Of a stretch of DNA of 49,108 nucleotides, positions 1-49,108 are shown one piece after another. Source of the DNA: a virus. Every line of letters begins with the position of its first letter. The stretch's first letter is position 1. The stretch is from the IMG/VR virus record IMGVR_UViG_3300030001_000017, positions 1 to 49,108 of that record; one strand, written 5' to 3'. The translations under genes were made by a program, and so were the position numbers. The notes below the pieces were generated by a model. That model had not been told where the DNA came from. It was given only the letters and a program-made list of their open reading frames with translations, and made no database searches.

Positions 1-455
1 GAATAAGAATCAATATTTGCACTAATCATTGATTGATTACCCTCAAGTGAGAATAATTCATAACCAGATGTATCTTCCACACGAATAACAATCTCCACAC
101 CATTAGGATAATATCTCTTTACTGCTTCAGATAAACAAACCAGTCTTTGAATAGCAGATAGTTCTGCTATATCAATAGTAGCACTGAAATCACTCTTAAT
201 AGAGCCCCAGGGAACCATGATTGGTATTGCTGTATTGTTGTTGATTGCCTCTCTTATTACATCTCTGATTACAACCAAGGATTCAGGTGTAGGCAAACAG
301 CCATACCTTACCTCTTTTGTTCCTATTATCAGATTAGAGAGGATTTCAACTAAATCTGAGGAACTAAATGTAGCCACATTTGGAAATTGCTCATTAATGT
401 GTAAGCATATCAAATCTCCATATGGCTCTTCAACTCCAATTATTCTTGTTTTCAT
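1..455 (-). CDS. Partial hypothetical protein, cut by left edge
   Basis: A leftward open frame starts at the ATG whose reverse complement lies at 453-455 and runs off the left edge with no stop, giving about 151 residues. It begins MKTRIIGVEEPYGDLICLHI and contains the stretch VPWGSIKSDFSATIDIAEL. No signal peptide or membrane segment is seen and I do not recognise the family. It follows the three small leftward genes upstream (947-1108, 771-944, 508-756) with short gaps and is probably part of the same leftward, likely early, transcript. The rightward frames across this stretch (217-462, 422-667) are shadows of it and its neighbour. The frame is probably real; function unknown. Confidence 0.7.
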   Translation of the reverse strand, partial: MKTRIIGVEEPYGDLICLHINEQFPNVATFSSSDLVEILSNLIIGTKEVRYGCLPTPESLVVIRDVIREAINNNTAIPIMVPWGSIKSDFSATIDIAELSAIQRLVCLSEAVKRYYPNGVEIVIRVEDTSGYELFSLEGNQSMISANIDSY

Positions 456-507
456 GTTATAGTTATTCTTTAATTAATACTATTGCTATATTATTCTTTG
501 TTTATTC

Positions 508-756
508 TTACCAATCATCACCTGCACCTGCTCCACCAAATGAACCACCACCAAATTCAATATCATTAGAAGAACTAGAGATATCAACATCACCACCAAT
601 ACTTCCAAAGATAACAGCAGCAATTCCCACATTGAGAATATCATCCACCAATGATTCCTCATGGTAATAATCATACTCTTCTTGTTCTAAATAGGACAAG
701 GATTCATAGGTGACATCATTAATGACATCACCTGTTAATTTGTGTTTGTATTTCAT
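508..756 (-). CDS. Small hypothetical protein with Gly-rich tail ending DDW
   Basis: 82 aa, leftward. The N-terminal half is polar and tyrosine/glutamate rich (VTYESLSYLEQEEYDYY). A short hydrophobic stretch (VGIAAVIFGSIGG) follows, and the protein ends in a glycine-rich tail, FGGGSFGGAGAGDDW. The start has a strong Shine-Dalgarno-like GAGGAGAAC about 8 bases upstream in the leftward sense, which is unusual here because most genes in the window only have A-rich leaders. The tail resembles the Gly-rich, Trp-ending C-termini of some membrane-associated bacterial proteins, but no family can be assigned. It lies between leftward genes 771-944 and <1-455. Confidence 0.65.
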   Translation of the reverse strand: MKYKHKLTGDVINDVTYESLSYLEQEEYDYYHEESLVDDILNVGIAAVIFGSIGGDVDISSSSNDIEFGGGSFGGAGAGDDW

Positions 757-770
757 GTTCTAGTTCTCCT

Positions 771-944
771 CTATTTAAAGTAAACAATCATGTCCTTAAT
801 GAATAAGAATTTTTCATCCTTAAGTATTGCAATCATATTAGATCTCTCTAAGAGACCATGAGTAACTTTGAAGCATGTCCTACCATTATTATATGGATCA
901 GTACATACTTCAAACCTATCACAAGCAGCTATACAATGTTCCAT
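771..944 (-). CDS. Small hypothetical protein (57 aa)
   Basis: A leftward ORF of 57 codons plus stop, MEHCIAACDRFEVCTDPYNN..., ending IKDMIVYFK. Its ATG lies 2 bp from the stop of the upstream 53-aa gene and its stop lies 14 bp before the next start, which is tight operon packing and supports a real gene. The N-terminal half has four Cys (C4, C8, C15, C24), too irregular to call a zinc site. The Cys/charged composition reads as genuine protein. Function unknown. Confidence 0.55.
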   Translation of the reverse strand: MEHCIAACDRFEVCTDPYNNGRTCFKVTHGLLERSNMIAILKDEKFLFIKDMIVYFK

Positions 945-946
945 GA

Positions 947-1108
947 CTAAATAGCTTTAAATGAAGACATTAACCATGATGATCTGTAATCACCAACTCT
1001 CCACATTGATTGACCTGCTTCAATCACCTCACCTGTATTATAAGAGTCAAATCTTACAATAAGCCCTTTATTACCAATACCAACCCAAGGATATACAATA
1101 GTCTTCAT
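947..1108 (-). CDS. Small hypothetical protein (53 aa), first gene of leftward operon
   Basis: A leftward ORF of 53 codons plus stop: it starts MKTIVYPWVGIGNKGLIVRF and ends SSWLMSSFKAI. It is compact, has three Trp and one central Gly/Val-rich beta-like stretch, and its composition is protein-like. It is the first gene of the small leftward cluster. The 670 bp upstream hold no gene, so the promoter should lie there, but no host-type TTTG/TAnnTTTG pair was found on this strand. Function unknown. Confidence 0.55.
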   Translation of the reverse strand: MKTIVYPWVGIGNKGLIVRFDSYNTGEVIEAGQSMWRVGDYRSSWLMSSFKAI

Positions 1109-1502
1109 AACTCTAAATATTAATATTTTTCTGTTTCGATGCTCAATTACATCATCATCAGTATGAACAATAGTCCATAGACAGAGAGAGAAGGTAATGA
1201 AATCCCTTCCCTCTTAAATGTGTCCCTTCATCATCTCATTAAAGAGTATGTATATACCTGAGTATACTAAGACTGGGACAAGGCTGTTCTTTATTACATG
1301 TTAATGCTATTTATATTCTATTGTAAAATGATATTCTTTGTTATTAGTTTGAGATGTTAATAGTGGATATAGGTAGTCAGCTAATCATTTCCTCACATAA
1401 TTATTCACTCAAATGATAAGATAATCAAATAGTTATAAATATCTATGTTTGAATTGTACACAAATATATATACAACTATTCAATACTCTATATTATATCT
1501 AT

Positions 1503-1523
1503 TGATTAGATAGTATCAATGCT
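1503..1523. repeat. Direct repeat, copy 1 (operator or promoter candidate)
   Basis: TGATTAGATAGTATCAATGCT. The first 16 bases match copy 2 (1600-1615) with one mismatch. The repeat contains a 9-bp palindrome, GATAGTATC, and has TGAT and ATCA at its ends, as regulator binding sites often do. The copies are 97 bp apart in the gene-free stretch. Confidence 0.5.
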
Positions 1524-1599
1524 ATTATGATTAGTAATAACAAATATACGGGGTTTATACAAACAAACATGATATAAGTCATATTTGTATTGTTTTAAC

Positions 1600-1621
1600 T
1601 GATCAGATAGTATCACATGCT
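1600..1621. repeat. Direct repeat, copy 2 (operator or promoter candidate)
   Basis: TGATCAGATAGTATCACATG, followed by CT. It shares TGATyAGATAGTATCA with copy 1 at 1503, then a similar ATGCT with one extra base before it. This copy also contains the palindrome TGATCA. See copy 1. Confidence 0.5.
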
Positions 1622-1647
1622 GAGAATTGAATATTTCTGACCAACTT

Positions 1648-1692
1648 CATCCTAATATCATACAGAGGAATGTTGAATAGATATATAGGATG
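1648..1692. repeat. Inverted repeat with 20-base loop
   Basis: The left arm CATCCTAATATC (1648-1659) pairs with the right arm GATATATAGGATG (1680-1692) with a single bulge. The loop is 1660-1679. There is no T-run beside it, so it is not a classical terminator. It may be a regulatory hairpin in the leader of the leftward transcript. Confidence 0.4.
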
Positions 1693-1730
1693 AATAAAGA
1701 GCAACACTGAGAGGATATAGTTTTAACATT

Positions 1731-1760
1731 CCCCACCCTCGTGAAGCCTTCACCCACCCT
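1731..1760 (-). promoter_or_regulatory. G-tract element: quadruplex or hairpin candidate
   Basis: Read leftwards, this is AGGGTGGG, then TGAAGGCTTCACGA, then GGGTGGGG. It has four runs of three or more G, which could form a G-quadruplex, and the middle loop contains an inverted repeat (GTGAAG/CTTCAC). The same 8 bases (CCCACCCT on the + strand) flank the hairpin as a direct repeat at 1732-1739 and 1753-1760. It sits just downstream of the leftward 134-aa gene, so it could end or stabilise that transcript. Such G-runs are rare in this A+T-rich window. Confidence 0.5.
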
Positions 1761-1782
1761 ATATATAAAAAACTAAAAGCCC

Positions 1783-2187
1783 TTAAAGAGCAATTAGTTC
1801 TTCAAGGCTAATAGCCTCAACTTCATCAACTGCGAAGTCAGTGACTTTCATATTGTCAACTGCAAAATGAGTCAAAGTTGTGCCTTCCCTGCTTGGCATT
1901 ACGGCAACATTCATAGTCTCACCATTACCCAAGTCCTGCTCAATGACAGTAAGCCCAATAACCTGGCTAAGTTTGATCTCTTTAGATCTGAACAGTTTGC
2001 TGACTGCTGTGCTTAGAGTAACAGTAGCACTCTCACCATTCTTCTTAGTAAGCACTAGTGCAACACGCTTGCTCAAATCTTTGAGATTCTTTGCAATTGG
2101 AGCAACAGTTCCACCCTTACCAACTAACTCAAGAATAGTACCAAGCTCCTTACGCTCAGTCCTGGCATACAATTTAAATTCTAACAT
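1783..2187 (-). CDS. Leftward 134-aa protein with high-expression codon use, unknown function
   Basis: 134 aa, starting MLEFKLYARTERKELGTILE and ending DEVEAISLEELIAL. The frame can be extended 16 codons to 2235, but the upstream codons cross a G/C-rich hairpin and the A-rich leader lies directly before the ATG at 2187, so I prefer 2187. The protein is soluble-looking, with a basic middle (KKNGE, SKLFRSKEIK) and an acidic C-terminus. Codon use is unlike most of its neighbours: CGT for Arg, frequent GAG, AAG, GGT, AGC and GTC/GCC, and a visibly higher GC content. The capsid gene shares part of this bias, which suggests strong expression. A DNA-binding or other abundant accessory role would fit but is not shown by any motif. 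It is divergent from the rightward operon at 2381. Confidence 0.8.
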   Translation of the reverse strand: MLEFKLYARTERKELGTILELVGKGGTVAPIAKNLKDLSKRVALVLTKKNGESATVTLSTAVSKLFRSKEIKLSQVIGLTVIEQDLGNGETMNVAVMPSREGTTLTHFAVDNMKVTDFAVDEVEAISLEELIAL

Positions 2188-2217
2188 GATATTTGTTTTT
2201 TTATTAATTAATACTAC

Positions 2218-2252
2218 GGGGGTATCCCCAACCAATCAAATTATGATGGGGG
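2218..2252 (-). promoter_or_regulatory. Alternative G-run/C-run hairpins in leader of the 134-aa gene
   Basis: On the + strand there is GGGGG (2218-2222), TAT, CCCC (2226-2229) and later another GGGGG (2248-2252). In the leftward transcript one G4 run can pair with either of two flanking C5 runs, giving mutually exclusive hairpins 30-60 bases before the start at 2187. This could be an attenuator-like leader. No known riboswitch class is recognised. Confidence 0.35.
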
Positions 2253-2319
2253 TTGCTATTGGAGGTACTCCATCATTCCTTTCACACAATAGATTCCAAA
2301 ATAAAAAAAAATATAAAAA

Positions 2320-2351
2320 TTTGTAATTCTAATTATCTTTTTCTAATTTTG
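2320..2351 (+). promoter_or_regulatory. Host-type (Bacteroides) promoter P1
   Basis: TTTG (2320-2323), a 20-bp spacer, then TAATTTTG (2344-2351). This is a full match to the Bacteroides primary sigma consensus TTTG / TAnnTTTG. Transcription would start about 2358, giving a leader of roughly 20 bases for the gene at 2381. Confidence 0.7.
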
Positions 2352-2380
2352 TCAGCATAATTATAAAAATATATATAAAA

Positions 2381-2716
2381 ATGGAAAAACAAGAGTATAA
2401 AGTAAAGATGGTTTATCCTGATGATCCTTCAGACATCACTAGGATATACACACAGACTATTCAAGGTTTTCTTTATTTTGCAAGAGAGTTAAAGATTAGT
2501 CCTAAGAGTAATGCTAGTTGGAATAAGAAAGGATTCAAAGTGGAATTCTTTGTTGACACTGTTAGTGTATCCATAGGAATAGGTAAAGATCATACTGCTG
2601 ATCTTATTATGACTAAAGATGCATGGGATGCTTTCGTTGAGGGAGCTGAGATTTCTATTGATACTGTAAAAGAGTTTGAAGGAAAGTATATTAAAAGGAG
2701 AAAGAAGAATAAATGA
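2381..2716 (+). CDS. Hypothetical protein (111 aa), first rightward gene
   Basis: 111 aa, MEKQEYKVKMVYPDDPSDIT... with a strongly basic end (KRRKKNK). The central part alternates hydrophobic and polar residues (FKVEFFVDTVSVSIGIG), suggesting a small beta-rich fold. There are no Cys or membrane segments and the family is not recognised. Promoter P1 lies directly upstream. The stop overlaps the ATG of the acetyltransferase-like gene at 2713 by 4 bp (ATGA), so the two are translationally coupled. Their cassette is closed by the terminator at 3089. Confidence 0.8.
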   Translation: MEKQEYKVKMVYPDDPSDITRIYTQTIQGFLYFARELKISPKSNASWNKKGFKVEFFVDTVSVSIGIGKDHTADLIMTKDAWDAFVEGAEISIDTVKEFEGKYIKRRKKNK

Positions 2717-3075
2717 AATTCATAAAACATATCTCTTCTAGTAATAACTGGGGAGTCTCTATATTAATAATGGAGAGCAGAGGAAAAGCATTTGCCAGGA
2801 TATATTGGTTTAATGATAAGGAAGAAGATGATGAGGAAGATACAGTCTATCTTGATATGCTTAGTGTAAATGAAGAAGAAAGAAGGAAAGGTATTGGTAC
2901 TAAACTACAGGATATAAGAGAGAAGATTGGTAAAAGAGGAGGTGCTACATATTCTTGTCTTTGGGTATATAAGAATACATGGATGTATGAATGGTACAAG
3001 AGAAGAGGATATAAAGAGATAGGAAAGAATGAGAGTGAAAAGAATGCTGTTTGGATGAGAAAGAAATTAATTTAA
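2713..3075 (+). CDS. GNAT-type N-acetyltransferase-like protein
   Basis: 120 aa. The GNAT motif A signature is visible: a beta strand (TVYLDMLSV, about residues 44-52), then R57-R58-K59-G60-I61-G62 in the acetyl-CoA-binding turn, then a helix. The later WMYEWYKRRGYKEIG fits motif B, where the end of the fold commonly reads YxxxGF/Y. The protein is short for the family (usually about 150 aa), lacking much of the N-terminal strand/helix region. It would move an acetyl group from acetyl-CoA to an amine or protein; the substrate cannot be told. It is coupled to the upstream gene by ATGA and followed at once by a terminator. A role in modifying host proteins is only a guess. Confidence 0.75.
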   Translation: MKFIKHISSSNNWGVSILIMESRGKAFARIYWFNDKEEDDEEDTVYLDMLSVNEEERRKGIGTKLQDIREKIGKRGGATYSCLWVYKNTWMYEWYKRRGYKEIGKNESEKNAVWMRKKLI

Positions 3076-3088
3076 AGATAGAAAAATT

Positions 3089-3118
3089 AAAGCAATCTCA
3101 ATAGATTGCTTTTTTTTT
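3089..3118 (+). terminator. Rho-independent terminator
   Basis: A perfect 10-bp stem, AAAGCAATCT / AGATTGCTTT, with loop CAAT, is followed by a T-run to 3118. It closes the 2381-3075 operon and separates it from promoter P2. Confidence 0.9.
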
Positions 3119-3125
3119 AAAACAA

Positions 3126-3156
3126 TTTGTTTCTAATTAAAAAAAGTATAATTTTG
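3126..3156 (+). promoter_or_regulatory. Host-type (Bacteroides) promoter P2
   Basis: TTTG (3126-3129), a 19-bp spacer, then TAATTTTG (3149-3156), matching the Bacteroides consensus in full. It lies directly after the terminator and 44 bp before the start at 3201. It probably drives the packaging operon through terminase and portal. Confidence 0.75.
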
Positions 3157-3200
3157 GTTCATCAATTAGAAATAATTGAAAATGTTATTATAAACTAAAT

Positions 3201-3590
3201 ATGGAAACCAACAAGTTATCAGTTCAAGCATTACAGAAGAAAGTTCCAGATGATTTAGGACTGGCAGAGAAGTATTATGGTATTCTGTCAGTTATAAATA
3301 ATCTAAGACTTACACAAAGAGAGATTCAGTTGATTGCCTTTACAGCTATAAATGGGAATATGTCTTATGCTAATATCAGAGAGGATTTCTGTAAAAGATA
3401 TGATACCACTCCTCCTACTATTAATAATATTATTTCTAAGTTGAAGAAGGTCAAGGTGTTAGTAAAAGATAGGGGAAAGATAAAAGTTAATCCTGTTATT
3501 CTATTAAAGTTTGATTCAGATGTTACACTAACAATTAGATTAATAAATGATAAACTCACTAAAAGCATTAAAGAGACCAAAGATGTATAG
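3201..3590 (+). CDS. Winged-helix-like DNA-binding protein
   Basis: 129 aa. Residues about 36-100 read as a helix-turn-helix with wing: RLTQREIQLIAFTAI (helix), then YANIREDFCKRYDTTPPTIN (turn and recognition-like helix), then LKKVKVLVKDRGKIKVNPVI (two strands joined by a basic turn). This fits a small wHTH regulator or a DNA-recognition subunit. It is the first gene after promoter P2 and heads the packaging operon, so it could control late genes or bind the packaging site. Its leader ATAAACTAAAT before the ATG is identical to that of the scaffold gene at 9735. Its stop overlaps the next start (3583) by 8 bp. Confidence 0.65.
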   Translation: METNKLSVQALQKKVPDDLGLAEKYYGILSVINNLRLTQREIQLIAFTAINGNMSYANIREDFCKRYDTTPPTINNIISKLKKVKVLVKDRGKIKVNPVILLKFDSDVTLTIRLINDKLTKSIKETKDV

Positions 3591-3810
3591 GTATATTGTT
3601 CCTCCAAAGGTTGAGTCAAATAGGTTTGATAAAATTTTTGAGAAGATATCTATACCTGAACAAAGAGAATATGTATATCTATATACACAGGGTTTACATG
3701 ATTATCAGAATAATACTATAATGATGGGTTCAGAACAGTTTGATAGCATAGATGAGTTTAAGAATAAGATGATAGAGAAATATGGAGAAGCCAACAACAT
3801 TATCACTTAA
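3583..3810 (+). CDS. Hypothetical protein (75 aa)
   Basis: 75 aa from the ATG at 3583: MYRYIVPPKVESNRFDKIFE, ending EANNIIT. The frame is open back to 3547, but the nearer ATG gives a normal 8-bp overlap with the upstream gene and is preferred. It is polar and Tyr-rich (YVYLYTQGLHDYQNN), with no motif. It overlaps the HU/IHF-like gene by 29 bp at its 3' end, which points to coupled translation. Family not recognised. Confidence 0.6.
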   Translation: MYRYIVPPKVESNRFDKIFEKISIPEQREYVYLYTQGLHDYQNNTIMMGSEQFDSIDEFKNKMIEKYGEANNIIT

Positions 3811-4147
3811 AAATTTCTTAATTAGGAAACTGTCTGTTAACTTAGTAATATCTGAAACTATAATTGAAGCAGTGATTAATCATCAGTATTCATCAGTTAT
3901 TAAAGCTACATCTGAAAGTAAGAGTGTTGAAGTTTCAGGTTTTGGTAAGTTTATCTTTAATGATAAGAAGGCAGTAAAGAAGATGGAGAAATATGAAAGT
4001 CAAAAACGACTTTATGAATCATACCTGGAGGATGAATCTTTAACAAAGATTAAACGAAGAAATATTTTACTAAGATTAGATACGACTATCAAAAATATTA
4101 ATGATCTAAAACCAAGATTAAACAATGAATGTAAATCAGATATATGA
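3782..4147 (+). CDS. HU/IHF-like DNA-binding protein
   Basis: 121 aa. The first 75 residues fit the HU/IHF fold: paired helices (SETIIEAVINHQYSSVIKAT), then the signature strand VEVSGFGKFIF with G53-F54-G55, as in bacterial HU/IHF where this leads into the DNA-bending arm. The arm looks short, and a charged helical C-terminus follows (residues 65-118). IHF-like genes are a known conserved member of crAss-like genomes. The likely role is bending DNA for packaging or replication, given its place four genes upstream of the terminase. It overlaps the upstream gene by 29 bp and the downstream one by 23 bp. Confidence 0.75.
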   Translation: MEKPTTLSLKNFLIRKLSVNLVISETIIEAVINHQYSSVIKATSESKSVEVSGFGKFIFNDKKAVKKMEKYESQKRLYESYLEDESLTKIKRRNILLRLDTTIKNINDLKPRLNNECKSDI

Positions 4148-4427
4148 GGGATGGAGAAATCATTTATTTCCTCCTGATAAACTAAAACAGTTGATTCTGG
4201 ATGTTTCAGAAGAAAGAATGTCTGTATGTGATGTCTGTAAGTATAATTCAGCTAATGCAAAAAGAAAAAGTATTAGACCAGATGTTCATTGTTTACAATG
4301 TGGATGCACCTTGTCAGCTAAGACTAAATGCTTATCTTGTGAGTGTCCAAAAAAGTTCTGGTTAGCTGTTCTTACAGAAGAAGAAGAGCGTGAAATTATT
4401 AATACAAAAGGATATGAAAAAGACTAA
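4125..4427 (+). CDS. Zinc-ribbon-like protein (100 aa)
   Basis: 100 aa with eight Cys in the middle: C35-x2-C38, C56-x2-C59-x-C61, C69-x2-C72-x-C74. They are arranged as two CxxC knuckles plus extra CxC positions, which would bind one or two zinc ions. The end is acidic (LTEEEEREIINTKGYEKD). This type of small Cys protein beside the terminase is seen in related phages, but its role is not known to me. It is probably nucleic-acid or protein binding. It overlaps both neighbours, so it belongs to the packaging operon. Confidence 0.65.
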   Translation: MNVNQIYEGWRNHLFPPDKLKQLILDVSEERMSVCDVCKYNSANAKRKSIRPDVHCLQCGCTLSAKTKCLSCECPKKFWLAVLTEEEEREIINTKGYEKD

Positions 4428-4632
4428 CTTTGTCATTGAAAAAGTACCCTTGAAAGCCTTTATTGATATTCTCATTGAAGCCTTTAACTCAGGTGCTAAT
4501 TTTATTGATATTCTGTCTGTGGAAGATAACACTGTTGGACTCCTTTGTAAAGAGAGTTATTATAGTGCAGAAGAAGAAGGTTCTTTAGAATCTATCACCT
4601 TTAATGAAGATGATGTAGATCAATTAATTTAA
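4414..4632 (+). CDS. Hypothetical protein (72 aa)
   Basis: 72 aa from the ATG at 4414: MKKTNFVIEKVPLKAFIDIL, ending FNEDDVDQLI. An in-frame ATG at 4390 exists but would lengthen the overlap with the zinc-ribbon gene to 38 bp; 4414 gives 14 bp and is preferred. Acidic, one domain, apparently alternating helix and strand (IDILSVEDNTVGLLCKESYY). No family recognised. The next gene starts 6 bp downstream. Confidence 0.6.
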   Translation: MKKTNFVIEKVPLKAFIDILIEAFNSGANFIDILSVEDNTVGLLCKESYYSAEEEGSLESITFNEDDVDQLI

Positions 4633-4638
4633 TTACAT

Positions 4639-4944
4639 ATGGCAGTTTCAAAAAATACTTATACATCTACAGAACTTAATTGGGCTGAAGAACAATTGAT
4701 ATCCTGGAAGACCTACATTGATGAACATCCTTTACACACAATGGTAGATAGAATTGAATGGAGACAAACAAAAACAGGAGCAATGCCTATGGTAGTTGCT
4801 TCAATAGAAGCTCAAGGAAAGTTCATTCAGGAAACTATGAAGAATTACCTGGCTTTGCTTGAGGTAGTGGAAAGATTAAGAGAGAAAGATGATATAAAGA
4901 AAGTAGCAAGAGGTAATGATGAAGTACCACCAAGAATGCAATAA
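4639..4944 (+). CDS. Hypothetical protein upstream of TerL; small-terminase candidate by position
   Basis: 101 aa, MAVSKNTYTSTELNWAEEQL..., mostly helical. A long amphipathic helix runs through the C-terminal half (about residues 55-92, GKFIQETMKNYLALLEVVER) and ends in a basic/polar tail. It lies directly before TerL (2 bp gap). Small terminase subunits often occupy this place and form rings through such helices, but no HTH is evident and there is no sequence signature, so this is a positional guess. It could equally be a small unrelated packaging-operon protein. Confidence 0.6.
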   Translation: MAVSKNTYTSTELNWAEEQLISWKTYIDEHPLHTMVDRIEWRQTKTGAMPMVVASIEAQGKFIQETMKNYLALLEVVERLREKDDIKKVARGNDEVPPRMQ

Positions 4945-4946
4945 TA

Positions 4947-6980
4947 ATGGAAGTTAAATCTACAGAGTTTTTTAGGAATATAAAGAAACTTCCTCCTCCA
5001 GGGACTGAAGAGTTTAAACAACTTATAGATTGGGAGATTGAGAAGTGTACAGGAGGTGTTACTGTAAATGGTGTCTATTTTTCTAATTGGCTCTATTGGC
5101 ATCTTAATCATTGGTGGATAAGAATTGATGATGTTGATAATTATGGCAATGATATACGAATACAATCACTACCAGAACTACGTGATAATGAATGGATTCG
5201 TGCAGAGAAACTAGAAGATTGTAGAATACGTAGAGAAGGTTATATAGAAGTAGGAGGCAGACAGGGAGGTAAATCTGAAATGGAAGCTTCCTACTTTGGT
5301 ATGAATGCTACATTGTTTAAAAATACCCAGAATGTTATCATATGTGGAAATGATAATGACTTATCCTTATTAAAGGACAAAGTTGACTTTGGTCTAAAGA
5401 AGTTATGGAATGGTATTGCTATTGGTAGATTAGATAAAACATGGAGATTAAACCAGATTAGACTTGGTTATAAAAAACCAAATGGTGAAGAAGAGATATG
5501 GTGTTATATTGTTATTCGTAATGCCAAGGATGGGAACAATACAGAAGTTGCTGCAGGAACTACAGCCAAGACTGCAATTATGGATGAGATTGGTAAATAT
5601 CCATTTGCTTCTACATTCAAGGCTATGGAACCTGCTATTAAAGGTAAGAATGGTTGGAGGGCTGTTCCAATTCTTGTAGGAACAGGGGGAAGTTTTGATG
5701 CAGGAAAAGATGCTGAAAACTTTTTTTATAATCCTGCTTCAAATAACTTCCTGGAGATTATAGATCCAGTTTCTGGAAAGAAATCAGGATTATTCTTATC
5801 TGGTTTATATAGACATGATTGCAAACATCTTGTAAATCTGGCAGATTGGTTAAGAGAAGAAAGAGGTTTAATTCTTGAGGATGATAGTGAATTACGTAAT
5901 TTCTTAATCAATGTTGCTGATAAAGAAAAAGCTCTTGCCAAGATAAATGAAGAAAGAGCAAAGGCTAGAGCTAATCCAGATAGAGAATTATCTTTAAAAC
6001 AGATAATGTATTATCCTATAACTGTTGATGAATGTTTTCTATCAAGTAGTGAAAATATATTTGATATCGAAGGTGCTAAACGACAGAAGAATAGATTAAT
6101 AACTAATGAGCATACTGGAACTCCTGTTGTATTATATTCTAATGAAGAAGGGGTAGTTACACATGAGTTTACTGATAAGCAACCTATAACTAATTATCCA
6201 TTACAAACAGGTGATAGCAAGGAAGCTCCTGTAGTAATATATGAATTTCCAATAGCTAATCCTCCATATGGATTATATGTAGCAGGTGTTGACCCATATA
6301 GACAAGGACAAGCTAAATACAGTCAATCTCTTGGATCTGTTTATATTTATAAGAGAATGCATGAACTTACGGGTGAGAAGTATCAGGATATGTTTGTAGC
6401 TTCTTATTGTGCCAGACCTGCTAAAAAAGAAACTTGGGAAGAACAAGCAAGACTTCTAATTAAATACTATAATGCCAGAACTCTTTGTGAGAATGATGAT
6501 ATCTCTTTTATAGAATATATGAAGGCTAAAGGAGATGCTCATTATCTTGAGAAACAACCTGACTGGCTAATGGAGATAGTTCCTAACTCTACAGTTAAAA
6601 GAGATTATGGTGTACATAGGAGTGCACAAAAGATTATTGATTACCTTCACAATTGTTTGAAGAGATATATGGAAGAAACTATATATAAAGAAACAGATGA
6701 GAATGGTGATACTGTCAAAGAGATATTAGGTGTTCATAAAATATTTGATCCTGTATTACTAGAGGAGATTATTAAATACAATGATAAAGATAACTTTGAT
6801 AGGATTGTTGCTGCAGAATTAGCTATTGCTCAAGCTATGAAGATGGATCCTATTATGGGTAAGGTATCTAGTTCAGATGATTCAAGAATTAGATCTCTCT
6901 ACAAGACAAGAAAGAACAATGTTTTATTTACAGAATCCAGAGGACTATTTGTTAAACATAAAAATAAACTTTTCACATAA
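4947..6980 (+). CDS. terL: Terminase large subunit (TerL)
   Basis: 677 aa, the motor that pumps DNA into the procapsid and cuts it. In the N-terminal ATPase domain a Walker A-like loop is at residues 104-110 (GRQGGKS) and Walker B ends in D213-E214 (TAIMDEIG). A coupling-type motif (VGTGGS) follows at 244-249. The C-terminal nuclease domain has the RNase H-like acidic residues: D449 in YVAGVDPYRQG, E515 in RTLCENDD, and D618 in FDRIVAAELAIAQ. The length is normal for crAss-like phages. Its stop overlaps the portal start by one base (TAATG). Packaging should follow with portal and the upstream small genes as one transcript from P2. Confidence 0.93.
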   Translation: MEVKSTEFFRNIKKLPPPGTEEFKQLIDWEIEKCTGGVTVNGVYFSNWLYWHLNHWWIRIDDVDNYGNDIRIQSLPELRDNEWIRAEKLEDCRIRREGYIEVGGRQGGKSEMEASYFGMNATLFKNTQNVIICGNDNDLSLLKDKVDFGLKKLWNGIAIGRLDKTWRLNQIRLGYKKPNGEEEIWCYIVIRNAKDGNNTEVAAGTTAKTAIMDEIGKYPFASTFKAMEPAIKGKNGWRAVPILVGTGGSFDAGKDAENFFYNPASNNFLEIIDPVSGKKSGLFLSGLYRHDCKHLVNLADWLREERGLILEDDSELRNFLINVADKEKALAKINEERAKARANPDRELSLKQIMYYPITVDECFLSSSENIFDIEGAKRQKNRLITNEHTGTPVVLYSNEEGVVTHEFTDKQPITNYPLQTGDSKEAPVVIYEFPIANPPYGLYVAGVDPYRQGQAKYSQSLGSVYIYKRMHELTGEKYQDMFVASYCARPAKKETWEEQARLLIKYYNARTLCENDDISFIEYMKAKGDAHYLEKQPDWLMEIVPNSTVKRDYGVHRSAQKIIDYLHNCLKRYMEETIYKETDENGDTVKEILGVHKIFDPVLLEEIIKYNDKDNFDRIVAAELAIAQAMKMDPIMGKVSSSDDSRIRSLYKTRKNNVLFTESRGLFVKHKNKLFT

Positions 6981-9568
6981 TGGCAATTATTAGGTACACC
7001 AAGGATGCTACAATAAGGTATGCATACTTAAACATCTTCCCTGATCAGTTTAAGACTGATAAAGAAAAACAAGAGGAAGGTTGGATAAAGAATACTATGG
7101 ATTACTTTGCCAATAAAGCTTATGCAGAGTATATCAAGAACAGAGAAACTTTCGTTAGAAATTATGATTTAATGAAAGGTATTCTTAGACCAGAAGATTT
7201 CTACCAGGTTCCTGAAGTTAAGAGCTTTGCTGAAATGCTTACAGCAGATGTGGAACTTCCTGCCTATGTAAAACACTATCCTATTATAACTACACCAGTA
7301 AATGAGTTAGTGGGAGAAATTACTAAACGTCCTGATACTTATAGAATTAAAGCCTTTGATGATGATAGTCAGGCAGAAGAACTACAATTTAAAACAGATC
7401 TTCTTCAGGAGTATGTAATTAATCAAGCCAAGAAAGAAATATATGAGAAGGCTGAAATGGAAGGAACTGAAATATCTGATAAAGATATTCAGGATCTTAC
7501 TATGGAGAAGGTTAAAGAACAATTGGATAGTTACACATCTGTTGCTGAGAGGTGGGGTAATCATGTTCTTACCTGTCAGAAAGCTGATTTTAATATAAAA
7601 GAAAAGAGTGAAGATACCTTCAGAGATATATGTATAAGTGCCAGGGAATTCTATCATGTCTATGAAGATAATTCTAAAGTAGGATATAATGTAGAAGTAG
7701 CTAATCCTAAGAATACTTGGTTTCTAACAACCCCTGATAGAAAATGGATATCTGATCCAACAGGTAGAGCACAAGGAGCTTATGCTGCAGGAACAGTTCA
7801 GGTAATGGAACTATCAGAGATTATAGAGAATGTTCCTGATTTGACTAAGGAGGAAATAGATCACTTACGAAGTTCATTACAGGATTATGGATTAATAAAT
7901 GTTAGAGAATCTAATCTGGGTAATCCTAATGCTATTCCAGGAACAGATTCAGTAATGTATGATACCTATGATCCTCTTGTTCTTCAAACAAGAATGATTA
8001 TAGAGAGTGAGATGAAAGAAAATAGTGATAGTCTTAAAGACTTTCTGGGTCTTACTTCTAATGTATCTTCCTTTGGATATAAGTATGTGATTGTTAAGTC
8101 TTACTGGATATCCAAGAAACAAATAGCTAAAATAACTTATACAGATGAAGTTGGTAATCTACAATCTTTACTTGTGGATGAGAATTATAAATCAGGTACT
8201 ATCCCTACACAAATTTCTTTAGAGAAAGGATGGATTAATCAATGGTATCAAGGTACTAAGATTGGTCCAGATATCTATCATGTCAAACCTTTTAATCTTC
8301 TAAATTATTGTCCTATTATAGGAACTACATTTGAAATAAAGAATACAGAGGCTAAGAGTCTTGTAGATATGATGAAACCTTTCCAGGTAATATATAATAT
8401 CTGCATGAACCAGTTATATAGACTTCTTGAGAAAGAAATTGGTAATGTAGCCTCTGTAAATATTCGTAGAGTTCCTAAATTAAAAGATGGAGATGATCAG
8501 GATGCTATTGATATATGGGAAATGGAAGCCAAGGAAAGAGGTATTATATTTGATGATGATAGTCCTGAAAATACCAAAGGAGGTGTTAGTAATCAAACAG
8601 TTGCTAAACAAATAGATCTTACTCGTACAAATGAAATTCAAAGTAGATATAACCTGGCTGTTCAAATGAAGAATGAATGTTGGGAACTGGTTGGTATGTC
8701 TAAACAAAGAATGGGATCTGTATCTCCAAGTGAATCTGCAACAGGAACTAATGCTGCTATTCAGCAGTCTTATTCTCAGACAGAACCTTTATTTGTTGCT
8801 CATGAATATGTAATGGGACAATTATATCAAGCTATTATAGATGCTGCATTATATATTGCCAGTAACAAACCAGAATCTACACTATCCTATATTACATCAG
8901 AAGGAGAAGCTGCTTTCGTAAAAGTGAATGGTTCTGATTTAAAATTCAGGGATTTAAAAGTATTTGCTACTAATCGTCCTGAAGATACTCAGATGTTTAA
9001 TGAACTTAGAGCATTGTCTCAGGCTGTCTTACAGAATGGTGGTACACTATATGATATAGTAGAACTTTATTCTACTAAGAGTATGAGACAACTTAAGAGA
9101 ACCTTTAAGGAAATGAGAGATAAACAGCAAGCAATGCTAGATCAGAAGATGCAACAGGATCAGCAGAAACTTGATCAAGAACAGAAAATAGCTCAAGCTC
9201 AGTTAGAACAGGCTCAAGCTCAACATGATCAGGATGTAGCTAATGAAAACTATCAAAATGATTTGGATAGACTTAATAAAAAAGAGATAGCTCTTATAGG
9301 TGCTGAATCTAAAGGTAGTCTAACAGATAATGATAGTAACGGAATTCCTGATGTATTAGAGATTAGCAAGTTAGATCATGAGAGAAATAAAGCTATGAAA
9401 GACTATAATGTAAAAATGGCAGAGATTCAAAGTAAGAGAGCAGATAGTCTACAGAAACTTCAGATAGAAAGAGAGAAATTACAAGTAGATAGAGAGAATC
9501 AGAAAAATGATCTTGCTATTGCTAAGGAAAATGCTAAAAACAGAGCAACAAAATCAAAATCTAAATGA
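6980..9568 (+). CDS. Portal protein
   Basis: 862 aa, placed directly after TerL as expected for the dodecameric portal that forms the DNA entry vertex. The first 700 residues are the likely portal core (clip, stem, wing and crown cannot be drawn by eye). Residues about 700-862 are a long Gln/Lys/Glu-rich coiled coil (QKMQQDQQKLDQEQKIAQAQ), probably a barrel or internal extension. In the coiled coil a loop D783-N-D785-S-N787-G788-I-P-D791 fits the calcium-binding pattern DxDxNGxxD. Identity rests on length, position and the crAss-like gene order rather than a short motif. The start shares a base with the TerL stop. Confidence 0.85.
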   Translation: MAIIRYTKDATIRYAYLNIFPDQFKTDKEKQEEGWIKNTMDYFANKAYAEYIKNRETFVRNYDLMKGILRPEDFYQVPEVKSFAEMLTADVELPAYVKHYPIITTPVNELVGEITKRPDTYRIKAFDDDSQAEELQFKTDLLQEYVINQAKKEIYEKAEMEGTEISDKDIQDLTMEKVKEQLDSYTSVAERWGNHVLTCQKADFNIKEKSEDTFRDICISAREFYHVYEDNSKVGYNVEVANPKNTWFLTTPDRKWISDPTGRAQGAYAAGTVQVMELSEIIENVPDLTKEEIDHLRSSLQDYGLINVRESNLGNPNAIPGTDSVMYDTYDPLVLQTRMIIESEMKENSDSLKDFLGLTSNVSSFGYKYVIVKSYWISKKQIAKITYTDEVGNLQSLLVDENYKSGTIPTQISLEKGWINQWYQGTKIGPDIYHVKPFNLLNYCPIIGTTFEIKNTEAKSLVDMMKPFQVIYNICMNQLYRLLEKEIGNVASVNIRRVPKLKDGDDQDAIDIWEMEAKERGIIFDDDSPENTKGGVSNQTVAKQIDLTRTNEIQSRYNLAVQMKNECWELVGMSKQRMGSVSPSESATGTNAAIQQSYSQTEPLFVAHEYVMGQLYQAIIDAALYIASNKPESTLSYITSEGEAAFVKVNGSDLKFRDLKVFATNRPEDTQMFNELRALSQAVLQNGGTLYDIVELYSTKSMRQLKRTFKEMRDKQQAMLDQKMQQDQQKLDQEQKIAQAQLEQAQAQHDQDVANENYQNDLDRLNKKEIALIGAESKGSLTDNDSNGIPDVLEISKLDHERNKAMKDYNVKMAEIQSKRADSLQKLQIEREKLQVDRENQKNDLAIAKENAKNRATKSKSK

Positions 9569-9575
9569 TAATGTA

Positions 9576-9629
9576 AGCATTAACTTCTGTTAATAACTAA
9601 ACAAATTAGAAAAATCAGAAGTTAATGCT
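9576..9629. repeat. Perfect 14-bp inverted repeat between portal and scaffold genes
   Basis: AGCATTAACTTCTG (9576-9589) pairs perfectly with CAGAAGTTAATGCT (9616-9629) across a 26-base loop. The stem is followed by TATATTATATAT and not a T-run, so it is a weak terminator at best. It may be a processing or stability hairpin. The rest of the 166-bp gap is A+T rich, with a TACTTTTA box at 9692-9699 that lacks a clear partner box. Confidence 0.55.
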
Positions 9630-9734
9630 ATATTATATATAAAAATTGCATAGATTAGATGCTATTTTATTATTGCTAAGTATTTTTATTTTACTTTTAC
9701 CTATTATAAAACCAAAACAAAAAATAAACTAAAT

Positions 9735-10964
9735 ATGAGTACTATCAAGGAAGATACCCTGGATGATAATTTTGGTATTATCAGTTCAACAGAATATGGT
9801 ACAGGAAGCCCTGAGTTGTTAGAAGGTCTATTTGCTTCTGAAACTTCTACAGAAGATCCAGATAAGATTGTACCAATTGTAAAAGAGGTTGAGGATGTTA
9901 AGGATAAAGTACCTGAAGTAAAAAGAGGTAAAGAGATTGTCCCGAAACCTGATGGTGAGGAACTTACAAATCAAGATTTATTAACTAATTTCCTGGCAGA
10001 GGAAGAAAGTGATAATGATGATGGTGAAGAAACCCATACAGATCCTATTGTAAAGGATAAAGAAACTACTACAGAAACTGATGATAATCCATTCACTACA
10101 CTTCATAAAGAACTTCTGGAACTAAATGTTTTTACGAAGGATGATGAAGATGGTGAAGAAGAACTGGTAAAAACCCCTGAAGAATTTCTTGCCAGATTTA
10201 ATTTGGAGAAGAAAAAAGGAGCCAGTGAAATAATGGATAGATTCATCTCTCAGTTTGGAGAAGATTACCAGAATGCATTTCAAGCCATCTATGTAAAAGG
10301 TGTAGATCCTAAAGAATATTTTAGTACTTATAATACAATTACAGATTTTGCAACTTTAGATATTACGAAGGAAGAAAACCAGATTGCAATAATGAGACAA
10401 TCATTAACGGATGAAGGACTTGAACCTGATGATATAAAAGATGAGATTGAGAAATTACAGAATTACGGTGATCTGGAATCTGCAGCAACTAAGAGACATA
10501 AAATTTTAATAAGAAAAAGTGCTCTGAAGTTACAGGAACTAGAACAAAAGTCTGAACAGGAACTAAAACAAAAAGCTGAAATTAAGAATCAGTTTATAAA
10601 CAATGTTCGTAAGACTATTGATGAGAAATTAAAAACAAAGGAATATGATGGTATTCCTTTAAATCCAAAATTAGCACAAGAACTACATGACTTCCTCCTA
10701 GTAGATGGATGGGTTACACCATCAGGAGAAAAGCTTACAGGTTTTGATAAAGCTATTTTAGATTTAAAGAGACCTGAGAACCATGCACTAAAAGTGAAAG
10801 TTGCTCTTCTTCTAAAGATTATGGAAAAAGATCCTAATCTATCAACCATCCAGAAAGCAGGAGTTACAAAGAAGTCAGAAGAATTATTTAAACAAACTGT
10901 TGGATCAGTTAAAAAAGTAAAAACTTCTTCCACTGAACCACAGTCTAGATCATGGTCTTTTTAA
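9735..10964 (+). CDS. Probable scaffold protein
   Basis: 409 aa, lying between portal and major capsid, the classic scaffold position. The first 140 residues are highly acidic and disordered-looking (EEESDNDDGEETHTD). From about 220 to 295 it is a charged coiled-coil-like helix (LQELEQKSEQELKQKAE), and the C-terminus is basic, ending SRSWSF. An acidic head, helical rod and basic tail are typical of phage scaffolds, which guide coat assembly and leave the head. The leader ATAAACTAAAT before the ATG is the same as at 3201. Alternatively it is an internal head protein. Confidence 0.65.
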   Translation: MSTIKEDTLDDNFGIISSTEYGTGSPELLEGLFASETSTEDPDKIVPIVKEVEDVKDKVPEVKRGKEIVPKPDGEELTNQDLLTNFLAEEESDNDDGEETHTDPIVKDKETTTETDDNPFTTLHKELLELNVFTKDDEDGEEELVKTPEEFLARFNLEKKKGASEIMDRFISQFGEDYQNAFQAIYVKGVDPKEYFSTYNTITDFATLDITKEENQIAIMRQSLTDEGLEPDDIKDEIEKLQNYGDLESAATKRHKILIRKSALKLQELEQKSEQELKQKAEIKNQFINNVRKTIDEKLKTKEYDGIPLNPKLAQELHDFLLVDGWVTPSGEKLTGFDKAILDLKRPENHALKVKVALLLKIMEKDPNLSTIQKAGVTKKSEELFKQTVGSVKKVKTSSTEPQSRSWSF

Positions 10965-10999
10965 AATATTCATATTTCTAACATAAAAATAATAATAAA

Positions 11000-12556
11000 A
11001 TGGCACAACTTCAAACACTCCCAGGAGCTTCTGGGTTTATGTATGCTAGAGTAGCTTCTATGGACAAACGTGCTGTAGGGAAGCTAACTGACTCGAATCA
11101 CTTAGAATCATTCCATTCTAGTGAACCTGCAGACTATGATAAAAAAATCATAAGTCTCTATACTCAAAGTTCATTGTACAGTAATGACTTTCTGGACATG
11201 ATCAATAAGAGTACTCCTTACTATATTGATAATAATAGTGATTCTTGGAAATGGGAAATTTCTGTTCCTTACAAGTTCCCTAAGATTATTGATATTCCTA
11301 CAACGACTTCTAACTTAAGTAAGCCTGGTATTGATGGACAGGAATTTCAACTTATTTTGGATACTAATGAATTCTCCAAGAACTCTATTGTATCTGTTGG
11401 TTCTCGTCAGTATGGTCCTCGCTTTTATGTTATTAAAGATCCACAGCCTTGGAGTGTAGGCTATCTTTATAGCTTCACACTTGTTACTGATAATCCTATC
11501 ATAGATTTCGTTAGTTCTACCTTCCTTAAAGTTGGTTTGGAACTTGAATTGATTGATGGTGCTATTGGTGAATTTGATCAGGATTTGTTAGGTCTTCCTC
11601 GTTTGGGTGAAAAGATCCAGATGTTTGAAAGTCTTGGTTCTGGTTATGGATTTGAACACAAAATTACAGAATGGGCTGATCAGCGAATGATGGTTGATGC
11701 TGCAGGTCGTCCTCTGGATATTTTGGTATATGCTCCTCAGAAACGTAATACATCACCTCTTACTCGTAATGATGTTAAGTGGGAACCATTTATTGAATTC
11801 TGGATGCGTAAATCAATGTTGGAACTAAAGGTTAACAAGATGATCTGGGGTAAACCAGGAACAGTTAAGACCAATGGTTCTAGACAAGAAGTAAAACGTA
11901 CCTCTGCAGGTGTTTATCATCGTATGAGAAACAATGGTAATCTTGTTCAATACAATCGTGGTGAATTCTCTGCAAATCTTATTCGTTCGGTATTTGGAGA
12001 TCTTTTCTACAGGCGTGTAGATGTGGCTGACCGTCATGTCAAAATGTATACCAATGAATCAGGGTTTGATGTATTCCAACAGGCTCTTAAGAATGATGCT
12101 CTTAATTCAGGTTTGACCTTTATGGCAGATTCTGGTAATCGCTTCATGCAGGGTGAAGGTCAGCATATCACATATAACTTTGCATTTGATGCAATGGTTA
12201 CACGTGAAACAGGTAGGGTGGAATTGATTCATCTTAAGGAACTTGATCTTCCTCAGTCTAATCTTGAGTTTGGACAGAATAAAAAATCTACTCCTGTCTT
12301 TATGGTATTTGATGTTAGTCCAATGAGTGATGGTTCTATGGTTAACAACATGCGTGAGGTCAGAATGAAAGGTGCTCCTTCTATGACTTGGGGTTATATT
12401 GATGGTACTGCTCACCACTTAGGTTTTGCTAAATCTCAGGGTATGAGTTCTGCTAACAAGTTCCCAGGTTATGAAATCTGGATGAAAGACCGTTGTGATT
12501 TGTTCATTGAAGATTTGTCTCGTACAGTCTTAATTGAAGAGATTCCTCAGTTCTAG
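11000..12556 (+). CDS. Major capsid protein (HK97-like fold)
   Basis: 518 aa, beginning MAQLQTLPGASGFMYARVAS. Its size, place after the scaffold, and stretches such as YGFEHKITEWADQRMMVDAA and GVYHRMRNNGNLVQYNRGEF agree with crAss-like capsid proteins, which adopt the HK97 fold. There are no Cys-rich or membrane parts. Codon use differs from most neighbours: Arg is mostly CGT instead of AGA, as expected of the most expressed late gene. It ends with a TAG stop, followed by a stable hairpin at 12569. The A-rich leader (ATAATAATAAA) has no Shine-Dalgarno. Confidence 0.92.
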   Translation: MAQLQTLPGASGFMYARVASMDKRAVGKLTDSNHLESFHSSEPADYDKKIISLYTQSSLYSNDFLDMINKSTPYYIDNNSDSWKWEISVPYKFPKIIDIPTTTSNLSKPGIDGQEFQLILDTNEFSKNSIVSVGSRQYGPRFYVIKDPQPWSVGYLYSFTLVTDNPIIDFVSSTFLKVGLELELIDGAIGEFDQDLLGLPRLGEKIQMFESLGSGYGFEHKITEWADQRMMVDAAGRPLDILVYAPQKRNTSPLTRNDVKWEPFIEFWMRKSMLELKVNKMIWGKPGTVKTNGSRQEVKRTSAGVYHRMRNNGNLVQYNRGEFSANLIRSVFGDLFYRRVDVADRHVKMYTNESGFDVFQQALKNDALNSGLTFMADSGNRFMQGEGQHITYNFAFDAMVTRETGRVELIHLKELDLPQSNLEFGQNKKSTPVFMVFDVSPMSDGSMVNNMREVRMKGAPSMTWGYIDGTAHHLGFAKSQGMSSANKFPGYEIWMKDRCDLFIEDLSRTVLIEEIPQF

Positions 12557-12568
12557 AATATAAATTTA

Positions 12569-12600
12569 AAGAATACTCCTCAGATGTGGGGAGTATTCTT
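12569..12600 (+). terminator. Stem-loop after capsid gene
   Basis: An 11-bp perfect stem, AAGAATACTCC / GGAGTATTCTT (12569-12579 with 12590-12600), with a 10-base loop. Only TT then ATAG follows, so termination may be partial. It may protect or bound the abundant capsid mRNA. The remaining 93 bp to the next start show nothing else clear. Confidence 0.65.
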
Positions 12601-12693
12601 ATAGATTAAGAATAGGAATTAGTAAAGTTTATTAATTGCCAGAGTTTCGATACTCATATTCTACAATAGTAAACCAATATAAATAACTACATT

Positions 12694-13662
12694 ATGGGTA
12701 ACATTGGAAAGATTGCAGTAATTAAAAGAGATTATAGTGATTCTCAAATACAGACTATGCAAAGTGGTCTTGCACAAAGAGGTTTATCAAGGATTCCAGG
12801 AACAGGAGTATTTAAGTTCCCTTATAAGGAATTAGATGGAAAATATAGGACAGGTCTTGATATAGAAGCAGCTTATATTAAAAGAATTCAGGATCCTCTT
12901 GAAAAAGAATTAGAGATTAAACGAATTACAGAATTGAAAGAAAGAATTCAAGCAGGTTTAGGTGATATTGATCTTAGTCCTCGTTCTCCTTTCTGGAATT
13001 ATGCTTTATCAACATCTCAGGATGATCAAAGACATGTCCAACCTGCTAAGTTATTTGATGGAGATAACACATTTGATCTGTCAGTACCATTTCAGGAATT
13101 AACTTTTTCTTGGCTTAGAGTTCATCCAACAATTGCTTCTAGTTATCAAGCATGGGAACATGGAGATTATCCTGCAGATACACAGTTTTATGTAGCAGAT
13201 AGTGAGATTGAGAATGCTATTATTTTTAAGAAGAAACAATTAATGAATAAGGCTATTTCTAAATTTGATGATATGACTCCTGATAGGAAACGTAAAGTTG
13301 CAAGACTATTAGGTTTACCTGTCACAGAAGATACTAAAGAAGAATTAGTTTATAATTTAGTTGATGATGTTCTTAAGGAAACTTCTTTTAAGACTGGAAC
13401 ATTCCAAGGTCTTTCAACTATTGATATTTTCAATAGATTTGCAGATATGAAAGAAAGCTTACTCCATATTAGGGATTTAATAAAACAAGCAATTACACAC
13501 TCCATTTATAGAGTTAAACCAAATGGTAGAATCTATGAAGGTGAGTATGAACTAGCAGTCGATGAGGATTCATTAGTAAGATTCCTCGCAGATGATGATC
13601 ATCAGGAAGATTTGTTAACTTTAGAGGGAAAATTGAAATCTAAAAAACTAGCAGCAGTATGA
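12694..13662 (+). CDS. Virion structural protein, post-capsid (322 aa)
   Basis: 322 aa, MGNIGKIAVIKRDYSDSQIQ... The middle (about residues 185-232) contains a small helical segment, TPDRKRKVARLLGLPVTEDT then KEELVYNLVDDVL, that looks like a SAP-type helix-loop-helix, a DNA-binding fold; this is a weak reading. It is the first gene after the capsid and overlaps the next gene by 4 bp. In crAss-like genomes this slot holds conserved neck/head proteins. I therefore call it virion-associated without a precise role. No signal or membrane segment. Confidence 0.7.
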   Translation: MGNIGKIAVIKRDYSDSQIQTMQSGLAQRGLSRIPGTGVFKFPYKELDGKYRTGLDIEAAYIKRIQDPLEKELEIKRITELKERIQAGLGDIDLSPRSPFWNYALSTSQDDQRHVQPAKLFDGDNTFDLSVPFQELTFSWLRVHPTIASSYQAWEHGDYPADTQFYVADSEIENAIIFKKKQLMNKAISKFDDMTPDRKRKVARLLGLPVTEDTKEELVYNLVDDVLKETSFKTGTFQGLSTIDIFNRFADMKESLLHIRDLIKQAITHSIYRVKPNGRIYEGEYELAVDEDSLVRFLADDDHQEDLLTLEGKLKSKKLAAV

Positions 13663-14381
13663 TACCAGTAGATAGCTTATTATATAAAATAGACCAGAAG
13701 CTTAATAAGCTATCTACTAATTCACATCAGCAGATACAGCTTGAAGATAAGATTCTCGCTTTGAATGAAGCTCAAATTAAATTAATAAAACAGAAGATGG
13801 ATGGAATATCCACTTCTGGTTTGGATTCTTCTAAGAAGAGATATGAGGATCTACAGAGATTAATAGAGAGTCATGAAGATCATAAGTTAGAATTAAAGGA
13901 GACTAATAAGGAACTAAATAAATGGACAGCTTCCATAGAAGGAATAACTCCTACATATATGTTTTATGTAGATAGTTATATCCTGGCTGACAAAGGTAGA
14001 TGTAAGAATAGAAAGATATGGATTAATAAAGATCTTACAGCACATGGAGATATTCAGATCCTGCTAAATAATGATCATTATAAACCTTCTTTTGAATATC
14101 AGGAGACTTTTAATTATATTTCTTCAGATGAAATATCTATCTTTACAGATGGAACATTTACACCACTAAATTTATATTTATCCTATATAAGATATCCTAA
14201 GTATATTGATAAAGAGGGTTATATAAAATTAAATGGTGTTGCTTCTCTTAATCAGGATTGTGAACTAAAGAATTATTTGGAAGATGAATTAGTTGATCTT
14301 GCTGTTCAGAATATAGCAATGTATACTGAAAATTCTTCTGCAGTTCAAAATGCTAGATTAAGAATACTAACGAATGAATAA
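13659..14381 (+). CDS. Head-tail connector-like virion protein (240 aa)
   Basis: 240 aa, overlapping the upstream gene by 4 bp (ATGA). The first 95 residues form a coiled coil (LEDKILALNEAQIKLIKQKM). The C-terminal half is beta-rich and ends with a helix, YLEDELVDLAVQNIAMYTEN then SSAVQNARLRI, a pattern seen near the C-terminus of crAss-like neck/ring proteins. The likely role is a neck ring or head completion protein beneath the portal; this is inferred from position and helix pattern. Confidence 0.65.
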   Translation: MIPVDSLLYKIDQKLNKLSTNSHQQIQLEDKILALNEAQIKLIKQKMDGISTSGLDSSKKRYEDLQRLIESHEDHKLELKETNKELNKWTASIEGITPTYMFYVDSYILADKGRCKNRKIWINKDLTAHGDIQILLNNDHYKPSFEYQETFNYISSDEISIFTDGTFTPLNLYLSYIRYPKYIDKEGYIKLNGVASLNQDCELKNYLEDELVDLAVQNIAMYTENSSAVQNARLRILTNE

Positions 14382-14412
14382 TTTTTATATATAAATTTAA
14401 TAAATAAACAAA

Positions 14413-15552
14413 ATGGCTGATTACTCGTTGACTACGCTATTTGTAGTTCCAGTAGGGCAAACCGCACTCCCTAGCTCTGGTTCTACACAAGATTTGGCTG
14501 CAGGCAATGTAGGTCTTTTTAGAAATGACTACAGTGTCGCTACTTCAGCAAATATTGCTGCTGCACCTTATTTCTATGTTGCTCAGGGAAGAGCTAATAC
14601 TTACCTTCAAGGTAGTAAAAAATCTGACAAAATTAAGAGCACGAATGTTATTGATTGGTACAAAGTAAATGGTTGTGCTACTTCTCGTAACCAAATTATG
14701 GAAATAAGTGGTTGGAATGTAAAATGTGGTGAGGATGTAACTTTAACTTTACGTGCTCATTCTAGTTACATTGGAACTCTTTATTACAATGGTTTAACTC
14801 GTTCTGTAACTGTAAAGGCTCCTTGTTGCGATTGTGCAGGTGATCCTTGTGTTAATGTTGATGTTCCTGCATTAATTGATGCTTTCATTGTTAAGCTTAC
14901 TACTCAGGCTCCTGGTGCTAATCCAGATAATATCTTCCTGACTAAGTTCTTTAATTTTGAACGTATTGGTACTGGTACTACAGCTATTCTTCGTATTCAT
15001 GGTAAGGCTTTAACATCTTATGGTGTTCCTTGTGATGTCTCTGCATTCCCATACGAATATGATAGAATGTGGTTCAATACATTCGTATATTCAGGTCCTC
15101 CTACTACTGTTGACTTCATTGTAAATGATTCTTGCAATATTGTAGCAAGTTCTGCCACTACACAGACTTCTACCTATCCTGTAGGAACTTCTGCAGAAGT
15201 AAAACAGTTGGAGAAAAACTTCCACAGCTATCAAGCTGCTTATCTTAAACATCTGTATAAGTTAGCAGGTTACAATGGTAACTTTGAAAGCCAGGTAACT
15301 GATGGTACAGTGTATGACCTGTATTATATCAAATTTCTTGAATATGATAGGTCTGCTCATAATTGGGGAGATTATGTACCTATTGATAGTACTGTTGTTA
15401 TTGCCGCCACTACTGGAGGTGCATATGCATCAGCTCTTGAAACTGCTTTAGTTGCTGCTCTTGGTGCAGTTGTTAGTAACAATACTTGTATTACTACTAC
15501 GACAACCACTACTGTTGCTCCTACAACTACCACTACTACTTCACACGCATAG
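14413..15552 (+). CDS. Abundant virion protein with C-terminal Thr tract
   Basis: 379 aa, MADYSLTTLFVVPVGQTALP... It is beta-rich and low in charge, with a Cys cluster at about residues 136-145 (APCCDCAGDPC) and a C-terminal threonine-rich tail ending TTTTTTSHA. Arg codons are CGT/CGC-rich, as in the capsid gene, so it is probably one of the most abundant virion proteins: a capsid decoration/auxiliary protein or a similar shell component. A strong hairpin terminator follows. The Thr tail resembles the Thr linkers of the fibre genes downstream and may be exposed or glycosylated (inference). Confidence 0.7.
   Translation: MADYSLTTLFVVPVGQTALPSSGSTQDLAAGNVGLFRNDYSVATSANIAAAPYFYVAQGRANTYLQGSKKSDKIKSTNVIDWYKVNGCATSRNQIMEISGWNVKCGEDVTLTLRAHSSYIGTLYYNGLTRSVTVKAPCCDCAGDPCVNVDVPALIDAFIVKLTTQAPGANPDNIFLTKFFNFERIGTGTTAILRIHGKALTSYGVPCDVSAFPYEYDRMWFNTFVYSGPPTTVDFIVNDSCNIVASSATTQTSTYPVGTSAEVKQLEKNFHSYQAAYLKHLYKLAGYNGNFESQVTDGTVYDLYYIKFLEYDRSAHNWGDYVPIDSTVVIAATTGGAYASALETALVAALGAVVSNNTCITTTTTTTVAPTTTTTTSHA
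15492..15541 (+). repeat. ACN codon tract (Thr tail)
   Basis: A run of ACN codons, broken by GTTGCTCCT, encodes TTTTTTTVAPTTTTTT at the end of the 379-aa protein. Similar tracts occur at about 18009-18039, 18262-18316, 24232-24259, 25429-25578, 26619-26641 and 27461-27482, always between protein modules or at a C-terminus. Confidence 0.85.
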
Positions 15553-15575
15553 TAGTAGGCATTGTAATATAAACC

Positions 15576-15615
15576 TATGCCAGAGGTGAGAGGATCATCC
15601 TCTGGCATATTTATT
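15576..15615 (+). terminator. Stem-loop terminator
   Basis: An 11-bp perfect stem, TATGCCAGAGG / CCTCTGGCATA (15576-15586 with 15599-15609), with a 12-base loop, followed by TTTATTT. It ends the transcript of the abundant 379-aa virion protein, at least partly; the next gene starts 9 bp later. Confidence 0.75.
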
Positions 15616-15623
15616 TAAAATAT

Positions 15624-16205
15624 ATGACAGATCTAAAATTAGATATATTAGTAGTTCCTACATATAATACTAAGACTATGGGTATTGCAGATGCTTCTCG
15701 TTACCCTAATGATATGTCAGGTATTATGTCTCCGACTATTGAAATAACAATTCCTGGTTTTGGTAGAAAGATATTTCCTTTTAGTATTGATAACTTCACT
15801 ATCTATTCATCTAGTACACTAGAACTTACAGAAGTAGGTGATGAAGATGTACCATTACCTGATGGTGTTTACTTCTTAAAATATTCAATTGCTCCTGCTT
15901 ACATTAACTATGTAGAGAAATCTATAATGAGAGTAGATGTACTTCAGGAGAAGTTTGATGAAGCTTTTATGCATTTAGATTTTATGGATAGTAATCGTTC
16001 TATCAAGATGCAAACTAAAGTAGATCTAGACACTGTATATTACTTTATCCAGGGAGCTATTGCTGCAGCAAATAATGGTGCAGTAGATGAAGCTAGTAAG
16101 CTTTATACACAAGCAGATAAGATGCTTACTAGTATTATAGGTAACAATTGTGGATATTCTGAGAATAATTATATAACAAATTTTGGTATAAATGGCAACA
16201 TGTGA
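15624..16205 (+). CDS. Virion-associated protein (193 aa)
   Basis: 193 aa, MTDLKLDILVVPTYNTKTMG... The N-terminal 110 residues are beta-rich (PTIEITIPGFGRKIFPF, PDGVYFLKYSI), followed by two helices (DTVYYFIQGAIAAANNGAVD, EASKLYTQADKMLTSII). A beta sandwich plus helical hairpin would suit a neck or fibre-attachment protein. It lies right after the decoration-like gene. The start MTDLKLDILVVPTYN echoes the start of the 379-aa neighbour (LTTLFVVPVGQT). Family not recognised with confidence. Confidence 0.65.
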   Translation: MTDLKLDILVVPTYNTKTMGIADASRYPNDMSGIMSPTIEITIPGFGRKIFPFSIDNFTIYSSSTLELTEVGDEDVPLPDGVYFLKYSIAPAYINYVEKSIMRVDVLQEKFDEAFMHLDFMDSNRSIKMQTKVDLDTVYYFIQGAIAAANNGAVDEASKLYTQADKMLTSIIGNNCGYSENNYITNFGINGNM

Positions 16206-16279
16206 TGCAGGAATTTATAGAATAGTTAATATCAAGCTCACACTAAAAATTATCATTTTAAATTTAAAGAAAAATAAAT

Positions 16280-16378
16280 ATGAGTGCAACATGTAAAAAA
16301 TGTGGAGCTAATGTTGGATGTGGCTGTCAATTAGTTAATGGTCTATGTCCTGCATGTGCTGCTTTAGAAAAGAAATAG
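16280..16378 (+). CDS. Tiny Cys-rich zinc-ribbon-like protein (32 aa)
   Basis: Only 32 aa: it starts MSATCKKCGANVGCGCQL and ends CPACAALEKK. C5-x2-C8, C14-x-C16 and C24-x2-C27 form a compact zinc-ribbon pattern of six Cys. An A-rich leader (AAAGAAAAATAA) precedes the ATG, and it fills the gap between two structural genes. The dense Cys spacing makes chance unlikely. It could be a nucleic-acid or assembly-binding microprotein; no function can be assigned. Confidence 0.65.
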   Translation: MSATCKKCGANVGCGCQLVNGLCPACAALEKK

Positions 16379-16395
16379 ATTTAAACTAAAAAGTC

Positions 16396-16662
16396 ATGAT
16401 AACTCCAAGACTTATAAATGGTTCAGAACATATTGAGATTATAGATTTATTGAATGATATTGATTGTAAAATTGCTATATTAGCAAAAGATTTCTACAAT
16501 AATATTATATTCGCTTTGAATAGACCTGTATCACGTAATACTATGCGTGATCTTCTTCATTATAAAAGGATTTTAATATACAAATCATGTAATCGTCATT
16601 ATGCTAGTCACTATACAGTGAAAATGATTGCAAGTAAAGTTAAACTTTTAAAATTTAGATAA
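16396..16662 (+). CDS. Hypothetical basic protein (88 aa)
   Basis: 88 aa, MITPRLINGSEHIEIIDLLN..., ending ASKVKLLKFR. It is predicted helical with a basic second half (RDLLHYKRILIYKSCNRHYA). No motif recognised. It starts 17 bp after the tiny zinc-ribbon gene and ends 2 bp before the fibre gene, so it is co-transcribed with virion-surface genes. It may be an assembly helper or minor virion protein. Confidence 0.6.
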   Translation: MITPRLINGSEHIEIIDLLNDIDCKIAILAKDFYNNIIFALNRPVSRNTMRDLLHYKRILIYKSCNRHYASHYTVKMIASKVKLLKFR

Positions 16663-16664
16663 TA

Positions 16665-17786
16665 ATGTCAGACTGCAATAATTGCTATAATGGATGTCCT
16701 GATATAAAATCAGATCAGTGTATTAGATACACAGGAATTGACATTCCTATTCTAGGGATAGAATCTGGTGACTCTCTCTCATATGTTGAGCAAACACTAA
16801 TTCAGTATCTGCTGTCTACATTAGATGGAACAGGTATAAAACCAGATATTGATCCTGCACAACTTGGAACATTAGTAACAAGTTTTTTACTTGAGTGTAA
16901 AGATGTGTCAATTGTAGATTTATCTATAGCATTAGCAAAAGCTATAGTAAGTCTTGAAACTGATATTGATGGTCTTACATCAACTGTAAATAGTATAAAT
17001 GCTTCCTTTACTGTTTCATGCCTTTCAGATGTAACTGCAGAGTCTCATATTCATGAGGTTGTACAGTCAATAATTAATTCTCTTTGTACACTTAAAACTA
17101 ATTTAGAGAACCTGGCTCATGATGTTGATGTTAACTACGTCAAACTTGATGAACTTAGCTCATTAATAGATGAACATATAGGCACTGGATCAACATTAAT
17201 TAAGGATAAGATGGTTCCCTATGTTGCAGTAGAATACTATGGTCCACTTTCTAATTTTGATATATCAGGCGCAGGAACAGGAAATTGGATAGATATTTAT
17301 CTATGTAATGGAAATCATAATACACCTGATAAAAGAGGAAGAATTCCAGTTGGTGCTACAACAGGTATGGGAGGTGGAACATTTGATACCACAACAGATC
17401 CTGCAGTAGCTGGAAACCCCACCTATGTTCTTCTATCCAAAGGAGGAAGTAATAATATTACTCTTTCTGGCTCTCAATTACCTAGTCATACTCATTTAGC
17501 ATCAGTAAAAGTAACTGAGGATGGTCACTACCATTATAGTTTTAATACAAGTACATTAAATGGAACTAATCTTAGTGCTTCTAATTTCCCTTTAAAAGGT
17601 TTTTCAACTGGTGGTAATATGGGTTATGAAATAGTAGCAGATAATGCTACTCCTACTATTGGTAAAACTAATTCTACAGTTACAGGAGTTAAAGTAGCTG
17701 TAGACAATTCTACTGTAGGAGAGAATAAATCACATTCAAATATTCCTCCTGTATTAGCTTGTTATTATATAATTTACATCCCTTAA
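16665..17786 (+). CDS. Fibre protein with collar-like tip domain
   Basis: 373 aa. The N-terminus has a Cys cluster (CNNCYNGCPDIKSDQC, residues 4-19), probably the attachment end. Residues 40-185 are helical with heptad-like pattern, a trimeric stalk candidate. Residues about 187-373 resemble phage tail-collar tips: NTPDKRGRIPVGA (219-231), LPSHTH (272-277) and the closing NIPPVLACYYIIYIP, matching the family's LPxHxH and N-x-PP ending motifs. The role is receptor binding or a head/tail fibre; crAss-like virions carry both. It is followed by two more short surface genes in the same run. Confidence 0.75.
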   Translation: MSDCNNCYNGCPDIKSDQCIRYTGIDIPILGIESGDSLSYVEQTLIQYLLSTLDGTGIKPDIDPAQLGTLVTSFLLECKDVSIVDLSIALAKAIVSLETDIDGLTSTVNSINASFTVSCLSDVTAESHIHEVVQSIINSLCTLKTNLENLAHDVDVNYVKLDELSSLIDEHIGTGSTLIKDKMVPYVAVEYYGPLSNFDISGAGTGNWIDIYLCNGNHNTPDKRGRIPVGATTGMGGGTFDTTTDPAVAGNPTYVLLSKGGSNNITLSGSQLPSHTHLASVKVTEDGHYHYSFNTSTLNGTNLSASNFPLKGFSTGGNMGYEIVADNATPTIGKTNSTVTGVKVAVDNSTVGENKSHSNIPPVLACYYIIYIP

Positions 17787-17797
17787 AAATCATTGTT

Positions 17798-18049
17798 ATG
17801 TCTGGATGCAATAGTGGAAGAAGTTATCAGAAAGTACTAGGTTCTGCCATAAGTAAAAGAGGTGGATGTGGTTGTAATGAGGATCCATGTAAAGATACTT
17901 ACCAGGGACCAAATCTACCCTGTACAGGCATAGAAACTTACACTTCTATGGAGGTAGTTATTCAGATGATTGATCAGAAGATATGTGAATTAACTGAATT
18001 GTTAAACACAATAACAACTACATCAACAACAACAACATTACCATTATGA
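17798..18049 (+). CDS. Small Cys-rich protein with Thr tail (83 aa)
   Basis: 83 aa from the ATG at 17798 (MSGCNSGRSYQKVLGSAISK). The frame is open upstream to 17759 but that would overlap the fibre gene, so 17798 is preferred. It has a Cys/Gly cluster (RGGCGCNEDPCKDTYQ), a helix (MEVVIQMIDQKICELTELLN) and a threonine tail (TTTSTTTTLPL). It overlaps the next start by 4 bp. It is probably a fibre-associated or adaptor protein; the Thr tail hints that it was once joined to, or exchanges with, the module downstream. Confidence 0.6.
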   Translation: MSGCNSGRSYQKVLGSAISKRGGCGCNEDPCKDTYQGPNLPCTGIETYTSMEVVIQMIDQKICELTELLNTITTTSTTTTLPL

Positions 18050-18531
18050 GTGTTAAAATAACTCTTACAAATGTAGGTTCAAATATAAGTCCTACTTTAG
18101 ATATTTACTCTAATGCAACAGGTACTTGGGTATTCTTTAAAAATGTATCTGTTACAGATTTACTTGGAGGATATGTATTTACTCCTCCTTTGAATGCAAC
18201 TGGGTATCAAGTTAGAGATACAGGTGCGTGTGGAACTATTCTTGAATTATATTGTGAATATATTACAACCACTACCACTTATAATCCTTCTTATACCACA
18301 ACTACTACAACTACAGCAGCTCCTGTTTATTGGTATATTCTTAGTAAATGTATTCCTAATGGAACTGATTATTATGCAGGACCATTTTATACTAACATGT
18401 ACTCTATGGGGGATAGAGTAGAAGGTGCTACATCAACCTATTATGTTGTAATTGGTTCTTATACAACAGAGCCTGTTAATAGGGAGAAATTATCTGGAAT
18501 TACTGGAACAGGCTATAGAGGCTGTCCATAA
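18046..18531 (+). CDS. Two-module Thr-linked surface protein (161 aa)
   Basis: 161 aa. The N-terminal module (residues 1-72) is beta-rich (VKITLTNVGSNISPTLDIYS) and ends near CGTILELYCEYI. Two Thr tracts (TTTTT at about 74-78 and TTTTTTT at 85-91) link it to a C-terminal module (AAPVYWYILSKCIPNGTDYY to the end), also beta-like with Cys at both ends (C103, C160). Two small beta modules joined by Thr linkers suggest an exposed virion adhesin. It is coupled to the 83-aa gene by ATGA and followed by a terminator. Confidence 0.65.
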   Translation: MSVKITLTNVGSNISPTLDIYSNATGTWVFFKNVSVTDLLGGYVFTPPLNATGYQVRDTGACGTILELYCEYITTTTTYNPSYTTTTTTTAAPVYWYILSKCIPNGTDYYAGPFYTNMYSMGDRVEGATSTYYVVIGSYTTEPVNREKLSGITGTGYRGCP

Positions 18532-18576
18532 CTAAAATAATCTTGGTAATTTTGTTGGTTTTATTATCAGGATGAG

Positions 18577-18608
18577 GCTCTCAGTATTTATTACTGGGAG
18601 CTTTTTTT
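18577..18608 (+). terminator. Rho-independent terminator
   Basis: The stem GCTCTCAGTA / TACTGGGAGC (18577-18586 with 18592-18601, one G-U pair) has a 5-base loop and is followed by seven T. It ends the fibre-gene transcript. Confidence 0.88.
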
Positions 18609-18612
18609 AAAT

Positions 18613-18631
18613 TATAACTTATTTAGTTATA
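18613..18631. promoter_or_regulatory. Dyad element, copy 1 (candidate operator)
   Basis: TATAACT - TATTT - AGTTATA, a perfect 7-bp dyad. The same element, differing at one loop base, occurs at 34530-34548. Both lie about 26 bp upstream of the TTTG box of a host-type promoter (P3 and P4). Likely a regulator binding site or a small hairpin. Confidence 0.55.
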
Positions 18632-18658
18632 GTATATAATCTAGATAATTAAAAAAGT

Positions 18659-18689
18659 TTTGAAAATATAAAAAGATGGTATATCTTTA
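18659..18689 (+). promoter_or_regulatory. Host-type (Bacteroides) promoter P3
   Basis: TTTG (18659-18662), a 19-bp spacer, then TATCTTTA (18682-18689), matching 7 of 8 positions weighted to TAnnTTTG. The expected start is near 18696, giving a short leader for the gene at 18714. It lies after the terminator at 18577 and dyad copy 1. Confidence 0.6.
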
Positions 18690-18713
18690 CCTGTAATTTA
18701 ATTCTTCTTATTA

Positions 18714-19478
18714 ATGGCAACTCTCAGATATTTAGTTTCTTCTGTAAGATCAATGCATAAACTCTTATCCACAGATGCTACAATAACGGATAGAGTAATA
18801 GCTGCTGAAATTAAAAGTAATGCTCGTTTACTTATAAAGAGAGATACAAATCTTAGGAAACTTTGGGCTACAGATACTATATTTACAACAATCCCTTGTT
18901 TAGAAATGGAAGAAGTTCCTATTACAGAATGTTGTGATTATATAGATACTTGTACAATAGCTAGGACTAAGTATAAACTCCCACGTATTTCTGAAGGTAA
19001 TTATCAGTACATTATCCAAGGTGTCTATAGTATTAATGCTATGGGTGGTAAAGGAAAGAAGATAAAAGAGATATCTATTAATAGGTATCTGAATCTTCTA
19101 AAACTTCCTATTATAAAGAAGGAAGCATACTTTTGGATATCTAATGATTACCTTTACGTAACTAATTCATCTATCCAGGCAATAAGAGTAGCAGCTCTAT
19201 TTGAAGAGGATATTCCTAATTTTATAATGTATTCTCCATGTGCATGTAAGACTACCAAGGTTACAGATGAGGATTGGTGTAGGAATCCATTAGATAAGGA
19301 ATTTGCTTTGCCAGGATACCTAGAGAAACAAGTACTGGAATTGGCTTCACAAAAATTACTTAGTACCTATTTTAAAATTAAATCTGATAATACACAGAAT
19401 AGTGTGGATGATCAGTCTGCTATCCAACCTTCCAGATATTCACAACCTCAATCTTCAGGTAATGAGAGTCAAAGTTGA
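18714..19478 (+). CDS. Neck/ring virion protein (254 aa)
   Basis: 254 aa, MATLRYLVSSVRSMHKLLST... Residues 30-75 hold a helix followed by a Cys-containing loop (TIPCLEMEEVPITECCDYID), and a second Cys pair (CACK) is at about 181. The C-terminal 25 residues are Ser/Gln-rich and disordered. The composition, position ahead of the tail stabilisation gene and promoter P3 fit a conserved crAss-like neck or tail-adaptor protein, but no fold motif is decisive. Its end overlaps the next gene by 17 bp. Confidence 0.65.
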   Translation: MATLRYLVSSVRSMHKLLSTDATITDRVIAAEIKSNARLLIKRDTNLRKLWATDTIFTTIPCLEMEEVPITECCDYIDTCTIARTKYKLPRISEGNYQYIIQGVYSINAMGGKGKKIKEISINRYLNLLKLPIIKKEAYFWISNDYLYVTNSSIQAIRVAALFEEDIPNFIMYSPCACKTTKVTDEDWCRNPLDKEFALPGYLEKQVLELASQKLLSTYFKIKSDNTQNSVDDQSAIQPSRYSQPQSSGNESQS

Positions 19479-19944
19479 TTGGAGAAGTGCTAGTAAAGAA
19501 AACTACAAAGATTTCTGCCATAGATATAGTAGTATAAATATATCCTTTGACACATGGCAAAACATACTATACTCTTATAATGATCAGTTTAAGGAGTATA
19601 TTCTTGAAACAGGAGAAAAAGCAAAACTTCCATTAGGACTTGGAGAGTTTTCAATTAATAAGAAGAAGAGAAAAAGAATAAAGGTAGATGTCAGACACAA
19701 CAGAGAATTTATTAATCTACCAATTGATTGGCAAAAAACTAAAGCAAAAGGAAAAATAATCTATAATTTTAATTTCCATACAGAAGGTTTCTCTTTTAAC
19801 TGGATTTGGTTTAAATCAAGTGCAATGTTTAAGCAATCTGATTTATGGAGATTTAAAGCAAGTAGAGTTACTTCCAGATTATTAACTCATTATCTTAAGT
19901 CTGATAATAAATATCAGCATCTATATAGAGAATGGCAACACTAA
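19462..19944 (+). CDS. Basic virion or assembly protein (160 aa)
   Basis: 160 aa from the ATG at 19462 (MRVKVDWRSASKENYKDFCH). The frame extends to 19402 but that would overlap the upstream gene by 77 bp. It is very basic (INKKKRKRIKVDVRH, ASRVTSRLLTHYLKSDN) and rich in aromatic residues (FSFNWIWFKSSAMF). Such charge suggests nucleic-acid or capsid-interior contact. It sits between two neck-type genes and ends 18 bp before the next. Family not recognised. Confidence 0.6.
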   Translation: MRVKVDWRSASKENYKDFCHRYSSINISFDTWQNILYSYNDQFKEYILETGEKAKLPLGLGEFSINKKKRKRIKVDVRHNREFINLPIDWQKTKAKGKIIYNFNFHTEGFSFNWIWFKSSAMFKQSDLWRFKASRVTSRLLTHYLKSDNKYQHLYREWQH

Positions 19945-19962
19945 TTATATAAATTAATTGAG

Positions 19963-20907
19963 ATGTCTTACTATTACAAATATAATTTTACCAGTCCAGA
20001 ACTGGTATACTCTGTAGTTAAGGAGGAACTTAAGAGTTACTTTGATACAGGTGCTGTAGATGATTTACTATTTCCTACCTATGTTGATAAATGTCTTCGT
20101 AAGTTAGGGAGATCTTCCTATGTAATTAGTGAAGAGATGATGACAATAGAAGATTTTGAATCAAGATTACCTGATAACTTCTATGCTGTTAGAGAAGCTT
20201 GGTTATGCTCTGAAGTAAAAGGACCTATTACACAAGTACCTAGTGCTTATTATTCCCAATCTGATACTCAGGATACAACATTAATTGGTCCAATAACTAC
20301 GGACGAAGTTGAGGATGAACATTGTTGCCACCATCATGATGATGAGGAATTACTTACCTACAAAACTAATTATCAGGAGTCAAAATCATACAAAAGACAA
20401 TATCTTCTTAAACCAGGGAATATTTCTGCTAATAAGAATTGTGATGTGAATTACTCTAATGAATGGTCTTTCTTCTCTGAAAATCCTTCTGGTTATGCTC
20501 CTGGCAATGCTGATTATGATTCATTTGATATTAGAGATAATAAATTCATTACCAATTTTAGAACTGCAGTAGTTTATTTAGTATTCTATGCTACAGCATA
20601 TGATGAATCAGAAAATCAATTAATACCTGATAATTACCGTATTAGGGAATATATTGAGAGTTTTATAAAATATAAAGTATTTGAGACTTTGTATAATCAG
20701 GTTAATGATGAAACATATAATCAGATAGAAAAAAAGATGATGCTTTATAAACAAGCTTCAGATGAAGCATTTATACTTGCAGATATAGAGGTAAAGAAAC
20801 AAACAGTATATCAGAAACAAAGAAGTATAAAGAATAATCTGAATAGGTTTCAGATGTATGAGTTACCCACACGAATCAGTAGAAATAGTTTAAGCAGAAA
20901 TAGATAA
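19963..20907 (+). CDS. Tail/neck tubular-type protein (314 aa)
   Basis: 314 aa. The N-terminus (SPELVYSVVKEELKSYFDTG, then VDKCLRKLGR and DNFYAVREAWLC) and a helical second half (YRIREYIESFIKYKVFETLY) fit a podovirus-like neck or tail tube protein of the T7 gp11/P22 gp4 functional class placed just before the stabilisation protein. A His/Asp cluster (HCCHHHDDEE, about residues 124-133) could bind metal. The gene is 2 bp from the 1809-aa gene, so the pair are co-translated. The class call rests on gene order and remembered crAss-like patterns. Confidence 0.65.
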   Translation: MSYYYKYNFTSPELVYSVVKEELKSYFDTGAVDDLLFPTYVDKCLRKLGRSSYVISEEMMTIEDFESRLPDNFYAVREAWLCSEVKGPITQVPSAYYSQSDTQDTTLIGPITTDEVEDEHCCHHHDDEELLTYKTNYQESKSYKRQYLLKPGNISANKNCDVNYSNEWSFFSENPSGYAPGNADYDSFDIRDNKFITNFRTAVVYLVFYATAYDESENQLIPDNYRIREYIESFIKYKVFETLYNQVNDETYNQIEKKMMLYKQASDEAFILADIEVKKQTVYQKQRSIKNNLNRFQMYELPTRISRNSLSRNR

Positions 20908-20909
20908 TT

Positions 20910-23900
20910 ATGGCTACTTCAGAACAAGATAGTAATATCAAACAAGAGTTTAATACAGCTTCAGTTGGGTTAAACCAAGACCAATCTGCTAATCAGGTTA
21001 AAAAAGGTGCATTAACTTACGCCTTGAATGCTACTATTGAGAACTTTGATGCTAATTCTGTGTCTTATCAGAATGAGGGAGGTAATGAATTCTGCCTTAA
21101 TTTCCCTGCTGATTTTGTTCTTATAGGCAAACATTTCATTCCTGAGAGAAATAAACATATATTCATGTTAGTTAATCCTGAAACAGAAGAGAGTCAGATA
21201 GGATATATGGATAATACTGATTGTGTATATAGAACTTATGCAACTGGTGGGTGTTTGAATTTTAATGTAAACTATCCTATTCACAAGATAGTTCATAAGA
21301 TAACTAATTGCTCTACAGAGATTTACTGGGCAGACAGAAATGGTAGAAGATATATGGATCTTGATAATATTCCATATCTTCTTCAATCAGGGAGTACTTT
21401 ATGTGATCCTAAATATGGTAAGGAATTAGATTGTAATCAACTTAAGTTACAGTCAAATTTCTCTATTCCTACTCTTGAGATTAAGGATGTTGTAAGTGGT
21501 GGAAATCTTATAGCAGGTACTGTTCAGTTTGGAATTCAATATTCTGATGCTAATGGTAATCCATATACATCTTATTATTCAATTACTAATCCAACTTCTA
21601 TTTCTGATCCTACCATAACAAGTATGAATTTTAATTATCCTGTTGGTAAATCAGTTATCGTTAATATATCTAATCTTGATTCAACTGGTCATTTTCAATA
21701 CTTTAATCTTGTTGTTATTAAGACTATCAATGCTATAAGTACTCCAGAATTAGTTGGTACTTATTACATTGATAATACTCAAAAACAAGTAATTTATACT
21801 GGTCAGAATGTAGAAGCTATCAAACTCTCTATGGAAGAAGTATTTGAGAAATTTCCTACTTATGATATAGCTGAGGATGTAACTACTGTCCAGGATGTTA
21901 TTATATGGAGTGGTCTTACTTCTATTGATAGAATCAACTATCAGAGTATTGCTAATAAAATAAAGCTCTATTGGGAAACTTGGAGAATACCTTCTACTGA
22001 AAATTATGCTACAGAGTTAAATACTACTAATTTTAGATCCTATTTAAGAGATGAAGTATACCCATTTGAAGTAGTATTTCTACTTGCTAATGGAAAACAG
22101 ACAGATAGATTTCATATACCAGGCAGAGCATTAACTCCTGATGAAATTAATAAACCTGAGATATCTACTTTAAATGCTGATTTTGTAGGAACCCCTACAT
22201 ATTATGTAGATGATATTGGATTTTCTCCTTATTGGAAGATTTATAATACTTCTTCTGTATTAGGAACTTCTGAACAATTTAGTTCAGATCCAAAATATAA
22301 AGGATCTTATCAGTATGGTGAATTTGCTTATTGGGAATCAACTGAAGAGTATCCTTGTGATAAAGTTTTGTGGGGAGAGCTTGCAGGTAAAAAGATAAGA
22401 CATCATAAGTTTCCAGATGTATCTGTATCTCCTATATTTGAATCAAAGACATTTACTAATGTAAATTCTATGGTAATGGGAAATGATGCTATATTTCCTA
22501 TTGGTGTAAAGATTGATGTTCAATATTTAAAATCCCTTATAAATAGTTCAGATCTAACAGATAGTCAGAAAAGTGACATAGTTGGATTTAAGATTGTGAG
22601 GGGAGACAGAAGCACAAATAAATCTGTAATAGCAAAAGGTATCTTAAGAAATGTAGGCATTTATGAGAGAGAAGATCAGAAATTCTATTATCCTAACTAT
22701 CCCTACAATGATCTAAATCAGGATCCATTTTTAACAAGTACTAATAATGCATTCTCACAGACATGTAATACCTACAATATAAATATAAATCATCTTGAGC
22801 GTGATTCTTCTGGTGGTGCAGATTTTGCGGACATTCAGTATACTGATTGTAATACAAATAAACAGGCAGTAAAAAGATTCTATTCAACTGATACATTTGA
22901 ACTATGCTCAATTTCAAAACCCATCTTTTTGAATTCATCAGCAGGAGTAGTTAGTATAGCTACCTATGAAGAATGGAGAATTCAGATTAAGTTTGGTATA
23001 GGAACTGTTGGATGGGTAGATCCTGTCGATGGTTATAAAGAAATTCCTTTTGGTCCTGGTTATTCTTACTTGAATGTTGTAGTAGGAACAGGTGCACCTA
23101 AAGGTATCTCTGGTGCAGAAATATCTACTTTATATCTTGGTTTACATGCACCTTCCAGTATATGTAATAAGTATTCTGAGTTACCTGCAATAAAGGATAA
23201 TGAAACTCTTAAATATAGACAAGTATTTAATTCTCCAGAGACTTCTTTTGGTCAGCCTTTTCTTGGTGATACTCTTAAGTTAGAGAGTGTAATATTTGGA
23301 ACAGGAAAAGCTCATTTTGTAGAGGTTAAGAATAATGCTAAGTATAAATTAATTACAGAACAAGCTCAAAGAAAAGCTCTGGATAGCTCTAATAAACTGG
23401 GAGCTATTACTAGTGATTTCAATGCATCAGCAATGTTTGCAGCTTATCAGGCTTATCTTACTATTTATATAAATGGTATAACAAGAAAGAACTTTGCTTA
23501 CTCTTTTAATTCTATAGCAGATTATAATTATATGACAACTATTCCTAATGAATTAGGAATTAAACAAAGGAAATTAGATATTAAACGTTATCTAATACCT
23601 GGAGTACAATCTGTTAATGATGAGTTTACTATTAATAACTATGAGAGGGAATCTTCCATATATCTAAGAACAGATTTGGATAAGACTCCTTTACCTCATC
23701 CAGATAAAACACCTAATATGTTATTTGGTGATATAAGTCTGGTTTCGGATAAATCCAGATTTACTGTATCTGGAATAGGTAATTGTAATAAACCAGGGAA
23801 GGAAGAACCAATTCAAGTTGTTTCCTATTATGCATCTCTTAAGAATGATATATTAAATCAGTGGGGACAGATATATTCTTATGAGGCAATTGATACAGGG

Positions 23901-26339
23901 TTTCAAAGGATATTTAATAATCCTACTGATCAACCTGATGTTATATTTGGTGGGGATACATTTATTAATAGATTTGCTTTTAAAACTAAGTTACCATTCT
24001 TTATTGATAATAGAGTAGGAGCTCCTGATGATAGTGATATATTTTATGATGAAATAGGTAATATAGCTTATCCTAAATATTGGCACTCAGCTAGATCTAT
24101 TCTGAAGGATTATATGTCTTCTGGAGGTTTATTATCTAATATTATCTCTTATAAAGCACATAATTTTGATTGTCCTAATGATGTTGTTAATACTGTTATT
24201 GAAGCTATTCCTATTGGTTCAGAGACTTCTATTACAACAACAACTACAACAACTACATTAAAACCAGATGTTCCTGTTGATTCAGAGTTGACTTACTATG
24301 ATGGGTATTTCTATTTATTTGCTTATGGTACACCTAATTTCTATTGTGAGAGTTCATATAATTTAGATCTTAGACAAGCTTTTAATAATAAAGAAGGTGA
24401 TTTTTATCCTCATGTAAGTACTGGAATTCCTGATGAATGGGTACAGGAATCTTTTGTGTCTATTGCTATGGATAACACATACTATTATAATACTACTTAT
24501 TCTAAGCAAAACAAAGAGAATACTTTTACTAGTCTTCCTCCAGATTGGGAGGAAAAGTTGTGCTATACTCATTTTCCTTTTAGAAGTATATATTCTAATA
24601 AACAGGATACAAATGCAACTACTCATGTAAATAATTGGCTTGTATATTCTCCATTATCATATTTTGATTTTCCTCAGACTAATGGTAAATTAATATCTTT
24701 AGATGGTATTCAGAATAAAGCTATATTAGCCAGGTTTGAGAATAAGAGTTTATTATATAATAATCTCTTAACTGTAAATACAAGTAATCCTCAAGCTGCC
24801 TATTTTGGTAATCCTGATATGTTTAAAGGTGCACCTCCTATTGATTTTGCAGAAACGGATCTTGGATATGTAGGAAGTCAGCATAAGATGTTATTAAAGA
24901 TACCTCAGGGTCAAGTAACTATAGATGCAAAAAGAGGTCAGATATTTCTAATTGAAGGAACTCAGATTTCTGAATTATCTACATTTGGCTCTGGAATGAA
25001 TAGATTCTTTACAGATCATTTAGCATTTGAGATTCTAAGATATTATCCTGATGTAGATATAGATAATGCCTATAATTCTATAGGATTACATGGTGTATAT
25101 GATTCTAAATTTGATAGACTTATAATTACTAAATTAGACTATATTCCTCTTAATAAAGAAATTAAGTATGATAGTTCTACTTTTAAATTTTATATAAATA
25201 AAAAGATAGGAAATGAGACTATAAAAGAGACAGTATTATTAACAGATACCGATTATTTCTGTAATAAATCCTGGACTTTATCCTATAACATGAATACTAG
25301 ATCCTGGATTAGTTTTCATAGTTATATCCCTAATTTCTATATTGCAGAGAATAACTTCTTTTATTCAGGTATAAAAGGATGTTGTGATGAATTTGATGCT
25401 GTAGCAGTAGTTTCTGTTCCAGAACCAAGTACTTCAACAACTACTTCTACAACTACTATTGTATGTTCTTTGAATGCTGAAGTTATACCTATTACAACTA
25501 CAACAACATCAAGTACTTCTACCACAACAACTACTAGTACAACTGCTTATATTACAACTACAACTACAACTACAGCACACCTATGTTGGACTTGCCCAGA
25601 AGGTTATGTACCAATAATTAATGGATGTTATACAGAGGAAAGTATAACTCCTAATCCTCCTTCTGCAGCAGAAATCTTAGCTAATAAGACTTATGGTGGT
25701 TATGGAAAATCTGGAGGTAAATTCTATAGATTAGAAGGTGCTGACTATATTGAAGATGATACTATTCCTATTCTTACTACAGATGTAGTATGGAAGAATA
25801 CATCAGAGAATCTTACTGATGGGGTATTAAATAGATGTGGTGTCTGGTCTGCATTAGATGCTACTCCAGGACAATACATAGGTTTTGGTAGAGAAGTAGT
25901 AGCTCCAGTTGGTAAGATTTACTATGTAGGACTTGGTGCAGATAATTATATGTCTCTGGAAATTAATAACATATTAGTTAAGCAATTCCCATCTGGAGAT
26001 ACTATAAATGATCATTATGAGAGTTGGCATTTATTCCCTGTATATTTAAATGCAGGATCCAATCTTATTCATATGATTGGTTATAATGATCTTGCCTTAG
26101 CTTGTATGGGAGCTGAAATTTATGATGCAACTCTATCTCAATTACAGAATGTTACTTCTGTAGCTGAATTGGATGCTCTAACTATATTCTCTACTAAATC
26201 TTTAATAGGATCTTATGTAGAAGAAGGAAACTTTGGAACTGGATTTACATGTCCAGATGGCTATACTCTAGTTAATAGAGATGGTGTTCTTACATGTGAT
26301 AGGACAATTTATACAGATTGTGACGGAAATACTATATAA
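20910..26339 (+). CDS. Tail stabilisation / muzzle-type protein with C-terminal adhesin modules
   Basis: 1809 aa. The N-terminus (KGALTYALNATIENFDANSV, then SYQNEGGNEFCLNFP) is typical of crAss-like P22 gp10-type tail stabilisation proteins, which form the tail tip or muzzle. The core runs to about residue 1500 and includes one internal Thr tract at 1108-1117. After it come Thr-rich linkers (about 1507-1518 and 1528-1556) and a C-terminal module, about 1558-1800, bounded by Cys motifs (CWTCPEGY at the start, TCPDGY near the end). It is beta-rich with a lectin- or PA14-like reading (KIYYVGLGADNYMSLEINN). The next gene carries a second copy of this module. The likely role is the tail tip plus receptor contact; only the core call is firm. 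Confidence 0.75.
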   Translation: MATSEQDSNIKQEFNTASVGLNQDQSANQVKKGALTYALNATIENFDANSVSYQNEGGNEFCLNFPADFVLIGKHFIPERNKHIFMLVNPETEESQIGYMDNTDCVYRTYATGGCLNFNVNYPIHKIVHKITNCSTEIYWADRNGRRYMDLDNIPYLLQSGSTLCDPKYGKELDCNQLKLQSNFSIPTLEIKDVVSGGNLIAGTVQFGIQYSDANGNPYTSYYSITNPTSISDPTITSMNFNYPVGKSVIVNISNLDSTGHFQYFNLVVIKTINAISTPELVGTYYIDNTQKQVIYTGQNVEAIKLSMEEVFEKFPTYDIAEDVTTVQDVIIWSGLTSIDRINYQSIANKIKLYWETWRIPSTENYATELNTTNFRSYLRDEVYPFEVVFLLANGKQTDRFHIPGRALTPDEINKPEISTLNADFVGTPTYYVDDIGFSPYWKIYNTSSVLGTSEQFSSDPKYKGSYQYGEFAYWESTEEYPCDKVLWGELAGKKIRHHKFPDVSVSPIFESKTFTNVNSMVMGNDAIFPIGVKIDVQYLKSLINSSDLTDSQKSDIVGFKIVRGDRSTNKSVIAKGILRNVGIYEREDQKFYYPNYPYNDLNQDPFLTSTNNAFSQTCNTYNININHLERDSSGGADFADIQYTDCNTNKQAVKRFYSTDTFELCSISKPIFLNSSAGVVSIATYEEWRIQIKFGIGTVGWVDPVDGYKEIPFGPGYSYLNVVVGTGAPKGISGAEISTLYLGLHAPSSICNKYSELPAIKDNETLKYRQVFNSPETSFGQPFLGDTLKLESVIFGTGKAHFVEVKNNAKYKLITEQAQRKALDSSNKLGAITSDFNASAMFAAYQAYLTIYINGITRKNFAYSFNSIADYNYMTTIPNELGIKQRKLDIKRYLIPGVQSVNDEFTINNYERESSIYLRTDLDKTPLPHPDKTPNMLFGDISLVSDKSRFTVSGIGNCNKPGKEEPIQVVSYYASLKNDILNQWGQIYSYEAIDTGFQRIFNNPTDQPDVIFGGDTFINRFAFKTKLPFFIDNRVGAPDDSDIFYDEIGNIAYPKYWHSARSILKDYMSSGGLLSNIISYKAHNFDCPNDVVNTVIEAIPIGSETSITTTTTTTTLKPDVPVDSELTYYDGYFYLFAYGTPNFYCESSYNLDLRQAFNNKEGDFYPHVSTGIPDEWVQESFVSIAMDNTYYYNTTYSKQNKENTFTSLPPDWEEKLCYTHFPFRSIYSNKQDTNATTHVNNWLVYSPLSYFDFPQTNGKLISLDGIQNKAILARFENKSLLYNNLLTVNTSNPQAAYFGNPDMFKGAPPIDFAETDLGYVGSQHKMLLKIPQGQVTIDAKRGQIFLIEGTQISELSTFGSGMNRFFTDHLAFEILRYYPDVDIDNAYNSIGLHGVYDSKFDRLIITKLDYIPLNKEIKYDSSTFKFYINKKIGNETIKETVLLTDTDYFCNKSWTLSYNMNTRSWISFHSYIPNFYIAENNFFYSGIKGCCDEFDAVAVVSVPEPSTSTTTSTTTIVCSLNAEVIPITTTTTSSTSTTTTTSTTAYITTTTTTTAHLCWTCPEGYVPIINGCYTEESITPNPPSAAEILANKTYGGYGKSGGKFYRLEGADYIEDDTIPILTTDVVWKNTSENLTDGVLNRCGVWSALDATPGQYIGFGREVVAPVGKIYYVGLGADNYMSLEINNILVKQFPSGDTINDHYESWHLFPVYLNAGSNLIHMIGYNDLALACMGAEIYDATLSQLQNVTSVAELDALTIFSTKSLIGSYVEEGNFGTGFTCPDGYTLVNRDGVLTCDRTIYTDCDGNTI
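24232..24259 (+). repeat. ACN codon tract inside muzzle core
   Basis: A run of ACA/ACT codons encodes eight or more Thr, followed by LKPDVP. It is a flexible loop or linker in the middle of the 1809-aa protein. Confidence 0.8.
25429..25578 (+). repeat. ACN codon tracts before C-terminal adhesin module
   Basis: Several Thr/Ser runs, broken by CSLNAEVIPI and AYI, make a long low-complexity linker between the muzzle core and the CPEGY module. The near-repeat ACA ACT units are prone to slippage and recombination. Confidence 0.8.
25581..26336 (+). repeat. Duplicated CPEGY adhesin module, copy 1
   Basis: Codes for residues about 1558-1800 of the muzzle-type protein. It matches copy 2 (26651-27450) in order: CPEGY start, TDGVLNRCGVWSA vs TDGIMNKNAVWSG, YYVGLGADNY vs YLVGLGCDNY, IHMIGYND vs IELIGHND, LTIFSTK vs LLFSTK, and CPDGY vs CPEGY near the end. 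The copies are diverged, so the duplication is old. Confidence 0.8.
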
Positions 26340-26341
26340 TC

Positions 26342-28459
26342 ATGGGTCAAGTAAAATATCAAATAATAAGTGGGGCTCCTAATTTTACTGTTAGTCTATC
26401 TCCTAAGCTTGTACCAGATCAGGTACAAAGTTCTCCAGGTATATACTTATTTGAGGATGTACCTATGGGAACTTATATTCTGACTATTGTAGATGCTAAT
26501 CTTTGTAAGTTTACTGCATCTGTAGATGTAGATATTTATCCTTGTATTCTTGAAGGTAAAATATTCTGCGGTGATGATTGTACTATTACAGGGATTATAG
26601 ATTGTAACTTTATTATTGATACAACTACCACAACTACAACATATTCGGGTCTATGCACTACTTGTCCTGAGGGTTATACTGCTACAGTAGATTCTTGTTA
26701 TATTGAAGATATAATTTCTCCTTATAGTCCAACTAATCCTCAAACTCTCTTTGTAAAAAGTAATAAGAGATATGGTACAACTGGTACAATAGTATTTCAA
26801 CCTGGATGGAATTATGATGGAAGTGGTAGTACATATAATGCTTATACAACAGGTAATTTCTGGATTAATCCTATGGTTGATTCTATTGGTGGTACAAATA
26901 CAGATGGTATTATGAATAAGAATGCTGTTTGGTCTGGAGTTACTTTAGATGGACAAACAGTAGGATTTCCTATATGTATTGATATCGCTCAGGAGAAAAC
27001 TTATTTAGTAGGACTTGGATGTGATAATTATGCAGAAATAAAAATTGATGGGGTTTCTGTATTAATGCAGGACTATAATGCATTATATACTATCTATGCT
27101 GATAATGGTTGGGATATTCCTTCCACTAAAGAAAGTACATTTAGACTTTGGTTTATATATCCTATTACACTTACTGCAGGAAAGCATATAATTGAACTTA
27201 TAGGGCATAATGATACTAATGTTGCAGCAGTTGGACTAGATATATATGATATGTCTGAGAGTGCTTTAATGGCTTGTAATAGCTATGATGATATGGGTTC
27301 TGGATTATTATTTAGTACAAAAGACGAAGTTGGTAAACTAGTTAAGATAGGTAATGAAGGTCAAGGATATAGTTGTCCAGAAGGTTATGTTTTAGGATAT
27401 TGTGATGATTATCCTATGTGTTATAAAATTGAGTATATACCTTGTAGTAGTCAGCCTCTTACTACTTCAACAACTACTACAGATTGTATGCGTCCTACAG
27501 GATTATCCTCTGATGCTTTGCAATATAGAATAATGAATGATAGTGGTATAACTTATGATTGTTATGCTACACTTGATCTTGCAAATCAGGGTATAACAGA
27601 TTTTATTATAACTGAAGAAAATACAACACAAATAATAGAATATACAAGTATAGCAGTGGGAGAGAAACTATATTATGATTTTGGAACAAATTGTGATGTA
27701 ATGTTTGATGGATACTTTGCAGTTGTTAATACTCTATATGATACTACACCACAAATAGTTCATGTGATTAATGGAATAATTACAGAGATATTTGATTATG
27801 CTCCTATTATTCAAAAATGCTATGGACTACTATATAATTGGTGGGTTGCTTCTTATAATACAGGTGGTGCTTCAATAGCTCCTATTGGATGGCATATTCC
27901 TACAGATACTGAGTGGAATACACTAGCAACTACTCTTGGAGGATTATCTATAGCGGGTGCTTCTATGAAAGAAGCAGGAACAGTTAATTGGGTAGCTCCT
28001 AATACTGGTGCAACTAATAGTAGTGGATTTACAGCATTACCAATTGGAGATAGAGACTGGATGGGAGGATTTGGTAATCAAGGATATTATGCAACTTGGT
28101 GGTCTTCCGCAGAAGCTTCTCCAGGAAATGGTAAAGACTATCATGTTGAGTTAAATTATAACTATCTTGGGTGGACAGGTCAAACTCCTAATATGGGTGC
28201 AGGTCTTAGGGCTATTAAAAATGATAATGTTATGTCTTCTGTAGAAGTAGTTGATTATGATGGTAATGTATATACACCAATTCAGATAGGATCTCAGATA
28301 TGGACTCTTGAGAATCTTGTAGCTACACATTTTAGTAATGGTGTTGCTATTCCTAATTTATCAGATAGTACAGCTTGGAGTACAACTACTGCTTTTGCAT
28401 TATCTGCATATGATAATAACTGGATTGGTAATGCTTGTATTCCTGAACCACCTATTTAA
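26342..28459 (+). CDS. Modular adhesin: SprB-like repeat, CPEGY module, permuted FISUMP/lectin-like domain
   Basis: 705 aa, starting 2 bp after the muzzle-type gene. Residues 1-70 resemble one SprB-type repeat (MGTYILTIVDANLCKFTASV). After a Thr tract (94-100), residues 105-368 are copy 2 of the CPEGY module. After a second Thr tract (374-380) is a beta-rich spacer. Residues 494-626 match the C-terminal half of FISUMP/C-type-lectin-like domains (YGLLYNWWVAS, GWHIPTDTEWNTL, SSGFTALPIG, WWSSAE, GLRAIKN). Residues 634-692 match the N-terminal half of the same family (VDYDGNVYTPIQIGSQIWTL, then ENL and SNGVAIPNLSD). The two halves are in swapped order. The likely role is a receptor-binding tip at the tail or muzzle; binding target unknown. 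Confidence 0.75.
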   Translation: MGQVKYQIISGAPNFTVSLSPKLVPDQVQSSPGIYLFEDVPMGTYILTIVDANLCKFTASVDVDIYPCILEGKIFCGDDCTITGIIDCNFIIDTTTTTTTYSGLCTTCPEGYTATVDSCYIEDIISPYSPTNPQTLFVKSNKRYGTTGTIVFQPGWNYDGSGSTYNAYTTGNFWINPMVDSIGGTNTDGIMNKNAVWSGVTLDGQTVGFPICIDIAQEKTYLVGLGCDNYAEIKIDGVSVLMQDYNALYTIYADNGWDIPSTKESTFRLWFIYPITLTAGKHIIELIGHNDTNVAAVGLDIYDMSESALMACNSYDDMGSGLLFSTKDEVGKLVKIGNEGQGYSCPEGYVLGYCDDYPMCYKIEYIPCSSQPLTTSTTTTDCMRPTGLSSDALQYRIMNDSGITYDCYATLDLANQGITDFIITEENTTQIIEYTSIAVGEKLYYDFGTNCDVMFDGYFAVVNTLYDTTPQIVHVINGIITEIFDYAPIIQKCYGLLYNWWVASYNTGGASIAPIGWHIPTDTEWNTLATTLGGLSIAGASMKEAGTVNWVAPNTGATNSSGFTALPIGDRDWMGGFGNQGYYATWWSSAEASPGNGKDYHVELNYNYLGWTGQTPNMGAGLRAIKNDNVMSSVEVVDYDGNVYTPIQIGSQIWTLENLVATHFSNGVAIPNLSDSTAWSTTTAFALSAYDNNWIGNACIPEPPI
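26651..27450 (+). repeat. Duplicated CPEGY adhesin module, copy 2
   Basis: The second copy, in the 705-aa adhesin (residues about 104-369). It is longer than copy 1 through an insertion around GWNYDGSGSTYNAYTTGN. See copy 1 at 25581. Confidence 0.8.
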
Positions 28460-28470
28460 ATTTAAAAGCT

Positions 28471-29334
28471 ATGTCAAAAATTGTTCTTATAAAATTAACA
28501 AAAGCAAGTCCTAGAGTAGGACCATTCATACTTCTTAATCAGGTAGGAGAAACTATTGCTGAGAATTTATCCAGAGGAGCATTGATTAGAGGAATCAATT
28601 TAAATCTGGAAGACAATATAACCTCTATCTTGATTAAGTCTATAGGAGATTGTGAGTACTCTAAAAGGGTACACATTGGTACTGCTACACCTTCTCAACT
28701 TAAGAATATAAAATTTAAGGAGATTAATACAGCTTGTTTATGGAGACATCTTACAAATGCAAATGTCTATAATAACTTCTATGGAAGAATTCATCCATAT
28801 GTTATTGAATATGTATTCTCATATCAATATCAGGATCAAATACTACAGAATATTCAGGATTATACAAAGACTTATAAATATAGTTTAGATGATACTGGAG
28901 TATTTAGTTACAATAATAGAGTAGAAGTAGATGCCTTCTTTAATAAATCTGTTATTTATAATGGTCAGCAATCCTCTGGTAATCTTGTATTAGTTCCAAA
29001 ACCTAAGAACAATATGCAAGCTTACCTTAAATATCCTATATATGAAACTAATAGTAAGCAGATAATGGTTACTAAGAGTGATAACTTTTATCAATATAAT
29101 ACTTTCTGGTCTATTGTTAAAGATAGTTCTCAACCTTTATTTATAACTCCATGTGATTCATTATCAGTACCTAAACAAGTAAATGATGCTAATATGGATT
29201 ATGGAATGAGATCCTTTAAGAAAGAACCTTTTAAAGCTAAGGAATTAAGAATTAGGCATACTCTGGATAATAGAGATGATATTCATCTTGTTTCTCAATT
29301 CATTGTCATACCTACACAAATATCTTATAAGTAA
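28471..29334 (+). CDS. Tail protein (287 aa), possible detached C-terminal part of the muzzle protein
   Basis: 287 aa. Stretches such as EVDAFFNKSVIYNGQQSSGN, YNTFWSIVKD and LDNRDDIHLVSQFIVIPTQI agree with the C-terminal part of crAss-like tail stabilisation proteins as I remember them. In that case the modular adhesin gene has been inserted ahead of it and the original protein is now split over three tandem frames. The protein is beta-rich with two Cys near residues 60 and 89. Gaps are 11 bp before and a 1-bp overlap after (TAATG), so the whole set is co-translated. Alternatively it is an independent ring protein. Confidence 0.65.
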   Translation: MSKIVLIKLTKASPRVGPFILLNQVGETIAENLSRGALIRGINLNLEDNITSILIKSIGDCEYSKRVHIGTATPSQLKNIKFKEINTACLWRHLTNANVYNNFYGRIHPYVIEYVFSYQYQDQILQNIQDYTKTYKYSLDDTGVFSYNNRVEVDAFFNKSVIYNGQQSSGNLVLVPKPKNNMQAYLKYPIYETNSKQIMVTKSDNFYQYNTFWSIVKDSSQPLFITPCDSLSVPKQVNDANMDYGMRSFKKEPFKAKELRIRHTLDNRDDIHLVSQFIVIPTQISYK

Positions 29335-31589
29335 TGGCAAAGAAACAGACAAATTGGTTAGAAAAGTATCTTCCATCTAAAGAAGAAGATCCTGAGATGT
29401 TATATAAGGACAGGTATAATACTCCCCTTAGTGAGAAAGAACAACCTCTTTTTAATCAGTGGGTGTCTGAAGAGTCTAAAAAGAGAAGAAGAGATATCTT
29501 AATGGATAAAGGTACTTATGATCTTCAAGGGTTTTGGAAGAATGACAGAACTATGGATTCAGATAGTCATGGTTCTGATAAATGGAAAAAGCCCAATCAT
29601 CCTACCTTTAGCATTGAGTCTATTTATAATGGTATGAATGGTAATCAGGCAGGTTCTTGGGGAGAGGATGGAAGTTACTACCCTTCAAGACAGACAAGAG
29701 ATTTGTACAAAGAAGAGTACTATAAACAAATGTTTAACAGAGAACCAAACAGACCTGAGCATTTAAACCTGAATAAAAGCACAAATTTATCTCCAAGTAT
29801 ATATGATGATGGTGGAAATATTACTCCTGCAAGAAAATGGTTAGAGGAAGATGATAGTCTAACTCCCCAGGAAAAAGTACTTAGGGCACATGCAAATGAA
29901 CCTAATTTTGGACAACGTATGTCTGATGAAGCTTGGAGCACTATTAATACTATTGGTAGTCTTACTCCTGCATGGTCTTTGTTTGCTGCTAATCAGGCAG
30001 GTAGAAATATAGATAAAGGTAAATATATGGATGCAGCCATTGATGCTGCTATGATTACTGCTCCTTTAGCTATTAGTAAAGGAATTAAGTCTATCATTCC
30101 ATATTTTAAAGATCCTAGTAAGATTAATCCATTAGCTTTTAAACCCTCTGAAGATATGATGTATAGAGGTATTGGAGAAGAAGGATATAAAGATGCTGTT
30201 AATTCTGGCGTATTTAGACCTCATCAGAATCCAGTAAAGAATGATATTAAGACTCCATCAGGTCGTACATTTACATTAGGAAAAACTTTTGATAAAACAT
30301 ACTATACAGATAAAGATCACTTTCATGTATTAAAGGATTATAATCCCTCTTATATAGCTGAGGTCCCTAGAAATGCTGCTGAATTTAGAGCAAGATATGG
30401 GAGAAGAAATGACTGGTCTTGGCTTACAGAAGAACAGATTTCTGTTACTCAGGGTAAGATATATAAAAAGAATTGGTTACAGGGATACAAAGAAGTAACT
30501 CCTAAACTTGCTGATGGTGGAAATCTAACTGCCAAACAAGATGTTACAAGAGTAGTTGTACCTCATACTCAGAGATTTAATCAAGAGGAATATGATTACT
30601 ATCATCCTGTTAAAGAGAAAGGAATTACCTCTGGAGATTGGAAACAGGATTTGTTATATAACAATCAATGGCTTATTAATGCTCCTGTTGTTGGAGATCA
30701 AGTTAAAAAGAAAGCAGAAGAAGTATCTAGAATTAGTGAGGGAAACTCTCAAGTAGTAAATATTACTAAAAATGATTCTCTTTATAAAGCAGGTGCATTA
30801 GAACCTTATACAGGAACAAGTGGAGGATATGGTGAAAAAAGATCTATAGATTTAGTTGATCAGTATTTTAATGAGAATAATTTGGAAAAATCTAAATATA
30901 CCCCTAAATCAAATTATCTTCCTTTTCTTCCTTCTTATTCTATAAAGGGAAATGAGAATTTTAAGAATACTATTCCTGATGTGTTACATGATATTATATC
31001 AAATTCTCATAATAACACTGTTGTATCTGATTCCGCTTTTAATGCTACTTATAACAAATTTTTAGAAGATAAAAATCCTATTTATAGTCAACGTGATTAT
31101 AGTTCTGAACTAATGCATTTAACAGGAACTAATCTTGGGGGTCATAAAACAGGATTAGCTTGGGATAAATCAGTAGACTTGCCTTATGCTTCTATATCAG
31201 ATGCTTGGGATTTTGAACCAAATCATTATACAAAAAAATGGGCTTATGGAGATAATCCTAATAATTCTCCTGAAGTAAGAGAAGAAGCAGAAAGATTTAG
31301 ACAACTTGCTAAGATACAATCTACTCTAATGCATAAAGCAGGAAAACCATTTAAGATTTATGATAGATTTTACTTTGATCCAAAGACTAAAGAATATATT
31401 CCTGATGATAGTATTCAGTCTATAAAGAAGAAAAAAGGTATAACTCCTTTACAAGATGAAATAATGAATAAAGACTACGATAAATATTTTAGTTTAGAGA
31501 ATGGAGGACAGTTGACAAAGTTAGATCAACTTACTAATTTTTCATCATATGACAAATCTGTTAAAGGTGGATGGTTAGATAAGTATTAA
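29334..31589 (+). CDS. Internal/cargo virion protein with possible ADP-ribosyltransferase-like segment
   Basis: 751 aa. The N-terminal 150 residues carry a charged motif shared by phage virion proteins (GTYDLQGFWKND, KWKKPNHPTFSIESIY). Residues 200-255 have Ala/Gly-rich hydrophobic helices that may touch the membrane. Residues about 275-390 read as a compact domain, MYRGIGEEGYKDAVNSGVF, then YYTDKDHF and YIAEVP, then TEEQISV, reminiscent of ADP-ribosyltransferase/RES-type folds; this is weak. DGGN/NGGQ motifs (159-162, 394-397, near 726) recur in the 760-aa neighbour. The C-terminal 350 residues include YASISDAWDFEP and FKIYDRFYFDP, function unknown. Such proteins are packed in crAss-like heads/tails and ejected with DNA. 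Confidence 0.6.
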   Translation: MAKKQTNWLEKYLPSKEEDPEMLYKDRYNTPLSEKEQPLFNQWVSEESKKRRRDILMDKGTYDLQGFWKNDRTMDSDSHGSDKWKKPNHPTFSIESIYNGMNGNQAGSWGEDGSYYPSRQTRDLYKEEYYKQMFNREPNRPEHLNLNKSTNLSPSIYDDGGNITPARKWLEEDDSLTPQEKVLRAHANEPNFGQRMSDEAWSTINTIGSLTPAWSLFAANQAGRNIDKGKYMDAAIDAAMITAPLAISKGIKSIIPYFKDPSKINPLAFKPSEDMMYRGIGEEGYKDAVNSGVFRPHQNPVKNDIKTPSGRTFTLGKTFDKTYYTDKDHFHVLKDYNPSYIAEVPRNAAEFRARYGRRNDWSWLTEEQISVTQGKIYKKNWLQGYKEVTPKLADGGNLTAKQDVTRVVVPHTQRFNQEEYDYYHPVKEKGITSGDWKQDLLYNNQWLINAPVVGDQVKKKAEEVSRISEGNSQVVNITKNDSLYKAGALEPYTGTSGGYGEKRSIDLVDQYFNENNLEKSKYTPKSNYLPFLPSYSIKGNENFKNTIPDVLHDIISNSHNNTVVSDSAFNATYNKFLEDKNPIYSQRDYSSELMHLTGTNLGGHKTGLAWDKSVDLPYASISDAWDFEPNHYTKKWAYGDNPNNSPEVREEAERFRQLAKIQSTLMHKAGKPFKIYDRFYFDPKTKEYIPDDSIQSIKKKKGITPLQDEIMNKDYDKYFSLENGGQLTKLDQLTNFSSYDKSVKGGWLDKY

Positions 31590-31608
31590 ATTTTATAAAA
31601 AAAATTTC

Positions 31609-32259
31609 ATGTTAGTATTAAGTCAAATATGTAAGATATGTAAGAAAGAATTACCTTTGAGTTCAGATTATTTTTGGGTAAGAAATGATTATAAGACAGG
31701 ATTCTATAGCACATGTAAACAGTGTGTGTCTAATAAAGATAATATAAATGCACAAAAAACTCAGGACTTAAAAGATAATAAATGGACTTGCACATCATGT
31801 AATAAAACATTAGATTTAAACTCTAAGAATTTTTATAAGAGAAATGATTCTTTTACAGGGTATCAATTTAGATGTAAGAGTTGTTTACGAAAAGATCCTA
31901 ATAGATATGACAGATTAGTAAAGAAGGATGATTTACTTTATTTTCTAAAAGATTGTCTTAATGGGGCTAAGCATAGATCTTTATATAAGAATATTGAGTT
32001 TGATCTAACTCTGGAATTCTTACAAGAGTTATGGAATAAACAAAATGGTCTGTGTGCTCTTACTAAAATTAATATGACACATACTATTTTAGAAGGAAAA
32101 TTAAATACAAATTTGAGTATTGATAAAATAATACCTAAATTAGGATATATCAAAACTAATGTACAACTAGTTTGTATGTGTGTTAATAGAATGAAGAGTG
32201 ATTTATCTATTGAGGAATTAAAATATTTTTGTAATTTAATACTACAAAACAATGACTAA
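31609..32259 (+). CDS. Free-standing HNH endonuclease with zinc knuckles
   Basis: 216 aa. Two zinc-binding knuckle pairs occupy the N-terminal half: C8/C11 with C36/C39, and C61/C64 with C89/C92. The C-terminal part fits an HNH-type nuclease: LCALTKINM (149-156), LSIDKIIPKLGY (169-180) and NVQLVCMCVNRMKSDLS (184-200). The usual His in SLDHIxP is Lys here (SIDKIIP), so activity is uncertain. It lies between two virion genes, 19 bp after one and overlapping the next by 8 bp. This is as expected for a homing endonuclease that spreads into conserved sites. It is not inside an intron as far as can be seen, since both flanking genes look complete. Confidence 0.8.
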   Translation: MLVLSQICKICKKELPLSSDYFWVRNDYKTGFYSTCKQCVSNKDNINAQKTQDLKDNKWTCTSCNKTLDLNSKNFYKRNDSFTGYQFRCKSCLRKDPNRYDRLVKKDDLLYFLKDCLNGAKHRSLYKNIEFDLTLEFLQELWNKQNGLCALTKINMTHTILEGKLNTNLSIDKIIPKLGYIKTNVQLVCMCVNRMKSDLSIEELKYFCNLILQNND

Positions 32260-34534
32260 AGATCTATTCTTAAAAATATCCAAGATTAAGGATATAAATG
32301 AATTTTACTCTAAATTTCCTTCTGAAGAAGCATTCATGAAGGTGCATGGAAAAGCATTTAAGAAAGCCTTACTAGGAGCTAGTATAGACTCTGCTGAAAA
32401 TGGTATAAACTATAAGTTTGGTCAGTATAGTAATACTCCTGGACAACTTGGATATAATCTATCTGGAGATGAGAATGGACAACAGTTTAATCTGGAAGGA
32501 CAACCAATGTCTAATAATTCTGTACAACAGTCAGTTGCAGGTAAATCAGATCCTACTATTATGGGAGATAGTAAACTTCAAAGTAATGTAATGCAAGGTG
32601 TAAATGCTGCAGGTGAACTTGTAGGAGGTATACGAGCATTATCAGGAGAGAAGAAGAAACTAAGAGGAGCTAAACAAATGCAGCAATTAAGTGATGTTGA
32701 ACTCCTTGCTTCAAGAACTAGACCAGAAGAAGTTAGAAGAAGGTATGTTCGTCCTGAAGATATGATAACTTCAGGAGAAGAATTATATCCTGCATATGGT
32801 ACAGGTACTAATGTTCTTGGTAAAGATGGAGTTACTATTAGAAAAGCTGAGAATGGTTTTACTAATTTTATGAATTCAGGTGGAGAAGGATTTGCTAATA
32901 ATATGGTAAAGAGTGCTTTCAATAATAATGCAGGGAGTCAGATTGGTGGAGCTGTTGGAGATGCAATTAAAATAATTCCTGGAGTTGGACCAATTATCAG
33001 TACTGTTGCTAAACCTATTCTTAGTGCTATAGGTGGTTTGATAGATAACAATGGTAGAAAGATAAAGAGAGCTCAGCAGGCTACGGATAAGAATATTAGT
33101 AACATGAGTGTTAATAATAACATTCAAGATACGCAATATCAGAATTCTTCATATATGGAAGATGGAGGTAATATGAATGGAGATCTTCAAACATATAAAG
33201 GTGGTTATGCAGAACCAATATCATATAATCCTTTCCTACCTGATAATGGTGAAACAGTAATGTTCAGAGGAGCTTCTCACGATGATGGTGGAATAGAAGC
33301 TTCTTATGGAAATAATTCTGTAGAGGTAGAAGGTGGTGAACCTGCTACTAAATTAGAAGATGGTGGAGGAATGAATAACATGGTAGTATTTGGTAATCTA
33401 CCTATCAGTAAAACTTTTGCAGATGCTTTAGGGGATCCTAGTGCAAAGAATAAAAAATTTAAAAACTATGTAGCTGATTTATCTAAGACAGAAAGTAGAC
33501 AGAATAATATAGTTGAAAATTCTGTTGATAAATTAGATGGTTTAGAACTATCAACACCATTTAGTAAACTGGAACTTAATGCCCATAAAGCAAATATATT
33601 AGGAGCTAATATGAAATTAAAGGAAATTGCTGAAAAGAAAAATAGAGCTTCTGCTCTACAAGAAGCTATAAATAGTGTTGCTGAAGAGCATGGTATTATA
33701 GCTGAAGATTTTGCTAAAGGTAAAATTACTAAAGCTAAAAAAGGAGCTACAATTCCTACAGGTGATAGTAATTCAAAGTTTCCCTGGATGGAAGCTATTA
33801 ATGCTACTGTACCTTATTTTAGACCAAGTAATGCAGAACCATTAGATGCTAATCAATTAACAGGAGAAATGTTTGCTCTTAGTAATAATCAACTGGAACC
33901 AGTGCAGGCTCAGACATATACTCCTCAATTAGATACTCCTTATGATGTATCTTATCAAGATATTCGTAATAATAATCAAGCTGATTATAATGCCTCAAAA
34001 AGAATAGTAGGAAACAATCCTGAAGCTATTTCTATTTTAAATGCTCAGAAATATAATGCTAATGAGAAAGTTGGTGCAGAAGAGTTTAGAGCTAATCAAG
34101 AAATGAGAAATAAAGTGTATGCTGGTAACAGAGCTACTATGAATGATGCACGACTTAAGAATCTTGGTATCTATGACCAACAGTATACAAGACAAGCAAA
34201 TGCTCAAACCAATACAAAGAATGTAGCCCAGGTTGCTATTAGTTCTATTTCTGATAAACAGGCAAAGAATAAACTGGAGAACAAAACTCTTCAGACTTAT
34301 GAGAATCTATATAACTATAGGTATGATAATCAGGGTAGAGCTATTAATATGAATCCTCTGGCTACTTTTAATACCTCAGGAACTAATTTGACAGGTAATA
34401 ATCTCAATCTACCAGAGGGTTATGAGTATACTTACAGAACTGTTAATGGAAAATTAGTACCTGATGATATTAAGAAGAAGGTTAAAGATAAAAGTAGAAA
34501 TGGTGCTATTGTTAATGCCATTAAGAATCTATAA
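32252..34534 (+). CDS. Internal/cargo virion protein with DGG motifs (760 aa)
   Basis: 760 aa. A basic N-terminus (about 1-40) is followed by a polar Gly/Asn/Gln-rich part. A hydrophobic Gly/Ala/Pro/Ile-rich segment at about 220-265 (AIKIIPGVGPIISTVAKPIL) could insert in a membrane. DGG motifs follow (MEDGGNM, SHDDGGIE, EDGGGMN). Later parts are helical with Gln/Asn-rich sequence (YQDIRNNNQADYNASKRIV). The layout fits crAss-like cargo proteins that leave the virion with the DNA. It overlaps the HNH gene by 8 bp, and its stop lies in the second dyad element. It may form part of the trans-envelope channel (inference). Confidence 0.65.
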   Translation: MTKDLFLKISKIKDINEFYSKFPSEEAFMKVHGKAFKKALLGASIDSAENGINYKFGQYSNTPGQLGYNLSGDENGQQFNLEGQPMSNNSVQQSVAGKSDPTIMGDSKLQSNVMQGVNAAGELVGGIRALSGEKKKLRGAKQMQQLSDVELLASRTRPEEVRRRYVRPEDMITSGEELYPAYGTGTNVLGKDGVTIRKAENGFTNFMNSGGEGFANNMVKSAFNNNAGSQIGGAVGDAIKIIPGVGPIISTVAKPILSAIGGLIDNNGRKIKRAQQATDKNISNMSVNNNIQDTQYQNSSYMEDGGNMNGDLQTYKGGYAEPISYNPFLPDNGETVMFRGASHDDGGIEASYGNNSVEVEGGEPATKLEDGGGMNNMVVFGNLPISKTFADALGDPSAKNKKFKNYVADLSKTESRQNNIVENSVDKLDGLELSTPFSKLELNAHKANILGANMKLKEIAEKKNRASALQEAINSVAEEHGIIAEDFAKGKITKAKKGATIPTGDSNSKFPWMEAINATVPYFRPSNAEPLDANQLTGEMFALSNNQLEPVQAQTYTPQLDTPYDVSYQDIRNNNQADYNASKRIVGNNPEAISILNAQKYNANEKVGAEEFRANQEMRNKVYAGNRATMNDARLKNLGIYDQQYTRQANAQTNTKNVAQVAISSISDKQAKNKLENKTLQTYENLYNYRYDNQGRAINMNPLATFNTSGTNLTGNNLNLPEGYEYTYRTVNGKLVPDDIKKKVKDKSRNGAIVNAIKNL

Positions 34535-34549
34535 CTAATTTAGTTATAG
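34529..34549. promoter_or_regulatory. Dyad element, copy 2 (candidate operator)
   Basis: CTATAACT - AATTT - AGTTATAG, a perfect 8-bp dyad. The core TATAACT(N5)AGTTATAGTA is shared with copy 1 at 18613. It spans the stop codon of the 760-aa gene and lies about 25 bp upstream of the P4 promoter. See copy 1. Confidence 0.55.
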
Positions 34550-34574
34550 TAATTACTTAAATTTATTATTCTCT

Positions 34575-34606
34575 GTTGGAATATATAATATTTCCTATTA
34601 CATTTG
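34575..34606 (+). promoter_or_regulatory. Host-type (Bacteroides) promoter P4
   Basis: GTTG (34575-34578), a 20-bp spacer, then TACATTTG (34599-34606). The -7 box matches TAnnTTTG fully and the -33 box in 3 of 4 bases. The expected start is about 34613, 10 bases before the ATG at 34623, so the leader is very short. It would drive the last cargo gene and the giant polymerase gene. Confidence 0.6.
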
Positions 34607-34622
34607 AAAATTAAACAACGCT

Positions 34623-37190
34623 ATGGCTAATTGGACAGATAATAGACCCCCAGTGTTTAATCCCTACGTACAGCAATTGCCTGTTGAGGCAATGACTCAA
34701 GTTGGTGTGGAAAAACAGAAACGCTATGATGAGGGTGTTCAGAAAATTCAGACTGAAGTTGATAATATTGCAGGACTTGACATCATAAGAGATGTGGATA
34801 AGAACTATCTGCAATCTAAACTAAATCAGTTAGGTACTAATCTTAAATCAGTTACTGCAGCAGATTTTTCTAACTTCCAATTAGTTAACTCTGTAGGAGG
34901 AATGGCTAATCAGATAGCAAAGGATAGAAATATTCTAAATGCTGTTAGCTCAACTGCTAGATTTAGAAAAGAACAAGCCTTTGGTGAAACTCTAAAGAAA
35001 GAAGGTAAATCCTCAGTTAATAGAGAATATGATTTCAATAAGTCTGTTAATGACTGGTTGAATAATACTGATCTAAATGCTTCTTTTAATGGACAATATA
35101 AAGAGCATATTGATGTCAATAAAAAAGTGCTTGAGATAATTGGAAAAATTAATCCAAACGCTAAACAAGAGGATCTTGTTAATGCTGTAAGATCTGATGG
35201 TACAATTAATTATAAACAGATGGCTGATGTAATGCAACGTAGAGGTATTACAGAAGTTAGTGAAGGTCAGATTAAAACAGCAGTTAATTCAATGTTGGAT
35301 GCTAATGACATGGATGAGTTATATAGCCAGGGAAGATATGCATATAAAGATTATACGCCTGCAGCATTACAAGCTGAGAGTACCAGAACGTATGAACTTG
35401 GTAAAAGAAGTTATCAAAGTAAGCTTGAAGAGTTACAGAGACAACTCCTTGTAACTACAGATATTACACAACAGCATGACATTAATGATACAATTGAATA
35501 TTACAAAACCTTATTAGGAGACTCAAAAAATAATATCCCTAGTCTTCTTGAAAAGACTCATAATTCTATACTAGAAAATATAATGACTAATCCTGATGAA
35601 GCAAGATCTTCCTTATATACAAGAAATTGGTTGGATGAAATTGCTAATGGATTTGCTCATAGAGAAATTAAAGATGAGGTACTTGCTTCTCCATATAAGG
35701 AAAATGAATGGAAGCGTCTTGCTTATAATTTAGATTTATTACAAGAAAGTCATTTACAATCATATAGAAATGCTCAATTAGAAATTGACAAAGAGAGATT
35801 AGGAATTGATAGAGATAAACTTGCACTTGAAAGAGAAAAACTTTCTCCTGGTATACCTTATTACAAAAGAACTGGTGATGCATCTACACAAGAGCAAGAA
35901 TCTTTAAAAAACTTTGCTAATTATAATAATGAATTAAAGACAAGGAATGAGACTATTCTTAATGAGTATGCTGATAGTCGATCAAGTATGGATACTAAGG
36001 TTAAACCTTCTGATATTCTTAGAAATATAGAATTGTATAAGAGTAACAAATATACTCCTAAAACAAAAGATGAGGAAGTTGATTTTAATGAATACATTAA
36101 AAATAGTAATCTTCTGGCTACACAATCCAGAATTTTAGCAAAAAAAACTGATGAAGCTTACAGAGAAGTAACAGGAGGTATTGCTCAAAGAGATCTATTG
36201 TCTTCTCAGTTAAAAGGTAAAGCAGATATTGATATTGTTAAAGATGGTATTAATTATCATTTTACTCCTAAAGAAATCTATGATTATATCTCTAAAGAAG
36301 AAAAATATACAAAAAGTTACAACATGTATGGAGGTGGATATTCAATGTCACCTGGATCAAAGCTCTCAGATAAAGAAAGAGTACTAGCAAATGAAATTGA
36401 AGGAAGATATAGTGGTTCTACTAAAGCTATTAATACACAGTTAAATGAGTATTTAAACAGTTATTCCTCTATTGCGAAACAGACAAGAGATATTGATCTT
36501 CAAGTAACAAAACGTGTTTCTGAAAAAATGAAAGACATCACAGGTATATTTGCTACAGAGCAAGCTGCTGTTCATTTTAAAGATACTGACGAAGAAAAGA
36601 ACTTCATTAGAGATCTAACTACTATAGTACAGGCAGATATGGGAGCTAAATCAGGAGCATTAGGATATGATACTGAAAAATCTTTAGATTTTCTAACTAA
36701 AACTGGAGGCACAGATGTTGAAGCACAGCATGTTAGACAAGGTGATAAGAATTTCATCCAACTTACTAATAAGAAAAGTAAGAAAACAGAACTTATTCCT
36801 GTTACTCCAGAATTTGTTTTAAGAAATAAAAATCTAGGAGAAAAGTATTTAAATAAGAACTTAGATTTTGCAATGGTGTTATTGACAAATAACGGATCTA
36901 CAAATATTTTTAAAGACTATGATAATGCATATTATAACTCTGGATTATTTGGAGGATATGATGTAAAAGGAAAGAGAACAGTTAAAATGCCAATAGTAGC
37001 TGATTTAGAGAGAGGTAGGAGTGGTGCATTCTATCCTGTTCTTAAAAGAAAAACAAAAGACGGAAAGATAGAAGTGTTACCTTACCCACATGCAACAACT
37101 AAAGAAGAGTTTGAAGCTTGGCTTCCTACTCTTACTGATGAAAAAATAGAGATGTTATTTAATGATAATAAAAAGAATACAAACCAGTAA
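34623..37190 (+). CDS. Internal/cargo virion protein upstream of the RNA polymerase gene (855 aa)
   Basis: 855 aa. It starts MANWTDNRPPVFNPYVQQLP and continues with EAMTQVGVEKQKRYDEGVQK, a pattern I associate with a conserved crAss-like virion protein encoded next to the polymerase. It is almost wholly helical, with a long charged coiled coil at about 380-415 (EIDKERLGIDRDKLALEREK) and other helices. A Gly/Tyr-rich loop (YNMYGGGYSMSPGSK) lies near 563-577. No membrane segment. It starts after P4 and ends 14 bp before the giant gene, so both are one transcript. It may act as a tape-measure-like or cargo protein packed with the polymerase. Confidence 0.7.
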   Translation: MANWTDNRPPVFNPYVQQLPVEAMTQVGVEKQKRYDEGVQKIQTEVDNIAGLDIIRDVDKNYLQSKLNQLGTNLKSVTAADFSNFQLVNSVGGMANQIAKDRNILNAVSSTARFRKEQAFGETLKKEGKSSVNREYDFNKSVNDWLNNTDLNASFNGQYKEHIDVNKKVLEIIGKINPNAKQEDLVNAVRSDGTINYKQMADVMQRRGITEVSEGQIKTAVNSMLDANDMDELYSQGRYAYKDYTPAALQAESTRTYELGKRSYQSKLEELQRQLLVTTDITQQHDINDTIEYYKTLLGDSKNNIPSLLEKTHNSILENIMTNPDEARSSLYTRNWLDEIANGFAHREIKDEVLASPYKENEWKRLAYNLDLLQESHLQSYRNAQLEIDKERLGIDRDKLALEREKLSPGIPYYKRTGDASTQEQESLKNFANYNNELKTRNETILNEYADSRSSMDTKVKPSDILRNIELYKSNKYTPKTKDEEVDFNEYIKNSNLLATQSRILAKKTDEAYREVTGGIAQRDLLSSQLKGKADIDIVKDGINYHFTPKEIYDYISKEEKYTKSYNMYGGGYSMSPGSKLSDKERVLANEIEGRYSGSTKAINTQLNEYLNSYSSIAKQTRDIDLQVTKRVSEKMKDITGIFATEQAAVHFKDTDEEKNFIRDLTTIVQADMGAKSGALGYDTEKSLDFLTKTGGTDVEAQHVRQGDKNFIQLTNKKSKKTELIPVTPEFVLRNKNLGEKYLNKNLDFAMVLLTNNGSTNIFKDYDNAYYNSGLFGGYDVKGKRTVKMPIVADLERGRSGAFYPVLKRKTKDGKIEVLPYPHATTKEEFEAWLPTLTDEKIEMLFNDNKKNTNQ

Positions 37191-37204
37191 TATCCCAATA
37201 AGAC

Positions 37205-40200
37205 ATGCCTATAAATGATTTAAGTCCTTTGACTGAAAACATACTACCAACAAGTAGACCTCAATCTGTAGGTAACTCAATTCCTAATCCATATATGGAA
37301 GGTAGTGGTAATGGTGATAGTGGAAGTAAACGTCCTGATTACTTACCTCCTCTTGCTTCAGGAAAGGATGAGATGCCTATTACAGCAACCTCTGGACAGT
37401 TGCATGATGCAAGAAAGTTTTCTGTCTTTGATCCTACAAAGACAGAGAATGAGTTTGCTTATGGACAAGGATTTGTTTCTAAGATGGTTAGTGGTGTTGG
37501 TAAGGGATTATTACTTACAGGTACTACATTTCTACAGACTACTGCAGGATTAATAAATGGTTTATATCAATGGAATAAAACAGGGAAAGCATCTTCTTTC
37601 TATGATAATCCTCTTAATAAATGGGTAGATGATGTAAATGCAGAAGCTGAGAACAGATTACCTAATCTTTACACAAATATTGAGAAAGATGCTAATTGGT
37701 ATTCTCCTAAATATTTATTAACAGGTAATTTCTTATGGGATGGTATTGTAAAGAATCTTGGATTCTCTGCAGGTGCTGCATTGTCAGGAATGGCATTTGC
37801 AGGAGCTTTAAGAGCTCTTCCTCTTACATCTAAGTTATTCTCTATTGGTAAAGGAGCTGAAGCTCTTGCAGCCACAGAAGAAGGAGTATCAGCATCTACA
37901 GCAGCAGGTAATGCTGCAGAAACTTATGGAAAGATCAAAGAGCAATCTGATAAATTCTTAGGATCATTTAAATTACTAAATCCTGGTGGTAGAGCTTTAA
38001 TAGCAGGTTTATCTACTTCTGGAGAAGCTAGTTTTGAGTCATATCAGAATCTTAATCAATTCAGGAATGATGAAATAAAGAAATATCAAGATACACATGA
38101 TGGAGAGAAACCTACTGGAGAGGATCTTAAGAAGATTAATGATAATGCAGAACATGTTGGAAATGTGTCCTATCTGTCTAATGTGGCTCTTCTTAGTGTT
38201 ACTAATTATATACAGTTTCCTAAAATATTAGGATCTTCTTATAAAGCTGAGAAGGGAATGATTAATTCCTTAACCAAAGAAACAGGAGATATAATTGGAA
38301 CAGAAGGAAAATATCTTGTAAAGCCTGCAGGAAATAAGATTCTCTCAACTCTAAATAAGATTAGACCCTATACATTCTCTACTTCAGAAGGATTTGAAGA
38401 GGGTGCACAGTATGTAATTCAGGAAGGTACTCAGAACTACTATGATAAAAAGTATAATAATACTCCAACTGATTTTCTAACCAGTCTTTTAGAAGGAGTT
38501 AAAAAGACTGTTGGTACTAATGAAGGTATGAAGAATATCTTAATTGGTGGATTATCAGGATCTATAATGATGGGTAGAGGAAGGTTCAGAGAAAATAGTG
38601 AGAAAGATAGAAATACTCAGGAAGCTGTTACAGCATTCAATAAAACTAAATTTTCTGATTTTACTCAGGAAACATTAGATGCTGTTAATAGAGGAACAAC
38701 TCTTCAGGAAGAGAGAGAAGCTGCTCTAAAGAGTGGTGATATACTAAATAGTAAAGATAAAGAAGCTGATTATATAATCAACTATCTTACACCACGTATT
38801 AAATATGGGAGGTTTGATTTAATTAAATCAGATATATCTGATTATAAACAACTTGCAAGCACTGATGAAGGTTTTGCTCAATTACAATCTGAAGGTAAAG
38901 CCTTAACAACAGATACTAAGGAAGCTTATATTCAGAGATTATCTGCATTAGAAGCTACTGCTGAGAATGTAAAATCATTATATCAATCTCTTAATCTTCG
39001 ATATGGTGCACAAATAGATGAAAAAGGTAAACCTATCTACTCTCCTGCAGTTATGGACAAGATGGTTTATGCAGCATCTAAAGTAGCTGACTATGATAAA
39101 CGAATTCCAGAATTAACTAATACATTAATACAAAGTAATATTGATGTTAATGCTGTAGTTAAAGATGTACTATTGGGTAAATCAGACAGTTTTAATGAAG
39201 CTATGGATTCTATCAGCAAGATGGATATCTTAGATGAAGAAAAAACTTCTCTTAGTGAAGCTTTGGAAGATATAAGTGAACTTAGTCTTCGTAGAAATAA
39301 ATTTCTAAAAGAATATACTGAGATAAAGAACAATCCTAAAAAATATCAGGAACAAAAAGCAGAAGATATCCAACCTCCTGTTGGTGAAGAGAATAGGATA
39401 ATTGCTATTAAAACTAAGACAGGAGATAAGGAATTAACTATTGGTAAGGAGTACTTTATAGGTAAGGGATTTGACTATGATAAAGATGGTCTGGAGACTC
39501 CTGTTACTATTTCTAAACTTACTATTCTTAGTGAGAATGAGGATGGTACAATCAAAGTAAAAGGAAATAATGGTAAAGTAATGGATATATCTAAGGATCA
39601 ATTACTTGACTATAAAGTTACACCTGCTGAACAATTAAAAGCTAATAAGACTGCTAATTATTTCTTTAATCATAGGAATGAGTTGTTTGAGATTAATTTG
39701 GGTAAGAAATATGGTGGAAAGAAAACTGGTAGAATTGAATTCAAAGAAGGCAAACTCTTTATTGTATATAAAGGAGTTAATGGCAAACTTATTCACAAAG
39801 AGATAAATAATAGTTTCTTTGTTCCTCAAAAGGAATATAATGAACCAAGAATCAGAATTACAGGTAAAATTGAAACTGCAGAACAGAAAGTAGCCAGGGA
39901 AGAATTCACTTCAGCAAAAGAATTAGAGGCACAGAAACAAACTGCTTCTCAGAATAGAGATACACGTATTGAAATTCTGACACAGTTGTTTGATGATATC
40001 TCTACTAAGCAGGAAGATACCAATAAGTTACTGACTCAGAAGAAATCTGAATTAACAAATATTAAAGAGGAATTATCTAAACTTGAGGAGAATATCCTTA
40101 ATACTCAGAATGATGTAGATAAGAGATTTAAAAAAGTAACTTTCAGAGCTACTACCAGAAAAGCATTAGCTACTGCTTCTCGTTTGTCCAGAATGCAAGA

Positions 40201-43200
40201 TCAGTTAGAAAAAGAGATAAAAGATCTTGAGACTCAGAGAGAAGAGTTAGATATTGATTTGTCTTATATTTCTGATATGGCTCAGAATATTGATGAGCTT
40301 CCTACAGATAGTAAGGAGTTTCTTAATGAGCTGAAATCTCATAAAGCATTATTGGAAGATATGCTTCTTAATACAGAAATTCAAATTGAGGAGACTAACA
40401 ACATTATTAGCAAGGTAAAGGCAGCTTTAGATTCAGCTATGGATTTCTTATCAGATGTGATAGGTAAGTTTCAGCAGAAGTTTCCTAAAGTTCCGCTTGC
40501 TCTTGGTAGTGAATGGATTGAGTTTCTAAAAAATAATCCTAACTTTCTTAAGCGTAAACCTAACTATAAGGAAGAATTACAACAGCTTGATGATTTAGTA
40601 GCTCAAGTTGAGGATATGGATATTATTCCTGGGGAGCGTACTATAAAAGAATTAAATGAGAAACTTGCAGAATTACAGGAAGCCTTATCTCCACTAGAAA
40701 GAGAATTAAAAGCAAGTAATGTTATATTGGATAGGTTTAGGGAAATTGCTAAAAAATCCAGGGAAGTAAAAGCTGAAGAGAAAGCTATGTCTGTAAAGGA
40801 TGAGTTTTTAAAAAAGGCTCTTGGTACAGATAAGAGTGGTATCCAGAACAGAGAATTTGATAAGGATTATGAGCCTGAGGCTAAGAAGCCTACAGAGTTC
40901 ATATGGAGAAGTACTATCACAACAGGAGATAAACCTCATGCCATTAGATCTAATAAATTTGGAGCTAATCTGAATTCATTTCCTAATAGAGATAAAATAC
41001 GTGGGGTATATATAACTTTTAAAAATGAAGATCAGATACTACCAGGATTAATTGATCATTTAAGGACAGATGAAAATGGTAATGTAGACAACTCTATAAA
41101 TAGAGAGGATGTCATTGTATTAGTAATGACTGATGAGGATGGTAATCTGATTGATGAAAATGGTAAACTTGTACAGAATAATGCTGACAAATTAAATACA
41201 GCTATATATCAAGTATTTCCAGAAGCTAAATTAGCTTGGAGTGAAAAGTATGGTAATGCATCAATGTTTAGGAAAGATACTCCTCAAGATGTAGTGGACT
41301 CTGTTAAGAAACAGTATGCTGATTGGAGAAAAGATATTTTAGAGAACACAACTGATTTAAGTAATAGTCATACTATTGATGCCTCTTTTGGATTTCCTGA
41401 GTATGAAACTGAACTGGATGAAAATCAAGTACCACAGAGGATTTATTCTACTAAGACATCTGTACAAGAAGCAGGTTTGGTTACTGAAGATGAATTAGAA
41501 GCTTCTCCAGTAATTACTATTCCTACAACCAATAGTATTGTTGGTAAGGGCACTGTTTCCTTTACTAATGCTATTGGTAAAGTATTTCTTGAATTAAAGA
41601 ATGGTCTGATACCACTACAGAATAGAAAACATACTAGTGAAGAGGCAGAGTTAATATATCAGTCTATCTATCACTTAGCTAAGAATATGCTTAAAGGTGA
41701 ACTTAAGTCTGATGCTTCTGAGAACTTATTTAATTATCTTCGATCAGTAGTCTATTGGGGAATTCCTACAGATCAACAAGGTAATAGAAAAGAGACTAAA
41801 GGATATAATAGTATCTTCTGGGAGAAAGATCCTGTATCTGGAAAGTTCATGTTATCAATGTCAGGAAAAGGAATGAACTTTGTATTCACTCCTTCTGCAC
41901 TGGAACAATATAAAGCAGATATAATTGCTATGTTAGAGGGGATGTATAATAACATTAACTCCTCTATGATTAAAGGTAATAATGCTATTAATGAGAAATA
42001 TCATGAACCATTATCTATAAATGCTGATGGTACTTTCAATACAAGAGAATGGAATAACTACCAGACTTATTTGTTATCAAGTACAACTCCTGATGGTAAA
42101 CCACGTAAAAACATTCCTCTTACTACATTAATGAAACCTCTTGCTAATAAGGAAGATGTAAATAGAAAAGGAATATATTTTTATACTACTGATACAGCAG
42201 ATGATATTGTTCTTCCTACTAAAAAACCTTTAGCAGCATCTAAAATGCTTCCAGGTAAATTACAGGAAGCTCTACAGAAAACACAAAAGTTTGTATTAGG
42301 TAGAAATAATTTAAATATATTTACTACAGATGCAGGAAAACAATTAAAGTTTATAGTTAGTGAGAAAGTTAATGCTAATAACTTTATGCAGGAGATTAGT
42401 ATTCTTCAAGGCGGTGATCTTGTAGAATTAATGGATATTATTAAAAAAGCAGGATTAGATCCTGCAAAGGTTCTTAAAAGACGTATATTTAAAGCACTTG
42501 AGCCTCAATTAAATGATACAAATACTGAAGAGAAAGAAGATATCTTTAGAGTTCCTGATGATGAGGATGATACTAAAATACCTACACAGAAAGATAATAG
42601 AAAAACATCTAATGAAGATGATGAAGAGATGGAAGTCTTTCATGTTCCAGATGATATAGATGAGGATATTAAGAAGGCTTTAAATCGTGTGTCTAATGAT
42701 TCTGATTTAGCAGCAACTCGTCTTGTTTTAAAACAGATGTTAGATGATTATAAAGAAGAGGACTGGACTAAAATAGAACAATGGTTAAGAAATAATTTTC
42801 CTAACTTTCCTTTCTATAGGGTAAAGAATGTAATCCAGGTTACTAATGGAAGACAAGCTTGGGGTATGTTCAAACAGGCTGCTTTGTATGTATATCAACA
42901 TGCAGAATCAGGTACATCATATCATGAGGTCTTTCATGCAGTATGGAGGATGTTCGTAGGTCCAGATGAACAATCTGCTATTGAAGATGAATTCACTTCC
43001 AGAAAAGGTAGTTTTATTGATAGAGCTACACAGAAGACAATAAAATACTCAGATGCTAATGCTAAAGAAATAGATGAGAAATTAGCAGAAGAATTTAGAA
43101 ATTATATTCAGGAAGGTAAAATCCCTGGTAAACCAGAGAAAGGAAGACCATTTATTCTTAAAATGTTTATAGACTTGGTAAAGTTTATTAAAACCTTCTT

Positions 43201-46200
43201 TGTTGGAAATGAAGGTATTAGTAATACAGAAAATCTATTTAAGCATATAAATGAGGGATACTATAAAAAAGTAATTCCTTACACAGCAAGTTTATCCTTG
43301 GCTAATAAAGGTATAATAAATATTAATAATGCAATTGCTACTACAGAAGACAATCTCAGTGTAGTATCTATCACAGATAAACAACGTAGTGATATTATTC
43401 AGGAAATGACTTATCAAACTCTCAAGGAATTGATAGAGTCTGATAAGAGTTTATTTACTGTTCCTAATTTAAAGAAATCAGAATTATATAGTAGACTGAA
43501 ATCCAAGTTACTAGATACTCTTAGTAGAGATATAAAGAATTCTAAGAAACTAATTGCTAAAGGAGAATTTACAGAGAATCAATTAGCTCCTTTAATGTAT
43601 GAACGTCTTTCATTAATGCAAAATGTTGCTACACAATGGGATGCTATAGTTGCTAAGCATCAGGAGTATCTTAGGGGATATTCTATTGAGTTTGATGATA
43701 ATGATAGTCTTCAGATAAATGATGAGGATAAGATCAAAAATAGTGATTTTGTAGATGCTACTAAAATAGATAGCTTTAAGAAAGCTAATAGTGCTATTAA
43801 ACTACTCCTGGCAACTTTACCAAAGGTAGATGGAAATAATAGATTAATACCATCTTCTATTGGTGGAGCACAATTACTCCCTATAAGTCAGACCTATATT
43901 AGTCTGATGAATAGGTTATATAACTCTAAGAGTATTGAAGATATGATGTCCAGACTTAAGGATATGGCTACTAATGATGTAAATTACAGAACATTATACA
44001 AACGTCTTACTAAATCAGACTGGAAAACTAAAGGAATAGATATTAGTAAGATCAATACTACTTATGGTGCACAACTCCTTGGTTCTTTCTGGAAGACATT
44101 CAAGAAACAAAATCCAGATGTAAAGAATGTATTTATATTTGAGAATGGTGAGATAGTTATAGGAGATAGTAATTTATCGAGTGTAGCTAGTCAACTTAGA
44201 AATGAATATATTAATGACATTATCCTAACAGCAAAGAAGGATAATAGTTATTTTAAATATGATGAAAAGGAAAAAGTATTCAGAGGAGATGCTGTTGCTA
44301 TCAAAAATGTAAAACTAGATACATTAACATCCTACTCAGAATTTCTTAATAAACTTGGTATTGTATTTACTGTACCTCAGATCCAGAAATTAGGTTCTCA
44401 TCTAAAAGATTTCAAGGAGACTGTTTCAGGTATACGAGCTAGTATTGCTGCAAATGAAAAAATTGCAACATTTTCTGGTAAGGTTTTAAATATTAATGGT
44501 CGTCTGCTTGAACTTGGTATTGCTAAAGCAGTTATTGATAATCCTGAATTTGATAGTACTTTCTTTAATGTTACTGGTGAACGTACTCAATCATTTATTG
44601 GTGTTAATCCTGCTGATGCCTTATATAACTTTCTCTCTTCAATTGAGAAATTTGATGATGCTAATGTTCTTGACAGCGAATATAGATATCTTAAAACAGA
44701 TGCTTTCGCAAAAGGTTCCAATATTCTACAAAGAATGTTTACTTCTGAAGGTACACGTAAACATGGTTCTGAGGATCTTATGAAAGTAGGGTATGTTAGT
44801 GGTACTATTGATGAGAAGAAAGGTAAACAGAAAGCATCTGCCAGATTAAACTATAAAGAAAGACTTATTCAGGAGATCAATCTTAATCTAAAAGGATGGT
44901 ATCTTAATTTAGTTCCTGCTGATGCAACTATGGAGTGGATGCTTAATACTGGGAATGCTATATCAGTAGCCTCTATATCTAAAGGACTTTCTGATGTAAA
45001 TGCTATCTTTAAGAATTACTTCATCTCCGAGATGGATCTTGTTAAGGATAATAGGAAGATCAATAGCCATAGAGATGCTAAGGAAGCAAAAGAAATGAGG
45101 TTCTTTAAATCTATTCTTGGAGAAGAACTACATAATAAGATAGTTAAAGATAAAAGAGACTCTGAAGAAATATATGCTGATTATGAATCTAAGATAAACT
45201 CTGCCCTGGAGAAATATATTAATAATGAAACTTCTAAGTTTCAGAAGAATTTAACTACTTGGGGAGTATTAACTGAGGATGATCTTGGTCATACCTTGGA
45301 GAATATTAATCTTCCAGAGAATATGTCTATGGAAGAATTAGTTAGACAATTGAAAGCTCTTACAATTAATTTTATGATTTCTAATATTGAAATGCATAAA
45401 CTACTGTATGCAGATCCTTATCAATACTATCAGGAATTAAAACGTATTAAGAACTTCAATTCACCTAGGCAGACTCTTATTAATAACTCTCCTCAGATGA
45501 ATGCAGTATTTAATTCTGTTTGGAATGAGAATTATAAAAAAGGAGATATTGGATATACTAACTTTCGTCAAGATTACTTTAGATCAGCTACTCATAAAGA
45601 TACCTTTGGGGTAATTGATTTACTTGGATATACAGATTTTGAAGAGACGGATGGTGCAGGTATTATTGGAATGAGAGCATATCGCCAGTTTAGAATTAGA
45701 AGTGGAGATTGGAACGATAATGAAGAAAGTCAATATAGGTATGATATAGCCTGGGAGAAGAGAGATAAAGATTTTTCATTGTCTGCCAGTGAGGTAGCAT
45801 TATTAGAAAAAGGAAATCCTGCTATTCAAAGTGCATATGTTAATATTAAACCTATTGTAGCAGGTAATAGACTGAATAGTAAGGGAAATGCAAATGATAT
45901 CAATGATGTCTTATTGGATAAGTTTGCTCTATATCCTCTATCATATCGTATTATGAAAGAGATAAATCCTAATGCAAATGCTATAAAGCTTTATGATAAA
46001 ATGCAGAAGGAAGATATTGATTATATGGTATTTGAGAAAAGTAGAGTAGTAGGTGCAAGAGATCCTCATGATACATATAATGCTGATGGTTCTTTTAATA
46101 CTAAGCCATATTCCGGGGAGAATGTGATCAATGTACCTTTTAGTATCATGAGTGTACAATCTGAAGTACCATCAAAAGAGAAAGCTCTTACTACACGTGG

Positions 46201-49108
46201 ATCCCAGATTACAAAACTTGTAACTATGGACTTTATGGAAGCAGGTGTTCCACTTGATTTTGATAAAGAAAGTAGTTTCTTAAATAGATATAAGGCTTGG
46301 TATAAACTATCTGAAGATCAGAAATTAGCAACTTCTCCTTTATATAAAGATATAATGAATAATCAGGATCTCCTTGAGTTAATGATGGAGCATGGTTATC
46401 AAACTCTTCTTAATAGGTTGGGTATCAAGGAAAGTAATGGTAAATTTAGTATTGAAGATTTATCCGATGCTGTTTCTACTCTTAGGGAGGAAGTATTAAA
46501 AAGAGAAGTAAATGACAACATTAGTGATGCTCTTACAGGTTTCTTGGAGGGTCAGTCTATTCTTGAGGCTACTCCTGCGTATCAGCAGATAAGGAATATT
46601 CTTTATTCAATTGCTGATAAAGAGATTATATCCCCTAAAATTAGTGGAGGTATGAAAGTACAAATTCCTTCTACAATGATGGAATCTGTTAGAGCAGAAG
46701 AAACTACTATTAATGGTAAGAGAGGATTTACCTCTGACTTCCTAAACTTCTATAAAGATGAAGATGGAAAGAGAGTATGTGAAATAATGATAGGTAGATG
46801 GTTTAAGAGTAGTATGTCTGATGCTGAGTTACTTGACTATTTGAATAACTCAGAAGAAGGTAAATCTATTCTATCTGGTTTAGGATTTCGTATTCCTACC
46901 CAGAAACAGAACTCAATCGATAATTTTGTTATTAAACAATTCCTTCCTAAAGAGTTTGGTGATTCTGTTGTTATACCTGCAGCACTTGTACAGAAAGCAG
47001 GATCTGACTTTGACATTGATAAATTATCAGTCTACTTAAAAAACATCTTCAAAGATGTCAATGGAGACATTAGATTAGTTTCATACAAAGGATCTGAGAA
47101 AGCTACTAAGGATTATTATAGTGAAGTATTCTCGGATAAAATTGAGAAACAAATAGAAAACCTTGAGAAACAGGATGATAAGAATGACATGATAATGGAT
47201 GTCATGAGTAAGCTAGAAACTCTTCCAGATATCACTATATCTTTAGCTAAAGCTGTATTGGGTAAAGAGGAATATCATTTCTATGCTAATAACTTAGATC
47301 TACTTTATGATATACTTGAAAGAGCTGATGAACAGGAGATTTCTGGTACTGAGTATATTCAGGGCAGATTAAATGAGTCTGGTGAGAAGAAAGCAGAATT
47401 ATTTACAAAACTATTACTTGAGGATTTAAGAAAAGGGTACATAGATAGGATGTATAAAAAATCCTTAGAGAATGCTTATATTCAATCCTCTCAGAATCTC
47501 GTATCTCATAAGCTTAATTTTGACAAGCTTATTAAACCTAACTCTGCAGACCAAATGAAGAAATTATCAGCAGAGATTGCAAAGAAGACTCTAGGTTCTA
47601 CTTTTGATTATAATGATGTAGGTAATATGCTAGATAGGGGATTTATGTCCAGACTTAGACATGCTTTTGTATCTGGTAAGTATGCTATTGGTATAGCCGC
47701 TGTAAATCAGACTAATCATTCCCTGAATCAAAGACAACCTATCTACATTGATAAAAATAGATTCAATAAGCTTAGTGAGGAAGATAAGTACTGGTTAGTA
47801 GATGGTGAAGTAAGATTTGATAAATTTAATAGAATTGAAGTTAATGGTAAGATAGTACCTACATTATCTATGATTAAGAATGTAGATGGTCAGTATATAT
47901 CTGATATCATCTCTCAGTTTATTGATGGATATGTGGATATTGCTAAAGGTCCTTGGATTATGGAATTAGGAGCTACACCTAATGTTGCTTCAACCTTTAT
48001 GTTCCTGGCTAAATTAGGAGTTCCTATTGATACTGTATCTTATTTTATGAATCAACCTATTATTCGTGATTATCTATCTAAGATTAGTAATGCAGGGTAC
48101 TCATGGTTATTCATTGATAATTTCGTTGAGGAGTTAAAACAAGATGCTAAATGGTCTGTTGATGATCGTAAGGAAGCTGATTTAGAAACAGTTGGATTTA
48201 AAGGGATGGGTTTAAATCAAATTCCTAGTAAATCTACATTAAAAAATAATATTGGGAAAGAGGATTTTAATGCACAGGAGAGATTAGAACAACGCTTTAT
48301 TCTTCAGGAATTTCTAAAGTATGCTAAGATGGCTGAGCATATGTTCTTGGTTACACAGGGATCTAATTTTGATACTGCTAACTTCAACGATCCATATCTT
48401 GTATTTAAGAAATTTAAACAGTTAGAGAAGGCTCAGAATACAATCATTAGTGATGTGAATACTCTTTTGAATAACTCTTTCGTAGGACAGCTTAGTGAGA
48501 CTATTAAGAAAACAAGAAATGCTTTGGCTACTATTCTTAAATCAGATCAGGATAATGTTAGAAGAGTTATTCAGAAAGTATTGGAGCCTTATGTCAATAT
48601 GAACAATAATGACTTTGTTAAACTTGCTCAGAAGGCTGTTAATGATTTATTTGACTGGGCTGTTCAAACAGGAGATGAGAAGTTAAATGCTGATATTCGT
48701 AATGTATTGATTACTAATGGTGGTGTGGGTGCAGAAGTTATGGAGTTTGTAAATAGTATTAAAGTTAATTCTTCTCATCCTCTGCATGATAATCATGTCA
48801 TTAATATTATACAGGCAATACCATCACCAAGGGCAGAACAAGGAGGAGTTAATAATCTGAAAGTAAAAGGTACAGACAATAAGGTTTATGACCAGAATAA
48901 TATTATATATGGGTTTAGAGAGATAAGAGAGTATTTAAAAGACAAAAATAGTAAGTTATATGATAGGATTAAATTACTTGCTGTATTACAGAGTGGTTTG
49001 TCTAATTCAGCTATTTCCTTTACCTCACTTCTACCATATGAAGATTTTGCAGAATTATATAATAAAACTTTGTCTAGTTTAGAGAAACTTCCTAATTTAG
49101 AGGAGTTT
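37205..49108 (+). CDS. Giant polyvalent virion RNA polymerase protein (partial, >3968 aa)
   Basis: One frame of 3968 codons, open at the right edge. Layout: a polar N-terminus; Gly/Ala-rich hydrophobic helices at about 97-125 and 175-205 (NLGFSAGAALSGMAFAGAL), likely for membrane or channel contact; a coiled coil at about 918-1180; an acidic linker at 1769-1822 with a repeated F[RH]VPDD motif; and a zincin-like HExxH (H1907-EVF-H1911) with downstream acidic helix KLAEEFRNYI. Farther on, SDFDIDKL has D3268, D3270 and D3272, corresponding to the DxDxD metal-binding motif of crAss-like/YonO-type single-chain RNA polymerases. GIAAVNQTNHSLNQ (about 3493-3506) and SAISFTSLLPYEDF near the edge also fit that group. 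It is expected to be packaged, injected with DNA and to transcribe early genes. It is much longer than the 2180-aa polymerase of phage phi14:2, so other virion functions are fused in. Confidence 0.85.
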   Translation, partial: MPINDLSPLTENILPTSRPQSVGNSIPNPYMEGSGNGDSGSKRPDYLPPLASGKDEMPITATSGQLHDARKFSVFDPTKTENEFAYGQGFVSKMVSGVGKGLLLTGTTFLQTTAGLINGLYQWNKTGKASSFYDNPLNKWVDDVNAEAENRLPNLYTNIEKDANWYSPKYLLTGNFLWDGIVKNLGFSAGAALSGMAFAGALRALPLTSKLFSIGKGAEALAATEEGVSASTAAGNAAETYGKIKEQSDKFLGSFKLLNPGGRALIAGLSTSGEASFESYQNLNQFRNDEIKKYQDTHDGEKPTGEDLKKINDNAEHVGNVSYLSNVALLSVTNYIQFPKILGSSYKAEKGMINSLTKETGDIIGTEGKYLVKPAGNKILSTLNKIRPYTFSTSEGFEEGAQYVIQEGTQNYYDKKYNNTPTDFLTSLLEGVKKTVGTNEGMKNILIGGLSGSIMMGRGRFRENSEKDRNTQEAVTAFNKTKFSDFTQETLDAVNRGTTLQEEREAALKSGDILNSKDKEADYIINYLTPRIKYGRFDLIKSDISDYKQLASTDEGFAQLQSEGKALTTDTKEAYIQRLSALEATAENVKSLYQSLNLRYGAQIDEKGKPIYSPAVMDKMVYAASKVADYDKRIPELTNTLIQSNIDVNAVVKDVLLGKSDSFNEAMDSISKMDILDEEKTSLSEALEDISELSLRRNKFLKEYTEIKNNPKKYQEQKAEDIQPPVGEENRIIAIKTKTGDKELTIGKEYFIGKGFDYDKDGLETPVTISKLTILSENEDGTIKVKGNNGKVMDISKDQLLDYKVTPAEQLKANKTANYFFNHRNELFEINLGKKYGGKKTGRIEFKEGKLFIVYKGVNGKLIHKEINNSFFVPQKEYNEPRIRITGKIETAEQKVAREEFTSAKELEAQKQTASQNRDTRIEILTQLFDDISTKQEDTNKLLTQKKSELTNIKEELSKLEENILNTQNDVDKRFKKVTFRATTRKALATASRLSRMQDQLEKEIKDLETQREELDIDLSYISDMAQNIDELPTDSKEFLNELKSHKALLEDMLLNTEIQIEETNNIISKVKAALDSAMDFLSDVIGKFQQKFPKVPLALGSEWIEFLKNNPNFLKRKPNYKEELQQLDDLVAQVEDMDIIPGERTIKELNEKLAELQEALSPLERELKASNVILDRFREIAKKSREVKAEEKAMSVKDEFLKKALGTDKSGIQNREFDKDYEPEAKKPTEFIWRSTITTGDKPHAIRSNKFGANLNSFPNRDKIRGVYITFKNEDQILPGLIDHLRTDENGNVDNSINREDVIVLVMTDEDGNLIDENGKLVQNNADKLNTAIYQVFPEAKLAWSEKYGNASMFRKDTPQDVVDSVKKQYADWRKDILENTTDLSNSHTIDASFGFPEYETELDENQVPQRIYSTKTSVQEAGLVTEDELEASPVITIPTTNSIVGKGTVSFTNAIGKVFLELKNGLIPLQNRKHTSEEAELIYQSIYHLAKNMLKGELKSDASENLFNYLRSVVYWGIPTDQQGNRKETKGYNSIFWEKDPVSGKFMLSMSGKGMNFVFTPSALEQYKADIIAMLEGMYNNINSSMIKGNNAINEKYHEPLSINADGTFNTREWNNYQTYLLSSTTPDGKPRKNIPLTTLMKPLANKEDVNRKGIYFYTTDTADDIVLPTKKPLAASKMLPGKLQEALQKTQKFVLGRNNLNIFTTDAGKQLKFIVSEKVNANNFMQEISILQGGDLVELMDIIKKAGLDPAKVLKRRIFKALEPQLNDTNTEEKEDIFRVPDDEDDTKIPTQKDNRKTSNEDDEEMEVFHVPDDIDEDIKKALNRVSNDSDLAATRLVLKQMLDDYKEEDWTKIEQWLRNNFPNFPFYRVKNVIQVTNGRQAWGMFKQAALYVYQHAESGTSYHEVFHAVWRMFVGPDEQSAIEDEFTSRKGSFIDRATQKTIKYSDANAKEIDEKLAEEFRNYIQEGKIPGKPEKGRPFILKMFIDLVKFIKTFFVGNEGISNTENLFKHINEGYYKKVIPYTASLSLANKGIININNAIATTEDNLSVVSITDKQRSDIIQEMTYQTLKELIESDKSLFTVPNLKKSELYSRLKSKLLDTLSRDIKNSKKLIAKGEFTENQLAPLMYERLSLMQNVATQWDAIVAKHQEYLRGYSIEFDDNDSLQINDEDKIKNSDFVDATKIDSFKKANSAIKLLLATLPKVDGNNRLIPSSIGGAQLLPISQTYISLMNRLYNSKSIEDMMSRLKDMATNDVNYRTLYKRLTKSDWKTKGIDISKINTTYGAQLLGSFWKTFKKQNPDVKNVFIFENGEIVIGDSNLSSVASQLRNEYINDIILTAKKDNSYFKYDEKEKVFRGDAVAIKNVKLDTLTSYSEFLNKLGIVFTVPQIQKLGSHLKDFKETVSGIRASIAANEKIATFSGKVLNINGRLLELGIAKAVIDNPEFDSTFFNVTGERTQSFIGVNPADALYNFLSSIEKFDDANVLDSEYRYLKTDAFAKGSNILQRMFTSEGTRKHGSEDLMKVGYVSGTIDEKKGKQKASARLNYKERLIQEINLNLKGWYLNLVPADATMEWMLNTGNAISVASISKGLSDVNAIFKNYFISEMDLVKDNRKINSHRDAKEAKEMRFFKSILGEELHNKIVKDKRDSEEIYADYESKINSALEKYINNETSKFQKNLTTWGVLTEDDLGHTLENINLPENMSMEELVRQLKALTINFMISNIEMHKLLYADPYQYYQELKRIKNFNSPRQTLINNSPQMNAVFNSVWNENYKKGDIGYTNFRQDYFRSATHKDTFGVIDLLGYTDFEETDGAGIIGMRAYRQFRIRSGDWNDNEESQYRYDIAWEKRDKDFSLSASEVALLEKGNPAIQSAYVNIKPIVAGNRLNSKGNANDINDVLLDKFALYPLSYRIMKEINPNANAIKLYDKMQKEDIDYMVFEKSRVVGARDPHDTYNADGSFNTKPYSGENVINVPFSIMSVQSEVPSKEKALTTRGSQITKLVTMDFMEAGVPLDFDKESSFLNRYKAWYKLSEDQKLATSPLYKDIMNNQDLLELMMEHGYQTLLNRLGIKESNGKFSIEDLSDAVSTLREEVLKREVNDNISDALTGFLEGQSILEATPAYQQIRNILYSIADKEIISPKISGGMKVQIPSTMMESVRAEETTINGKRGFTSDFLNFYKDEDGKRVCEIMIGRWFKSSMSDAELLDYLNNSEEGKSILSGLGFRIPTQKQNSIDNFVIKQFLPKEFGDSVVIPAALVQKAGSDFDIDKLSVYLKNIFKDVNGDIRLVSYKGSEKATKDYYSEVFSDKIEKQIENLEKQDDKNDMIMDVMSKLETLPDITISLAKAVLGKEEYHFYANNLDLLYDILERADEQEISGTEYIQGRLNESGEKKAELFTKLLLEDLRKGYIDRMYKKSLENAYIQSSQNLVSHKLNFDKLIKPNSADQMKKLSAEIAKKTLGSTFDYNDVGNMLDRGFMSRLRHAFVSGKYAIGIAAVNQTNHSLNQRQPIYIDKNRFNKLSEEDKYWLVDGEVRFDKFNRIEVNGKIVPTLSMIKNVDGQYISDIISQFIDGYVDIAKGPWIMELGATPNVASTFMFLAKLGVPIDTVSYFMNQPIIRDYLSKISNAGYSWLFIDNFVEELKQDAKWSVDDRKEADLETVGFKGMGLNQIPSKSTLKNNIGKEDFNAQERLEQRFILQEFLKYAKMAEHMFLVTQGSNFDTANFNDPYLVFKKFKQLEKAQNTIISDVNTLLNNSFVGQLSETIKKTRNALATILKSDQDNVRRVIQKVLEPYVNMNNNDFVKLAQKAVNDLFDWAVQTGDEKLNADIRNVLITNGGVGAEVMEFVNSIKVNSSHPLHDNHVINIIQAIPSPRAEQGGVNNLKVKGTDNKVYDQNNIIYGFREIREYLKDKNSKLYDRIKLLAVLQSGLSNSAISFTSLLPYEDFAELYNKTLSSLEKLPNLEEF

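Follow-up and report, generated by a model that had tools for sequence, protein, structure and literature searches.

The DNA analyzed here (the window, all 49,108 nucleotides of IMG/VR record IMGVR_UViG_3300030001_000017) ends in a single open frame of 3968 codons (positions 37205 to 49108) that runs off the contig end; this frame and all other features located below lie on the plus strand. Judged from its genes, the source phage is an uncultured crassvirus. A crassvirus major capsid protein (PF23898, 11000 to 12556, E 1e-24) places the contig among the crassviruses, and Pfam matches to crassvirus tail ring proteins were found at 18714 to 19478 (PF25702) and 19963 to 20907 (PF24228). PHROGs matches revealed the terminase large subunit (phrog_6681) and a P22-type portal (phrog_6547) at 4947 to 9568. 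The nearest deposited relative by terminase was the Leptolyngbya phage Lbo-JY46 (38.6% identity), which was also the best match by capsid, and the isolate genome of Chitinophaga sp. YR573 holds a relative of the giant gene. Upstream of the giant gene, positions 34623 to 37190 encode an 855-aa protein related to the 845-aa neighbor in Lbo-JY46, a candidate cargo or ejection protein by its position.

Given the base composition, a stop-free run of 3968 codons would arise by chance with a probability of about 10^-154. The window's DNA was found again in IMG/VR contig IMGVR_UViG_3300030047_000014 (L009; 120,747 bases), where the overlap of 13,504 bases contains a single mismatch and the gene is complete (L009:1601-14287), with 4228 codons and a product of 4228 aa. 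The window therefore carries codons 1 to 3968, and the uninterrupted frame of at least 3968 codons claimed by an earlier, sequence-only reading was confirmed and extended. Another contig, L007, differs from L009 at two positions, and both carry the same giant frame; these two contigs represent the window's own phage, though they were included in the sample of relatives described below. When the whole 3968-aa product was compared with Pfam, PHROGs, and PDB using phmmer, no match was obtained. Profiles were needed, since single sequences are too divergent for whole-protein searches.

The C-terminal part of the product, from about residue 2050 to 3968 (43352 to 49108; up to residue 4228 in L009), is by homology and modeled fold a crass-like virion RNA polymerase of the phi14:2 gp66 and crAss001 gp50 family. 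Its catalytic DFDID motif begins at residue 3268, as had been noted (residues 3268 to 3272, 47006 to 47020); a protein of such composition would contain this motif 0.004 times by chance. A tblastn search with residues 2001 to 3968 against 50,697 phage records matched 43 of them, crass-like wherever so named, the best being phi14:2 g066, annotated as a catalytic RNA polymerase subunit (E 2e-20). The sequence-only reading had anticipated a match to the double-psi beta-barrel polymerase fold around residues 2500 to 3900, and the comparison made over residues 2700 to 3890 did not refute it, with PDB entry 6VR4 as the only significant match. A profile of this region from 16 relatives retrieved 6VR4 as the sole PDB sequence up to E 1 (E 2e-24) and paired the DFDID motifs of both proteins. 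Likewise, a structural model of the region (mean pLDDT 59.8) returned only 6VR4 at E of 0.001 or below in Foldseek (E 4.7e-12), and VIA-align gave a Z score of 21.1 over 536 residues (rmsd 5.2; runner-up 4.0). At this model confidence, model residues 306 to 1083 align to residues 1120 to 1818 of 6VR4 as a whole, the barrels not being delimited singly. Residues 2050 to 2700 gave weak profile matches to other polymerases. Packaging of the window protein in the virion and its transcription activity would follow by analogy with phi14:2 and crAss001.

The position of the motif in separately encoded polymerases is also informative. The DxDxD-type motif lies at residue 1361 in phi14:2 g066, which is 2180 aa long as had been stated, and at residue 1483 in crAss001 gp50, so roughly 1200 to 1400 residues ahead of the motif are part of the polymerase proper. 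Consequently, the claim that the first 3000 residues need their own explanation was right about an extra part but overcounted it, as 1360 residues already precede the motif in phi14:2 g066; the extra part comprises about 2000 residues, and these match phi14:2 g067 and crAss001 gp47.

This extra part begins with a module (the N-module, residues ~77 to 735, 37433 to 39409) that is homologous to the N-terminal part of crAss001 gp47, phi14:2 g067, phi17:2 gp039, and a 1552-aa protein of Lbo-JY46. In a small database of named proteins, residues 88 to 722 matched the N-terminal part of gp47 (E 3e-31), residues 1854 to 2003 matched its C-terminal, HExxH-bearing part (E 4e-7), and residues 185 to 716 matched g067 (E 5e-8). 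Whole-genome searches with an N-module profile gave E 1e-40 in crAss001 and E 8e-16 in phi14:2. The genes g067 and g066 are adjacent in phi14:2, in the same order as the parts of the fusion, and the gp47 and gp50 genes of crAss001 lie apart on opposite strands. In L009, the long gene that follows the fusion matches cr108_1 gp052 and crAss001 gp49. In crAss001 virions, gp47, gp49, and gp50 have been detected by mass spectrometry; according to the authors, these proteins probably reside in the capsid cargo zone and are expected to pass through the tail partly unfolded (PMC10172136). The homology to gp47 and g067, the gene order in phi14:2, and the crAss001 virion proteomics together identify the extra part of about 2000 residues as a fused neighbor.

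The distribution of the N-module suggests that its function can be separated from transcription. Of nine whole records searched with the polymerase profile, six were positive (the phages of the window and of contig L035, phi14:2, cr4_1, crAss001, and CrAssphage LMMB), and the polymerase was not found by this profile in Lbo-JY46, phi17:2, and csAssE-Sib, which may carry a strongly diverged one. The N-module is clearly present in the latter three (E 5e-46, 2e-55, and 8e-39, respectively). The result for phi17:2, a phage named in the Epsilon group, agrees with Yutin et al., who describe the transcription block as absent from that group (PMC7886860), and the N-module protein of phi17:2 is annotated as structural. 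As three phages that gave no polymerase match contain the module, it probably has a role of its own, in the virion or in a putative entry step rather than in transcription. In PHROGs, 14 of 16 members matched phrog_32390, for which no function is annotated and whose 1957 positions equal the length of the phi17:2 frame. A match to a "DNA transfer protein" in the same database was weak (1 of 16 members, E 0.026) and was not counted.

Between the N-module and the polymerase, three further segments were recognized. Residues 897 to 1092 (39893 to 40480) form a predicted coiled coil that is poorly conserved; its heptad signals of 9.31 and 8.74 exceed 8.08, the 95% level of shuffled sequences, in accordance with the coiled coil of the sequence-only reading. 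Residues 1201 to 1700 (40805 to 42304) form a middle module conserved among relatives; its profile, compared with named crassvirus proteins, yielded no convincing homolog (best match E 0.04). The hydrophobic helices also reported by that reading did not stand up to analysis. The highest 19-residue hydropathy was 1.53 in the whole protein (at residue 1983) and 1.28 in its N-terminal third, both below the usual cut-off of 1.6. In shuffled sequences, the maximum averaged 1.86 and the number of peaks 15, compared with the 9 observed, so hydropathy gave no membrane segment above chance. Across the fused proteins, a segment reaching at least 1.6 within residues 61 to 520 was found in only 5 of 75.

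The third segment is a zincin-like domain (residues ~1846 to 2040, 42740 to 43324), homologous to the C-terminal part of crAss001 gp47; on motif and homology, it is a candidate zincin that lies near the fusion junction. It contains the protease-like site that had been noticed before, HEVFH at residues 1907 to 1911 (42923 to 42937), where an HExxH motif is expected by chance 0.024 times. The window protein has the metal-site form, with H1907, E1908, H1911, and a downstream acidic residue, E1958, as candidate third ligand (D1957-E1958, 43073 to 43078). No credible family was found in Pfam for this stretch, and residues 1520 to 2699 had no PDB sequence match and, in a model with mean pLDDT 60.6, no fold match at E of 0.001 or below. 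In that model, residues 1907 to 1917 and 1953 to 1970 form two helices, the HExxH helix with a pLDDT below 60.

To see how far the fusion extends, two IMG/VR scans were combined into 89 distinct contigs; one scan kept the best 80 of at least 455 confirmed relatives, and the rows are not independent, as near relatives were favored. Six contigs are cut on the 5' side of the gene, leaving 83 with a visible start, and 81 of these keep one frame among the matches listed (80 from the frame count plus L106, which reads GGDFDID and was counted as fused). A profile check found the N-module, the zincin-like domain, and the polymerase in each of the 81. Complete fused proteins (n = 77 among the matches listed) range from 3755 to 5004 aa, with a median of 4266. 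The two remaining contigs differ in kind. L035 is truly split into an N-module half and a polymerase half (2026 and 2149 aa) by a TAATG stop-start overlap, and the zincin-like domain was found in neither half, even by permissive search. In L088, the frame is broken inside the polymerase, and its near-copy L089 has one frame.

Among deposited phages, the architecture varies by family. In the Steigviridae, the parts are unfused in phi14:2, crAss001, and cr111_1 and joined in gp054 of cr108_1. Four Suoliviridae (cr4_1, cr60_1, cr118_1, and cr10_1; a fifth, cr131_1, is outside this count) carry the zincin-like domain and the polymerase in one frame; the N-module was not detected by sequence in cr4_1, cr60_1, and cr10_1 and was detected weakly in cr118_1, so the architecture shared there consists of the zincin-like domain and the polymerase only. 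The Intestiviridae LMMB, "Rudgehvirus jaberico", and cr271_1 encode an HExxH-bearing protein apart from the polymerase, and the window's zincin-like profile had no match at the HExxH sites of the LMMB and jaberico proteins. Finally, Chitinophaga sp. YR573 has a single frame of 5485 codons with the N-module, an HExxE site, the polymerase, and a third cargo protein (residues 3897 to 5483, E 2e-299). The occurrence of the same genes as separate units, with two fused, or with all three fused fits a single complex that is delivered together.

The zincin-like domain varies among the relatives. Of 78 rows among the matches listed, 25 have His at position 1911 and 53 have Glu, with no other residue present (codons CAT/CAC or GAA/GAG). 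Selection of these rows relied on the pattern [YF]HE[VAIL][FG]x, so the invariance of 1906, H1907, and E1908 reflects the choice, with only 1911, 1957, and 1958 free; E1958 is nevertheless invariant in 78 of 78. L035, L039, L066, and L088, which lack the pattern, and also L106 were left out of the tree, and near-copies occur among the 78 rows. A quick tree computed from other alignment columns, its long branches flagged, shows 12 changes of state at 1911, at least 10 of which are forced by well-supported branches. The protease-like site thus seems, from these alignments, to have changed state many times.

The charge at 1957 tracks these changes. Of the 25 rows with H1911, 21 have an acidic residue at 1957, three have Lys, and one has Asn; all 53 rows with E1911 have Lys or Arg there. 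Over 10 independent pairs, 1957 followed 1911 in 9.7 on average and never went the opposite way (sign test p 0.002, for a site picked for its signal). As a control, 274 column-and-class tests within the domain left 1957 as the only position standing out besides 1911 (9.72; acidic test 8.72; next 4.6). In 1665 further tests on the tree columns, mostly from the polymerase, the best value was 5.2 and none reached 7; being the columns from which the tree was built, they may track it more closely for that reason. Two contigs outside the 78 rows are in line, as L066 has HEIFH with Glu at 1957 and L106 has HEIFE with Lys. The same holds in profile alignments read by eye, with Glu at 1957 in the H-form proteins of cr108_1, cr4_1, cr118_1, cr10_1, and cr60_1 and Lys in the E-form protein of Chitinophaga sp. 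YR573; crAss001 gp47, which aligns without a clean match at this position, was left out. The swap may mean that a salt bridge has taken the place of a metal site, a direction and chemistry suggested by the residues involved. In the titles and abstract openings of the zincin and HExxH literature on crass-like phages, the HExxE variant was not mentioned, although this does not prove its absence from that literature.

Taken together, the homologies, the order of the parts, the intact frame, and the conservation of the fusion are firm at the sequence level. The explanation that best accounts for the whole, and which we regard as highly probable, is that the gene encodes a chain of about 4228 residues joining a gp47/g067-type cargo protein (N-module, coiled coil, conserved middle, and zincin-like domain) to a gp50/gp66-type one, the presumably two-barrel RNA polymerase, and that this chain is packed in the head, ejected, and transcribes early genes, with zincin-like catalysis optional. 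By analogy with its relatives, the giant protein would be packaged into the head alongside the DNA, without cleavage, and would leave through the tail N-terminus first, with the DNA or ahead of it. The N-terminal part may serve envelope passage, and the C-terminal polymerase would refold in the cytoplasm and transcribe early genes independently of the host enzyme. The fusion would guarantee one-to-one delivery and an N-to-C order. The junction domain could act as a metallopeptidase or, in most relatives examined, as a variant in which a probable charge pair replaces one metal ligand, which is why catalysis is probably optional.

A more specific joint reading, which we offer tentatively and consider somewhat less probable than its opposite, takes the zincin-like domain as a switchable element that moves between a metal site (HExxH plus an acid) and a charge pair (HExxE plus Lys/Arg), that is, between a metallopeptidase and a dead but retained hinge, and takes the gp47-type N-module as an ejection protein that predates the polymerase or is independent of it.

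Among the alternatives, the strongest is that the giant protein is a precursor which the junction domain cuts, so that, as in phi14:2, a gp47-like protein and a polymerase would be present in the virion as two chains. The location of an HExxH motif with an acidic candidate third ligand at the join speaks for it, as does the lack of the zincin-like domain in the naturally split L035 and of HExxH in phi14:2 g067. However, 53 of 78 relatives have HExxE and are still fused, which speaks against obligatory self-cleavage and led us to rate it low, and crAss001 keeps HEAFH despite encoding gp47 and gp50 separately on opposite strands; we therefore consider the precursor unlikely. A tape-measure-type protein with a fused polymerase has a precedent in Thermus phage P23-45, whose gp96 is described as a tape measure of 5002 residues that also contains RNAP, metallopeptidase, and transmembrane domains (PMC10770324). 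Nevertheless, it is very improbable here, given the crassvirus capsid and tail ring proteins in the window, the reversed order of parts, the gp47-like N-module, and no tape-measure family matched in Pfam or PHROGs, although the absence of a match is not proof. Crass-like phages are, moreover, described as short-tailed podoviruses (PMC10136315). The suggestion that the polymerase is fused to other virion domains was thus borne out for a cargo-type protein and a protease-like site, and no match backed its tape-measure component. An assembly or frameshift artefact joining two neighboring genes, which the separate genes of phi14:2, crAss001, and cr111_1 and the differing frames of L088 and its near-copy might suggest, is scarcely credible, as no frameshift appeared in the second assembly, L009 and L007 carry the same frame with the few mismatches given above, and all three parts share one frame in 81 of 83 contigs with a visible start among the matches listed.

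Under the preferred explanation, a fused cargo chain, the extended N-terminal region of a giant phage polymerase is accounted for without a new function, and two questions that the name "RNA-polymerase subunit" had blurred, the role of the N-module and transcription, become separate. The fusion is real and well conserved, and giant crass-like polymerases are already known: a review gives genes reaching about 6000 aa as a hallmark (PMC10136315), and Yutin et al. describe a transcription block of several large multidomain proteins, one with DxDxD (PMC7886860). With the virion RNAP fusion of P23-45 (PMC10770324) and the giant polymerase of the N4-like phage DEV (PMC10925440), these reports make the fusion one of a known kind. 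A literature search for gene fusion in crass-like phages found nothing, which is no proof of absence. What is new here is the coupled His/Glu and charge swap, the occurrence of the N-module where no polymerase was detected, and a split relative without the zincin-like domain; the first two may be the parts a specialist would not expect. The coupled swap also offers a cheap handle, as both states can be compared for the work of the protease-like site during infection. If the switch reading is true, envelope passage or release would proceed by proteolysis in some phages and by conformational opening in others.

Several known systems can be set beside the window protein. Virion RNA polymerases of the N4 type have a T7-like fold. 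In the N4-like phage DEV, the gp71 vRNAP is a giant polymerase that acts as an ejection protein, a role that the authors suggest may extend to crass-like phages (PMC10925440); the likeness to the window protein drawn here is one of description. P23-45 gp96 also fuses a virion RNAP to a giant virion protein with a metallopeptidase but differs in that the RNAP is N-terminal and its partner is a tape measure (PMC10770324). In the p-crAss-type phages, the polymerase adjoins a protein annotated as zincin/RNAP-associated (LMMB) or ZnMc_tr (jaberico); these are separate genes, unlike the fusion in the window, and the annotation of the LMMB polymerase describes a fusion with another subunit. In crAss001, gp47 shares the N-module and the zincin-like domain with the window protein and gp50 shares the polymerase, but in two genes rather than one. 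The product of phi14:2 gp66 (6VR4) shares the polymerase family, DFDID, and the gene order g067-g066-g065, whereas two genes take the place of one and g067 lacks the HExxH segment. Among the gut Suoliviridae, the giants cr4_1 gp26 (4491 aa), cr60_1 gp27 (4494 aa), cr118_1 gp14 (4946 aa), and cr10_1 gp32 (4460 aa), like cr108_1 gp054, resemble the window protein in having the zincin-like domain followed by the polymerase in one frame, and all five keep HExxH; the frame contains 38 TAG codons in cr4_1 and 55 in cr60_1, and in cr108_1, unlike the window, the polymerase continues in a second frame, gp053. The crass-like element of Chitinophaga sp. YR573 carries the same arrangement of N-module, junction site (as HExxE), and polymerase in one frame and takes it one step further, with the third cargo protein fused as well in a product of 5485 aa.

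Judged by terminase and capsid, the nearest deposited relative of the window's phage is Leptolyngbya phage Lbo-JY46 (PP438436.1), whose record states a cyanobacterium as host. There, the protein homologous to the N-terminal module of the giant gene is adjoined by a 2748-aa protein that has HELAH and HEFMH motifs and no DFDID-type motif. Furthermore, consecutive parts of a single 1654-aa protein of Lbo-JY46 correspond to the window's 1809-aa (20910-26339) and 287-aa (28471-29334) proteins, between whose genes a 705-aa gene is located. This arrangement (window 20910-29334) could reflect an insertion that interrupted one structural gene, or simply separated domains.

In L009, the contig of the same phage in which the giant gene is complete, a short stretch (L009:14288-15010) separates it from the next cargo gene; on visual inspection, one frame within this stretch looks similar to GIY-YIG homing endonucleases. 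Among the relatives, the polymerase frame of contig L088 is broken (L088:2368-14833), with frames overlapping by 41 bases, and is a single frame in the near-copy L089; the break is either real or a sequencing error.

Matches were also found in cellular genomes. A 1426-codon frame in the 1.05-Mb archaeal chromosome of a Candidatus Aenigmatarchaeota MAG (CP070801.1) matches the polymerase profile (i-E 5e-17), reflecting a provirus, misbinning or a different kind of polymerase. The isolate genome of Spirosoma oryzae DSM 28354 has matches to crassvirus capsid, and one of its contigs carries the polymerase motif region within a 3367-codon frame and the N-module match in a separate 1815-codon frame.

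Chitinophaga sp. YR573, already among the crass-like finds in a review (PMC10136315), harbors both a crassvirus capsid gene and the giant triple fusion within a 4.83-Mb contig (NZ_FOJF01000001.1, about 3.70-3.77 Mb). On the right side of this element, a Phage_integrase-domain gene (L144:1337-3250, locus numbering) adjoins a tRNA-Gln (L144:3364-3435), and farther out both flanks carry host-type genes. The element looks like an integrated provirus, its extent being approximate, in contrast to the view, in that same review, that crass-like phages are seemingly strictly lytic.
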